Origin: Chrysophaeum taylorii | Taxonomy: Eukaryota; Sar; Pelagophyceae; Pelagomonadales; Pelagomonadaceae | Length of the DNA: 53,049 nt | NCBI GenBank assembly: GCA_029834535.1 | Contig: JAQMWT010000269.1 | Location: 1-53,049, forward strand | Direction of reading: 5' to 3' | Part shown: positions 1 to 53,049 of the stretch, in pieces | Layout: every line of letters begins with the position of its first letter | Numbering within the stretch: position 1 is the first letter of the stretch | Notes under the pieces: model-generated | Told to the model about the DNA's origin: nothing | The model's input: only the letters and a program-made list of their open reading frames with translations | Database searches by the model: none | Made by a program: the position numbers and the translations under genes

Positions 1-317
1 GCGTAAGGAGAATTTTGGGGCTACCTGGCGTGCCTTCGAATCCTGGCTCGCCGCTCGCGTCCGTGCCCTTGGTGGGGTCACTGGACGAGGATGGCCGTTC
101 TCCCGCCACGCGACCACAAACAACTCCTGCCTGGTCCTCTCAACTTGAGGACCGGCTGTTGCTTTATGATCGCGATATATCGAAAACGAAATCAGGGTGA
201 CGCGTCACGGAAAGGAAGATTGATGCAGAGAACACTGACATCATCAGAACGGAGTAGGGTGCCCTGATAAGGGGGCCCTAGAAGAGGGGAAGCCTTAGGA
301 GGCGGGAGTTGCCGCCA
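1..317 (-). repeat. 3' LTR of Gypsy copy A (cut by window start)
   Basis: This segment matches 10052-10382 along its whole length with scattered substitutions and small indels. In element sense it begins TGGCGGCAACTC at 317. A purine-rich tract (CCAGGGAGTCC, minus sense) lies directly upstream and is the likely polypurine tract. The pol reading frame runs into this LTR before it stops at 192. Confidence 0.88.
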
Positions 318-2174
318 GGACTCCCTGGTAAGAATTCGAGCTGCCCCAGAGGTGCTAGCGCGAGAGCGCGGCTTCGCCTTACGAGCATCTCGTGAACGAA
401 TCTTCTGGTAAACGCGGGTGATGATCGGTTCAGGAACTCGACCACTGCGTAAAGTAAACTTGGGGATCAACATCAATCTCGTGCGGAGCGAAAACCGTGA
501 CACGAGTTGTGTTGGAGGAAATTGGACTTGTCGGTGAAACCGACCTTCAACGTCCTTGAACTCGGGCTTGAGCTTGCGGTGCGAAAGGCAGGTCGGCTTG
601 AAATAAGCGACATCATCGTTCGGACCCAAATCGGAATAGAAATGTAGAGCACACGATCATTTTGGTAATCGCGGCTCGTAACTTCAGCAACATATCTTCT
701 TGCGCCAATCGAGCGCTTCCGGTCAGGAATCCGAAAACAACAAACTTACCGTGCTGATAATCACGGAGCCGTTTCTTCGGGTTTGCGGATGGTTTGATTG
801 ATCAACGATCGGAGGTACCATCACCGGCGTGATCTGACTAACATGCACGTCGTTCTTCGGGCGGAGAGTCGAGAATCCTATAGGTGACCGGGAAGGCGTT
901 CCTTGATAATAAACGGCCCTCGCCATTCCGGTCGAAGTTTGTTCTGAAGGAAAGCGAATGTAGAGCAAACGTGCGATCCTTCCTTGTATTCAACATCAAC
1001 ATGATCAGCATTGTAAGCCAATCGTTGTTTCTTCAAAGATCACGAGCCTCGCGGACGATCTTTGTATAATACTTCAATCGTTCGCGAGTCTCGGCGACTG
1101 CATCAGAGCGCAGCCGGCAATAACGTATCAAAATCCATGAGCGTGTTCAGTCGGTAGCATCGGCTGACGGTTCAGGCGCAGCATAAAGGGAGAAATCTGC
1201 GTGCCTGGAATAAACTTGCGGTTGTAGCAAAGCGCAATATAATGAGCAAAGTCAGGCCAATCCGTGATGTTCCGGCCTTGAAGGCAAGCAAGGAGGCCTT
1301 GATAAACGGTTGACACGCTCAGCCGGGTTCGACTGGGCATGATAAGGAATCGTAGTTTGGTATCGTGTGTTAAAGAGATGGCAAAACTCGCGCATCAACT
1401 TGTTCACGACCTTTACCGTTGTCGGTACGAATCATCTGGGGCAGTCTTGAGGAGGATGTTAATGACAAAGACTCGAGGACGACTCAGCAGTCTTATCGTT
1501 CAAAACATCCAGAATCAAGAAATGCGAGAACGGATAAAAATACTAGAAGATACGTATCGGGACCAGCGCTGGGCAACGGTCCAATAAATCCATGCAGAGA
1601 ACAGCACCATCACCATCGTAGACGGGCTGCTGAGTCCAGCCTGTTTCGGCTCAGGCGTACGAGCTTTCTGGCAAACTAAACATTCAGAAATGAAGACTCC
1701 GACTTTGTTCGACATGTGAGGCCACCAAAATCGTTCTTGGATAGCCTGGACGGTCCTGTGACGTCCCATATGACCACCGTTAACCGGAGTGTCATGGTAG
1801 AGTCGAATGATGCGCTTGCGCAACGTAGCAGGTGCAACAATCATCGGGTGCAAATCAGTAGAAATGCGGTAAAGAACGTCTTTAACAACTTCGAATCGTT
1901 CGTTCGCTCGGGAACGTCGCGGCGTCTGACCTTGGGCCATTCGGTAGCGAATATCCTCGCAAGTAGCATCAGATTCTTGCTCACGTGCGATCTCAGCGAG
2001 CGTCATATTATCGGGTATCTTATCGATATAATCTTTGTAAGCGGCTGCGTCCTTGAAGATCTGTGGCTCATCGCGCGCACGGTTCTTCCGACGTTGTCTC
2101 GTAGCGTGAGACGTAGCCATTTCATCGGATCCTTTCAGGGTCTTCTTCCTCGTCTTCCGGCAGTTCGGTCGTAA
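192..2174 (-). pseudogene. Integrase region of Gypsy copy A (frameshifted)
   Basis: The integrase would join the cDNA to host DNA. A zinc-binding HHCC module is visible near 1640-1860 (YHD, GGHMGR and CLVC). The three catalytic residues can be found, although in different frames: an Asp in MDL near 1590, an Asp in RTDNGK near 1405, and a Glu in NPAERVNR near 1325. The C-terminal part at 192-629 carries the conserved FTLRSGRVPEP stretch also seen in copy B. The open frames are split into pieces at 1515-2120, 1128-1340, 723-968 and 192-629, so no intact protein can be made. Identification rests on the domain motifs and on close similarity to the better preserved copy B. Confidence 0.85.
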
Positions 2175-2179
2175 TAAAC

Positions 2180-3114
2180 GACATAATGAAGTGGCAGCCG
2201 GAGACGGGAACCCTCGGTCATCAACAGGTCGGGAAGCTCTTGGAACACCAAATAAGCGTGGTTCAAAGGTTCTCCAAACTCGTCAGTCTCGATGACGATC
2301 TATCGGGTTGCGGGAGAGACAGTCAGGGATACTCATTCCCGGTGACTTTCCCGGCTTGTAACCAAGTTCAGGGTCAAAACTGGCGAGGCGCATCGCCCAA
2401 CGAGCAAGCCAGACGAGTGCGTCGCCTTACGTAAAACGTCAAATTTCGGTGATCGGTCTCCAAAACAGTACGGTGCCCTTCGATGTAGGCTCGAAAGTGC
2501 TCTAGAGAGTATAACTGCCAGCAGCTCTAGCCGACGGGGCTCATAATTCCGCATCTCCTTCGGCACAGCTCGGCTCCAATATTCAATTACTGTTCTTCTC
2601 GAGTCACTCTTCCGGCATCGTCCTTGACTTCGACAATCTGGAAGAGATATGCTCCAAGTCCATCTTGAAGCATCGGATCGGATCTGAAAAGGCGATCATA
2701 ATCGGGGTGGTAGACTCCACGGGAATCAACCAAAGCTTCAATAATCGTATCCCAAGCTTTCTGACACTCGGGCGTCCACTGAACTTTACACCTTCGAGGC
2801 ATAATCGTCTCAGCGGTTCCACAATCTTCGAGTAGCCCTTCACATATCGCCGGCAATCACTCATGCCGATGAAAGACGTATCTGGGTCTTCGGGAAGTAT
2901 CGGTAAAGTACCTGAATCGGCATCTTCTGCAGCTTCCAGCGTCTTCGGATTCGGCTTCAAGCCTTCTGGGGTAGAAAGTGCCCCAGAAATTCGGCATCAT
3001 CCTTGAGAAGGTGGAACTTCGCGGTTCGACCGCTGTACCCTCTCTGTGCCAAATGACACATCACTTCGATCAAACTTGTAAATGTCGATGAAATCGTCGG
3101 ACCCCATCATAATA
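2180..3114 (-). pseudogene. RT connection and RNase H region of Gypsy copy A
   Basis: This is the part of pol downstream of the inserted SINE. The ORF at 2604-2960 carries the CRRYVKGYSKIVEPLRRLC stretch typical of the RT thumb and connection. The ORFs at 2587-2856 and 2333-2566 cover the RNase H region (EVKDDAGRVTREEQ, then EMRNYEPRRLELLAVILS). All of it has close counterparts at 23100-23800 in copy B. At least three frame changes occur across this span. It is continuous in sequence with the RT at 3368-4172 once the SINE is discounted. Confidence 0.82.
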
Positions 3115-3347
3115 ATTAACTAACTAACTTCAGACCTCCCGAGCATGGAGCCAGGCCGGACCGACAGGCCAGTCCGGAATCACGGCCTGAGAGGAGCGCC
3201 GAAAGGTCGGTCGGCGGAGAGTGACCATCGCTTGCGCCATGCGACGAGGAGACAGCGATGGACTGACAACCAACTCGTCGAAACTTCCGTCTTCGCCCCC
3301 CGGCCATACCCCGTCCCACTGCGAACGTTCCGGCTGCCAACCGCCCC
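3115..3347 (-). mobile_element. SINE copy S1 nested in the copy A RT gene
   Basis: On the minus strand this short element ends in a GAAGTTAGTTAGTTAA tail and matches the other SINE copies at 26703-27106, 41954-42321 and 44518-44865. It is truncated at its 5' end. A 13-bp target duplication, ccccatcataata, flanks it at 3102-3114 and 3348-3360. It splits the RT coding region a few codons after the VDD active site. It has no coding capacity of its own that I can support. Confidence 0.88.
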
Positions 3348-3367
3348 CCCCATCATAATATCGCCCG

Positions 3368-4172
3368 GCATAATATCGTCAACAAACGCAACCAAGTCTT
3401 GATACATCCATTTCGAAAGGTCGCTCGCCATTTGCTTGCAGAAAAGAGCTCCGGCCGTCTTCACGCCTAGAGGTAATCGCAAGAAACTGTGAGCGCCAAG
3501 TGGGCTAACCATCGTGACAGCGTCCTGCGCTGCCGGATCCAGACGAAGGTTGTGGTATCCCCATCTAATATCGATGCATGTCCGCCATCGTCTCATGGCG
3601 AGAAAAGCTAAAGCATCATCTTGTCGAATGTTCGGCCAACTGTCATTGACCAATTGATCGTTGAGCTGACGTAAGTCAACTGCAGCACGGAACGCGTTGG
3701 ACGTTCCAATCTCAGCTCCTTTCTTCGGAAGCATCAACACAGGAAAGCCCCAAGGTGAGTTGGCCGGACGAATGACTCCATCCCGGCACCACTCGCTGAT
3801 CTGCTTGCGGAGACAATCGAGCTTCGCAGGCGTCAATCGGTAGGGCGTCATCTTAATCGGTCGCGGTTTCGCGTCTTTGAATCGTAGAGACACAGGAGGC
3901 GAGTCCACAGGTCTCATAATCGGGTCGAAAAAGGCCCAAGAATATTGCACACAGTGACGGAGTATCAATTTCGCATCGTCATCTAAGTGCGGATTGTCAG
4001 GGATTCCCAGCTCCTGAACAACCTTGTCAACTTCTTCCTTCGTAGGAACTTGAACTTTCATAGCTTCATTATCCTTGACATGCTCGGGAGTTTGCGGCAG
4101 CGGTGCACCCTCAGCATCGCGCGGCGCATCTTTCCATGGCACATCGAACTTTTTCTCGTATTTTAGTTTCAC
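3368..4172 (-). pseudogene. Reverse transcriptase domain of Gypsy copy A
   Basis: This ORF of about 330 codons covers the fingers and palm of a Ty3/Gypsy RT. Visible motifs include the primer-grip-side SPWGFPVLMLPKK, AAVDLRQLND, the palm Asp in CIDIRWGYHNLRLD, and the catalytic FVDDI near 3375-3388. The N-terminal 60 residues (PQTPEHVKDNEAMKV and following) are a linker conserved in copy B. Immediately after FVDDIM there is a short local duplication and then the SINE insertion, so the thumb is separated from the palm. The encoded enzyme would copy element RNA into cDNA in cytoplasmic particles. Confidence 0.92.
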
Positions 4173-5402
4173 TTCCGGTGGCTTTTGTTGATCCTCTCGC
4201 CTTTGACACGAACACTCGGCTCGCTCTTAATCTTCGGTTCCCGATCTCGCTCAGGATCTGGCGGAACGTCTAAATTTGGTTGTCGGGGGGGGGCAGCAGA
4301 AGAAGCATGAGACGTCCCCGGCTCGTCTGTTGCAGGCGGAAACAACGGTACCTCTGGAGGTTCCCATTTGGTGCGATCTTGAAGATCATCAGTCGACACC
4401 CATCTTACGACACGTGTGCGCGTGTTTAACAGCGGAACTTGTACGTGTCGAAGGGTGGTTTCATCAATTTGCAAATAATAATCAAACGGTCGGTCTGCAG
4501 GACTCAACGCTGACGGCAAAGCTTCGCCGCTCAGGTGAAATTCCTTGGTCACAGAGTTGTGCAGGTCGAGCACTAATAAGGCCATCGTGTCAGGTGGCAC
4601 GACGGACGCCAAGTGTTTTAACGAGGTCGTCCTGGAGAAGCCGGCCCAATCAAAATCAAGGGGTACAGTCAGCAACTCCGAAGTCATTTTCAGATTCAGA
4701 GATCTGTAATCGGAACGGTGCGGTCCTACGCGAAGCGGGACACGCGTAACGGTGTAAGCTGCTTCTGTCGCGGCTCGTGATGATCCTAAATTGTTCATCT
4801 GAAGTAAATGTCGTTCGTCGGCGTAGCCAAGTGCTGCGGCGAACTCTTGCTGCATATTCTTGCAAGTCGTTGGAACTGCGCGCAAATGGAGCGGATGGCT
4901 GGAAACCAACAATCGCACGCGACAGCTCATCAAATTGGGAGTTATGTCGTAAAAATTGACGACGTACACGTAAGGGTGCAAACGTGCAACGTAAGAAATA
5001 ATCGAAGCCTCCTGCTCTATCAACCACATGAAGAAACCAGCCATCGTGCATAATTTCATCGTCCAGTGGGTAGCGGTAACTCCTTTCCCAACATCTCTGG
5101 AGGTCAAGTTGCACAGAGCGGAGTGTACGCAGGGTGGCGACGCGACACACATCGACGACGACGACCATTCCGCGTAGGGTAAATAAGATTCGATCAACCG
5201 TAAGGTTGTAACATAGCGACCACACAGTGTGTGCTGCACCACAGGAATATTCGGAGAGTTATTGTGGTGGATCTGGTTGGCGGTGTCCGACGCATCGAGT
5301 GCTAGCACGACTCGAAACGACGTCCCACGTTTCGTTGGCTCGTTGGAGACCTAAAGTACTGGCTCCGGCTCCACTGAACAGCATCACCACCTTGCGAAGT
5401 GA
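4169..5402 (-). pseudogene. DNA cytosine-5 methyltransferase domain of Gypsy copy A
   Basis: The domain lies between the protease-linker ORF and the RT. Motif I (VVMLFSGAGASTLG) is near 5345-5402 in one frame. The rest continues in the frame of 4169-5308: a motif II-like LALDASDTAN, the PPC nucleophile loop (VASPPCVHSAL), a motif VI-like IEQ, an RVR motif VIII, and motifs IX and X (MTSELLTVPLDFDW, ASVVPPDT). One frameshift between motifs I and II breaks this copy. The C-terminal 90 residues are a proline- and charge-rich linker that leads into the RT. In the C5-methyltransferase family these motifs bind S-adenosylmethionine and form the covalent intermediate with cytosine. Activity here is inferred only. 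Confidence 0.86.
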
Positions 5403-7437
5403 TTGGAAGCCATTGAACCTCTTCATATCGGCGGCGGATCTCCGCTTCGGTGATCTCGCGGCATTTCTTTTCATCTTCTTCCGACCTTCGAGCGAAATCG
5501 TCGCTGCCTTCAGGTCGTTTGAGGGTGGACTTGTCCGCCATCGCGGTCGTAGCGTCCTTCTGCACCGTGCTCAGCAGCATCGGCGGGGGAGATTCGTCGC
5601 ATCGCGTCAAGTGACTAGCGACAGAAACGGTGAAAGAAAGGTTCCCCTTGTCGTATCCTTCTTCACATTCTTTCGTAAGTTCGTTGATCGTAGAGACGTT
5701 CAACTCATCTTCGTACCTAACGATATCGCCAATCGCAAGGACTTCGCCTTGAGTGACGACCGTCGGCACTTCTTCCGTGGCAGTAACCGCCACCCGAGCA
5801 GCGGACCGGTCGCGCTCTTCGCAAGAAGAACACATTCCTTCGACAACTCCCAACTGCTCGTTCTCAGCAAACTTAGCGACGAAAACATGTCCCATCTCCA
5901 TAGGTTTCGACAAAATAACCGGTAGATTGTAAGTTCGACCGGACTCGATTTGAAGCGTGCGCGCAGCATAAGCTACTACTTCTCGCGCGTCTTCTCCCGG
6001 AGCTGGAGAGAATTTGGTCGTAGCATGTCCCCGCGTAGCCAAGGCTACCGTACGTTCCGGCGGCGGGCTTCGGAGATCTTTAATCGTGCTCAAACGAGCG
6101 TAAACTCGAGTCTTGACCAGGTCGAGACTCTTCCGAAAGGCATCATGTTGATGATTGTAAATCGGGACGGTTATCGGATCTCGATCGTAAATAGATCGAA
6201 AGGTCACGATTGGTGCATCGATTCGTTCATCCTTGAACTTAATCTTCTTGCGCCCGTAGACGACTTGGGTTCGATAAAAACAGATTCGATCGTGGGGGTA
6301 GTCCACGACGGCTCCTAAAACTCGTATATCGCGCCCTTCAAACAGGAACAGACAGTTCGTATCGGCCACAATAGCGACAATGGGGGCAGCGAAGTCGTCG
6401 GCGAAAGCGACCCGAATCGCGATCCAACGATAGATCGTCGTCGTATTCAACCCTGATCCGTACAGCTTGCGCTTAATCGGAAGTTCGCCTTCATCGAAAA
6501 TCAACTGATCTTTGGTCAACTTTGGGACCATTTCTCGGCAAATATAAGAAACATCTGCCATTCCATCGACACCGATGGTCGTCGAGAATTTCGGTCCGTC
6601 ACGATTCCTGTAGATGTGACAGGTCACGTCACGATTCCTGTAGATGTGACAGGCTATAAATGTTAGAGTACCCGTATCTAAACAACTGAGGGTAATCAAA
6701 TCATCTTCGATCGTCTTGCCGTCTCGCGGCGTCAACGAAGTGTGAGCACATCGGGCTCTGACTCGCTCATCTCCAGGGTTGGGCATCGATACCGCGGCTT
6801 GAGCTTTCGTATTATCTGTTGTTGGCGTCTTCGCCATAACGCTCGCGGCAGCCTCTTTATCTGGCGGCTTCCGCTCTTCCTCCAAGACAATCTCCGAGGG
6901 AATAAACGCTGGTAGGGGATCCTGGTCTTCGTAATCCTTGGAAGCCAACGACCCCTCCCATAAATCATTCATTTCGTCGTTCCAGAATGCATCTGTGAAT
7001 TCATTCGTCGCCTGCTGATCCTCATCAGCATCGGCGATCGGTTCCGTGTCAGCTGCGGCTTTGAGTCTGCAGCTGCGCGGTTGTTCTGGTGGCTTCTTTA
7101 GCAAGAAATTCCGAGCTTTCGTCCACCAATCCTGCAGGTTCCACGTCGGCTCGTCTTCGTCCCGCTTGAGAACGCTGCTAATCTTTTTCATAAATCTATC
7201 CTTTTCTTCCGGCGGCGTATCCGTGTCTCGATCCGTAGTAACCGAAACCGTTTCGGGGGGGTCCGCAGGAAAAGATGGCGTCGTCCCCGACGTTAACTCT
7301 ATCGTAAAATCGTCGTCTGCATTACTCGCGCTGGTCATCGTCTCGTCAGTCGAATGCGCGCACGAGCTATCACTGCAGAAATCCATGTCTGGCTCACAGC
7401 CAGTTCGGTCGCCAGCGGTCGTCTCTGGAGGGTCCAA
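5302..7437 (-). CDS. Protease-like and linker region of Gypsy copy A pol
   Basis: This open frame of 711 codons begins with an acidic, low-complexity N-terminus of about 240 residues. It then has a retropepsin-like stretch with GVDGMADVSYI where a DTG or DSG loop is expected. A downstream FLFEGRDIRVLGAVVDY resembles the hydrophobic-hydrophobic-Gly closing motif of retroviral proteases. Residues of about 430-620 (IESGRTYNLPVILSKP through TQGEVLAIGDIVRYEDEL) look like the beta-rich domain found between protease and RT in many Gypsy elements. The last 70 residues are charged and lead towards the methyltransferase in another frame. The DGM substitution makes protease activity uncertain. Confidence 0.75.
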   Translation of the reverse strand: MDPPETTAGDRTGCEPDMDFCSDSSCAHSTDETMTSASNADDDFTIELTSGTTPSFPADPPETVSVTTDRDTDTPPEEKDRFMKKISSVLKRDEDEPTWNLQDWWTKARNFLLKKPPEQPRSCRLKAAADTEPIADADEDQQATNEFTDAFWNDEMNDLWEGSLASKDYEDQDPLPAFIPSEIVLEEERKPPDKEAAASVMAKTPTTDNTKAQAAVSMPNPGDERVRARCAHTSLTPRDGKTIEDDLITLSCLDTGTLTFIACHIYRNRDVTCHIYRNRDGPKFSTTIGVDGMADVSYICREMVPKLTKDQLIFDEGELPIKRKLYGSGLNTTTIYRWIAIRVAFADDFAAPIVAIVADTNCLFLFEGRDIRVLGAVVDYPHDRICFYRTQVVYGRKKIKFKDERIDAPIVTFRSIYDRDPITVPIYNHQHDAFRKSLDLVKTRVYARLSTIKDLRSPPPERTVALATRGHATTKFSPAPGEDAREVVAYAARTLQIESGRTYNLPVILSKPMEMGHVFVAKFAENEQLGVVEGMCSSCEERDRSAARVAVTATEEVPTVVTQGEVLAIGDIVRYEDELNVSTINELTKECEEGYDKGNLSFTVSVASHLTRCDESPPPMLLSTVQKDATTAMADKSTLKRPEGSDDFARRSEEDEKKCREITEAEIRRRYEEVQWLPITSQGGDAVQWSRSQYFRSPTSQRNVGRRFESC
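6597..6653. repeat. 30-bp-period tandem duplication in copy A protease region
   Basis: The sequence gtcacgattcctgtagatg recurs 30 bases later. It keeps the frame and duplicates the peptide CHIYRNRD just before the protease loop. Copy B lacks this duplication. Confidence 0.9.
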
Positions 7438-8349
7438 AGATAAGCCGATGGCATCGAGGGCTTCCTCATCAAAAATAAACGGTGGGTCATCCGTGGACGA
7501 TCTTCCGAATCTGAATCGCCTTCCCAGTATCGTGGAGCTTCAAGTTCCTCGCTCGAATCTTCGAGCTCATCGCTCGACATCTGCTCATAAATCTGTGCCA
7601 AAGACCGACGATTGGTCAGCACGTCGTTGGGTGGCTCGTCCATCGGTGGGCGAGCAAGATCTTCGAATGCGGCCGCGGCAAGGGCGTCGGCTGCGTCGTC
7701 GGTGCGGGTGTCCGTGTTCGGGTACACCGTCACTCCTAATGGTAACTGTTGACCGCAAGGGGTCGTAAATGCGAACGTTGTAGACGACTGTCCCGAGTCT
7801 TCTCGGTAACGACCATCGTCCGAATCGCGATCGCGAGATCTTCGTCGCCGGCGGCGGCGTGAATGTCTGCTAGAGCTCCTGCTATCTTTCCGTCGGCGCT
7901 GGTACGAGCTGCTACGGCTCTTGTCGTGGCGTCGGGGGCTCCGGCTATCTCGACGGCCCGGTCGTGTCGAAGACGATCGGCCGTGTCCATCTGTTAAGTG
8001 CTTCGCGGTATCCATAACCGTGGTTAGCTGCGTGCCCATATCATTGAGTCTGCTCTGAATATCGTGAGCAGCGCTCGAACCGAGGGTGGCATTAGAACTG
8101 CCGTCGTCACGCGAGTGATTATTTTTCCTTTGTCGGCTCTCCCATCGTCCTCGCGAAATGGGCTTTCTGCCGTCTTCGATGTATTTGCACATCGCTACAT
8201 AATAGTGGTCGGGCTCGCGGTTGCAAATGACGCGGTTCCCGTGTTCATCCTTGTCGTGGGTCGCTAAGAAAAACCCACAGTCCCTGCACGTCCTCTCGAA
8301 CCACTTTTTCGGATTCTCTTCGAGGCGTAAGGCTTCATATTTCGCCGTT
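7335..8349 (-). CDS. Zinc knuckle plus RS-rich nucleocapsid-like region, copy A
   Basis: The frame opens after a stop near 8350 and overlaps the end of gag by about 85 bases in a different frame. Its first 40 residues hold a compact zinc-binding-like pattern (CRDCGFF, HDKDEHGNR, ICN). Residues after about 105 form a strongly Arg-Ser-rich tract (SRSPRRHDKSRSSS, then SRDRDSDDGR). The middle matches copy B (SSTTFAF, TDDAADA) and the end is acidic (SSDELEDSSEELEAPRYWEGDSDSE cut short here for length). A zinc knuckle after capsid fits a nucleocapsid that packages element RNA. The RS tract resembles those of splicing factors, which is unusual for this position. No ATG marks the start, so frameshifted expression from gag or decay are both possible. 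Confidence 0.72.
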
Positions 8350-9808
8350 TATCTTTCGTTCCCGATACAAGAGCTCGTCCTCCGCGTCCAGGCGGCGGCT
8401 TCAGCGGCTTCCCGCTCGAGGGGTTCATTGAGTTTCGGCTGTTCTTCTCCGCCATGGCTGTTGCGAAGTCGTTATCGAGCCGCGTAATCAGCGACAACGT
8501 AGACGTAAACGTCTCATACGTCGTCGGGTGTTCGCTGCGCATCGTTCGCACGCGGGATTTCAATTCGCTGGACTCCAGTCCGCGTATCAAGTAAGATGTG
8601 ATCTCCACATCGTTGAGATCTCGGTTGGCCACGGAACAGTACGCCATGGCTTCTTGCTGAAATTTAATGCAATACGTATGCACGTGACGTTCTCCAGAGA
8701 GTTTCGGAACGGTCGCTTGGGTCGTGCATTGTAACTTTCGTAATGACTCATCTGCCGTCACCGGCAGCAGACAACTCTCTCGGAAATATTTCAAAATCTT
8801 GAGGCAATACTTCTCGTTCAATCGTCGTGATCGTCGTACCACGGAACCGTACTCCTCATCGTCGATATCCTGACGTAAATAGAAAGACGCTGGGTGATCG
8901 ACGTCTTTACACAGGTCGTCATACTTCTTTAAGTGTTCCCGAAAAATCGGTGCGACTGTGTCGCGCAGGGTCGCGGGAAGCAGATATCGGAGTTTCTCCA
9001 AGCTGAAATGGTCTTCGGCTAACGTGCTCATCACCGCGCCCGCATCTAAATCGAACTGGTCCTGATCGCGTCCATCGAGAACCAGTTTGAAAGTTTCGGT
9101 TTTTAATCCAGAGGTTGATCGCCGCTCCTTGTTGCGATCGCGTTTAGCTAACGCGCTGGCGAGTCGATCCGCAAAACCCATCAAGAACTCTTGGGTGTCG
9201 ATCTTCCCGGCGCCACGCGTCTCCTCCTTTTCTTCTTCATCATCGTCTTCATAGCGCGGCTTCCTAGCTTTCGCGCGTGATCGTGTAGTCGGCGGCTCTT
9301 CCTCAGCTCGGGACTCCGGGCTGCTCGCTCGCCTTGATCGACTCGGCGTACGCAACTCGTCTCTTTCACGGGTCAACGAGCTTACTTGCTCTTGGAAGGC
9401 GTCTGCTCGAGCGTTGGCCCGACGCAGTTGCTCTATTAGTTCTTCTTTCTCCTTCCGTTGTAGCAGTTCTTTTCGTTCGTCGTCTTCCCCTATTTGTTTT
9501 AAAAGTTGTTCTTGCGCGCGTTCGTTCTCTTCGCGTAATTCCCGCAAGCGAGCTTCATAGAACTCATTCATTATCGTTGCGTCCGGGGGTTCTGCACACG
9601 CTGACGGAGCTGTCGATCGTCCTCCCGTCGGTCTCTCCGTGGGCTTGCCGTCGTTGTAGTCTAGCTCATCTTCCTCGTCAACTTCTGTATCGTGCTCTTC
9701 TTCATCGTCATCATTATCATCATCGTCATTCCGCTCGTTCGTCTCATCCTGACGGCTTGGCGGTTCTTCATATCGTAGCTGCTCGACGGCAGCATCATCG
9801 TCTTCCAT
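8264..9808 (-). CDS. Gag-like polyprotein of Gypsy copy A
   Basis: This is an intact 514-codon ORF and the first gene after the 5' LTR. Residues 1-75 are very acidic with Asp/Glu runs. Residues of about 85-160 form a charged coiled coil (REENERAQEQLLKQIGE, ELIEQLRRANARADAF). Residues of about 225-470 form a capsid-like helical domain conserved in copy B (KLVLDGRDQDQFDLD, LRDTVAPIFREHLKKY, SRVRTMRSEHPTTYETF). Gag proteins assemble into the particle where reverse transcription occurs. The ATG at 9808 is the natural start, about 240 bases inside the element. The last 45 residues are read in a frame that skips the zinc knuckle, so they may not be the native end. Confidence 0.82.
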   Translation of the reverse strand: MEDDDAAVEQLRYEEPPSRQDETNERNDDDDNDDDEEEHDTEVDEEDELDYNDGKPTERPTGGRSTAPSACAEPPDATIMNEFYEARLRELREENERAQEQLLKQIGEDDERKELLQRKEKEELIEQLRRANARADAFQEQVSSLTRERDELRTPSRSRRASSPESRAEEEPPTTRSRAKARKPRYEDDDEEEKEETRGAGKIDTQEFLMGFADRLASALAKRDRNKERRSTSGLKTETFKLVLDGRDQDQFDLDAGAVMSTLAEDHFSLEKLRYLLPATLRDTVAPIFREHLKKYDDLCKDVDHPASFYLRQDIDDEEYGSVVRRSRRLNEKYCLKILKYFRESCLLPVTADESLRKLQCTTQATVPKLSGERHVHTYCIKFQQEAMAYCSVANRDLNDVEITSYLIRGLESSELKSRVRTMRSEHPTTYETFTSTLSLITRLDNDFATAMAEKNSRNSMNPSSGKPLKPPPGRGGRALVSGTKDKRRNMKPYASKRIRKSGSRGRAGTVGFS

Positions 9809-10029
9809 ATCGGCTCTGGCTCGTTCTAGTCGGCCGAGATCAGAGCGGGTCCAAACTGGTTGAATCGTCGTCGCTCTCGACCTCCTTCGACTCTGGAACT
9901 TCTAATCGTCCACGACACGCGTAATATCGTCATTGCGTGCGTCTTCCACCGACAAATCTATCCGTGCGGTGGCGGGCAGAGCTCGTCTAGATGCACTAGT
10001 TCGTTGCGACCGATATAGTCGCTCGAATC

Positions 10030-10047
10030 TCGTATTCCTCCACCACC
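10030..10047 (-). other. Putative primer-binding site of Gypsy copy A
   Basis: In element sense the bases just inside the 5' LTR read ggtggtggaggaatacgag. The TGGTGGAGG part could pair with a tRNA ending CCTCCACCA, and copy B has the same TGGTGGAGG at the same place. I cannot assign the tRNA. Confidence 0.5.
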
Positions 10048-10382
10048 TGTGGCGTAAGGAGAATTTTAGGGGCTACCTGGCGTGCCTTCGAATCCTGGCT
10101 CGCCGCTCGCATCCGTGCCCTTGGTGGGGTCACTGGACGAGGATGGCCGTTCTCCCGCCACCCGACCACAAACAACTCCCGTGCCTGGTCTTCTCAACTT
10201 GAGGACCGGCTGTTGCTTTATGATCAAGGATATATCGAAAATCAGAAATCAGGGTGACGCATGTCACGGAAAAGGAAGATGATGTCATGGAGAACACTGA
10301 CATCATCAGAACGGAGTAGGGTGCCCCTGATAAGGGGGGCCCTAGAAGAGGGGTAAGCCTTAGGAGGCGGGAGTTGCCGCCA
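10048..10382 (-). repeat. 5' LTR of Gypsy copy A
   Basis: In element sense this LTR begins TGGCGGCAACTCCCGCC at 10382 and ends near CGCCACA at 10048. It matches 1-317 and is slightly longer through small indels. The difference between the two LTRs shows that the insertion is not very recent. Confidence 0.88.
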
Positions 10383-11167
10383 CACCGGAGACGAGGCGTC
10401 GGAGTTCTTTTCGGCCGACTAGGTTGGGTCGGAAGACGACGCCTCGCTCTTTACAGTCGAGTTTCGACTCCCTGACAACCAACGGCATGCTGACTTTGAT
10501 CGCGAGCTTAAAGTCTTCGCAACCTCGACCCACGGCCACTGCAACGGTACCAGATACATGATCGATCGTGTCGTGTCACCGAGGCTCCTCCAACCTGTAT
10601 CCCTTAAGGCCCGCCGACGCCAAACGATCAACAAGAGCCAGGGCCAGACGCCCCGCGAGGTCGGCGTCCTCTTGCCCAAGCCCGTCTTCTGTCACGTCCA
10701 GCTCTACGTGGCTCTCTGTCGATCGGCAACCCTGAGGATATGCTCTTCTGAGTCGACGACTCCACCCTACCCCACACGTGCTGCGCAATACCGATAAGCC
10801 CCCTCCCGGCGTCTACACGCGCACTGTAAGTGAACTTATTGGGATCAGGTGGACTTACTGGGGTTTGAGATTGGGACTAGGTAAACTGAGTGACCAGGTG
10901 AACTTACGGGGGACCAGGTGAACTTACTGGGGTTTTTAGAGTAAACTCAAGGGTTGGCGGCGCGTGCGGATCAAAGCAGCTTGGATTGGCGGGGGTGAGA
11001 GCGACGAGCTCAAAGGAGTGGGCGTGAGCACGAGTGGGTTTACGCCGAACTTACTGGGGTTAGAGATTTGGACTAGGTGAACTTACTGACCAGGTGAACT
11101 TACTGGGACAAGGTGAACTTACTGGGGTTAGAGATTGGGACCAGGTGAACTTACTGTCCTGCACTTG
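10383..11167 (+). mobile_element. Helitron remnant: helicase C-terminus and 3' tail
   Basis: The coding remnant at about 10440-10800 shows the Helitron-type PIF1 helicase C-terminal signatures HCNGTRYMI, then TINKSQGQT, VGVLLPKPVF and QLYVALCR, spread over two frames. It is followed by an array built from gaacttactggg units (10820-11160). The same sequence recurs at 33460-34585, and the two copies diverge right after cctgcacttg, which I take as the family 3' end. The left side is cut by the Gypsy copy A LTR. The canonical CTRR terminus is not clear (CTTG here). Confidence 0.78.
10820..11160. repeat. Minisatellite in the Helitron 3' tail
   Basis: Units of the type aggtgaacttactgggacc recur about eight times at irregular spacing, and a related array is at 34225-34585. 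The unit gtgaacttact is strongly conserved while the spacers vary. Confidence 0.85.
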
Positions 11168-11172
11168 TAAAC

Positions 11173-11247
11173 TGTGAGGAAGCTATGACACTTACCCCTG
11201 CACCACGTCCCCATTATAGTTCTCACATCTCCATTTCAGTTCTCACA
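11173..11247 (+). repeat. 5' LTR (75 bp) of the short Copia element
   Basis: It starts TGTGAGGAAGC and ends TTCTCACA, with terminal inverted bases TGTGAG/CTCACA. It is far shorter than typical Copia LTRs. The host duplication taaac lies directly before it. Confidence 0.9.
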
Positions 11248-11272
11248 TGGTAGCAGGTGTTCGTTTCGATCG
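11248..11272 (+). other. Primer-binding site resembling initiator tRNA-Met
   Basis: Immediately after the LTR the sequence begins tggtagcagg and continues with gtttcgatc. This matches the complement of a eukaryotic initiator tRNA-Met 3' end (TGGTAGCAG, then GTTTCGATC) with a mismatched stretch between the two blocks. Confidence 0.8.
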
Positions 11273-11311
11273 AACGACCTCTGGGTTTTAGCTCCCATTG
11301 CACAGGCGCCT

Positions 11312-11543
11312 CGTTCTGTATTTTCCGCTATTCGTTGCTCCACCCCTCGTCCTGTATTTCCCCCTCGTCGTTGCTCCTCTCCTCGTTCTGTCTTTTCACC
11401 TCGTCGTTGCTCCCCTCCTCGTTCTGTATTTCGCCTATTCGTTGCTCCACTCCCCGTTGTGCATTTTCAGCTATTCGTTGATCCACTCCCCGTTGTGCAT
11501 TTTCACCTATTCGTCGATCCACTCCTCGTTGTGCTTGTCGGTT
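11312..11543. repeat. Tandem repeat of about 36-39 bp in the short Copia element
   Basis: About six degenerate units contain cgttgctccac and cctcgttctgtattt. The array occupies the place where gag would be expected. It creates apparent ORFs on both strands that are products of the repeat. Confidence 0.85.
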
Positions 11544-12063
11544 TTGGTAAAACCAGCGAATCACGTTCCATCGCGCATTTCACCTGCCACAACTAAGCTG
11601 TGCCTGTCAATTTTTCGCGTGCGCAGTTTTCGTGCTTCCTATGTGGTTGGATCGCTCATCTTCGGGATCCTGGACAGACGCTTCTTTGCTGTGTGATTTG
11701 TGGTTCTCCTTCACGCACTTTTTCGCCGTTTTTCTGACCTTTAAAATTCGGTTTTGTGAATTCCGTGTTCAGCACCCGCGACGCTATCTGCAAGCTATCT
11801 GCAACGTTCTTACGTGCCACAACTGTTTTGCCACTGTCTCCAACTTCTACCGCAGCCTATTCGAGTATGACAAGCGAAGCTCGCCGCTTGCTCCTCCAAC
11901 GTTGGCCCATATGGCAATTTCGTTCTTGCGACTGCGAAAACGGGCCACTTTCTTATCTGTCACAGCAGGCTGGCATACAGCAGCCTGGTCTACCTGTGTT
12001 CGTTCCTTACACCGCTGGCGCGTCCGAAGTCTTCCATCTTCGCGTACAGGACGCGGTCGTGCC

Positions 12064-12152
12064 CATGGCAACGTTGATACGGGCCATTCCAATGTTGATA
12101 CGGGGCCATTCTGATGTTGATACGGGCCATTCTGATGTCGATACGGGCCATT
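12064..12152. repeat. 24-bp tandem repeat in the short Copia element
   Basis: About four units of the form gttgatacgggccattctgat occur in a row. Confidence 0.85.
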
Positions 12153-12339
12153 CTGTTTCCCCCTGTAACTCTTTGTATGTCTCTTCTGTTAGCTTTCGTT
12201 TGTTAGTTCATTGTGTCTTCCTTCCCCTTTGTTTAGCTAACACCCTTGTTGATCCCCATGCACACGTTTATTACTCTGCTTCTGAAGAAATCTCTCAGTA
12301 TTACCTTGACGAAACCACTATTACTTCCATTTACGTGAA

Positions 12340-13883
12340 GCTTTAGCTCCGACCAATCCTGAGCGTCCTGGCTGGTTGCAAGCCATCGCTAACGAATACA
12401 GCTCTCTTGGTCAGCTTGGTTGCTGGGATGTTGTGCGCCTTCCTTCGACGTTTTCTGGCAACATTTGTACTCTCAAGTGGATCCTCCGCAAGAAGTATGA
12501 CTCTGGCCGCTTCAAATCGTACAAGGCTCGCCTCGTTGTCCGCGGTTACACGCAGGTTCACGGCATTGATTATCATGACACCTACTCACCGGTTGCCAAC
12601 ATCGTCACCGGTTGCCAACATCGTCACGATCCGTTTCTTTCTAACCTTTGTCGCTGTTCATGACTGGGATTTGCACAAGTTGGATGTCAGCTCCGCCTTT
12701 ATTCAAGCTCCCACAACCCACCGATGGTTCCAAAATCGTTTACAAGCTCCGTCGCTCTTGGTATGGTTGCAAACAAGCTTGTCGTAATTAGTGGCTTTAT
12801 TTGGCACGCTTTCTCGTCAATGACTGTGGCTTCGTCCGCGGATCTGGTGACACTTGCCATTACAAGCTCGTGCTCAATTCTACCGTCCTTCTACGTCTCG
12901 TTCTGGTCGTTGATGATCTTCTTGTGGCGCTCCCTCGTCATTGCATTGGCCATTACCAAGCCTTTTTCCTCCGTTTCCGCGCTTTCACTGACGTCAATGA
13001 TCTTGATCTCACCTCTTACGTTGGTCTTTGCATCACGCGTGCTCGCCCTCGGAGAACCCTCACTCTTGACCAATCCCATGCTATCCGTGAAATCCTTACC
13101 GAACATCGCTTCATCAACAGTAAACCCGAACTCACTCCCGCTCCCAAAGGTCTTCATCTTTCTGCGGCTGATTGTCCGGCTCCTGGTTCTCCAGATCACA
13201 TCTTCATGGCACGCATCCCTTTTCGCCGTATTGTTGGCTGTGTCCTCTTCATCTCCATCATGACTCGTCCTGATATCACTTGGTCCGTCAATCAGTGTGC
13301 GCGTTTTTCACACAATCCTGGTAAACCCCACTGGCACGCTTGGCACGCTTTATCTCCCACTCTACGTTGTCTCAATGGCTCTCACGATCTTGCCCTTGTT
13401 CTTGGTCGCGATTCTACCCTTCGTCTCTGTGGTTATTCCGACTCCAGCTGGGCCGACGACCCTGATGACCGCCACTCCACAGATGTTTCTTTGTTTTCTC
13501 TGCTGGCTCTATGATCGCCTACTGCTCCCGCTCGCAGTACTTACTTGCTCGCTCTTCTTTTGAAGCTGAATTGCTCGCTCTTTACGCCGCTACTGCTGAG
13601 CTCTCTTGGTTTCTCAAACTTTTGTGATGACTTTGATCTCCCTCGTCACACCGTCCCAATGTATGATGATAATAGCACCACCGTCACCCAAGTCCGTCTC
13701 CAATGTCTCACACGGCGCACCCGCCATATTGACATTCGCTTTTACAGTACCGCCGAATATCATCGCAACCACATCATTGATCTCAAACACATACCCCGCC
13801 TTCACAATCTTAGCGACATTTTCACCCGCAGTACGGAAGCTCCTTCCTTCCTCCGGCTTCGCGATCTTTACCTCACTTCGTGA
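12340..13883 (+). pseudogene. Copia reverse transcriptase and RNase H
   Basis: The Copia RT begins with TLKWILRKKYDSG and RLVVRGYTQVHGIDYHDTYSP. A 19-bp tandem duplication at 12588-12626 shifts the frame. It continues with the palm motif LDVSSAFIQA and the catalytic VVDDLLVA near 12912-12932. RNase H motifs follow: YSDSSWADDPDD, EAELLALYAATAELSW and TRHIDIRFYSTAEYH. The order, with no integrase after RNase H, is that of Ty1/Copia. Several frame changes make it inactive. The RT would act on element RNA primed by the initiator tRNA site upstream. Confidence 0.9.
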
Positions 13884-13952
13884 TCTTCGCCCTGATCTCT
13901 GCTGTTTTCTTGCCACAATGCCTCTGTGACGTCTTCCTTCAAGCTTCTCCTC

Positions 13953-14054
13953 TGTGAGGATCTCACTTACCCCTTTTCCTTTTCTTTCTTTTTCCAGCAC
14001 CTGTGTGAGGACCTCACTTACCCCTTTTTCCTTTTCTTTCTTTTCCAGCACCTG
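13953..14054. repeat. 51-bp tandem repeat built from the LTR edge
   Basis: Two 51-bp units start at 13953 and 14004 with TGTGAGG, the first bases of the LTR, followed by a palindromic gtgaggacctcac and a pyrimidine tract. The true LTR follows at 14055. No purine-rich tract is seen just before the LTR. Confidence 0.8.
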
Positions 14055-14129
14055 TGTGAGGAAGCTATGACACTTACCCCTGCACCACGTCCCCATTATA
14101 GTCCTCACATCTCCATTTCAGTTCTCACA
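14055..14129 (+). repeat. 3' LTR (75 bp) of the short Copia element
   Basis: It is nearly identical to 11173-11247 and ends CTCACA at 14129, followed by the target duplication taaac. Confidence 0.9.
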
Positions 14130-14134
14130 TAAAC

Positions 14135-14726
14135 TCTTATCAATGTCGCCTTTTTTTTTACGCTCTTCGTGTGTCGTGTAGCGCGTAATAACTGCTATCA
14201 GTGCTACACTATTGTCACGTGATAAGATGACTCAACACAGCGCGCCGCAGCAGGTGACGCACCTCAACGCAGCGCGCCGCAGCAGGCGGCGCGGGTGCCT
14301 GCTGCGGTGCGCGGGCACGCGCTCTTCCATCTTATCCTCTTCTCTCCAACGGCGTTGGCGACATCACGTCACAAGACGGGACGACACGACACTGCACGGC
14401 TCGCCGCTCGGTTATCTTCTCGCGCGTCGCTTTACCAGCACTACCTGCCATGCATTCAAAGCAGCTCGCGGCCTCTTATTAATTTTGCGCTTTATATTGT
14501 TTGTGTTGAGCGAAGAATCGTCAGTCTGAGATTCCGGTGACGATGGTGTTGTTGTGCGGACTTGTCTGGAGTCGCCGGGTGCGACACAGGAGGGAGGGTC
14601 GTAGGGAGGTAGGAGGTGCCGAACTACTTCGGTGATGATAGTCTTCTTAAGAAGATGATGACGCTGACGAGGTCCAAGTTGCCGATTTTGAAATGACAGT
14701 GATGGTGGGGAGCGCGTCGAGCCAGT
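14135..14726. other. Non-coding stretch with GC-rich repeats
   Basis: I see no gene here. It holds a T-run at 14150-14160, two copies of cgcagcgcgccgcagcag near 14235-14285, an imperfect palindrome around gcagcaggcgg/cctgctgc, and a 14-bp perfect palindrome tcttcttaagaaga at 14642. It may be the 3' end of the MULE-type transposon that follows on the minus strand. Confidence 0.5.
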
Positions 14727-15889
14727 TTAGAGAACGGCGTTGTTACCCGGGAGCTGGCGAGAAGCCCCAGCGCTGGCATGGGCTGCACGGGCGGCTGTCT
14801 GGCGAAGATGACGGTGGGGTTCCTCTTCGCTCTCCTTCCTCTCCTCGTCGTCGTCGCCGTCGTCCATCCGTTGGTGATTCCGCTCCGCTCTCGTCCTCTT
14901 CGCAGCGGCCTTGACGGCGTCGTTGCGGCCACGCTTCATTTTGGGCCTTCCGCGAGGCCGTCGGACGGCGAGCGGCTTGGTAAGGGCCGTCTCGGCCGGG
15001 ACCACCGAGCCAAAGTCTGGCACAGGCAACTGGCCGGCGGCAAGGTACAGAGACTTCATCAGGGCCGTCGTGTCGAGGCGCGAGACGCACTCCTGCAGCG
15101 TCTTGCCCGCGCACTCATTGATAACAGCGGCAACGTGAATGCACGGAAACTCGTCGACTTGGGGTCCGCCACAATCGCAGGTTGGGCAGTCGTGGTGGAT
15201 ATTCACGTGGAAGATGCGTCGACTGCAGAAGGCGCGCGCCTGCCCCCCCCCCCCGCCAGACCAGGCGATGCGCGTCACTTGATCCCTCGCGGCGACTTCG
15301 ACCTCGGCGAGCTTGCCGATCGCTTTTGTCGTCGCAAATGTCGACATGCTGCTCGCCTCTGCCGCATACTTGTCAATCTTCTCCTCGCTCATCTCGACGA
15401 AGCGAACAAGTGCAGCAGCCGGGTCCTCGATTTCCCGATCCTCCTTTAGCAGAGACCAGAGCGACTCGACCTGGTTTGAGGTGTGCTTCTTGTGGTGGAG
15501 ACCCGCGTTCTGCAGCGCGCACTGAACATCTCGTGGGAACTTGTCCACGAACGATTTTTCCTTCGGCGAGAGCTTATCGTACGCAACCTGTTGTGCGTGC
15601 TCGCTCGTCGCCTCCACCTGTGAAACATGTGTCGCTAACACGAGATTGACAACATTGAGAGTGAGAAAAGGCGACATTGCGAGACTCGGACGAATACGAA
15701 GCTGAAGTACCGATCCTCGCCTCCCTTGGTGCCGGATTTACCGGCGAGCAAGATTCCTCTGTGCTCCTTGCACAGAAACATGCGTTCACGATGAATTTCA
15801 TTCTGAATAGCGGCAGCACCGCCCTTATCGCCGTCGACGATGAACATGGTGGTGGCCGTGTCGATCTTTTTCCTCGCCGTAGTACTCCT
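14727..15889 (-). pseudogene. MULE-type transposase, C-terminal half with SWIM zinc finger
   Basis: The upstream part (about 15635-15860) contains MFIVDGDKGGAAAIQNEI and FLCKEHR, which resemble the Asp and C-x2-H region of Mutator-like DDE transposases. After one frame change the 316-codon ORF at 14727-15677 carries a SWIM zinc finger, CDCGG then EFPCIHVAAV, near 15128-15192. It then has an AT-hook-like RRPRGRPKMKRG and an acidic tail. MULE transposases excise and insert DNA by a cut-and-paste mechanism. The gene stops at 15889, where the LTR of Gypsy copy B begins, so the N-terminal half was displaced or lost. Confidence 0.8.
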
Positions 15890-16209
15890 TGCAGAGGCAA
15901 CTCCTGACCGCTAAGGCTTACCCTCCCTTCTCGAGGCTTGATACCCGTTCAACGGGACGCCTTTTCCTACTTCCCTAGTGACATCATACCTCTCCCTCGT
16001 GAGAAGCATTCTTGCAGTATTCTTGTAGCATTCTTGCTATCATATACCATCTCTCCATCTTGTTGAGAGGCTTGGTGAGCGTGAGCAAGGTGTGTGGCGA
16101 GCATAACCGACCCCGAGTCCGAGTTTTTCTCGTTCAGTGAGGTCTAGGACGAGTCGGTGAGTACCCCCTTTGTCACCCGGGGGCCGGGAGTGGCTTTTCT
16201 GTGCCGCCA
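15890..16209 (+). repeat. 5' LTR of Gypsy copy B
   Basis: It matches 25825-26143 closely, with a limited number of substitutions. It ends CTGTGCCGCCA. The first ten bases differ from the 3' LTR (tgcagaggc against tggcggc). Just inside it lies tggtggagg, the putative primer site shared with copy A. Confidence 0.88.
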
Positions 16210-16749
16210 TACGTGGTGGAGGATATGAGATCGTGCGACTACATCGGTCGCCGACGAACGAGTGCTGCCGTACGTATTGTATTACGTGGTCCGGATTTGC
16301 ACGTGTGCCCAGATCAAGCACGCGGAGTTCCAGTGGACCGGTTTGCGTTGAGAATATACGCGAACTTTGTTATGTTCGTGCGTTCCGAGAGACGACGAAC
16401 ACGCGTGCGAGTTGGAAATCGCAGCGCAGTCACCCCGGGAATTGATTTTGGTATAGCTGAACGGCGGAAGCGAGTGGGATCGCTACCCACTGGCATTTTG
16501 GATTGCCAGCGGATTGGAATTCCGTGAGTGCTGTTTTTACAGCGACAGATAGCGTTGTTGGGATCAACGTGCATTACTTCGAGTGATCGGGTCCGGACGT
16601 GTTTCGAGATTCCTCATCGACCTTGATACATTGTGGATACAGACGCAGACGTGCGTGAGGACGAATCTCCTCCAGTTCTTCCCGCCGCCCCTGAGATAGG
16701 CCGCGAGGAAGGTGAATGAAGAGAGGCCGAGGCAGTCGACGTTGCTGAC

Positions 16750-18027
16750 TTGCCCCCTGACGTGGCTCCGGATACTGCCATTTTTTCGCCGTTGAGTCCA
16801 ACGACCCCGGACCGTGGCGAGCGTGTTACGATTGAGCGCGGATCTGCAGCCCGAAGTCGACTTCGTGAAGACCTCGAGCGGAGACGTCGCGAAAATGAAC
16901 GATTAGCTGAGCGTTTTGCCCGTGAAAGGGCTGAAGCGAAAGAGGAAGCGGCTCGACGAGAAGCTGACATGCTCAATGGCGCATTGCAGTAAGAGATTGA
17001 GACAACGAAGACCCTACGTGAAGAGGTTGAACGATTTCGTCGTGAACGAGATGAATTGTTAGCCGAACGTACGCGTCGTGAGAGTAGCCGCGAACGACCC
17101 GTGAGTCGACCCGAACCGGAAACGCCCATGAGGCAGCCTGAACCGGAAAGGAACACTGAAACGGGGGATGAACCTCCGCCCCGAGTCGATACGGAGACGG
17201 AGGGCAGGGCGGAAACTGAGGATGAAGGTACGAAATTTTTACGGGGATTATCGCGGGGATTATCGCGAACGGTTGCGGACGCCTTCGATAAGGCCAACTT
17301 GAGCCGATCCCGTCGCCCCACTTCCAGTTTGAAGCCTGGCAACTTCAAACTTGTCATCGACGGCCGAGATCAACGGCAATTCAATCTGGATTCGGCAGCG
17401 GTGATGCATACTTTAGCTGATGACCATTACTCGGTCGAGAAACTACGTTGCCTATTACCGGTGCATTTGCGGGATACCGTTGCACCAATTTTTGAGGAAC
17501 ATTTGCGGAAATACGAGGAGCTCTGCGATGAGCTACCGTACGGTCCGTCGTTTTACTTGAAATTGGATGCTGATGACGAAGAGCATGGAGCCTCGGTTCG
17601 TCGCATCCGTCGTCTTAATAAGACGTATTGCGACAAAATTCTCGATTATTTTAGATCGACTTGCCGACCTCCGAGCACGCAGCAGGAGCTGCTCGATAAG
17701 CTGCGGAAGGTCACGCAGGCTTCAGTTCCGAAGAAGTCTGGGGGGCGGCACGTACAAACGTATTGTACCAAATTTCAAAGTGAAGCTGTGGCTTTTTGTA
17801 CCGTGTCCAGCCGCACGATGGATGACGCTGATATCGTCGACCAGCTTATCAGTGGTCTGGCGTCCAAGGAACTGCGGACCCGTGTGCGGACTATGAGGAG
17901 CGGACATCCGGATAGTTATTTGACTTTCAAGTCGATGGTGGCGCATATTACGCGACTCGAAAACGACTTTCGAAAGTCGATGGAGGAGGAGAAGGACCAA
18001 GGGCCTCCTAATCCGAAATCGAATTAA
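16750..18027 (+). pseudogene. Gag-like region of Gypsy copy B
   Basis: The frame contains an N-terminal coiled coil (RLREDLERRRRENERLAER), then an in-frame TAA at 16990-16992, then continues to 18027. Another in-frame TGA lies upstream near 16718, and no ATG opens the frame. The capsid-like domain is well conserved with copy A: KLVIDGRDQRQFNLD, LRDTVAPIFEEHLRKY and RVRTMRSGHPDSYLTF. A TAA at 18025-18027 separates it from the zinc-knuckle frame, which is in the same phase. With three stops this gag cannot give a full protein without readthrough. Confidence 0.82.
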
Positions 18028-18054
18028 CCGCCGCGAGGGCGGGGAGGTCGAGCT

Positions 18055-18780
18055 ATGACTTCCGATCAACAAGCTAAGCAATATGCGGATAAACCGTCTG
18101 GGAATACGGATCCGCTGACCTTACGAGATCCTTCTTGGTCGTGCAAGAAGACGTGCAAGGACTGCGGATTTTTCTGGACCATCCATGACGAAGATGAACA
18201 CGGAAATCGCGTGGTTTGCAACCGCGATCCGGACCGTTATTACTGTGCGATGTGGAAGCGTATTTGTAAGCAGAAGAAGCCACCCATATCGCGTTCCGAT
18301 TGGGCGAAGCCTGATAATGCATCTCATGCGAACGCCACGCGCGGATCGGAGCCTTCTAGTGAAATTCAAACGGCCCTCACCGATCTTGGAACCACAATGG
18401 CGACCGTGGTGAGCGAGGTCAGAGGCATCGAGGATAGTACGTCGTTTTCTACATGACAGGGAGACGGACGATCACCGTCTAGACGATCGTCGCGCCGACA
18501 TCGAAGCCAGAGCCCTGATCGAAAGGCCAATACTCCTCAAACAAGCCCAAGCCCCCGCCGTCGCCGCCATAGCCGGAGCTCTAGTCGCAATTGGCGCCGG
18601 CGCAGACGTCATCGACAGCGCGATGACGAATATGACGGAGGCCGACATCAGGATAGTTCGGGACATTCGAGCGCAACTTTCGCGTTCCAATCTCTATGCG
18701 AAGCGCAGCCATCGTCGGGAGTTGTCTTTTACCCGACGGCGCGCCCCGCCCGAGTCTCCGATGATGCTGCCGATGCCGCT
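18055..18780 (+). pseudogene. Zinc knuckle and RS-rich region of Gypsy copy B
   Basis: The ORF at 18055-18456 has the zinc-binding-like pattern CKDCGFF, HDEDEHGNR and VCNRDPD, matching copy A. After a frameshift near 18450 the coding continues in another frame as an Arg-Ser-rich tract (SPSRRSSRRHRSQSPDRK, then SRSSSRNWRRRRRH) and the conserved SSATFAFQ and DDAADAA stretches. Presence of the RS tract in both diverged copies argues that it is a real part of the element. Its likely role is RNA binding as a nucleocapsid. Confidence 0.75.
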
Positions 18781-19426
18781 GTGACGAGCAGCCATCGCTT
18801 GCAACAGGAGCAAAATACCACCAACGCTCGGATCGTTCGGTGGCCTTCTACATCGTATGTGGAAGCAATATCAGATGCAACTTTGGATTCTCCGCGCTAC
18901 TGGGAAGACTCAGACTCGGAGACCGACGAACCCATGCAGCAGGTTCCAGTGTCCCCCCATTCTTCAATATGCATGTCTTGCAGGGCAGTTCACGATGATG
19001 ACGTTAGACCTTTTGAGTTGACGTCGGGGACGACGCTTCTTTTCCTACGGGCTACCCCGAGAATGTTTTATCCGATACAGTTTTGGTCGCAGCAGAGCAG
19101 ACCACAGCAGCGCCGATGGAGGAGAAGTTGACGGGAATGTCCGATTTGATGGACGAGAAACGAAAATTATCAGAGGAGATAAAGGAGGAAGTATATGTGC
19201 CTCCGATTGAGAAGTGTCAGAATTTGTTGTCAGCGAAACTGGGGAATGAGGAAGCAGCCGAAGCGGCGAGCGCCAATCTAGATTCAGAGGCGAGATGTGG
19301 AACGCCAGATATGGCAGCGGTGACGATGCAGATGCCGGGCGATGCGAAACCGGAGATATGATGTCATCACACTGCACTTTCGCCGAGCGATGGGAAAAGG
19401 ATTGAGCAAGACCTCATCACCATCGG
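18781..19426 (+). pseudogene. Acidic spacer between nucleocapsid and protease, copy B
   Basis: Two overlapping open frames (18781-19131 and 19083-19361) cover this span. They include SPRYWEDSDSETDEP and FELTSGTT, both with counterparts in copy A (APRYWEGDSDSE, IELTSGTT). The second frame is charged and helical (KRKLSEEIKEEVYVP). No catalytic motif is visible. It corresponds to the N-terminal part of the 711-codon ORF in copy A. Confidence 0.65.
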
Positions 19427-20109
19427 TTGTCTGGACCCTCGTACACTTACGTTCATAGTTGGTCATATTTACAGACGACGAGAGACGGGCCGAAGTTCGC
19501 AACGACGTTAGGCGTGGATGGAATGGCTGATGTCTCCTGTATTTGTCGTGGGATGGTCGAAAAACTGACAAAGGATAATACAGTCCTTGACCGAGGCGAT
19601 CTCCCAGTCGAGCGCACCCTGTACGGGTCAGGATGGAATAAGACGACTATCCACAAATGGGTCGCATTGCGAATTGCGCTCGCGGACGACGTGGCCGTTC
19701 CAGTGGTTGCCATTCTGGCCGATACTAAACTCCTATTTCTGCTGGGAACGCTCGATATTCGGATGTTGGGTGCCATAGTGCACTACCCGCGAAATCGCAT
19801 TGCGTTTCTCCGCACACAAGTCGCTTAGATCTCCCAGTCGAGCGCACCCTGTACGGGTCAGGATTGAATAAGACGACTATACACAAATGGGTCGCATTGC
19901 GAATTGCGCTCGCGGACGACGTGGCCGTTCCAGTGGTTGCCATTGTGGCCGATACTAAACTCCTATTTCTGCTGGGAGCGCTCGATATTCGGATGTTGGG
20001 GGCCATAGTGCACTACCCGCGAAATCGCATTGCGTTTCTCCGCACACAAGTCGCTTATGGGCGCAAGAAGTTAAAGGTACAGGATCGACGACTCGATTCT
20101 CCGATTTGA
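19427..20109 (+). pseudogene. Aspartic-protease-like domain of Gypsy copy B
   Basis: The domain shows LGVDGMADVSCI in the place of the DTG/DSG loop and LLGTLDIRMLGAIVHYP near its end, as in copy A. It is interrupted by a 230-bp tandem duplication that introduces a stop after the first unit (19826-19828). The second unit then leads into VAYGRKKLKVQDRR. Retropepsins act as dimers to cut the polyprotein. Both family members share the DGM form, so this is a family trait rather than a mutation of one copy. Confidence 0.7.
19598..20057. repeat. 230-bp tandem duplication in copy B protease
   Basis: Bases 19598-19827 are repeated at 19828-20057 with only a few differences. The duplication creates a stop at the junction. 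Copy A has a single copy of this segment. Confidence 0.95.
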
Positions 20110-21890
20110 CGTTCAGAACAACTTATGACGAGCGCAACCCCGTGGTAGTTCGGGTTTATGGGCAACAGCACCATGCGACGCAAAAGAACCTGAGCACAGT
20201 TGAGAACCGCGTCTGCGCTCGCTTGTGCAATATTGAAGACCTCCAGCGTCCACCGCCGAAACGAGCGGGAGCTTCGACGACTTGGGGAGTCCCTACAGTT
20301 ACGCCTTCTCAAAGTTCGAACAGCGATGCCTATGAAGTGATAGCCTATGCTGCGCGCACGATGAAGGTCGAGCCTGGGTGCACCTACTGCGTGCCAGTCG
20401 GTCTTTCATCGCCCATGGAAACCGGGCGAGTTTTCGTTGCTACGTCTTCTGGATACGAGCGACTTGGGGTAGTCGATGGAATGTGTTCTTCTCCCGAGGA
20501 TCATGATAAGTTCGCAGCTCGAGTGGCGATCTCCTCTACCCAGGATGTGCCGACCGTGATTACTCAAGGTGAAGTTCTCGCTTTGGGCGATATTGTTCGT
20601 TTTGAGGACGAGCTGGATGTTGAAACGGTCTACGATTTAACGAAGGGTGGTGAAGCCGAATCTGACAAGGCTAACCTATCATTCACTGTTTCGGTCGCAA
20701 GCCATCTGACTCAAGGCGATGCGGCTCCCGAACCGATGCTTTTCAGCTCGGTGCAGAAGGCGTCTCCTTCTGCCGGTAAGAAGAAGAATTCTCGTCAAGA
20801 ATCGCTCGGTAACGACGATTTCGACCGACGAACTGACGAGGAGGAAAAGAAATGCCGAGAAGTTACAGAAGGCGAGATTCGCCGAAGGTTTGAAAAGGTC
20901 CACTGGGTGCCGATCACGTATCGCAAGGTTGTGATGCTCTTTAGCGGCGCCGGAGGAAGTACTTTAGGACTGCAACGAGCGAACGAGTTGTGCGGGACGT
21001 CGTTTCGAGTCGTCCTTGCTCTTGACTCTTCGACAGCTGCCAACAAGGTTCATCAGAAGAATTTTCCGAAGATACCTGTGGTTCAGCACACGCTCTGCGG
21101 ACGATATGACTCGACCCTCCGATTGATCAAGGCTTATTTGCCTGAAGCGGAATGGTCATCGTCGATGTGTATAGCGTCTCCACCCTGCGTTCATTCAGCA
21201 CTCTGCAACTTGACATCCAGAGATGTTGGCAGGGGAGTTACGGCCACTAATTGGACGATGAAGCTGTGCAAAATGGCTGGCTTCATGATGTGGCTGATTG
21301 AACAGGAGGCGTCCATTATTTCTTATATAGCGCGCTTACACCCTTACGTGTACGTCGTCAATTTTCATGATATCACGCCCACTTTGATGAGCTCTCGCGT
21401 GCGATTGTTGGTTTCCAGTCACCCACTGCACTTGCAAGAGGCTCCGAAGACATGTGCGAATATGCAACAAAAATTTGCTGCAGCTTTAGGTTACGCTCAT
21501 GAACGCCACCTGCTCCAGCTGAATAATCTCGGCTCGTCCCGAGAAGCAACAGATACGGCTTACACCGTTACGCGAGTTCCTCTTCGTTTGGGACCGCATC
21601 GCTCGGACACTCAGCCTTTGACTCTCGAGATGACGGCCGAGTTGCTCACGATGCCGGTGGACCATGATTGGGCTAGCTTGTCTAAGACAGATTCGTTCAA
21701 ACATTTAGCGTCTGTCGTCCCTCCAGACACTCTTGCGATTTTAGCAGTCGATCTGCACAACTCCGTGACCAGAGGTTTCCGCCAAAGTGGCGAAGTCCTG
21801 CCGACCGCGTTGAGCCCGACAGATCGATCCTTGAGCAGTATTTGCGAATCTCCGACACCACCTTTCGTCACGTACAGATTCCGCTGTTAA
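20106..21890 (+). CDS. Pol linker domain fused to a DNA cytosine-5 methyltransferase, copy B
   Basis: This is an uninterrupted ORF of 594 codons. Residues 1-265 are the beta-rich linker that follows the protease in Gypsy pol. Residues of about 272-590 form a C5 methyltransferase. Motif I is VVMLFSGAGGSTLGL near 275, and motif II is LALDSSTAANK. The motif IV nucleophile is Cys361 in ASPPCVHSAL. A motif VI-like Glu399 lies in WLIEQEAS. Motif VIII is SSRVRLLVS with Arg431 and Arg433. Motif IX is LTLEMTAELLTMPVDHDW, and motif X is ASVVPPDTLAI. The order and spacing fit the family, which moves a methyl group from S-adenosylmethionine to cytosine C5. The loop PPCV in place of PPCQ and IEQ in place of ENV are divergent. 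The last few codons are read past a likely frameshift near 21830. Confidence 0.88.
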   Translation: MTFRTTYDERNPVVVRVYGQQHHATQKNLSTVENRVCARLCNIEDLQRPPPKRAGASTTWGVPTVTPSQSSNSDAYEVIAYAARTMKVEPGCTYCVPVGLSSPMETGRVFVATSSGYERLGVVDGMCSSPEDHDKFAARVAISSTQDVPTVITQGEVLALGDIVRFEDELDVETVYDLTKGGEAESDKANLSFTVSVASHLTQGDAAPEPMLFSSVQKASPSAGKKKNSRQESLGNDDFDRRTDEEEKKCREVTEGEIRRRFEKVHWVPITYRKVVMLFSGAGGSTLGLQRANELCGTSFRVVLALDSSTAANKVHQKNFPKIPVVQHTLCGRYDSTLRLIKAYLPEAEWSSSMCIASPPCVHSALCNLTSRDVGRGVTATNWTMKLCKMAGFMMWLIEQEASIISYIARLHPYVYVVNFHDITPTLMSSRVRLLVSSHPLHLQEAPKTCANMQQKFAAALGYAHERHLLQLNNLGSSREATDTAYTVTRVPLRLGPHRSDTQPLTLEMTAELLTMPVDHDWASLSKTDSFKHLASVVPPDTLAILAVDLHNSVTRGFRQSGEVLPTALSPTDRSLSSICESPTPPFVTYRFRC

Positions 21891-22257
21891 ATACGCGTAC
21901 TCGTGTCGTTAAGTGGGTGTCAAAAGATGATCTCCAGGATCCCACTAAATGGGAACCGCCAGAAGTCCCTATGCTTCCGCTTCCAACAGATGCGCCGGGA
22001 CGGCTCTTGCTTTTTCTGCTGGGCACCCCCGACAATTAAAACTGGACGTTCCGCCGGATCCTGAACCTGAACAGGAGCCGAAAGTAAGGAGCGAGCCGAA
22101 TGTGCGCGTCAAAGGTGAAAAGATCAATAAGAGCCACCCTGAGGTGAGGTTCAAATACGAAGAAAGTTCGATGTGCCATGGAAGGATGCGCCGCGCGATG
22201 CGGACGGTGTACCGTTACCGCAGACTCCGGAGCACGTCAAGGACAATGAGGCGATGA
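21842..22257 (+). pseudogene. Linker between methyltransferase and RT, copy B
   Basis: Two frames (21842-22039 and 21949-22257) carry PLLNTRTRVVKWVSKDDLQD, then DVPPDPEPEQEPK and VRVKGEKINKSH. In copy A the same stretches are in one frame with the methyltransferase. No fold is recognisable. The charged, proline-rich make-up suggests a flexible hinge, possibly with a protease cleavage site. Confidence 0.65.
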
Positions 22258-23200
22258 AAGTCGTAACTCCGACGAAGGAAGAAGTCGAAAAGGCTGTTCG
22301 AGAATTGGGAATTCCCGACAACCCGCATCTGGATGAGGATGCGAAGATGATGTTGAGCCACTGCGTGCAATACGCGTGGGCCTTTTTTGATCCGATTATT
22401 AGACCCGTGGACTCACCACCGGCATCTCTACGATTTAAAGACGCAAACCCACGACCGATCGAGATGACGCCTTATAGGTTGCGCCAGCAAAGCCCGAGTG
22501 TCTCAGAAAGCAGATCACTGAGTGGTGTCGCGATGGAGTCATCCGACCGGCGAACTCTCCGTGGGGATTCCCTGTACTGATGCTGCCTACAAAGGGAGCA
22601 GAGGCCGGGACGTCGAATGCTTTTCGTGCTGCAGTTGACTTGCGTCAGCTCAATGATCAGCTGGTCAATGACAGTTGGCCGAATCTTCGTCAAGATGACG
22701 CTTTGGCTTTTCTTGCCATGCGCCGTTGGCGGACGTGCATTGATATTCGATGGGGTTATCACAACCTACGTTTGGACGCCGCCGCTCAGGACGCCGTTAC
22801 GATGGTTAGTCCACTTGGAGCCCATAGTTTCTTGCGCTTGCCTCTGGGAGTAAAAACAGCAGGAGCTCTCTTCTGTAAGCAGATGGCTAGCGATTTGTCC
22901 ACATGGATGTATAAGAACTTGGTCGCGTTTGTCGACGATATTATGATGGGATCGGATGAACTCCACCGACATTTACAAGTTCTGATTGAAGTGCTGTGCC
23001 ATTTAGCGCAGCGAGGATATAGTGGACGAACTTCGAAGTTCCACCTCCTCAAGGATGAAATCGAGTTTTTGGGACACATTTCGACTCCGGAAGGCTGGAA
23101 GCCGAATCCCAAGACGCTAGACGCGTTGCAGCAGATGCCGATTCCCGGTACGTTGCCTAACACGTCCCGAAGACCCATATTCGATCTTTCATCGGCATGA
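22173..23200 (+). pseudogene. Reverse transcriptase of Gypsy copy B
   Basis: The frames 22173-22580 and 22580-23200 together cover the RT, with a frameshift near 22485. Motifs seen are AAVDLRQLNDQL, CIDIRWGYHNLRLD, LPLGVKTAGALFCKQM and the catalytic FVDDIMMG near 22929-22950, followed by FHLLKDEIEFLG. The second frame ends at 23200 through a frameshift in the thumb. This is the sequence that allows the SINE-split RT of copy A to be recognised. Confidence 0.92.
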
Positions 23201-24100
23201 GCAACTATTGCCGCCGATATGTGAAAAATTATTCGAAGACTGTGGAGCCGCTTAGGCGATTGTGTCTTGAAGGTGTTAAGTTTGAGTGGACGCCTGAGTG
23301 TCAAAAGGCATGGGGCACGATCATCGAAGCTTTGGTGGACTCTCGCGGAGTTTATCGTCCTGACTACGATCTTCCTTTTCAGATCCGCTCGGATGCTCCC
23401 AAGGATGGTCTGGCCGCGCATCTTTTTTAGCTCGTGGAAGTCAAGGACGAAACCGGCAAGGTGACTCGAGAGGAACGAGTAGTTGAGTATTGGAGCCGAG
23501 CTGTGCCGAAAGAGATGCGGAACTATGAGCCTCGCCGGCTAGAGCTACTGGCAGTTATTCTTTCTCTTGAGCCATTCCGCTCTTATATCGAAGGTCACAC
23601 GACGATCCTTGAAACGGATCATCGCAACTTGACGTTTTTACGAAAGGCGAAGCACTCGTCTGGGCAGTTGGCTCGATCGATGCGGCTCGCCAATTTTGAT
23701 CCTGTATTGGGTTACAAACTAGGGAAGTCGCCGGGAATGAGTATCCCTGACTGTCTCTCTCGCAATCCTATAGATCATGTCATCGAGACGGACGAGTTTG
23801 GTGAACCCATGAACCACGCGTATCTAGCGTGCCAAGAACTCCCTCGTTCTGTTGATGATGAGGGAGTACCTTTACCTGGGTGTCATGTCATTCTGTCGTT
23901 TGTTACGACTGAGTTGCCTGTGGAGGAAGAGAAAGAAGACCTCGATGATCCGATGCAATTGGTCACGTCTCATGCTACGAGACAACGTCAGAAGCAACGT
24001 CTGCACACCCAGCCTAGTATTTTCCGTGATGCCGATGATTACCAAGAGTACATCGACAAGATCCCGGATAATTTGACTTTGGAAGAGATAGCCAAAGAGC
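23197..24100 (+). pseudogene. RT thumb and RNase H of Gypsy copy B
   Basis: The ORF at 23197-23430 contains NYCRRYVKNYSKTVEPLRR and then FQIRSDAPKDG, the start of RNase H. An in-frame TAG at 23428-23430 is followed by the same frame from 23434, with VVEYWSRAVPKEMRNYEPRR and ETDHRNLTFLRKAKHSSGQL. RNase H removes the RNA strand of the hybrid. The single nonsense change is the main defect in this part. Confidence 0.86.
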
Positions 24101-25840
24101 AGATCACTGATGCTACTTGCGAGGACATTCGTTATCGCATGGCTCAGGGCCATTCTCTTCGTCGGTACGGAGCCAATTATCGCTATCGAGTGGTGAAAGG
24201 AGTTCTCTACCGTGCCGCACCTGACTTGCACCCGATGATAGTCGCACCCCGAACTTCACGGACGCGCATCATCCGATTGTACCATGACACACCTCTCAAT
24301 GGTGGTCACATGGGTCGTCAAAGTACAGTGCAGTCGATACTTGAACGTTTTTGTGGCCCCACATGTCTAATGAGGTGGGTGCTTATATTGCTGGTTGCAT
24401 AGTGTGCAAGAAAGCTCGCACGCCTGAACCAAAGAGAGCAGGTCTTCTTCAGCAACCGGTGTATGATGGTGACTGCACCGTCCTTTGTATGGGTTGTTCG
24501 GACCTTTGCCCAGTGCTGGTCCCGAGACATATCTGATCATCTTTTTTGATCCATTTTTTCATTTCTCGATTCTCGACGTACTACACCATAAGACTGCTGA
24601 GTCAATCCTCGAGTCTTTTGTCGCGAATATATTACTCAAAGGTTATCTACCTCAGAGGATTCGCACCGACAATGGGAAAGAGTTCGTCAACAAATTGATG
24701 GGGGAGTTTCGTCATCTCTTCAATGTTCGGTATAGTACCACGATTCCGTATCATGCTCAGGCTAATCCTGCGGAAAGGGTCAACCGCTTTATCAAGGCTT
24801 TCCTCCGTGCGTGTCTTCAAAACCGCAAGATCACGGACTGGCCCGAATTCGCGGAGTACATTGCTTTTTGCTACAATCGCAAGTTTATTCCGGGAACTCG
24901 GATCTCACCTTTCATGCTTCGTCTCAACCGGCAGCCTCTATTGCCAACAGATTACACGATCATGGATCTTGATGTCCGCCGCCGGCCGAAAACTCGCTCC
25001 GATGTTGTGGCAGAGACTCGCGAGAGGCTGAAGTTCTATACCGCTACGGTGAACGAAGCTCGCGAGAAGGCTCTTCGTAAACAACGTCTCGCTTACAATG
25101 CGGACCATGTCGATGTGGAGTATGAAGAAGGTTCACATGTTCTGCTCTACACCCCTTTTCTTCAGAACAAGCTTCGACCGGAATGGCGCGGTCCATTCGT
25201 TATTTTGGAGCGCTTGTCTCCGGTCACTTACAGGATTGAGTCTCTTGATTCTCCTCCTGAACCCTGCTGCGTTCATGTTAGTCAGATCACCCCTGTGATG
25301 GTTTCTCCAGTGGTCGATCGAGCTGTGCCTAAACCCACGGAGACCTTTCGGGATGATTACAAGCATGGTAAGTTCGTTATCTTTCGGATTCCAGATAACA
25401 AACCGTCCGATTGGCGAAAGAAGATTTACGTCGCTGAAGTTTATGAACCCTATGATTTTGTGAATGATCGAGTCGCTCTGCATTTTTATGCTGATCTTGG
25501 TCCCCATGACAAGGTTTCTTATTACAAGCCTACCTCGCATCTCTCTACTCGTAAGCTTAAGCCGGAATACAAGGACGCGGACGGTCGCAGTTTCACCGAC
25601 AAGACCAAGGTCAACAACAGTACCACTCCTTGTGTCACCGACTTCGCCCCGCATGAGATCGATGTGTTGATTCCTAAGTTCACTTTGCGTAGTGGACGCG
25701 TTCCCGAGCCTGTCGTTGAACGTGTCTACAAGAAGATTCGTTCTCGAGATGCTCATTCCGCCAAGGCCCGTGATTCTCGCCGGACTCGCGGAGGGCAGCT
25801 CGTATTCTCACCAGGGGAGTCCTGTGGCGGCAACTCCTGA
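24101..25840 (+). pseudogene. Integrase of Gypsy copy B with SH3-like C-terminal domain
   Basis: The HHCC zinc module lies at about 24270-24415 (YHDTPLNGGHMGR, then CIVCKKAR), broken by a frameshift near 24350. In the core, the second catalytic residue is in RTDNGKEF (24662-24684) and the Glu in NPAERVNRF (24763-24789). The first Asp is lost: copy A has MDL where copy B has an altered MG sequence near 24490. A GPY/F-type WRGPFVI is at 25183-25203. The C-terminal 200 residues include KIYVAEVYEPYDFVNDRVAL, which looks like an SH3/chromo-like beta barrel. The stop codon lies 16 bases inside the 3' LTR. Confidence 0.87.
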
Positions 25841-26143
25841 CCGCTAAGGCTTACCCTCCCTTCTCGAGGCTTGATACCCGTTCAACGGGACGCCTTTTTG
25901 CTACTTTCCTAGTGACATCATACCTCTCCCTTGTGAGAAGCATTCTTGCAGTATTCTTGTAGCATTCTTGCTATCATATACCATCTCTCCATCTTGTTGA
26001 GAGGCTTGGTGAGCGTGAGCAAGGTTTGTGGCGAGCATATCCGACCCCGAGCCCGCGTTTCCCTCGTTCAGTGAGGTCTAGGAGGAGTCGGTGAGTACCC
26101 CTCTTGTCACACGGGGGTCGGGAGTGGTTTTTCTGTGCCGCCA
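25825..26143 (+). repeat. 3' LTR of Gypsy copy B
   Basis: It begins TGGCGGCAACTCC and ends CTGTGCCGCCA, matching 15890-16209. The purine-rich accaggggagtcc lies just upstream and is the likely polypurine tract. The pol stop codon TGA is at 25838-25840, inside the LTR. Confidence 0.88.
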
Positions 26144-26473
26144 TAGCCACCGCTGCTAAGTTCTGCGACACAGGAGCCATCGTCGGCGGCACTGATATCA
26201 TCGGCACTGATGTCATCGGCGGCACTTTCTGTCTGCAGCACGCTCAAATCTAGCTTGGCAACAACTCCGGAGACTGGAGCGCGCTGCTTGCGGCAGGAAA
26301 GGATTATGTGCGCCAACTTCTTACCTTGCTTCGACCGTGCCCTTGACTTCTCGAGGGTGCCGAGCGGGTTGAGGAGCGCTTCCTTCCTGTCGTCCAACCT
26401 TCAAACTGCCCGCGAGCTTCAAACCGAAAGGGGTAACCGCCAGGGGGAAGGAAAGCAATGTGAAGCAACTCAA
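26144..26473 (-). other. Right flank of Gypsy copy B with a minor ORF
   Basis: The minus-strand ORF of 96 codons at 26107-26397 starts outside and runs into the LTR. It contains the repeated peptide SADDISADDISAADD and a basic KSRARSKQGKK. It could be a remnant of the MULE gene interrupted by copy B, because it has the same orientation, but I find no family signature. Bases 26400-26473 show nothing recognisable. Confidence 0.35.
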
Positions 26474-26700
26474 GCTTGTGACACTTATTACTATTTTAAA
26501 AAGAAGTGTGACACTAAAAAATATTTCACCATTGAAAAATGACGCTTATAACAATTTTACAAAAGGCTGTGACACTTATTACAATATTTTTACAATGGCG
26601 GCCTCTATACCAATTTAGTTATGGTAGTGACGCTTTTAACAATAAAATGTATCTATATGACACTTATAACAATATAGGGATAAGCGGTTTACATATACCA
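26474..26700. repeat. AT-rich array of tgacacttataacaat motifs
   Basis: About six copies of a tgacacttat(a/t)acaat-like motif lie 25-60 bases apart (near 26482, 26507, 26541, 26571, 26629 and 26660), all in the same orientation. The AT-rich stretch resumes at 27107-27200 on the other side of a SINE. Arrays like this are typical of subterminal transposase-binding regions, so this may be the end of a DNA transposon. Confidence 0.7.
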
Positions 26701-26702
26701 AT

Positions 26703-27106
26703 AACTAACTAACTAACTTCAGACCTCTCCCGAGCATGGGATCCAGGCCGGACCGGCAGGAGCCGGTACGGAATCACAGAGGAAAATCACGCAGTTGGGG
26801 CAGAGGCGAGGGACGAGGACGGACTTGTTGATGGTGTACCGCCACTGCGGACCGCGGTCTTATGCGAGGACGTGCAAAAGCGTCGCAGGCCGCGTACGTG
26901 TTGGTCCACGAACAATCGACCTGTCCGTCGCGTTCTGCCCAACCGAGCGAACCCCATCCCAGCGCGGACTTTCCGGGTGCTAACCGGCCAGCCCGGGAGG
27001 CGAGCAGGCACCGTCTCACTCCGGGACGGCCGGGGCCGCCGCAGGGAGCAAGCGTGTTAGGCGCCGTCCTCCATCGCAACCAACGGTTAGCGATCGCAGG
27101 GGTTAG
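26703..27106 (-). mobile_element. SINE copy S2 with long LINE-derived tail
   Basis: In minus sense it begins near cctaacccctgcgatcgc, has the family head ggttgcgatggaggacgg, and ends in (gtta)n after cgggagaggtctgaag. Its last roughly 150 bases match the 3' end of the LINE at 39178-41937, including cctcgc and aagaccgcg stretches and the end of the LINE coding region. The flanks share about eight bases (ataccaat). It lies within the AT-rich array. Confidence 0.83.
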
Positions 27107-27196
27107 GATACCAATTTTATTTATAAAATCACATATAACAATTTGTGCCTCTTAAAGGACGCATATAACCGAATAAATTAAAAAAAAAAAAGAAAG
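27107..27196. other. AT-rich non-coding stretch
   Basis: This continues the AT-rich sequence interrupted by the SINE (acatataacaat) and ends in a run of A. There is no gene. Confidence 0.6.
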
Positions 27197-27703
27197 TTAG
27201 AAAGGAGGGGGGGGCGAGGAGCGTTGCTGTTGACTACGACGATTGCCGCATACGGCGTGGCGCAGACGATCACTCTCGCGTTCGTCCTCGAGCGCGCGTA
27301 TCGCGCCCTCGTCGCCGGCATGCGCTTCTTCTAAACGTTTGTCGCGCCTTGCGACGTGGCGCAGACGACCAGCCTCGCGTTCGTCCTCGAGCGCGCGCAT
27401 CGCGTCCTCGTCGCCGGCGTGCGCTTCTAGACGATCATCACGCCGCTGTGCAATTGCAATACGCTTTGCCTCGCGTTGACGCTCAAGCAGCATCGCCGCA
27501 TCCTTGTCGCCGGCAGCAAGAGCTTCACGACGAGCGGCCCGTAAGCGCCCCATCTTGTCGCGACGGACCGCACGTTCGCTCTCGAGAAAGCCATCGTCTC
27601 GAACACGCCACAAGCGCTTCCACGCATCAACAGCGCGCTTGTACACTTTCTCTTCGCCATTCCACTCCTGGGCGAGGACACTCGAGTACCAGTTCCTTTT
27701 CAA
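27197..27703 (-). CDS. Unrecognised helical protein with 33-residue repeats
   Basis: This 168-codon ORF has an ATG at 27703. The N-terminus has WNGEEKVYKRAVDAWKRLWR. The rest consists of three imperfect repeats of about 33 residues, two of them containing AHAGDE, ALEDERE and RLRH. The sequence is rich in Arg, Glu and Ala and should be helical. The strict DNA periodicity at 27240-27500 suggests growth by local duplication. It could be a small host gene or part of a transposon. I do not recognise a family and infer no function. A second frame upstream (27704-27870) is also Arg-rich but has no start in common with it. Confidence 0.4.
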   Translation of the reverse strand: MKRNWYSSVLAQEWNGEEKVYKRAVDAWKRLWRVRDDGFLESERAVRRDKMGRLRAARREALAAGDKDAAMLLERQREAKRIAIAQRRDDRLEAHAGDEDAMRALEDEREAGRLRHVARRDKRLEEAHAGDEGAIRALEDERESDRLRHAVCGNRRSQQQRSSPPPPF

Positions 27704-27986
27704 AGGAACTTGCGCCTCGTTCGTTTTCCCGCACGATCTCCCGCCTCGCCGAGCGCCGGACGCTTTGTCTCGTCATCCCGAGCCGCGCGGCGGTCCGCCG
27801 TCGCTCTCCACGAAGGGGCGAGCCACGACGCGGTTTTACCGCGAGAAAAACCGGAAGACGTCATGAGCAGTCTTGCGTCCTATAGGTAATTTCTCTTTCA
27901 AGCAAGTTACTTACGGCTTATCTTTTTTCTTTATCTTCTTTCTTTCTGTTTGAACTAAAAAGAAAATACGGAAGACTGACAGGAGT
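27704..27986. other. No supported gene
   Basis: The first half is GC-rich with short overlapping frames. The second half has T-rich runs (ttttttctttatcttctttctttct). I see no feature that can be named. Confidence 0.5.
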
Positions 27987-28205
27987 CACCCGAAGAGGCT
28001 TGGCAAACAAGCCTCTCTACGAGAGGGCTAATTTTTCAACCGAAGGATTAACGCGTGTTTGCGTGGCGTTTTGTATGCATTGTACTGATATACTGAACTG
28101 GCGACGACGGTTTCGCGCACGCATTAATCACCCGAAGAGCTTTAGCAAACAAGCCTCTCTACGAGAGGGCTAGTTTTTCAACCAAAGGATTAACGCGTGT
28201 TTGCG
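27987..28205. repeat. Pair of 77-bp hairpin-bearing repeats
   Basis: Copies at 27987-28063 and 28129-28205 are nearly identical. Each contains gcctctctacgagagggc, which can fold into a stem with a tacg-type loop, followed by a run of five T. The spacer between them is unrelated. No open frame is conserved. Confidence 0.8.
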
Positions 28206-28241
28206 AGTGTGTGGCAAGCACGCGTTAATATGGAGAGAGGC

Positions 28242-28490
28242 TGTCTTTAAAGGTCGTCTGCTAAGAGGGGAGTGTGTGTGGGGGGCATGAAGGATGTGGG
28301 TGGTTTTGTGGGTTGTCTGTTTGTCTTCAAATGTCGACTGCTAAGAGGGGGGTGTGTGTGGGGGGCACGAAGGATGTGGGTTGGTTGTCTGTTTGTTTGT
28401 TGGTGGTTGTTGTTGTCTGTTTGTCTTTAAATGTCGACTGCTAAGAGCGGGGTGTGTGTGGAGAGCATGAAGGATGTGGGTGGGTTTATG
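28242..28490 (+). repeat. Three tandem leader-like repeats at the 3' side of the RLE-type LINE
   Basis: Units starting at 28242, 28322 and 28422 share gtctttaaatgtcgactgct, aagagggg(g)tgtgtgtg and gcatgaaggatgtggg, separated by G/T-rich spacers. The same unit occurs inverted at 33118-33175 and direct at 33217 and 33540. Confidence 0.88.
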
Positions 28491-28535
28491 GGGTAGGAGG
28501 GATGTGCCTGACGGGCGGAGATAAGTACGTGGGAC

Positions 28536-31130
28536 CTAGTCGGGGTCATCGCCGAGTCGTGGGGCAGGCGAAGAGAGGACGGGGCCCGCCCGTAGGTCGC
28601 ACGCATGCTGCCGCCGGACGTATGTGCGACGAAGGGTGATGTCCTGCTGGGATCGGGCGGCCTGGGTGGGGTTTCCCGAGGCGGCGACATGGGTGAGGGC
28701 GGTGAGGGCACAGCGAGCCCGGCCTAATGCGTTGGCGATCCCCCACTCACGGTAGATGCGGCGAGTTTGGGCCGCCTTTGCATTTGTGAAGTTGGCGCAG
28801 CCGCTTGCCAACCAGGTTCGCGCAGCGATGCGCTCTGCGCATGTTTGGGCGAGAGCGTGGCACGCCGCGCTGGCCTCACCGAAGGCACCAAAGACGAGGC
28901 CGGCGACGGTGCCGTAGCTACGTAGCCGCTGTTCGACAGGGCCCAAGAAGCCAGGCGGTGGTGCTGTACCCGGCTGGGGGATGATGGCGTCGATGCCGCG
29001 GGCGTGAGCGAGGTATTCGGAGTGGACTTGCGCTGCGCGCCGATCGACAGGCGACGGGTGGGAGGGATGGAGGGCGTGGGCGGTGTAGAACGAACCCCAA
29101 GCGAGGGTTTTGATGTCGTAGAGCTGCTCCTTGTTGTCGAGCGTGGTGAGGATGTCTGGGACGACGTGGCGACGGGCGAGATTGCCTCGGTACCGGCCGT
29201 AGAGGCGCGTGCGAATGGTAGGGGTGGTGACGTCAGCAAAGATGCCGAAAACCTCGGACAGGGCTGGGATGCCGGACTCTTTGACGCTGCAGAGGACGCA
29301 CTCGAGCTGGCCGTCATGCCAGGTGGTCCGCGCTCCTCCGCGGTTGAGAAGGTTGGCCTGCGTGAGGAGCACCTTGCCGTGAGCGTCGAGAACGACGTCA
29401 GTGCCCAGAATGCGAGTGCCCACGAGGCCCGAACAAGCTGGAGAGGGGTAGCCAAAGTACTGGGCACACATCTCAGCCCAGCAGCGGTTGGGGATTTGAA
29501 GGGCGGAGCTGGGCCACGAGCGGATGAACGTGGTCGAGAAGCGATCCCATGAGGACGCCGCTACTCGAAGTGCATCGGTGATGGGAAGGGTGGCCGCAGG
29601 GCGCTGGAGGGCAGTGGCCCGAGCTGTCTCGCGCTGGGAGGTTAGAGCACGCTGGAGTTGGGGTATGAGCACGGGTGTCGAGATGGTGGGGTCGACGAGG
29701 ACGCCCATGGAGACGAATTCGTGGGAGAGAGGACCGTCGACGAGATGAACGTTGGCGGGGTCGCCGGAACCAGCGCCGCCGTGGGAAGCCAGCGTGGTAC
29801 GGAGATCAGCCCGAAGTCCGTCCCACGCAGTCTCGAGTGCTCGCCCCAGACGGCAACCGGATGCGAGGAGGTGGTGCCAACGGTGCAACTCGTTACCCGT
29901 GCGAAAAGAAGTGGCACCCAGGACCGAGGCGAGGCGGGGGAGGTAGCCAGGGACCTCCACGGCACCCGTAGGATCGCGAAGGTCGACGAGGTGTGGGAGG
30001 GCCTGGGCCGCCGTGCCAACAAAGGCGGCGGGGCTGAGGTCGGCGCAGGAGCGAATGCCGCCACCCCCACTTCGAGCAGGAAGACGGAGGCGTTGGAGGA
30101 CGATGTCGGTGGAGTCAAAAACCTGACGCGGCTCTGCGCCAAGTGATGTGGCGACGAAGCTGAGGACGGCAACGTCGAAGCGGCGGAGCGCGTTCAAGGC
30201 ATTTGTGGGGTAGCAGTGTTGCGCGGTGTAGTCCATGCACGGGGCGATGCAGTAGCGGCCCAACGAGTACATGCAGTGGAGGGAGACGTTCTGGAGCTTG
30301 GTGCGAATCGTGCTCATAGAGCTCACCTGAGCGTCAACCTCGCGTTGCAAGGTAGCTTCGACATAGGCATCTCCGGCGTGTCCGGGGGAGCCGATGGGTA
30401 CACCGTAGATTACGAGGCCGTCGACGACAACGGGGATACCAGCAAGAGTACGCGTGCCGTCAGGCGCAACTTGGACGTGGTCGTGAACATCGGGGTGATC
30501 GAGAAGACCCATGCCAAGTACCGGACAGAACGCCACGCACTTGTCGAGGCGGAGCTCCTCGCCGCTAGCTTGGATGTCGCGGGCGTACTGCAGGAGGGCG
30601 TCGACAACCTCACGAGGGGAACCAGAGATGACGCCGTCGTCCATGCCAAATCGTGCGTAGCCGGCACATGAACGTAAGCGGGTGTCAAGGGCCTGTGCGG
30701 CGTCATGCGTTGCCAGACAGTACGCCGGTGGATAGGTGGGGTCGCCTTGCTGGCCGCCTTCTTGAGAGTCGAAGGGGGCGCGATCGAGGCCGGTGGGGCC
30801 GTGGAGGGCCACCCAGGATGCCGGCCGTAATTGCTTGAACATAAAGTGGCCAAAGGCACGCAGCTTAGCGTTGGCGTGGTTTGCGAGTTTGTCCACGACG
30901 GTCCGGCGCTTGAGCTCGTTGAAGGCGTTGCGTTTGTCCAGCTTGATGATGACCTGGTCGGGGTACTGATCCGCGTGGGTGCGGACGCCAAAGACGAGGC
31001 GCGAGGGGCCGCCCTTGACCCCGACGGCAACGTTGATCGGGTACAGTGCCTCAGAGATCTCGGAGTGGAGGCTACGCACAAGGCACCGTCGGCGGATGGT
31101 GCCAATGCCGATAGGTCGAACGTCAGGCTT
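28536..31130 (-). CDS. Non-LTR-type reverse transcriptase with restriction-like endonuclease
   Basis: The ORF at 28536-31079 encodes 847 residues, and a further RT motif (RPIGIGTIRRR) lies upstream across a frameshift. Palm motif A is IIKLDKRNAFNE near residue 46, motif B is EGGQQGDPTYPP near 110, and motif C is RFGMDDGVISG near 145, with GMDD in place of YxDD. The thumb region has YGVPIGSPGHAGD. At the C-terminus are a CVLC pair near 593 and VPDIL followed by LYDIKTL near 640-655, a PD-(D/E)xK pattern. This layout, an RT followed by Cys residues and a PD-ExK nuclease, is that of early-branching non-LTR retrotransposons such as R2/CRE-like groups, which insert at specific sites. The exact clade cannot be set here. 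Confidence 0.75.
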   Translation of the reverse strand, partial: KPDVRPIGIGTIRRRCLVRSLHSEISEALYPINVAVGVKGGPSRLVFGVRTHADQYPDQVIIKLDKRNAFNELKRRTVVDKLANHANAKLRAFGHFMFKQLRPASWVALHGPTGLDRAPFDSQEGGQQGDPTYPPAYCLATHDAAQALDTRLRSCAGYARFGMDDGVISGSPREVVDALLQYARDIQASGEELRLDKCVAFCPVLGMGLLDHPDVHDHVQVAPDGTRTLAGIPVVVDGLVIYGVPIGSPGHAGDAYVEATLQREVDAQVSSMSTIRTKLQNVSLHCMYSLGRYCIAPCMDYTAQHCYPTNALNALRRFDVAVLSFVATSLGAEPRQVFDSTDIVLQRLRLPARSGGGGIRSCADLSPAAFVGTAAQALPHLVDLRDPTGAVEVPGYLPRLASVLGATSFRTGNELHRWHHLLASGCRLGRALETAWDGLRADLRTTLASHGGAGSGDPANVHLVDGPLSHEFVSMGVLVDPTISTPVLIPQLQRALTSQRETARATALQRPAATLPITDALRVAASSWDRFSTTFIRSWPSSALQIPNRCWAEMCAQYFGYPSPACSGLVGTRILGTDVVLDAHGKVLLTQANLLNRGGARTTWHDGQLECVLCSVKESGIPALSEVFGIFADVTTPTIRTRLYGRYRGNLARRHVVPDILTTLDNKEQLYDIKTLAWGSFYTAHALHPSHPSPVDRRAAQVHSEYLAHARGIDAIIPQPGTAPPPGFLGPVEQRLRSYGTVAGLVFGAFGEASAACHALAQTCAERIAARTWLASGCANFTNAKAAQTRRIYREWGIANALGRARCALTALTHVAASGNPTQAARSQQDITLRRTYVRRQHACDLRAGPVLSSPAPRLGDDPD

Positions 31131-31172
31131 GGTTAGCGTCAGCGGCGCGTTGTTTCACCAACGGAATGAGGG

Positions 31173-31829
31173 TTACCGTGGTGGTGATGAAGTAATACCA
31201 GTCAGGAAGAGCTCCACGAGCGAACAAGGTCTCAAGAAGGTCGATTTTGTCCATATCGCCGAGCGTGCCTTGACGTTGCTCGGGAAGGGCTGGGCGAAAA
31301 CGGAGAGGAATTCATTGCGGCACTGGTCGGGGCCCACACCAGCCATCGGCCGGAGCGTGCGGTAAGTTTCACGCAGGGCGACCGAGAGTGTGGCGAGCCC
31401 TTGCGGGTGGTTTGGGAAAGTGTGAAGGTCCTCCTTGCGAGCAGGATGTTTGGACACGAGTTGGCGCATGACGTCTGGGTGGCGTGGGTCGGCGATGCCC
31501 AGGCTGGTGAGAATACGGCATGCCCGAGAGAGGGCGCCAGATTCAGCGAGTCGCAATGCACGAAGTGCGTCCGCGTCATCGTCGGGGGCCGCCCGTGAGC
31601 GTACATGGGAGCGCACGCGAGTCACGTCGTGGAGGTAGCCGTCAATGAGGAGGTCGTAACGCCCTGCGGCGAAGGCTGCAAAGCGGTCAGTGAGCACGTC
31701 GGGCCGACGGGCGCCGCCTCGTGGTGCTCGCCGAAGAAGTAGGCTGTGAAGGCTCATGTACCAAAGGAGGGCACGGTCACGAGCGTTATCGGAAGTGGCG
31801 TCTTCAAACCATGAACACACCTCGGCCAT
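31173..31829 (-). pseudogene. N-terminal region of the RLE-type LINE polyprotein
   Basis: The 218-codon frame contains a helical segment (RFAAFAAGRYDLLIDGYLHD, then ESGALSRACRILTSLGI) and PQGLATLSVALRETYRTLRP, leading directly towards the RT. It stops at 31173, about 95 bases before the RT frame, and two frame changes separate them. The composition and position suggest it is the region preceding the RT palm of the same protein. No enzymatic motif is visible. Confidence 0.6.
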
Positions 31830-32793
31830 TGCGCACGCCCATGTCTCGCGGAATTGGGCGGGAATGGTGCGAATGCACGAGCACGGCGATATAATGAGGT
31901 CTTTGATGCAATGATGGAGACCTCGTCGATCGCAGAGCGCAAATCGCTCAGGTCACGTGGACGGCGTGTCGGGAGGGAGGGGGCTGGCCCGGATGACGTA
32001 GGGTGGGCGGGGGCCACAGACGGTGGCGCCGAATGTGACCGTGGCCCAGTGGGAGAAATGCCAGGAGACGCGCTCGTGGAGGCTGCAGCCGTGACAGGGG
32101 TGTTGCGGTGGCTGGTGGCAGGGGCAGGGGCGCGGCGGTTGCCGGTGGCGGCGGCGGGGGTGGAGGGGGTGCTAGTAGTGGGGGTGGTCCGGGTGCCAGC
32201 GGCAGGGGTGTTGCGGTTGTCTGTTGCATTCGCAGTGCGGTTGCCAGACGCAGTGGTGCGGCGGTTGCCAGCGGGAGGGGTGGTCGGGGTGTTGCGGGTG
32301 CCAGTGGATCGCGTGCGGGAGCCAATGTGGGAGAGGCGGGCGGCACGGGCAGCTTGAGCAGCGTGGGCGGCAGCGCGATGGGCGAGGTAAGCGTCGGCGC
32401 TGGCAGCAGCGTCGGCGGCCCGTCCCGCGTCGAGTTGGAGTGCCGCAGCAGCGGCAGCAGCAGCGTGCATAGCGGCGAGATGGCGTTCCGCAGCAGAAGC
32501 GGCTCGAGCGGCAAGGGCGGCGTCGCGCATACGCGCTCGAATGCGATATCGGGCGGTAGTGGCGGCAAGGGCTGCAGCAAGTGGGAAAATGCGATGGGGT
32601 GCGGCAGCGCGGACCTGGGGTCGGATAAGAAAACGAGACTAGCCCGCGCCGCAACGACGGGTCCTACAACGCGTGGGCTTTTTCCTTTTTTTGCGTGAGG
32701 GGACGAAAGGATGCCGACTTCACTATGGGGACTAGTTCCATCGCGACGATCTCGCGGCGTGGCGGCACATACTGCTTGAGTACAAATGAACAT
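31830..32793 (-). other. Low-complexity Ala-, Thr- and Pro-rich coding stretch
   Basis: The frame at 31754-32530 gives an Ala-rich helix (AAERHLAAMHAAAAAAAAL), then a Thr/Pro/Asn-rich part, then SDLRSAIDEVSIIASKTSLY, which probably joins the RT N-terminal region by frameshift. The DNA is an irregular G-rich minisatellite, so all three frames stay open and encode biased peptides. It would be the disordered N-terminal part of the LINE protein. Confidence 0.5.
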
Positions 32794-32839
32794 AGCTCAG
32801 CGATCCGTTGAGTATGTCTTAGTACAAACTGAAACATAG

Positions 32840-33142
32840 TTAACAGCTCGCACGAACTTTCTTATCCGACCCTGCCTGGGGGAGAGAGTGCACAGGCACC
32901 CAGCGTTGATGAGGGCGGACCATGCGTATAGGACTGCGGCAGTTGGGGCACGGCGGAAGGCGCGGGCGGTTGGTGGGCGCCACGTCAGGGTCGCCTTGGT
33001 CGCCGGCGAGGTTGCTTAGCGCCCACTGACCAACGCAGGCGTGGTGCAGGACCACGCGACAGCAGCGGACTTGGCAACGGGTAAAGCAAGGGCTGGAGCA
33101 TATAGGACAAGCGCTACCACATCCTTCATGCTCCCCCCACAC
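32840..33142 (-). CDS. Small RING-like zinc finger protein at the LINE 5' end
   Basis: This is a 100-codon ORF with CPIC at residues 13-16, a Cys-rich loop (CFTRCQVRCC), HHACVGQW, and CPNCRSPI. The spacing, C-x2-C, then C/H residues and Trp, then C-P-x-C-R, is that of a RING-type finger. Its first residues (MWGEHEGCG) are encoded by the leader-like repeat itself. It lies upstream of and parallel to the RT frame, so it may be a first ORF of the same element or the displaced N-terminus of its protein. A ubiquitin-ligase role cannot be claimed from the finger alone. Confidence 0.55.
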   Translation of the reverse strand: MWGEHEGCGSACPICSSPCFTRCQVRCCRVVLHHACVGQWALSNLAGDQGDPDVAPTNRPRLPPCPNCRSPIRMVRPHQRWVPVHSLPQAGSDKKVRASC

Positions 33143-33275
33143 GCCCCCCTCTTAGCAGTCGACATTTAGAGACAAAGCGGTCCCGGAGGTAGCTTTGTCT
33201 TTAACAAAGGTAGCTTTGTCTTTACATGTCGACGGCTAAGAGGGGTGTGTGTGTGGGGAGCATGAAGGATGTGGG
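33118..33275. repeat. Large imperfect palindrome of two leader-like repeats
   Basis: The unit ending aaatgtcgactgctaagagg and gcatgaaggatgtggg is present inverted at 33118-33175 and direct at 33217-33275. The roughly 40-base spacer holds two copies of tagctttgtcttta. The arms could pair to form a long hairpin. Confidence 0.85.
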
Positions 33276-33465
33276 TGCTTTGTCCCCGATTCAGGGTAAG
33301 GATCAGGTAAGCGCGCGAGCCAGACATATTGATCCTCGAAGCCGTCTACGGCGACCTCGCAGACTATTTCCACGACCCGAGGCGGCTCTTTCAGCGCGCC
33401 ATTCTCACGCCCCGTCGAAACGATGTCGTCGATGCTGACATCGCGCTTGACCGCGGCCTTTCCCG

Positions 33466-33527
33466 GAGACGAGGCGTCGGAGTTCTTTTTGGCCGACTAG
33501 GTTGGGTCGGAAGACGACGCCTCGCTC
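33466..33527. repeat. Hairpin-forming insert within the helicase remnant
   Basis: The segment has nested inverted repeats, cgaggcgtc with gacgcctcg outside and ccgac with gtcgg inside, and interrupts the helicase reading frame. It is also present at 33789-33850 and 10384-10450. Confidence 0.65.
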
Positions 33528-34224
33528 TCGGGACCGCTTTGTCTTTAAATGTCGACGGCTAAGAGGGGGGTGTGTGTGGGGAGCATGAAGGATGTGGGTG
33601 CTTTGTCCACGATTCAGGGTAAGGATCAGGTAAGCGCGCGAGCCAGACATATTGATCCTCGAAGCCGTCTACGGCGACCTCGCAGACTATTTCCACGACC
33701 CGAGGCGGCTCTTTCAGCGCGCCATTCTCACGCCCCGTCGAAACGATGTCGTCGATGCTGACATCGCGCTTGACCGCGGCCTTTCCCGGAGACGAGGCGT
33801 CGGAGTTCTTTTTGGCCGACTAGGTTGGGTCGGAAGACGACGCCTCGCTCTTTACAGTCGAGTTTTCAACTCCCTGACAACCAACGGCATGCTGACTTTG
33901 ATCGCGAGCTTAAAGTCTTCGCAACCTCGACCCGTCGCACGGCCACTGCAACGGCACCCGATACATGATCGATCGTGTCGTGTCACCGAGGCTCCTCCAA
34001 CCAGTATCCCTTAAGCCCCGCCGACGCCAAACGATCAACAAGAGCCAGGGGCAGACGCCCCGCAAGGTCGGCGTCCTCTTGCCCAAGCCCGTCTTCTGCC
34101 ACGTCCAGCTCTACGTGGCTCTCTGTCGATCGGCAACCCCGAGGATATCCTCTTCTGGGTCGACGACTCCACCCTACCCCACACGTGCTGCGCAATACCG
34201 ATAAGCCCCCTCCCGGCGTCTACA

Positions 34225-34585
34225 CGCGCACTGTAGGTGAACTTACTGGGCCAGGTGAACTTACTGGAACCAGGTGAACTTAATGGGGTTAGAGATTGGG
34301 ACTATGTGAACTTCGTGACCAGGTGAACTTACTGGGACCAAGTGAGCTTAATGGGGTTTTTAGAGTAAACTCAAAGGCTAATCAAAGTAGCGTAGATTGG
34401 CGGGGGTGAGAGCGACGAGCTCAAAGGAGAGTGGGGTGAGGGGATGTGAGCACGAGTGGGTTTACTCCGAACTTACTGGGGTTGGAGATTGGGACTAGGT
34501 GAACTTACTGACCAGGTGAACTTACTGGGACCAGGTGAACTTACTGGGGTTAGAGATAGGGACTAGGTGAACTTACTGGCCTGCA
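34225..34585. repeat. gaacttactggg minisatellite, second copy
   Basis: About nine units of aggtgaacttactgggacc type are interspersed with ggttagagattggga, matching the array at 10820-11160. Confidence 0.85.
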
Positions 34586-34934
34586 CTTGTTCTACATTAT
34601 CACGCAAGCTGATCCTCCCACCGATTTTTATGCAGACAACAATCCTATTGCCGAGAACATGCGCTTCATTAAAAGCCTATCTCTCTTGTCTGACAACGCT
34701 GCTGCCGTGCACACTCCCAATAATCCTAACGGCTCTTCGTGCGGCAAAGCCCTTTCTACACGATGGTTCAAAATTCGCGTGTATGTCGCATTACAGAATA
34801 CTCGCGTCCATCATGTCCCTGGCAAGTTAAATGTAGCTTATGGTTTTACAACGCCACTTTCAGCCGACCTTGCTACGTTTCGCTCTCTTCTAGGTATGCC
34901 GCATGTTACTGACTCAGCCCAATACGAGACCTAA
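34586..34934 (+). pseudogene. Copia RNase H C-terminal fragment
   Basis: The frame at 34587-34934 matches the end of the Copia RNase H at 42538-43092: NNPIAENMRFIKSLSLLSDN, STRWFKIRVYVALQN, VHHVPGKLNVAYGFT. It starts abruptly at the Helitron edge, so most of the Copia element has been lost or lies elsewhere. The stop codon at 34932-34934 is followed 14 bases later by the recurring motif at 34948-34970. Confidence 0.85.
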
Positions 34935-36559
34935 CCGCTAACTCTGGTGACCGCAATGTCGTTACACTAGTCCTTCTGTTTATCACCAATACCTCTCTCT
35001 TTCCCTGATAAGATCAGCTACTCCTTCAGTCAGCATGGTGAACAATACTACTCTTGCAGACACTCCACGCATTCTGCAACACTGGATCTGCTATCTAACT
35101 TTGCAATGTAACTTTCCGATCTCAAGCTCGCAGTTTGACATTTGGACTTTACCAACCCAGCAACATACGATCCATATCTCTGTACACTCTCCTTTTGCAT
35201 GTCTTCATCATCATCGGATAAAGATTACAGTATCATGGAAGTATTTCATCCTGATCCTAACACCATGACAACAATAGCCTACTACCGTGGCTACATTACC
35301 AACACCCTGTTGTCATGGTCACATGCAGTTTAATCTCCATTTGTACCCGTGCATCGCGTGCATGTATACTCCTCTGATCACTACACTTTACGGACTCACT
35401 GAACTCTCGTTGCTCTTTGAGTTGACAAAATACATGTGCCATGCTTTGACTTAGCTGCCTTCACGCTCTCATTTCAATATTTAACATCATGAACGAGTAT
35501 TGCGGGTGACCTACCTACCTCCATCTGCGTGAGTCAGCAGCATCTTGCAAAGCTACGGTTCGTCTTGTTCAGTGCACACTACATATGTATTATGTACACC
35601 ATTATCGATCATGATCTACCTATCACACGACCATCAGAATATCACTGTTCGCCCAGTATGACTATATGCATTGGCTGCTTCTATCGTTGGTACTTCTGAT
35701 GCTTTGACCTCGGATGACGCTATTACCAAACACCACAACAACAATATATTCACTCGGCGCCCACTGCACACTAACAATCTTCAAGGGCCCACTTCACATT
35801 GGGTATCCTTACCGCCCAACATTACTTCCTAATGGCCAAATGCTCAGTGCTGGATAACGTATGGCTTATGGACACCACCCCAGTGGTACCATATCGTCTA
35901 CACTCATGGTCTACTATGGGCATGAGATGAATTCCTTACTGTTTCACGATTACACCTCAACTCGCTATACATTACCGACAATATCCGACTATGTGTCAGA
36001 TCACGCTTCTTTGTTTCCTTCATGGTCTCAGATAGGATTCTTACAACACCCTCCTTGAGTCCAGGGTACATCGACATACTCATACTGGTCTTCAGTTGGT
36101 CTTCAGTCTTCATTCTCTTTATCATCACGCCCTATATCTTCCTGGACTTATCCTCTACCCATATAACGTCCAGGTTAGCAAGCTGCTGATGATTCTACGA
36201 CTGAACATGATCTGTAATGTGTTTCTTCATGTGACCTCTGTAGTTTCACTTCTTCTTTGCTGTTCACTAACAGTTCACAAGTTTTTTTTTTTTTTGACCG
36301 CTCTCACTATGAGGACTACAACCTCTACCTTACTTACAAGTTTCATCTCTTTGACGTTGCATTCTAATAAAACAACGACGCTGCATGGAACATGATGCTG
36401 ATGCTCAGGTTGTCTTCCATCCTCGTCCTTAAACATCATCGACTTATGTCACAACACAACTCTGCCAGGAGCGTTAATCTCTACCCAACTCACACGCTTA
36501 ACGTGTTGATGTCTCTGCTCTCTGCTATATGTGAGATATAAAGCTTCCGCAAAGAGCAT
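34935..36559 (+). other. Decayed, gene-poor stretch, probably an old gag-like copy
   Basis: Only short frames are open (35035-35268, 35142-35333, 35861-36058, 36096-36395) and none has a recognisable domain. It is lower in GC than the rest. Because it sits between the recurring motif and a plus-strand copy of the gag-like C-terminus, I infer that it is a heavily mutated gag-like region. A T-run lies at 36285-36295. Confidence 0.4.
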
Positions 36560-36872
36560 CAATCATCCTTTTGAACCTGAACATGATGACATTCTCGCCA
36601 TATGTGAGGTCCAAGAGGAACAAGCAACTCACCGTAATCATTAGCTTCTGCCTCACACTCACATTCACTTCCCTCTTTCAAAGTCTCCCTTGCTGAAGGT
36701 ATTCAGAGTGTTATCACCAAGCCCAAGCCGTGACACCTGTCTGCTGATGAACCTGTTGTGCCACTTTATGTGACCTCTGAAGTGCACTTCTTGTTTATCC
36801 TGATCTCGCCCTTCATCACTTTTCTCAAGAGATGTCATGTTCCTCAACCACAAGACATCTCGAGGGGTGCAG
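36560..36872 (+). repeat. Left arm of a large inverted repeat (gag-like C-terminus)
   Basis: This arm is an inverted, diverged copy of 37188-37480. It encodes remnants such as PEHDDILAICEVQEE that match the C-terminal PEDDDVPAICEIPEG of the ORF at 37326-38735. The arms diverge at ctcgaggggtgcagag. The centre (36873-37187) is unrelated sequence without a gene. Confidence 0.8.
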
Positions 36873-37187
36873 AGAAATCTGCTAACTCCTACCCTTATTC
36901 CGTCCGTTGAGAGCGCGATCTCTTCCTTACCCTTCTCCTTCCTTTCTACACAGTCAATTAGTCCTCTGATCTGTGCTCACGCTCATCATCATGGTCTAGC
37001 GCGTCCCGCAGGTACGTAGTAATTACATGTTACACTGATGTGTTGCTATGTATCGTCTGTCGTGTGCCGAGGCTAGGGGGACCACTGCCTGGGTTCCCTG
37101 AAACCTACCTTTGCCAGACTCACGCGGTGAGACGGGATGGTCTCTCAGTGATCTAACCACTGCCTAGCGGAATACTCTGCACCCCTC

Positions 37188-37480
37188 GAGATGTCTTGAG
37201 GCAGAGCAACATGATATCTCTTGAGAAATGTGATAAGAAGGACTCGCGAGATCGGGATGAACAAGAAGTGCACCTCAAAGGTCACATAAAGTGGCAAAAC
37301 AGGTTCATCATCAGACACGAAGGTGTCAGGACTTGGACTTGGTCAGAGAGGTAACACTCTGAATGCTTTTGGCGAAAGAAGCTCTCAAAGAAGGATGCGA
37401 ATGTGAGGTAGAAATTAACATTAACGATGAGGAGATTGCATGACCCTCAGGGATCTCACATATAGCGGGAACGTCATCAT
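37188..37480 (-). repeat. Right arm of the large inverted repeat
   Basis: It pairs with 36560-36872 and includes the last 50 codons of the gag-like ORF and its 3' flank (agaagtgcacctcaaaggtcac). Confidence 0.8.
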
Positions 37481-38735
37481 CCTCAGGATGTTCAGAAGAA
37501 GGATTGACGCTAATTGCGGAACAATGTTGAGGTATAACTCGGTGAGTAAGAGCGAGTAGTTGATTCAAGATCTGTGGGATGAGAGTGCTCGATTGCAATT
37601 CATCGAGGTGATCCTCAATGAATTGAGGTGTAGTAAAAGGGTCTTGAAGTGACTCAGTTTGTTGCAAGGATGGACGATGAGTAGTGCGAATTAACTCATT
37701 TTTGAGTTGAATGAGAGCATCATCGGGCAATCCAAACATTAAATCAGGTTGGTCATTCAGAGCGAGAGTGAGCCTGTTGAGTGGCTCGCATACTTTGAAT
37801 AGGGTTACCAGAAGGACATTGGTGTTGGAAGTGGCTGGGAATAGCCGATTCTCCATGTCACTGATATTTGTGACAGCATTATGCAAGTCAGATCGTAGTT
37901 CGGCATTCTCTGTTGTTAAGGCGTGGAGTCGTCGAGTATGCTGGTCAAGTGACATCTGAAGCGTCTCAACCTTCTGTGTAAGACGTGTCACACGGGATGA
38001 TAAGATGTCGATGTCTGCGGTGGAGGTTGTAGCTGGTGCCGAGGCAGTAGGTGCCGTTGGCGGATAGTTTAACGAGGCTTCGGTCGCGGCGGTAAGTTCA
38101 GCATAAAGCTGAGGGTATTTGGAGGATAGCAGTTTTGCAAAGTCTTTGCGTTCAGCCTCGGTGAACGTAGTAGTGGATTGAATCTCTTCAAAGACCGAAG
38201 GTGGCTTTTCTTCATCAACAGGTGAATTGTAGTCGGCAATGTGTCGAATGAGGGAGCGGGAAATCACTTGTACAATTGGTTTGTATGCAGTTGTCTTGAT
38301 AATCGACTGTTTCTTCGCACGTGTGCGCACAACCGTCACGATAAACGACAAATGCTCCAGATGTAATCTGGACAGGTATTTCAAGTTGAACGGACAAGGA
38401 GCTTGGTGAGAGTCGGTAACAAGCATAGAAGGCATAATAACATCGGTAGATAAAGTGTGTTGTTTCGATATTTCTTGCAGCAGCGCTTGGAGATCCGAAG
38501 GAAGGAAATAAACGCGGATGATGGTAGCACGTAGATGACCAGCCGGGGATGACTCACAAGGGAAGGCAGTAATAGACGCATTCCTGGCGAAGAACATGAA
38601 GCTTAGAATGTTATGGTCGGAATTGAGGCAAGCGCAGCATAAGGAAAGAGTTGAGGCAGAGATAGGTATGAATGCATTCCCGGTGTGCATAGCACTGGCT
38701 AAGTGTTCGAGAACACTGGCGGGAATTTCATCCAT
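37326..38735 (-). CDS. Gag-like coiled-coil protein of the minus-strand Copia family
   Basis: This is an intact 469-codon ORF, the longest open frame of the Copia-rich region. Residues of about 175-230 are helical and charged (FTEAERKDFAKLLSSKYPQL). Residues of about 245-310 form a coiled coil (SRVTRLTQKVETLQMSLDQ, RLHALTTENAELRSDLHN). The C-terminus has HLDELQSS followed by LIPQILNQLLALTHRV, which has a counterpart at 45996-46292 next to another Copia copy. I infer a gag role because copies of it recur directly after Copia 3' ends and no other function fits. There is no zinc knuckle and no clear capsid signature. It overlaps the end of the frame at 38699-39164. Confidence 0.5.
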   Translation of the reverse strand: MDEIPASVLEHLASAMHTGNAFIPISASTLSLCCACLNSDHNILSFMFFARNASITAFPCESSPAGHLRATIIRVYFLPSDLQALLQEISKQHTLSTDVIMPSMLVTDSHQAPCPFNLKYLSRLHLEHLSFIVTVVRTRAKKQSIIKTTAYKPIVQVISRSLIRHIADYNSPVDEEKPPSVFEEIQSTTTFTEAERKDFAKLLSSKYPQLYAELTAATEASLNYPPTAPTASAPATTSTADIDILSSRVTRLTQKVETLQMSLDQHTRRLHALTTENAELRSDLHNAVTNISDMENRLFPATSNTNVLLVTLFKVCEPLNRLTLALNDQPDLMFGLPDDALIQLKNELIRTTHRPSLQQTESLQDPFTTPQFIEDHLDELQSSTLIPQILNQLLALTHRVIPQHCSAISVNPSSEHPEDDDVPAICEIPEGHAISSSLMLISTSHSHPSLRASFAKSIQSVTSLTKSKS

Positions 38736-39164
38736 CTATTCTTGTAAACTGTGACACAAATTTGAAGTGGCTTTCCTTTTTTGTCGAGACACTGCAAACA
38801 ATGAAAGGAAACTTGCTGTGTCTCTTTCTTAGCACCACGATAGCAGATGGTATCGAGGATGGAGGGAGCGGACGTTAAGGGTAAGATAACAGGCGTGCGA
38901 ATGGAAACAGAATTTGATAACTCCATAAAGACTTGGTGGTCCAAATGATCCTTTGACGCGCACACAGAGTCGATGCCGTCCTGTAAATCAGTGCGCAGAA
39001 AGGAGGAGAGTAGGGTAGTTTGAGGAGGACGGAGCTTTTCGTCTGCAACAGGTAGTCCTTGCTCTAAATGGTTGATATTAAAGTTGATGGCGCCACCGAG
39101 TGTAGTTGGTGAGCTTGAGTCAGCACGCATCGCAGAGGCGGAGGTAGAGAGTAACCGTGTAATG
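38699..39164 (-). pseudogene. ORF split by LINE and SINE insertion, upstream of the gag-like ORF
   Basis: The frame is open from about 39164 to 38699 and ends by overlapping the ATG of the gag-like ORF by 37 bases. Visible stretches include ELSNSVSIRTPVILPLTSAP and FHCLQCLDKKGKPLQICVTV. The reading frame also continues on the far side of the nested LINE and SINE, at about 42330-42440, so those insertions broke a once longer ORF. No domain is recognised. Confidence 0.5.
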
Positions 39165-39177
39165 TCCTCGGGGTTCG
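39165..39177. repeat. Target-site duplication of the LINE, left
   Basis: The 13 bases tcctcggggttcg recur at 41938-41950 directly after the LINE tail. Confidence 0.92.
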
Positions 39178-39178
39178 C

Positions 39179-41851
39179 CCCTGTGGGCCCTACGGGGCGC
39201 CTTACGTCAACGACGCTGGCCGCCGTCTCCACACGTTCCTCGCAACACGGCGTCTGGCGTCGGCCGGCACGTTCTTCCGCAAGCGCGCCTACGCGTCGTG
39301 GCTGCACCCGCGCTCCTGGAAGACGTACCAGCTCGATCACATGATCTCACGGCGGCGCGACGTGCACCGGTTCGCTGATGTGGGTTTGACCAGCAACCTC
39401 GTGGACTCGGACCACCGCGCTCTCGAGTGCATCCTGCGCGTCAAAGTCCGCCTCGCACGGCCTCCTGGCACACGGCCCTCTCTGGCGCGCCTCGACTACG
39501 CTCCCCTGCGCTCAGAAAGCACGCGCTTCGGATTCCGGCGCCGGTGGTGCTCGAAAGTGCTCGACATCTTCGGCTTGGGCCGTGGGTCACATGACGACGC
39601 GACCGACGACGCACCGACCGACGCCACGGACGGGGTACCCGACGCCGACCAGGGCTCGCCGTCCTCGCCGTACTCCCGCCTTGCGCGGGCGGCGGCCTCG
39701 GCCTCTGACGCCTTACTGCGGAAGATCCGACGCCTCCGACCCGGATGGTTTGAGGACGCGGCGGAAGAGCACCAGCCTCTGATCGAGCGACGCAACTCCC
39801 TCCACGCGTTTGTGCTCTCGCTCGGTGCCCGGCGCCGTCTTCGCTCGGCGTCCACGGTCCTCGACGACCCTCGGGCGACCAAGTCGCGGCTCGCGAAGGC
39901 CGTAGCACGGGCGAAAGAGCGATGGATTGCTCGTCTGTGCGACGGACTCAACGCGGGAAGCGAGTCGCTCGTCGGCACCTCGAAATACTGGAACACGTTC
40001 GGACGGCTCCGACGCGGTCTCACGAAGACCACATTGGCTAGGCAGGTACAGATGACGAAGGCCGACGGTAGCAGGCGCTCGTCGCCACAGGAGAACGCCG
40101 ACGTGTTCAAGGCGCACTTCAAGCACCTCTACAGTCGACAAGCTCGCTACGACCCCACCGTGATCAACGACGTTGACCAGTTGCCGATCCGTCCGGAACT
40201 CGGGGAACCACCGACGCAGGAGGAGCTAAAACGGGCCGTTGGTCAGCTGAACTGCACCGCTCCCGGCGAATCGGGCCTGCGCGCGGTGGTCTTGAAGGCG
40301 CTCGCCACCGACGCTCGCACGCTCCCGCTGTTGGAGCGTGTAGTCCTCGAGTTCTGGGAGTCCGAAGTCCAGCCGGCCGAGTGGGACGTAGGCCTCCTCG
40401 GGATTCTCCCCAAGAAGGGGGACCTCTCCCTGCCCGGCAACTACCGCGGGATCATGATGCTCGAGGTCGCGCAGAAGATCGTTTCGAACATCGTCCGTGC
40501 GCGACTCAACGTCATCTGCGAGGCCCTCGATCACGAGTCCCAATGTGGATTCCGACCCGAGCGCGGTACGTCCGACGCCACCTTCTCGCTCAAGCTGGCG
40601 CTGAAGAAACGGCGTGAGCACGGTCAGGACTCGTGGTTACTGTTCATCGATTTCGTTAAGGCGTTCGACCGCGTCCCGCGAGAGCTGCTCTGGGAGGTGC
40701 TCCTGAAGTTCGGCGTCCCGCCGAAGCTCGTCGAAGTCATCAAGGGCCTCCACCGAATCCAGGTCCACTTCTCGGTCAGCGGTGTCGTCGCCTCGGTTGA
40801 CTCGATCATCGGCGTCAAGCAGGGCGACGTCCTCGGCCCCGTCCTGTTCGTGCTGTTCATGGCGGCACTGACGACGTCGTTTCGACGACGCCATGGCCGC
40901 GCCCCGTGTATCTACCGTACACGGGAGGACTTTCAGATGACGAACCGGGGTTGGTCCGCTCACGGCGACGAGTTTCCCTTCGATGAATCGGCGTACGCCG
41001 ACGACGTCGCCTTTCTCTTCTGGGACCGCCACATCGCCGCCAGCGAGACACCGCGCCTCATCGAACACTGCGACGCCTGGGGCATGGAGGTGCATTGCGG
41101 CAACCGACACACGAAGGCGGCGTCCAAAACGGAGATGCTGTTCGTCGCTCGCACGGCACACCTGTACGGCGACCCAAAGTCGCTCGACGACACGGACCTC
41201 TCGGACATCGAGCTCGGGCGCGGCCGCTTCATACCGGTCGTCGACCAGTTTAAGTACCTCGGCTCGGTCCTCTCGCGCGACTGCCGCGACGACTCAGACA
41301 CCGGATCAAGAAGGCGTCTCAGGCCTTCGGTGCCTTGCGGGACTGCATCTTCGCCTCGAAGTCCGTCTCTGCTCGCGCCAAGCGCCTCGTCTATGTCTCG
41401 CTCGTCCTGGCCATCCTCCTTCACGGCGGAATCGTGGTGCCTCACCGAGGTCCTGTTCCGCCGGCTGCGGTGTTTCCACGAGCAGTGCGCCCGCGTCATG
41501 TGTCGTGTGACCCGGAAGCACACCTGGCTCCACCACATCTCAACGGAGATCCTGCTGCGGCGCCTCGGCCTCAAGTCCATAGACGTCAACGTCACGCGCC
41601 GCCAGCTCCGCTGGGCCGGTCACGTCGCCCGCATGCCCGTCTCCCGACTCCCTCGCAAGATGCTCTCGTCTTGGGTCCGCTCCAAGCGCCCACCGGGGGC
41701 TCCGCAGATGACACACGGGAGGACGCTCGCCAAGGCACTCCGGAAATGCGACATCCCCTTCAACTCGTGGCACGACCTCGCACAAGACCGCGCGCAGTGG
41801 CGGTCCGCCATCAACGCCTTTTCATCCCTCGCCTCTACCCCAACTGTGTGA
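39179..41851 (+). CDS. LINE ORF: endonuclease C-terminus and reverse transcriptase
   Basis: The frame is open for 890 codons without a native start, because of 5' truncation. Residues 1-90 are the end of an AP-type endonuclease (GPYGAPYVNDAGRRLHTF, YQLDHMISRR, DSDHRALE). The RT follows with PKKGDLSLPGNYRGIMML, CGFRPERGTSDATF, IDFVKAFDRVPREL, VKQGDVLGPVLFVLF and YADDVAFLF, the active site near 40990. The C-terminus has RRQLRWAGHVARMPVSRLPR, usual in LINE proteins. Between about 41295 and 41440 a pair of compensating frame changes replaces some 45 residues. The RT core itself looks intact. Confidence 0.92.
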   Translation, partial: PCGPYGAPYVNDAGRRLHTFLATRRLASAGTFFRKRAYASWLHPRSWKTYQLDHMISRRRDVHRFADVGLTSNLVDSDHRALECILRVKVRLARPPGTRPSLARLDYAPLRSESTRFGFRRRWCSKVLDIFGLGRGSHDDATDDAPTDATDGVPDADQGSPSSPYSRLARAAASASDALLRKIRRLRPGWFEDAAEEHQPLIERRNSLHAFVLSLGARRRLRSASTVLDDPRATKSRLAKAVARAKERWIARLCDGLNAGSESLVGTSKYWNTFGRLRRGLTKTTLARQVQMTKADGSRRSSPQENADVFKAHFKHLYSRQARYDPTVINDVDQLPIRPELGEPPTQEELKRAVGQLNCTAPGESGLRAVVLKALATDARTLPLLERVVLEFWESEVQPAEWDVGLLGILPKKGDLSLPGNYRGIMMLEVAQKIVSNIVRARLNVICEALDHESQCGFRPERGTSDATFSLKLALKKRREHGQDSWLLFIDFVKAFDRVPRELLWEVLLKFGVPPKLVEVIKGLHRIQVHFSVSGVVASVDSIIGVKQGDVLGPVLFVLFMAALTTSFRRRHGRAPCIYRTREDFQMTNRGWSAHGDEFPFDESAYADDVAFLFWDRHIAASETPRLIEHCDAWGMEVHCGNRHTKAASKTEMLFVARTAHLYGDPKSLDDTDLSDIELGRGRFIPVVDQFKYLGSVLSRDCRDDSDTGSRRRLRPSVPCGTASSPRSPSLLAPSASSMSRSSWPSSFTAESWCLTEVLFRRLRCFHEQCARVMCRVTRKHTWLHHISTEILLRRLGLKSIDVNVTRRQLRWAGHVARMPVSRLPRKMLSSWVRSKRPPGAPQMTHGRTLAKALRKCDIPFNSWHDLAQDRAQWRSAINAFSSLASTPTV

Positions 41852-41852
41852 T

Positions 41853-41937
41853 TTTGCTCTGTGATCCTGGACCGGCTCCTGCCGGCCCAGCCTGGCTCCC
41901 ATGCCCGGGAGAGGTCCGAAGTTAGTTAGTTAGTTAG
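41853..41937 (+). other. LINE 3' tail with TTAG repeats
   Basis: The segment cctggctcccatgcccggga, then gaggtccgaagttagttagt, is shared with all four SINE copies. It is probably the site recognised by the LINE RT. Confidence 0.8.
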
Positions 41938-41950
41938 TCCTCGGGGTTCG
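41938..41950. repeat. Target-site duplication of the LINE, right
   Basis: It is identical to 39165-39177. Confidence 0.92.
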
Positions 41951-41953
41951 GCT

Positions 41954-42321
41954 ATCCTAACCCTGATCGCCGACTACGGTTGCGATGGAGGACGGTGCCT
42001 CATGAATCCTGAGCCTTGCGAGGGCATCCGCCCTCCCGGCATAGGTTGGCACCTATTCGCCTCCCGAGCGGGCCGGTTGGCAGCCGGAACGTTCGCAGTG
42101 GGACGGGGTATGGCCGGGGGGCGCAGACGGAAGGTTATCGACGAGTTGGTTGTCAGTCACATCGCGGTCTCCTCGTCGCATGGCGACAAGCTTGATGATC
42201 ACTCTCCGCCGACCCACCTTTCGGCGCCCCTCGTCTACAGGCCCGTGATTCCGGACTGGCTCCTGTCGGTTCGGCCTGGCTCCCATGCTCGGGAGAGGTC
42301 TGAAGTTAGTTAGTTAAGTTA
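41954..42321 (+). mobile_element. SINE copy S3, nested next to the LINE
   Basis: It begins near cctaaccctgatcgcc and ends in gttagttagttaagtta. The 8-base gttcggct flanks it at 41946-41953 and 42322-42329. It is nearly identical to the inverted copy at 44518-44865, so both are fairly young. An open frame of 103 codons (42002-42313) is shared by the two copies only because they are so similar. Confidence 0.88.
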
Positions 42322-42480
42322 GTTCGGCTTCCTGCGGCTCGGGGGAGTGTTGACAGAAGACTCCACGGTAGCAAGCGTGCGGGGAGGTTCGCGACGAGCG
42401 GGCGTGACTCCTCGTGGAAAGCTTCGCCAGTGCTGATGCTGCATCGGCGACGTTCGAGTAATGGTAGTGGCAAAAAGTAA
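42322..42480 (-). pseudogene. Separated upstream part of the split ORF
   Basis: In minus sense the frame opens after a stop near 42488, has an ATG near 42440 (MQHQHWRSFPRG), and reaches the insertion site in phase with 38699-39164. It links the Copia 3' end to the gag-like genes. Confidence 0.5.
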
Positions 42481-42484
42481 GGGC

Positions 42485-42506
42485 TAGTTTAACGAGACTG
42501 CGGTCA
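42485..42506 (-). repeat. Recurring motif gaccgca(at)gtcgttaaacta, one of seven
   Basis: This copy lies about 30 bases after the RNase H stop codon. Others are at 34948-34970 (plus sense) and, in minus sense, at 38065-38085, 46312-46331, 48129-48149, 50247-50268 and 52769-52790. At three sites the motif directly follows a Copia RNase H end and begins with TG, so it may be an LTR edge. The other four are inside coding-like sequence. Confidence 0.7.
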
Positions 42507-42537
42507 CCAGGGTTAGTGATTAGTTATCGTCTTGATC

Positions 42538-44394
42538 TTAATCAGTAGCATGATGCATATCTAGAAGAGAGCGAAGCGTAGCAAAGTCGGCCGCAAGGGG
42601 TTTTGTAAAGCCACCAGCAACTTTTAATTTGCCAGGGACATGATGGACGCGAATCTTTTGCAATGCGACGTACTCGCGAATTTTGAACAATCGTGTAGGC
42701 AGGGCTTTGCTACGAGGAGAGCCGTCGTGATTATTGGAAGTGTGGACAGCGGCAGCGTTGTCAGACAAAAGAGGTAGGCTCCTAATGAAGCGCATATCCT
42801 CTGCAATAGGATTGTTGTATGCATCAAAATCGGATGGAGGATCAGCTTGCGTGTTGATGTAGAATGTCGGATTAACCACAAACGAAAGCTCAAGAAGTAG
42901 ATTACGGAGCCAGACTGCTTCGTCAGTGCAAATGCTTTGTGCTGTGAGCTCGGCTTCGTGGGTAGAACACGGAACGATAGGTTGTAATTTGTTTTTCCAA
43001 GCAATGAGACAGTTGAACGAGTAGAAGACAAAGCCAGTAGTGGACTTGCTATCTTCCTGTTCAAGCGAAGGAGCATTGTCAGCATCTACCATAGCAACCA
43101 GGGGGTCGACTTTGCCAGTAGCAACATCTTTATCCCTATGGTCGACTATGGTCGATAAGTCAACTCGATTAGCGGAGATGATGCGAAGGTGATTTTCGAT
43201 AGCGTTGCCTTTAGGGTGAAATCAAAGACGAAGAGTTCTGTTTGCTGGTTTGCTTAGGTACCTTAGGAGGCGGCAGAGCATCTGGACATCCACATAAGTA
43301 GGAGAGTGCATACCTCTGGAACAGCGCCCTAGAGCTCGAGAAGTCTGGGCGGCAGGCGACTTTCATAAATACCAATTTGCCAAGTAGTGTAGCGAAGTGG
43401 TTGCGGATGTATATTTCCACGTCAGTAGAAGGAGAGCCATCTTTGTAGGTTAACGTTGATGACATAGGATACTTCAAAGGCGTGAGAGTTTCCAGGATAG
43501 GGTGATCGTCGATCAGAGAAGAGTTTGGCTTGGACGTCTAAGGATATCGATCCATCCGACGTTCTGCAGACGCGCATCCCCAGGAGTGTGTGGACTGGTT
43601 CGAATTGTTCCACGGAGAAACGTTTGTGTAGGGCTTCTTGGAGCTCTGTGCGCAGAGTATCGTCGTTAGCAACTATGACGATATCGTCCACAGAGAGGCT
43701 GCAGATTAAGAATCGAGCGTGAGTAGAGGTGCGAACATATAAACACGTGTCCGCATGTAGTCGATTGTACCCAAGACTCCGAAATAAGCTGTCGATCTCC
43801 TTATTCTAGAGAGAGGGAGATTGCCTGAGTCCGTAGAGACACTTAACCAATTTGGGTAAGCGGCGACCACGATATTAATCGTCTTGAGGATCAAGCAACT
43901 TGGTGCCATCGGGAAGCTGGACGTAGACGTGCGCGTCGATGTCGGACTGGACGAGCGCGCTGGGCACGTCGGCGTGGTAAACGGGGAGGTTCTTGTAAGC
44001 AGCAATGGCAAGGATGACCCGAATAGCAGTCATCGTCGCCATGGGACTAAACGTCCCAAGGAAGTCGGCGCCAAGCGAGGCTAAGAAACCACGCAGGACT
44101 AACCAAGCCTTGTGCTTGATATATTGCCCGGAGGCATTGATCTTGATCTTGCCCGGAGCCATTGGTCTTGATCTCGAGTACCAGGCGACTGTCGATTGGA
44201 CGAGTCGAAGCACCAGGTAGGGCTAGCTTGAAGCACCCTAAGCGCACGATATCGTGCAGCTCTTTGCGATCGCCTTGATTTAGGCTTGCCGGTCTTCGGG
44301 AGTAGAGAACGGTAATTTCAACTGTGTTACCCTTCAGCAGAGTGAAGCAGTGGTAGTCTGCCCTCGTTCTGTACTCTAACAACGAGGACAGCAC
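42538..44394 (-). pseudogene. Copia reverse transcriptase and RNase H, copy C3
   Basis: The RT begins near 44300 with RKELHDIVRLGCFKLA and continues with LRGFLASLGADFLGTFSPM, then HADVPSALVQSDIDAHVYVQ, and the active site LSVDDIVIVANDD near 43680. The RNase H at 42538-43092 is in one frame: STTGFVFYSFNCLIAWKNK, CSTHEAELTAQSICTDEAVW and VHHVPGKLKVAGGFTKPLAA. At least four frame changes split the RT. It is the same family as the RT at 46340-48070 and the fragment at 34586. No integrase is seen upstream, where another Copia fragment and a SINE lie. Confidence 0.88.
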
Positions 44395-44517
44395 GGTGTG
44401 AATAACACAGCGTTTTTCTGAATTAAAGGGTGCTAGAAGTAAGAGAGCTAACCCTAGGATAGTGGGGTACTAACCCTAAATCAAATTTTCTATCTCTACG
44501 CCCTCACAGATTGAACT

Positions 44518-44865
44518 AACTAACTAACTAACTTCAGACCTCTCCCGAGCATGGGAGCCAGGCCGAACCGACAGGAGCCAGTCCGGAATCACGGGCCTGT
44601 AGACGAGGGGCGCCGAAAGGTGGGTCGGCGGAGAGTGATCATCAAGCTTGTCGCCATGCGACGAGGAGACCGCGATGTGACTGACAACCAACTCGTCGAT
44701 AACCTTCCGTCTGCGCCCCCCGGCCATACCCCGTCCCACTGCGAACGTTCCGGCTGCCAACCGGCCCGCCCGAGAGGCGAATAGGTGCCAACCTACGCCG
44801 GGAGGGCGGATGCCCTCGCAAGGCTCAGGATTCATGAGGCACCGTCCTCCATCGCAACCAATCAT
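44518..44865 (-). mobile_element. SINE copy S4
   Basis: It is flanked by a perfect 14-bp target duplication, tcacagattgaact, at 44504-44517 and 44866-44879. It ends in (gtta)n on the minus strand and starts at ggttgcgatggaggacgg, so a few tens of bases are missing at its 5' end compared with S3. It interrupts Copia-derived sequence. Confidence 0.93.
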
Positions 44866-44879
44866 TCACAGATTGAACT

Positions 44880-45880
44880 CGGTGAGAGAAACCTGGATCA
44901 AACTAAGCAGGAAGCGACTTTCCATCGACAAGGATGTGGAGAGTGTTCTGGACGGAATTGTACGGTGGAAGAGTAGCGGAAAGAGTAACTTGATGAGATG
45001 GTGGTGAAGAAGATGTGGAATGAACACCGTGGGCGTTCTTGAACTTGTGGAACAAGTTGCGGGAAAGAAGTTTTGAAAAATGATCAGCGATCTGGCAGTG
45101 AGTAGGACACCAGAGGGGACGAATGACGGAGTTAGCCAGGTAGTCTCGAATGCGAAATTCTCGCAAGTTAATATGACGAGAGGGAGCACTGACTTTAGGG
45201 TGATTAGCGACATGTAGTGCGCTAGCGTTGTCAATGAGCAAGGGGATAGCGTGAGCTTGATCACGTCAAAACAGATAAGGATGAGAAGAGAAGATCTTAT
45301 GAGACCATTGGCATTCATCAGCGGCTGCGCTAGCGGCGATGAGGTCTGCTTCCATGTGCTTTTGGCAGTAAGAGTTTGGCGTTTGCTGGACCAGAATACG
45401 AGGCTGCCAAATACGAAAATACATGCACCAGGGTGAGATCGTAAGCGAGGGTTAGAATTTCCAACGAAACTGGCATCAGTGAAACAAATAATAGGCGAAC
45501 TAAGATGATGCAATTCGGGATAGTTGCTGATAAGATGCTGAATAAAGGGCGTAATAGAGGGCTGTCGGACGAATAGTCGAGAGAATCATTCGGAGTACCC
45601 TTCAAATAGCGAAGTAAAACATATTAATGTAGGAGATGGGCTTGCTCAGGGTTGTGCATACCTTGCAGCATTTGTTGCACAGAGTTGTAATATCAGGACG
45701 GCATGTGACAGACAGGTAGATACTAGGGCCACAATAATGGGGGAAATGCTCGCGTAATAGTCCCAAGGTAGGAGCCAAGTCGGAAGAAACTTAGCAGAAG
45801 GTTTATGAGTGAGTATTTCAGAGTAAGGGACGTCAGAACTACGGAGGTGCAGAGCATTATGCATGCAGTGGTAAGTCACC
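44880..45880 (-). pseudogene. Copia RT C-terminus and RNase H of a second Copia family, C2
   Basis: The RT end reads YLSVTCRPDITTLCNK and is followed by an RNase H with FTDASFVGNSNPRLRSHPGA and WSSKRQTLTAKST. It continues in other frames with LLIDNASALHVANHPKVSA and WCPTHCQIADHFSKLLSRN. These differ clearly from the RNase H at 42538 and 46340, so this is another Copia family. Frame changes occur near 45600 and 45250. The upstream two thirds of pol are absent. Confidence 0.82.
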
Positions 45881-45995
45881 TGGGAAACCAGCCCGTCTCA
45901 TCATGAACGTCTGGAAGGTTAATTCGGGGAATGAAAGGTATGTTCCCTATATCCTCAGAGCACGACAGGCGGCATCTAGAACTACACGAGAAAGG

Positions 45996-46292
45996 TTAAG
46001 TGTATAGTGCTACATACCTCGGGACGCTGAGTGCAAGTAGAGCACTCAGCATGGATGGCACAAGTGAATCAAGTTGTAAGGTGTCCAGTTGGTTTTCCAG
46101 GAAAGTGATTGAAGCAATAGCAGCCTGTATGGTAGCAGCAGTCATGGTTTGTAGCTTTTGCGACAACCTGGGGGAAGGTTCGGCCGTGAGAGCGAGCGTG
46201 GGACTGTCCTTCGAACGACTAGGAGAAGCCGCGGCCAGGAGAGTGCAGAAAAGGACATGAGACACAGCACCACGCGCACAAAGGTTTGGCAA
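45996..46292 (-). pseudogene. Gag-like C-terminal fragment
   Basis: The 98-codon frame contains FLENQLDTLQLDSLVPSML, similar in pattern to IEDHLDELQSSTLIPQIL in the gag-like ORF at 37326-38735. It begins about 20 bases after the recurring motif at 46312-46331. The order RNase H, motif, gag-like sequence is thus seen here as well as at 42500. Confidence 0.5.
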
Positions 46293-46339
46293 AAGAAGGT
46301 AGGGCCAGGGCTAGTTTAACGACTGCGGTCACTGGGGTT

Positions 46340-48070
46340 AAGCATCTTCAATCCTGTAGAAATCATCAGAGGCATGATGCATACCGAGTAGAGAACGAAA
46401 AGTGGAGAATCAGCAGCAAGCGGCTTTGTAAAACCATCAGCCACGTTTAGCCTGCCGGGAACATGATGGACTCAAATTTTCTGTAGCGGGTGCGCACGGA
46501 TCTTAAATCATCTGTCGACAGTGCCTTGGCAAGAAGGATCCATCTGGGTTTATTAGGTGTGAACAACAGCAGCATTGTCAGACAAGAGAGGAGGCTATGA
46601 TGAAGCGCATCTTGCAGTTGGGCTGTGTTGTCATCGAAGTCAACAGGATCAGCGGCGTCCTCACCATTAACACGTGTGACGAAGATGGGGTTGACGACAA
46701 GGAAAGTTCAACAGCAGCTTGCGTAGCCAAACAGCATCAGCACATACTGAGGGCAATCAACTCAGCTTCGTGAGTTGAGCAGGAGACAATCGGTTGAAGC
46801 TCGCTTTTCCAACAAATAGGCAGTTGAATGAATACAAACCCGGTGGTAGATTTCCTATCNTCNTGTNCTAGGNAAGGGGCATTGTCAGCGTCGACCATGG
46901 CTACTAGGGGATCAAACTGTCCTGTGGATACATCCTGCGGTTGGTAGTCGACCACAGTAGAGATGGGTTCGATTAGCGAAACAGTGCGAAGGTGAGCTTC
47001 AATAGCATTACCTTTAGGATGAAACCAGAGGCGAAGTGAACGGTTTACCGGCTCCTCAGGTAGCGGAGGAACACAACGTGCGGACATGAACATACGTGGG
47101 TGCATGCATACACGCGAACATCTGCGCAAGGCGCGAAAGTCAGGTCTGCAGGCGACTTGCATGAACAACAGCTTGCCAAGGAGGGTGGCAAAGTGTTGAT
47201 ATACACCTGTTTCAGAGCTGGGAGTGCCATCTTTATACTTGAAAGACGAGGACATAGGATTTCGCGGGGTAAGTTGCTGCAAGACAGGATGATCAGCGAA
47301 GAGTTCATCAAGCAGCTGGCACATCCAGGGAGATGGATCCATCAGATGTACGACACACTCGCATGCTGGAGGGTATGGACAGGTTCAAACTGCTCTACAG
47401 CATACCTTGTGGAGGGCATCTGTAACTCAGTACGAAGAGTGTCATCATTGGACACAATAACAGTCGTCTACAGACAGACGCGCCAACGAACTATCGTGCA
47501 GATATTCGGAGCGCGCGCGAGCAGAGTCGATTGCAGGCGCTTGCCAAGGCTACGAAAAGAAGCCGTCTATCTCTTCCCAAAGAGATGGCGATTGCCGAAG
47601 TCCATAAAGTGACTTCAGCAGTTTCGGTAGGCGTGAGCCCTTGTATTTACATCACCGGGGTCGATAAGCTTGATGCGTCTGGCAACTGAACGTAGACGTT
47701 GGCATCAATGGCAGACTGAACAGAAGGCGTTGGGACGTCGCGTGGTAGACAGGCAATTGCTTGTATGCCGCAATCGCCAGTAATACCCGGATAGCGGTCA
47801 TTGTAGCCATTGGGCTGAAGGTGCCAAAGATCAGCGCCAAGGAGGCTAGGAAGCCACGTAGCACGAGGCGAGCCTGTGCTTACGTATTTGCCTGCAGAGC
47901 CGTTTTAATCTTCAGCACCATCCTGCTGTCAATAGGACGAGAGACACACCGTAACAAGAAATGAAGCAAGCAGCCAAAGCGGACAATGTCGTGGAGTTCC
48001 TTGGCGAGGCCCTGAGGTAGGCGTGCCTGTCTTCAGGCGACATACCGTGGAGGCACTGGAGCGCGTATCG
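46340..48070 (-). pseudogene. Copia reverse transcriptase and RNase H, copy C1
   Basis: The RT starts near 48010 (ELHDIV-like, then LRGFLASLA and TFSPMATMTAIRVLLAIAAY) and runs through several frames. The frame at 46737-47342 has NPMSSSFKYKDGTPSSETGV, LLGKLLFMQVACRPDF and then the RNase H part RKSTTGFVFIQL and CSTHEAELIALS. It has four ambiguous bases at 46860, 46863, 46867 and 46873. It is the closest relative of copy C3. The integrase at 49192-50110 lies upstream in the same direction, so the two probably belong to one degraded element. Confidence 0.85.
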
Positions 48071-49100
48071 ATGGAACGTCCTTCTTGGACCTTGTATTCA
48101 TCAGGACCAACAGTGGCTGGTGAACTTATAGTTTAACGACGTTGCGGTCGAGGCGTGCGCGACTTCGGGATAAGCGGAAACAATCAGTAGGAGGGTAGGA
48201 AGCAGATTCAGTTGAATATGGATAGTAGGGTCGGCATGTAAGACCTGAGTGATATGTAGAGAGACCAGAAGGTATAGGTCAGACAGAGATGCAGAATTAG
48301 CGCCAAACTCGGAGGTGATCGTAAAAATAAGCTGGTCGGAGCCAGATACGTAAGTGCATATTGCGAGAAGAAGTGCCAAACAGCAGCGTGTTCAGTGAAC
48401 ACGATAAAAGGGCTGAGGAATGGGCACGTGGTTGAACCATCCGCAGTTATAAAGGTTGCAGCTGGGATGCTGGATGCGCACTTAGCGTGGGCGAAGTAAC
48501 CATCGACGTGAGGGGAGGGCAAGTAAGTCAGGTGGCGCGAAGGAGAAGACAGACCAACAACGCATGTTCCCCTCTGAGCAGATAGCAGACCAGAGGATAC
48601 CACCATTGATATGCAGGGCGGAGAGGGCGGGAGACTTGAACGTAAGAAAGTGGTGGCGAAGATCCCAGCGAAATCGGCGAGTTTGCCACCAGCGGCTTTA
48701 TAGCACCAATAGTAGACGCCTGCAGCCGGGCTTGATATTTTTCATGGAGGCTGCCTTGCGGTTGTTAGGTTGTTTGGAACCTGGGACAAGAATGAGGTCA
48801 TCTTGTGCAAAAAGGTCGTTGTAAGAAGAAGCAAAGGCGGCGGTGGCATAGAGCCAGAATCGTCGACGGGAGGGTAGAAGGAAGGAGGAGGAGAAGCAGG
48901 AGCAGGGGACGAAGAAGGAGGTGAGGGAGGTGGAGAGTGCCCCTCTGAGGATGAGGTGCCCGCGTCCCCCTCTGAATGGACATGGTGGATAGCAGCGTGG
49001 GGTGTGAGCGAGAAGGCGCGGGAGGAGCGTGAGGCGGAGGAGCAAGTTCAGGATCAGGAGTAGGCTGCTGGAGCATGTAGGAACAGCTTGGACGAAACAC
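48071..49100 (-). other. Degraded linker between Copia integrase and RT
   Basis: Frames at 48101-48379, 48208-48606, 48698-49045 and 48798-49100 overlap. The upstream part is Pro- and Leu-rich from a pyrimidine-biased tract, as in the low-complexity region between integrase and RT of Copia elements. The rest is not recognised. The recurring motif is present at 48129-48149. Confidence 0.45.
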
Positions 49101-49191
49101 GGATTTGTCGTTTCAGGGTTGAGACGACGTCGGCAATATGGTCAACACGTGGGGAGACGAGCGGGTTTTGCGCGTTGGCGCAACATAGATA

Positions 49192-50110
49192 CTAGTATTT
49201 GCGACGGCACGGTTCCCACTTGTGGTGCTCGTGGGGTTCCAGTAGAAGGCAGCATTCAGCGCCGAAGATCGTGAGCATGTCATGCTGGGGAGTGCTCGGT
49301 TGATTATAGAGTAGCTGTTGCGGACTCAGGATAGCGTGGTGAATGCGCTCGAGCGTGGCGTTCGGGAGCAGGTTGTAACTTATGATGGTGTGGATCACCG
49401 CCCATGGAAACATGATGGCTGGTTCCACGATCTTGGAGCCACGATAATGAGCATCAAGGAGAGAGCGAAGGCGAGTGGAGGACGCGGAGGCGATGAAGCC
49501 GATGGCTGACTCAACTTCAAAGTTGAACTGGTGCATGTACGGCGGGAAATTGATGAGCTGAATGCCCTTATCGACGCGCTACGGGGCGGTAACGTGCTGG
49601 CTAAATTAGGGCTTGAAAGCGCCGGAGTAGAGGGTGCGCCGGTGCACGTTGAGTTGTGTACAAGAGTCATACACAAAGTCCAGAGCTTGAGTGAACTCCG
49701 TGGCGTTGGTGGTGCGTGTAAAGTACACCAAGAGAAACTTCGAGATAAGTTCCTTGAACACAATGATATGGGTGAAGCCTCCCCACTCTGACGGAATTGT
49801 CACATAGCCGCCGTCGCACCCCCCGACTTCGCCGGCTTTGTGAGTTTGCTCGAAAGAGGACTCGGTCGGGTTGAAGTGCCTGTGAGGGTGGCGCTTGTTG
49901 TGCGCGATGCAGTCGGTGCACAAGTCGCGATACGGTAGGTCTGAGGCAGAGAAGCCAGGGCGAGCCAGTACGTTAGGCGCCTTGGCTGCAACGTTGTCGG
50001 GGCAGTGGTGCACCCGGTGGAAGCGATTGGCACGTTCTTTGGCGTTGAGGTATTCAGCAGATCCGCGTGCGAAGGACTTGCGAGAATGGGATGAGCGAGG
50101 ATATGACGTT
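49192..50110 (-). pseudogene. Copia gag-pre-integrase and integrase region, copy C1
   Basis: The zinc-binding gag-pre-integrase segment reads RFHRVHHCPDNV, then LCTDCIAHNKRHPHRHFNP, giving the HHCC pattern in the frame of 49606-50013. The integrase core follows with GGYVTIPSEWGGFTHIIVF. Its C-terminal part is in other frames (RIHHAILSPQQLLYNQ, FGAECCLLLEPHEHHKWEPC). I cannot place all three catalytic acids. Integrase before RT is the Copia order. Confidence 0.78.
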
Positions 50111-52980
50111 TGCGCCGAACATCGAACTTGAGTTCGGTGTCAAGAGCAGGAGGGCGCGTCGTCATCCTGGTGCGCAGCAGAGTCACTTGGAGGTGCATCC
50201 TCATCATCAGAAGTACGAGAGTATCTTCGTAGGATGACGAAGCATATAGTTTAACGACATTTCGGTCAAGCAGTTGGAGATAGTAGCGAAGGCGTGTGCC
50301 AAAGACAAGGTATGTGTGCTGCACGTGGTGGAGGCCGGATCAAAATGCAAGGAAGGTGGATACATAGGATTTCTTCATCACGGCAGCAGCATGTTGGAAG
50401 GTAGGGTCCAACATAAGGGACTTAATATCGGCAACGAGGCGAGAGGCTTGTGCAGTGTGCTGTACGTACCGGCAGGCAGAGCATTGCTGAGCATGTATGC
50501 ACAGCAAGGTCGTGGCGAAGAGACAAGAGGAAAGATTCCTGTTGTTTGGTGTGGTTGTTAGCTGAGATCAACTCCGGTCGAGTGGGATAGCGCAATTTCC
50601 CGTTGCGAGGTCGAGTAAGATGGTTTGCATACCCTCGGACGGTGGGCAATGGAGCAAGCATGGGTGGATTTTAGAGCCAGAGTTGCGGTCACTTCCACGA
50701 AGATACCCATATAGCGACTATGGGACAAGTGGTGATCTTAAGAGCAAAGTGAGTCGTAGTCAGAAAGTTTGTCGGTGGCCTTGTAGGTAAGGCAGCCAGG
50801 CATCACAAGAGAGCATCTGGACAAGAGCTTTTTATGGCAGTGCCATAGGCGGCAGCAGAGCCAACGAGGAAGGAGGCGGATGATCCACAAAAACCCATAA
50901 ACGGCCAAATATACAGATGTATCTGTCGCGGGGATTGGAGGCGAGAAAACGCGTACATGCTTCCAAACAGCGTCAATGAAGCATGATGTTTGGTGGCGGC
51001 GTTTTCTATGGTGAGGTTGCCGTCAGTGTGGTGACCGTTAAAATAGGGTATATGGTGTTGTGAGAGTTGTATCGTATGTCATCCACGATCTTAGAGAAGG
51101 GGCGTGGCTGGTGGATAGGCCATGAAGTATGATGGTGGTCCAGTAGAATACCTGCGTGCGATGCAGATCCATCTTTCCCTAGATTGGTAGTCGCCACATG
51201 GGTAGGTCAGGAACCTGTCAACAACATCGACACAGTAATCGAGTGTGGAATGGATGAGATTAGCCACAGTTATGTGGTCTGATGACAGTACGGGGTGGTG
51301 TCATCTCAGCCAGCAGTAGCCAAAGGGCTGGAGAAGTTTGATGACAGACAGCATGCTGTCAACAGGAGTGGTCGAACGGGCGTAAGTCTTGGTCTTATGC
51401 TGCTTTAATAGACGCGTTGTGCACAGAGTCAGGTATCAATAATATCACAATAAAATTTGCGCCTTTCCTCTGGTGAGATTTGATGAAGATGGTTAATAAA
51501 GGCGGGTAGAGACTCAAATAATACGTGAGGAAAACGGTGGCGTAACATGCGCACAAGCGTAACATCAGACTCAACAACAACTTTACATTGATGTTTAAGC
51601 CTAGGTCGTGAGCTTGAGACAGGAACGCTGAGGTTGACAAACCAGAACAAAGTAACATGACAGAGGGTTTGCGAAGGTTGGGCTCTTGTGCAAGAAACAC
51701 TTGCGGACGGCGTACATGTTAATGGTGGAGTGATGCTGAACAAATTTGTTTTGTTTCGAGATTAAGAACCAAAGGGCGAATCCGGGCGATCTGGTAAGAG
51801 CTGCTCTTGAGGACCGATTGCATAAGCCGTAGCCAGTAGATCCACTTGTTTCGTGGTATCGCTAGAGCAGAAATGCGAGGAGCGTAGTTCGGGTTTACGT
51901 CGCGGAGCGATGTTGCGCGTGAGACAAGGGAGACAGGCAAGTTAGATGCTTACGTCGTGTATGAGGAATACGCACATCTTTGTCTATGCGGCTCGTGATG
52001 GCGCTGAGCTTTAGCTCAGATCGATGCGCAGAACACAGTCAAATTCGTCTGTTCCACTCAGGAGCATACTCAATATAGCGAGATGCGAGTGTGCACTGGC
52101 CCGAGCGCAGCAGAAGTCAGTGTTACACATGCTCGTTTGCGAAGATGATCGATGATAGGACAACATGTTATTTAACGTCATATGTGAGCATTGTTGTCCC
52201 ATTTATTACGTTTTTGATTGATGGCGGTTGTAAGCGTACGATAATAATCCGTATTTGAGTTAAGAAGTAATATATGATTCAGATTTAAAATCGTATTTGG
52301 ACATTAGGATGGCGTAGCACAATAGTAAAAAATATAAAGAACAATGTTGGGGAACACTGTTTACCTTCATATATTCGTTAAGGGCATTTTCCGAATGCGG
52401 GCAAGTAGTGAGCGACAGGCAGTGAAGAGAGTTATCCAGAAATAAAAGACATTCGGGATGATAACCGGTTCAACAGGTGGTGATGGTTCGTCAGCCTCAT
52501 CAGCCATGCCGTACTTCGCATCAGATGATGATAGCGAGGTCTTGTCGACATCCCTTGTGGTTTCGGCTGTGGTGGTTGATTCATGGCTGATTGGACATGC
52601 GAAGATAGCAAGGACAGTAACGCTGGTGGTAACGCCGAGATAGCGGAAGCAGGCAAGAAGTTAGGCACAATATCGAGGGCTTACCCTGTGTGTTGGAGAC
52701 ATTTTTGGTATCTGTAGTAGGAACGCTGGCGTGGGAGCAGAGCAACAGTATGATGTTGGCTCCACAGCCAGTTTAACGACTGGAAGTCGAGGATAGATGA
52801 GCATGCCCATCGCAGTGATGCGAACATGGGTGCGCCAGGCAGGGCGAAATCACCATTGTCCTCAGTATGATGGCGTTGTCGGGCCTTAAAGCAGATTGCA
52901 GCAGAGTGCCGGGAAACAACTTGGTGTGTTGGAATTGTAGCTGAGCCGCGATATATCGGCATGCATCACAGACTTGTAGG
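50111..52980 (-). other. Decayed 5' part of Copia copy C1
   Basis: Only short frames are open, and none gives a recognised domain. The frame at 51429-51743 ends with LPAFINHLHQISPEERRKF, which weakly resembles FEEIQSTTTFTEAERKDFAK of the gag-like ORF. The recurring motif is at 50247-50268 and 52769-52790. By position this should be the gag and 5' end of the element. The stretch 50400-51390 shows nothing I can name. Confidence 0.4.
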
Positions 52981-52986
52981 ATTCAC

Positions 52987-53006
52987 TACACTGCACTTGC
53001 AGTGTA
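52987..53006. other. Perfect 9-bp inverted repeat
   Basis: The bases tacactgca and tgcagtgta face each other around a 2-base loop. The core ctgcacttg is the same as the last bases of the Helitron remnants at 11158-11167 and 34576-34585, which may be chance. Confidence 0.6.
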
Positions 53007-53049
53007 TTTTTATGGTATTGCTTAGTTCGATCCAGCCATGAGCCATATT

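Follow-up and report, generated by a model that had tools for sequence, protein, structure and literature searches.

A divergent C5-methyltransferase-like domain within the pol of a Ty3/gypsy-type LTR retrotransposon family

Retrotransposons are normally targets of cytosine methylation. The locus described here raises the question of whether an LTR retrotransposon may encode a cytosine methyltransferase of its own and, if so, on what this enzyme would act. The window (the whole stretch of DNA analysed, 53,049 nucleotides) is one contig of a genome that was searched at 70.8 Mb in 697 contigs. A sequence-only reading of the window had placed a methyltransferase-type domain within the pol of an LTR retrotransposon, in an ORF at 20106-21890 on the forward strand. 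The ORF is present as described, with 594 codons, and the placement is borne out by a match to the C5-methyltransferase (C5-MTase) profile, by the neighbouring reverse transcriptase (RT) and integrase, and by a long open frame at a second locus, L039. The same reading had set the domain between a protease-like region and the RT. It does lie upstream of the RT, but the protease-like region lacks Pfam support, as no Pfam protease was found beside the methyltransferase in the pieces searched from the window and L039.

The window holds two members of one Ty3/gypsy-type LTR family, copy A and copy B, which are mutually inverted and belong to separate subfamilies (Table 1). Both are flanked by paired LTRs. 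In copy B, the outermost 5' bases of the 5' LTR are unlike those of the 3' LTR, and no target-site duplication was recognised by eye around the element. The Ty3/gypsy pol order of RT, RNase H and integrase was seen in the window and at L039, with the rve match below cut-off in both. Copy B is frame-damaged and carries a 230-bp tandem duplication just 5' of the methyltransferase ORF; the TTG 'start' of this ORF is simply the first TTG after a stop and has no meaning as a start. At L039, the stretch homologous to the ORF is internal to an open frame of at least 3006 codons, so that the domain, RT and integrase share a single frame. Pieces of this frame, searched separately, matched the methylase profile (21.9 bits, just under the Pfam cut-off of 22), RVT_1, RNase H, H2C2 and integrase. 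The sequence that follows the LTR appears tRNA-like by eye, but of 100 places in the genome that match this pattern, 99 have the copy A form. No tRNA gene matching this sequence was recognised among the genome matches, and a tRNA search of the window found none; a tRNA primer as the target of the methyltransferase was dropped for this reason.

Table 1. Coordinates of the features of copies A and B in the window
Feature	Position	Strand	Remarks
5' LTR, copy B	15896..16211	+	95% identical to 25829-26145 over 317 columns
gag-like ORF, copy B	17056..18027	+	position only; no confident Pfam match
230-bp tandem duplication, copy B	19598..20057	+	units 98% identical; upstream of methyltransferase
ORF (linker and methyltransferase-like domain; pol fragment in copy B)	20106..21890	+	594 codons
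C5-methyltransferase-like domain, copy B	~20919..21767	+	profiles, alignments, conservation; Cys361, Glu399, Arg431/433 (ORF numbering)
Reverse transcriptase region, copy B	22163..23200	+	RVT_1 54.4 bits on 22580-23197; homologous stretch in opposite-strand copy
RNase H and integrase zinc-binding region, copy B	23434..24402	+	RT_RNaseH 59.3 bits; Integrase_H2C2 25.3 bits (cut-off 25.5, just below)
Integrase core and C-terminal domain, copy B	24485..25840	+	Integrase_p58_C 31.8 bits (cut-off 27); rve 27.4 bits (below cut-off 32.6)
3' LTR, copy B	25825..26145	+	short terminal inverted repeat TGGCGGCA...TGCCGCCA, by eye
Copy A	1..10382	-	LTRs 1-317 and 10052-10382, 93% identical
Methyltransferase-like domain, copy A	4490..5326	-	78% identity to copy B; without motif I in that frame

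Several other features were noted in the window. Tandem repeats with a 36-bp spacing lie at 11286-11535, between the inverted copies A and B, and an ORF with a SWIM zinc finger (14727-15677) possibly derives from a MULE-type DNA transposon. An RVT_1 open frame at 39341-41851 has genome relatives of 74-95% identity (61 candidates scored of 1228) and is probably a LINE, and an open frame of 847 codons at 28536-31079, which matched nothing in Pfam, is LINE-like by eye only.

A PF00145 search, which the sequence-only reading had proposed, gave 24.1 bits for the ORF, above the curated cut-off of 22, and 26.7 bits for the isolated copy B domain, with a match that spans motifs I-II only. PF00145 also matched at E <= 0.01 in 14 of 15 members of the gypsy family. 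Profile comparison by hhalign of the gypsy domain with 14 C5-MTases gave an E of 1.9e-6, equalled by none of 100 column shuffles, and comparison with 61 C5-MTases gave 1.3e-6. The larger set consisted of 13 other sequences and 48 of 80 viral loci, 64 of which were listed for use before 3 with stops and 13 that were too long were dropped. Motifs I-II form the significant part of these profile alignments; an alignment against six sequences extended from motif I as far as PPC. When the half after motif IV was aligned alone, motifs IX-X were recovered at E 0.029 with the 14-sequence set (1 of 100 shuffles equal) and again at E 0.045 with the 61-sequence set. The NCBIfam dcm model reached 17.5 bits, far under its cut-off of 100.65. 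No relatives of the gypsy domain were found in the protein collection, either with the domain as query or with a 15-row family alignment, or in viral contigs or phages. An AlphaFold model from the two window rows alone was uninformative; the structure test was informative only when a C5-MTase alignment was supplied, which is a bias, and the fold lists then included DNMT3A/3B chains among other C5-MTases. A further alignment (A4) held 30 of the 48 viral loci. At the level of sequence, these comparisons confirm the predicted domain in the pol region of copy B as one of C5-methyltransferase type, in a divergent form.

The catalytic motifs present a more mixed picture. FSGAGG (residues 279-284), PPC with Cys361, IEQ with Glu399, RVR with Arg431/433 and SVVPP had been named in the sequence-only reading, which saw motifs I, IV, VI, VIII, IX and X in the right order. 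All of these residues are present, with motifs I-II significant and motifs IX-X weak, but motifs IV, VI and VIII jointly did no better than shuffles: in a strict in-order test, 163 of 400 shuffles did as well, and motif IV alone was placed as that reading had it. The Pro-Cys of the gypsy domain aligns with the motif IV cysteine. In a MAFFT alignment with 30 viral C5-MTases, Glu399 shares its column with the glutamate of every one of them, and residues other than Arg431/433 stand opposite motif VIII. Because the in-order test was not passed, motifs VI and VIII rest on spacing, on near-fixation across 40 genomic copies and, for motif VI, on the MAFFT column. Cys361 and Arg431 are retained in 40/40 copies, and Glu399 and Arg433 in 39/40; of the 292 columns compared, 128 do not vary at all. 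Cys361 and Glu399 lie 38 residues apart, a distance near the usual C5-MTase spacing. The gypsy domain has PCV for PCQ in motif IV, EQE for ENV in motif VI and Ala-Ser for Gly-Asn in motif X.

A genome search with the gypsy domain found at least 74 places and one short fragment, from 1331 first-look candidates; some of the contigs are likely duplicates (C10/C297). For C10/C297 and C25/C521, matches at near-same positions with equal scores suggest duplicated haplotypes in the assembly. Identities among the 74 places were 79-100% for 55 and 69-71% for 19, and 17 of these 19 had no stop. A degraded further methyltransferase copy, 65% identical to the window domain and with 3 stops in the alignment, was seen at L011:4000-4731.

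Selection was analysed in 40 copies (30 of subfamily A and 10 of subfamily B), omitting L009, which is the same place as the window copy, and non-gypsy loci. Between subfamilies, the domain gave a dN/dS of 0.056, from 287 pairs with a median of 290 codons, against 0.03 in the RT and 0.16 in the linker; these values are approximate because dS is near saturation (~2). Within subfamilies A and B, it was 0.27 and 0.19 for the domain and 0.33 and 0.27 for the RT; these higher values are expected because copies drift after insertion. Stops were present in 6/40 copies of the domain, 9/40 of the linker and 10/37 of the RT stretch. The domain is under purifying selection between subfamilies, which argues that it matters to the element.

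The domain is one of several C5-MTases in this genome. A PF00145 genome search listed 57 places, and copy B is absent from this list. The top locus is the host Dnmt2 (L001:1498-2577; E 4e-39 to human DNMT2), which adjoins a light-harvesting-protein ORF and which found nothing when used to scan prokaryote contigs. The second is a DNMT5-like gene (L002/L147) with C5-MTase and SNF2 in a single long frame, which suggests that the host maintains cytosine methylation. All six further loci fetched, of the 55 remaining, carry a Copia-type C5-MTase, with PCQ in motif IV and with ENV in most rows. Two elements, L048 and L148, were scanned with their surroundings: in each, the C5-MTase is followed downstream by an rve-like stretch that scores below cut-off and by a Copia-type RVT_2 polymerase, and at L148 all three are within one open frame. 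The Copia-type loci (L048, L148 and L003-L008) are all outside the window. A protein search with this domain gave 120 genome matches of 60-100% identity from 113 scored candidates, a number that includes pieces of single copies and likely duplicate contigs; no relatives were found in the protein collection. The Copia-type domain matched C5-MTases at E 1.5e-12 and did not match the gypsy domain (E 0.14); motifs IX-X were not recognised after its motif VIII (E 0.13). Both families are LTR elements in which the C5-MTase precedes the polymerase, but in the Copia-type family the motifs are the canonical PCQ and ENV and the domain lies before the integrase (Copia order). We read the two C5-MTases as probably separate captures.

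Would such an enzyme have left a mark on the element itself? The observed/expected CpG ratio was 1.24-1.37 in five gypsy stretches (three including flanks) and 1.26-1.46 in four host-gene loci. Two stretches of the Copia-type family gave 1.01, and values of 1.10 and 1.26 came from two further parts of the window that contain large ORFs, the second of them an RVT_1 element. Among 30 aligned gypsy copies, transitions stood at 0.063 for CG versus 0.061 for CHH and, on the other strand, at 0.046 versus 0.038, with CHG values of 0.046 and 0.056. As CpG is not depleted and CG transitions are without clear excess, heavy and lasting CG self-methylation of the gypsy copies is not supported and is unlikely. 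A non-CG, transient or RNA role fits these data better, or the host repairs CG deamination well. The lower CpG ratio of the Copia-type family would agree with some CG methylation of its copies.

Our preferred explanation, which we hold to be probable, is that the gypsy pol domain modifies the element's own nucleic acid during replication. The divergent C5-methyltransferase domain lies in gag-pol, upstream of the RT; once pol had been cut up, the domain would travel within the element's particle and, during replication, would methylate cytosines in the element's new cDNA or in its RNA, with S-adenosylmethionine as the methyl donor. This self-modification may help new copies to survive. It is the simplest mechanism, and one that has been put forward for the cases already in print (PMC5890265). 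The gypsy domain is rather likely to be catalytically active. Given activity, DNA seems the somewhat favoured substrate, and RNA falls a little short of an even chance.

The domain could instead be an RNA C5-methyltransferase with a Dnmt2-like action on element RNA or on the tRNA primer, which we think unlikely. Its sole PDB sequence matches were Dnmt2/tRNA C38 methyltransferases, and the CpG signature of DNA methylation is absent. De Mendoza et al., in the available text of their paper, raise RNA methylation for LINE-borne enzymes (PMC5890265). However, the likeness to Dnmt2 is weak and non-significant (E 0.17-0.22) and is limited to motifs I-II, the host already has its own Dnmt2 (L001), which is a different protein, and the failure to recognise a tRNA gene for the post-LTR sequence leaves no link to a primer. 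The fold does not tell DNA from RNA enzymes.

An equally low probability attaches to a dead enzyme, a captured fold kept for nucleic-acid binding or polyprotein folding without methyl transfer. Catalysis may have been lost and a structural role retained, because motifs VI and VIII are statistically unrecognisable and the PCQ, ENV and Gly-Asn signatures are altered; the lack of a CpG signature points the same way. Against this, 39 or 40 of the 40 copies, from two subfamilies, retain Cys361, Glu399 and the two arginines, residues that would not have to be kept for structure alone.

It is more doubtful still that the domain limits the element, such that new copies are methylated, the host DNMT5-like enzyme maintains their silencing, damage to the host is reduced and the family persists. 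The host does have a suitable candidate in its DNMT5-like gene, and a slow-down role is among the possibilities in the available text of De Mendoza et al. (PMC5890265). Heavy, maintained CG methylation should nevertheless deplete CpG, which was not seen, although this is a weak test, since its outcome depends on deamination and repair in the host. That the similarity arose by chance, in a pol segment unrelated to C5-MTases that is glycine-rich in one stretch, is very improbable: motifs I-II alone are significant by themselves, the in-order test of motifs IV, VI and VIII failed and the protein collection holds no homologues, but the profile comparisons beat shuffles, the Pfam match recurs across the family, motifs IX-X were recovered separately, if weakly, in the correct place, and the kept Cys and Glu have their 38-residue separation.

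Near-identical light-harvesting genes are clustered on contigs C88, C390, C539 and others of this genome, which gave 84 chlorophyll-binding matches. The best PDB relatives of the host antenna protein are mostly of the chlorophyll a/c type, and the chains nearest the host Rubisco large subunit are presumably red-type. Together these markers indicate an ochrophyte or a haptophyte and, as a guess, a pelagophyte like Aureococcus; an oomycete, considered at first, was dropped in view of the genes for photosynthesis. With such a Rubisco and antenna, the host would be neither of the kinds for which the available text of De Mendoza et al. provides precedents (PMC5890265). That text reports retrotransposon C5-methyltransferases in Symbiodinium (LINE and DIRS elements) and Klebsormidium (Gypsy), and the precedents that the sequence-only reading had given, from dinoflagellates and charophyte algae, are thus correct (PMC5890265). 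KnitGypsy-Dnmt3 of Klebsormidium nitens is close in arrangement, with a C5-MTase in a Gypsy-type Pol polyprotein under purifying selection, but it is a recognisable Dnmt3 from a charophyte host, with a DIRS-like repeat arrangement and an inconclusive yeast test (PMC5890265); the gypsy domain here is divergent (PCV, EQE), is without relatives in the protein collection and belongs to a host whose plastid is of the red type. In Symbiodinium, SymbioDIRS-Dnmt3 and SymbioLINE-Dnmt are likewise many-copy retrotransposons with a C5-MTase, and the LINE domains are also an orphan lineage. They differ in being DIRS and LINE elements of a dinoflagellate; the SymbioDIRS enzymes methylate CG in yeast, and the SymbioLINE elements are CG-depleted, whereas the gypsy family here is not (PMC5890265).

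A 2025 survey, in the text available, repeats the Symbiodinium and Klebsormidium cases and speaks of 'LTR Copia and DIRS' elements as bearing Dnmt3 (PMC12344493), so carriage of a C5-MTase by Copia elements may have precedent. In an opinion paper, Morozov et al. count stramenopiles, charophytes and both red and green algae among the hosts of Ty3/Gypsy and DIRS elements that encode DAM and DCM; as far as its available text goes, the list pools adenine and cytosine enzymes without a sequence described, and it may or may not cover the gypsy family here (PMC6338049). Ty3/gypsy elements of orchids have likewise captured a nucleic-acid-modifying enzyme, an AlkB m6A demethylase, which is unrelated (an RNA demethylase) and lies in an additional ORF (PMC9289625), and a brown-alga DNA transposon carries an N4-cytosine or N6-adenine methyltransferase (PMC12477816). 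No published description of the gypsy family was found in a search of open-access papers, preprints excepted. The sequence-only reading had suggested that the family, its motif variants and its host may be new, but stramenopiles had already been named, in the available text of Morozov et al., for retrotransposons with adenine or cytosine methylases (PMC6338049).

In summary, our finding adds to a phenomenon that is known but has seldom been described. Unlike C5-MTases in two LTR superfamilies of yet another kind of host would turn what was a curiosity into a strategy that recurs. Because CG is not depleted, the target (cDNA or RNA of the element, or chromatin of the host) and its sequence context are open to direct test. 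We also put forward, tentatively and as a possibility that is not the likely one, that two LTR superfamilies each captured a different C5-MTase and reached high copy number, the gypsy enzyme being an orphan that was catalytically re-tooled (PCV, EQE, without the motif X Gly-Asn) and that acts, in a non-CG or RNA context, on intermediates of the element's replication. If this is true, something in the host makes cytosine self-modification generally worthwhile for LTR elements.
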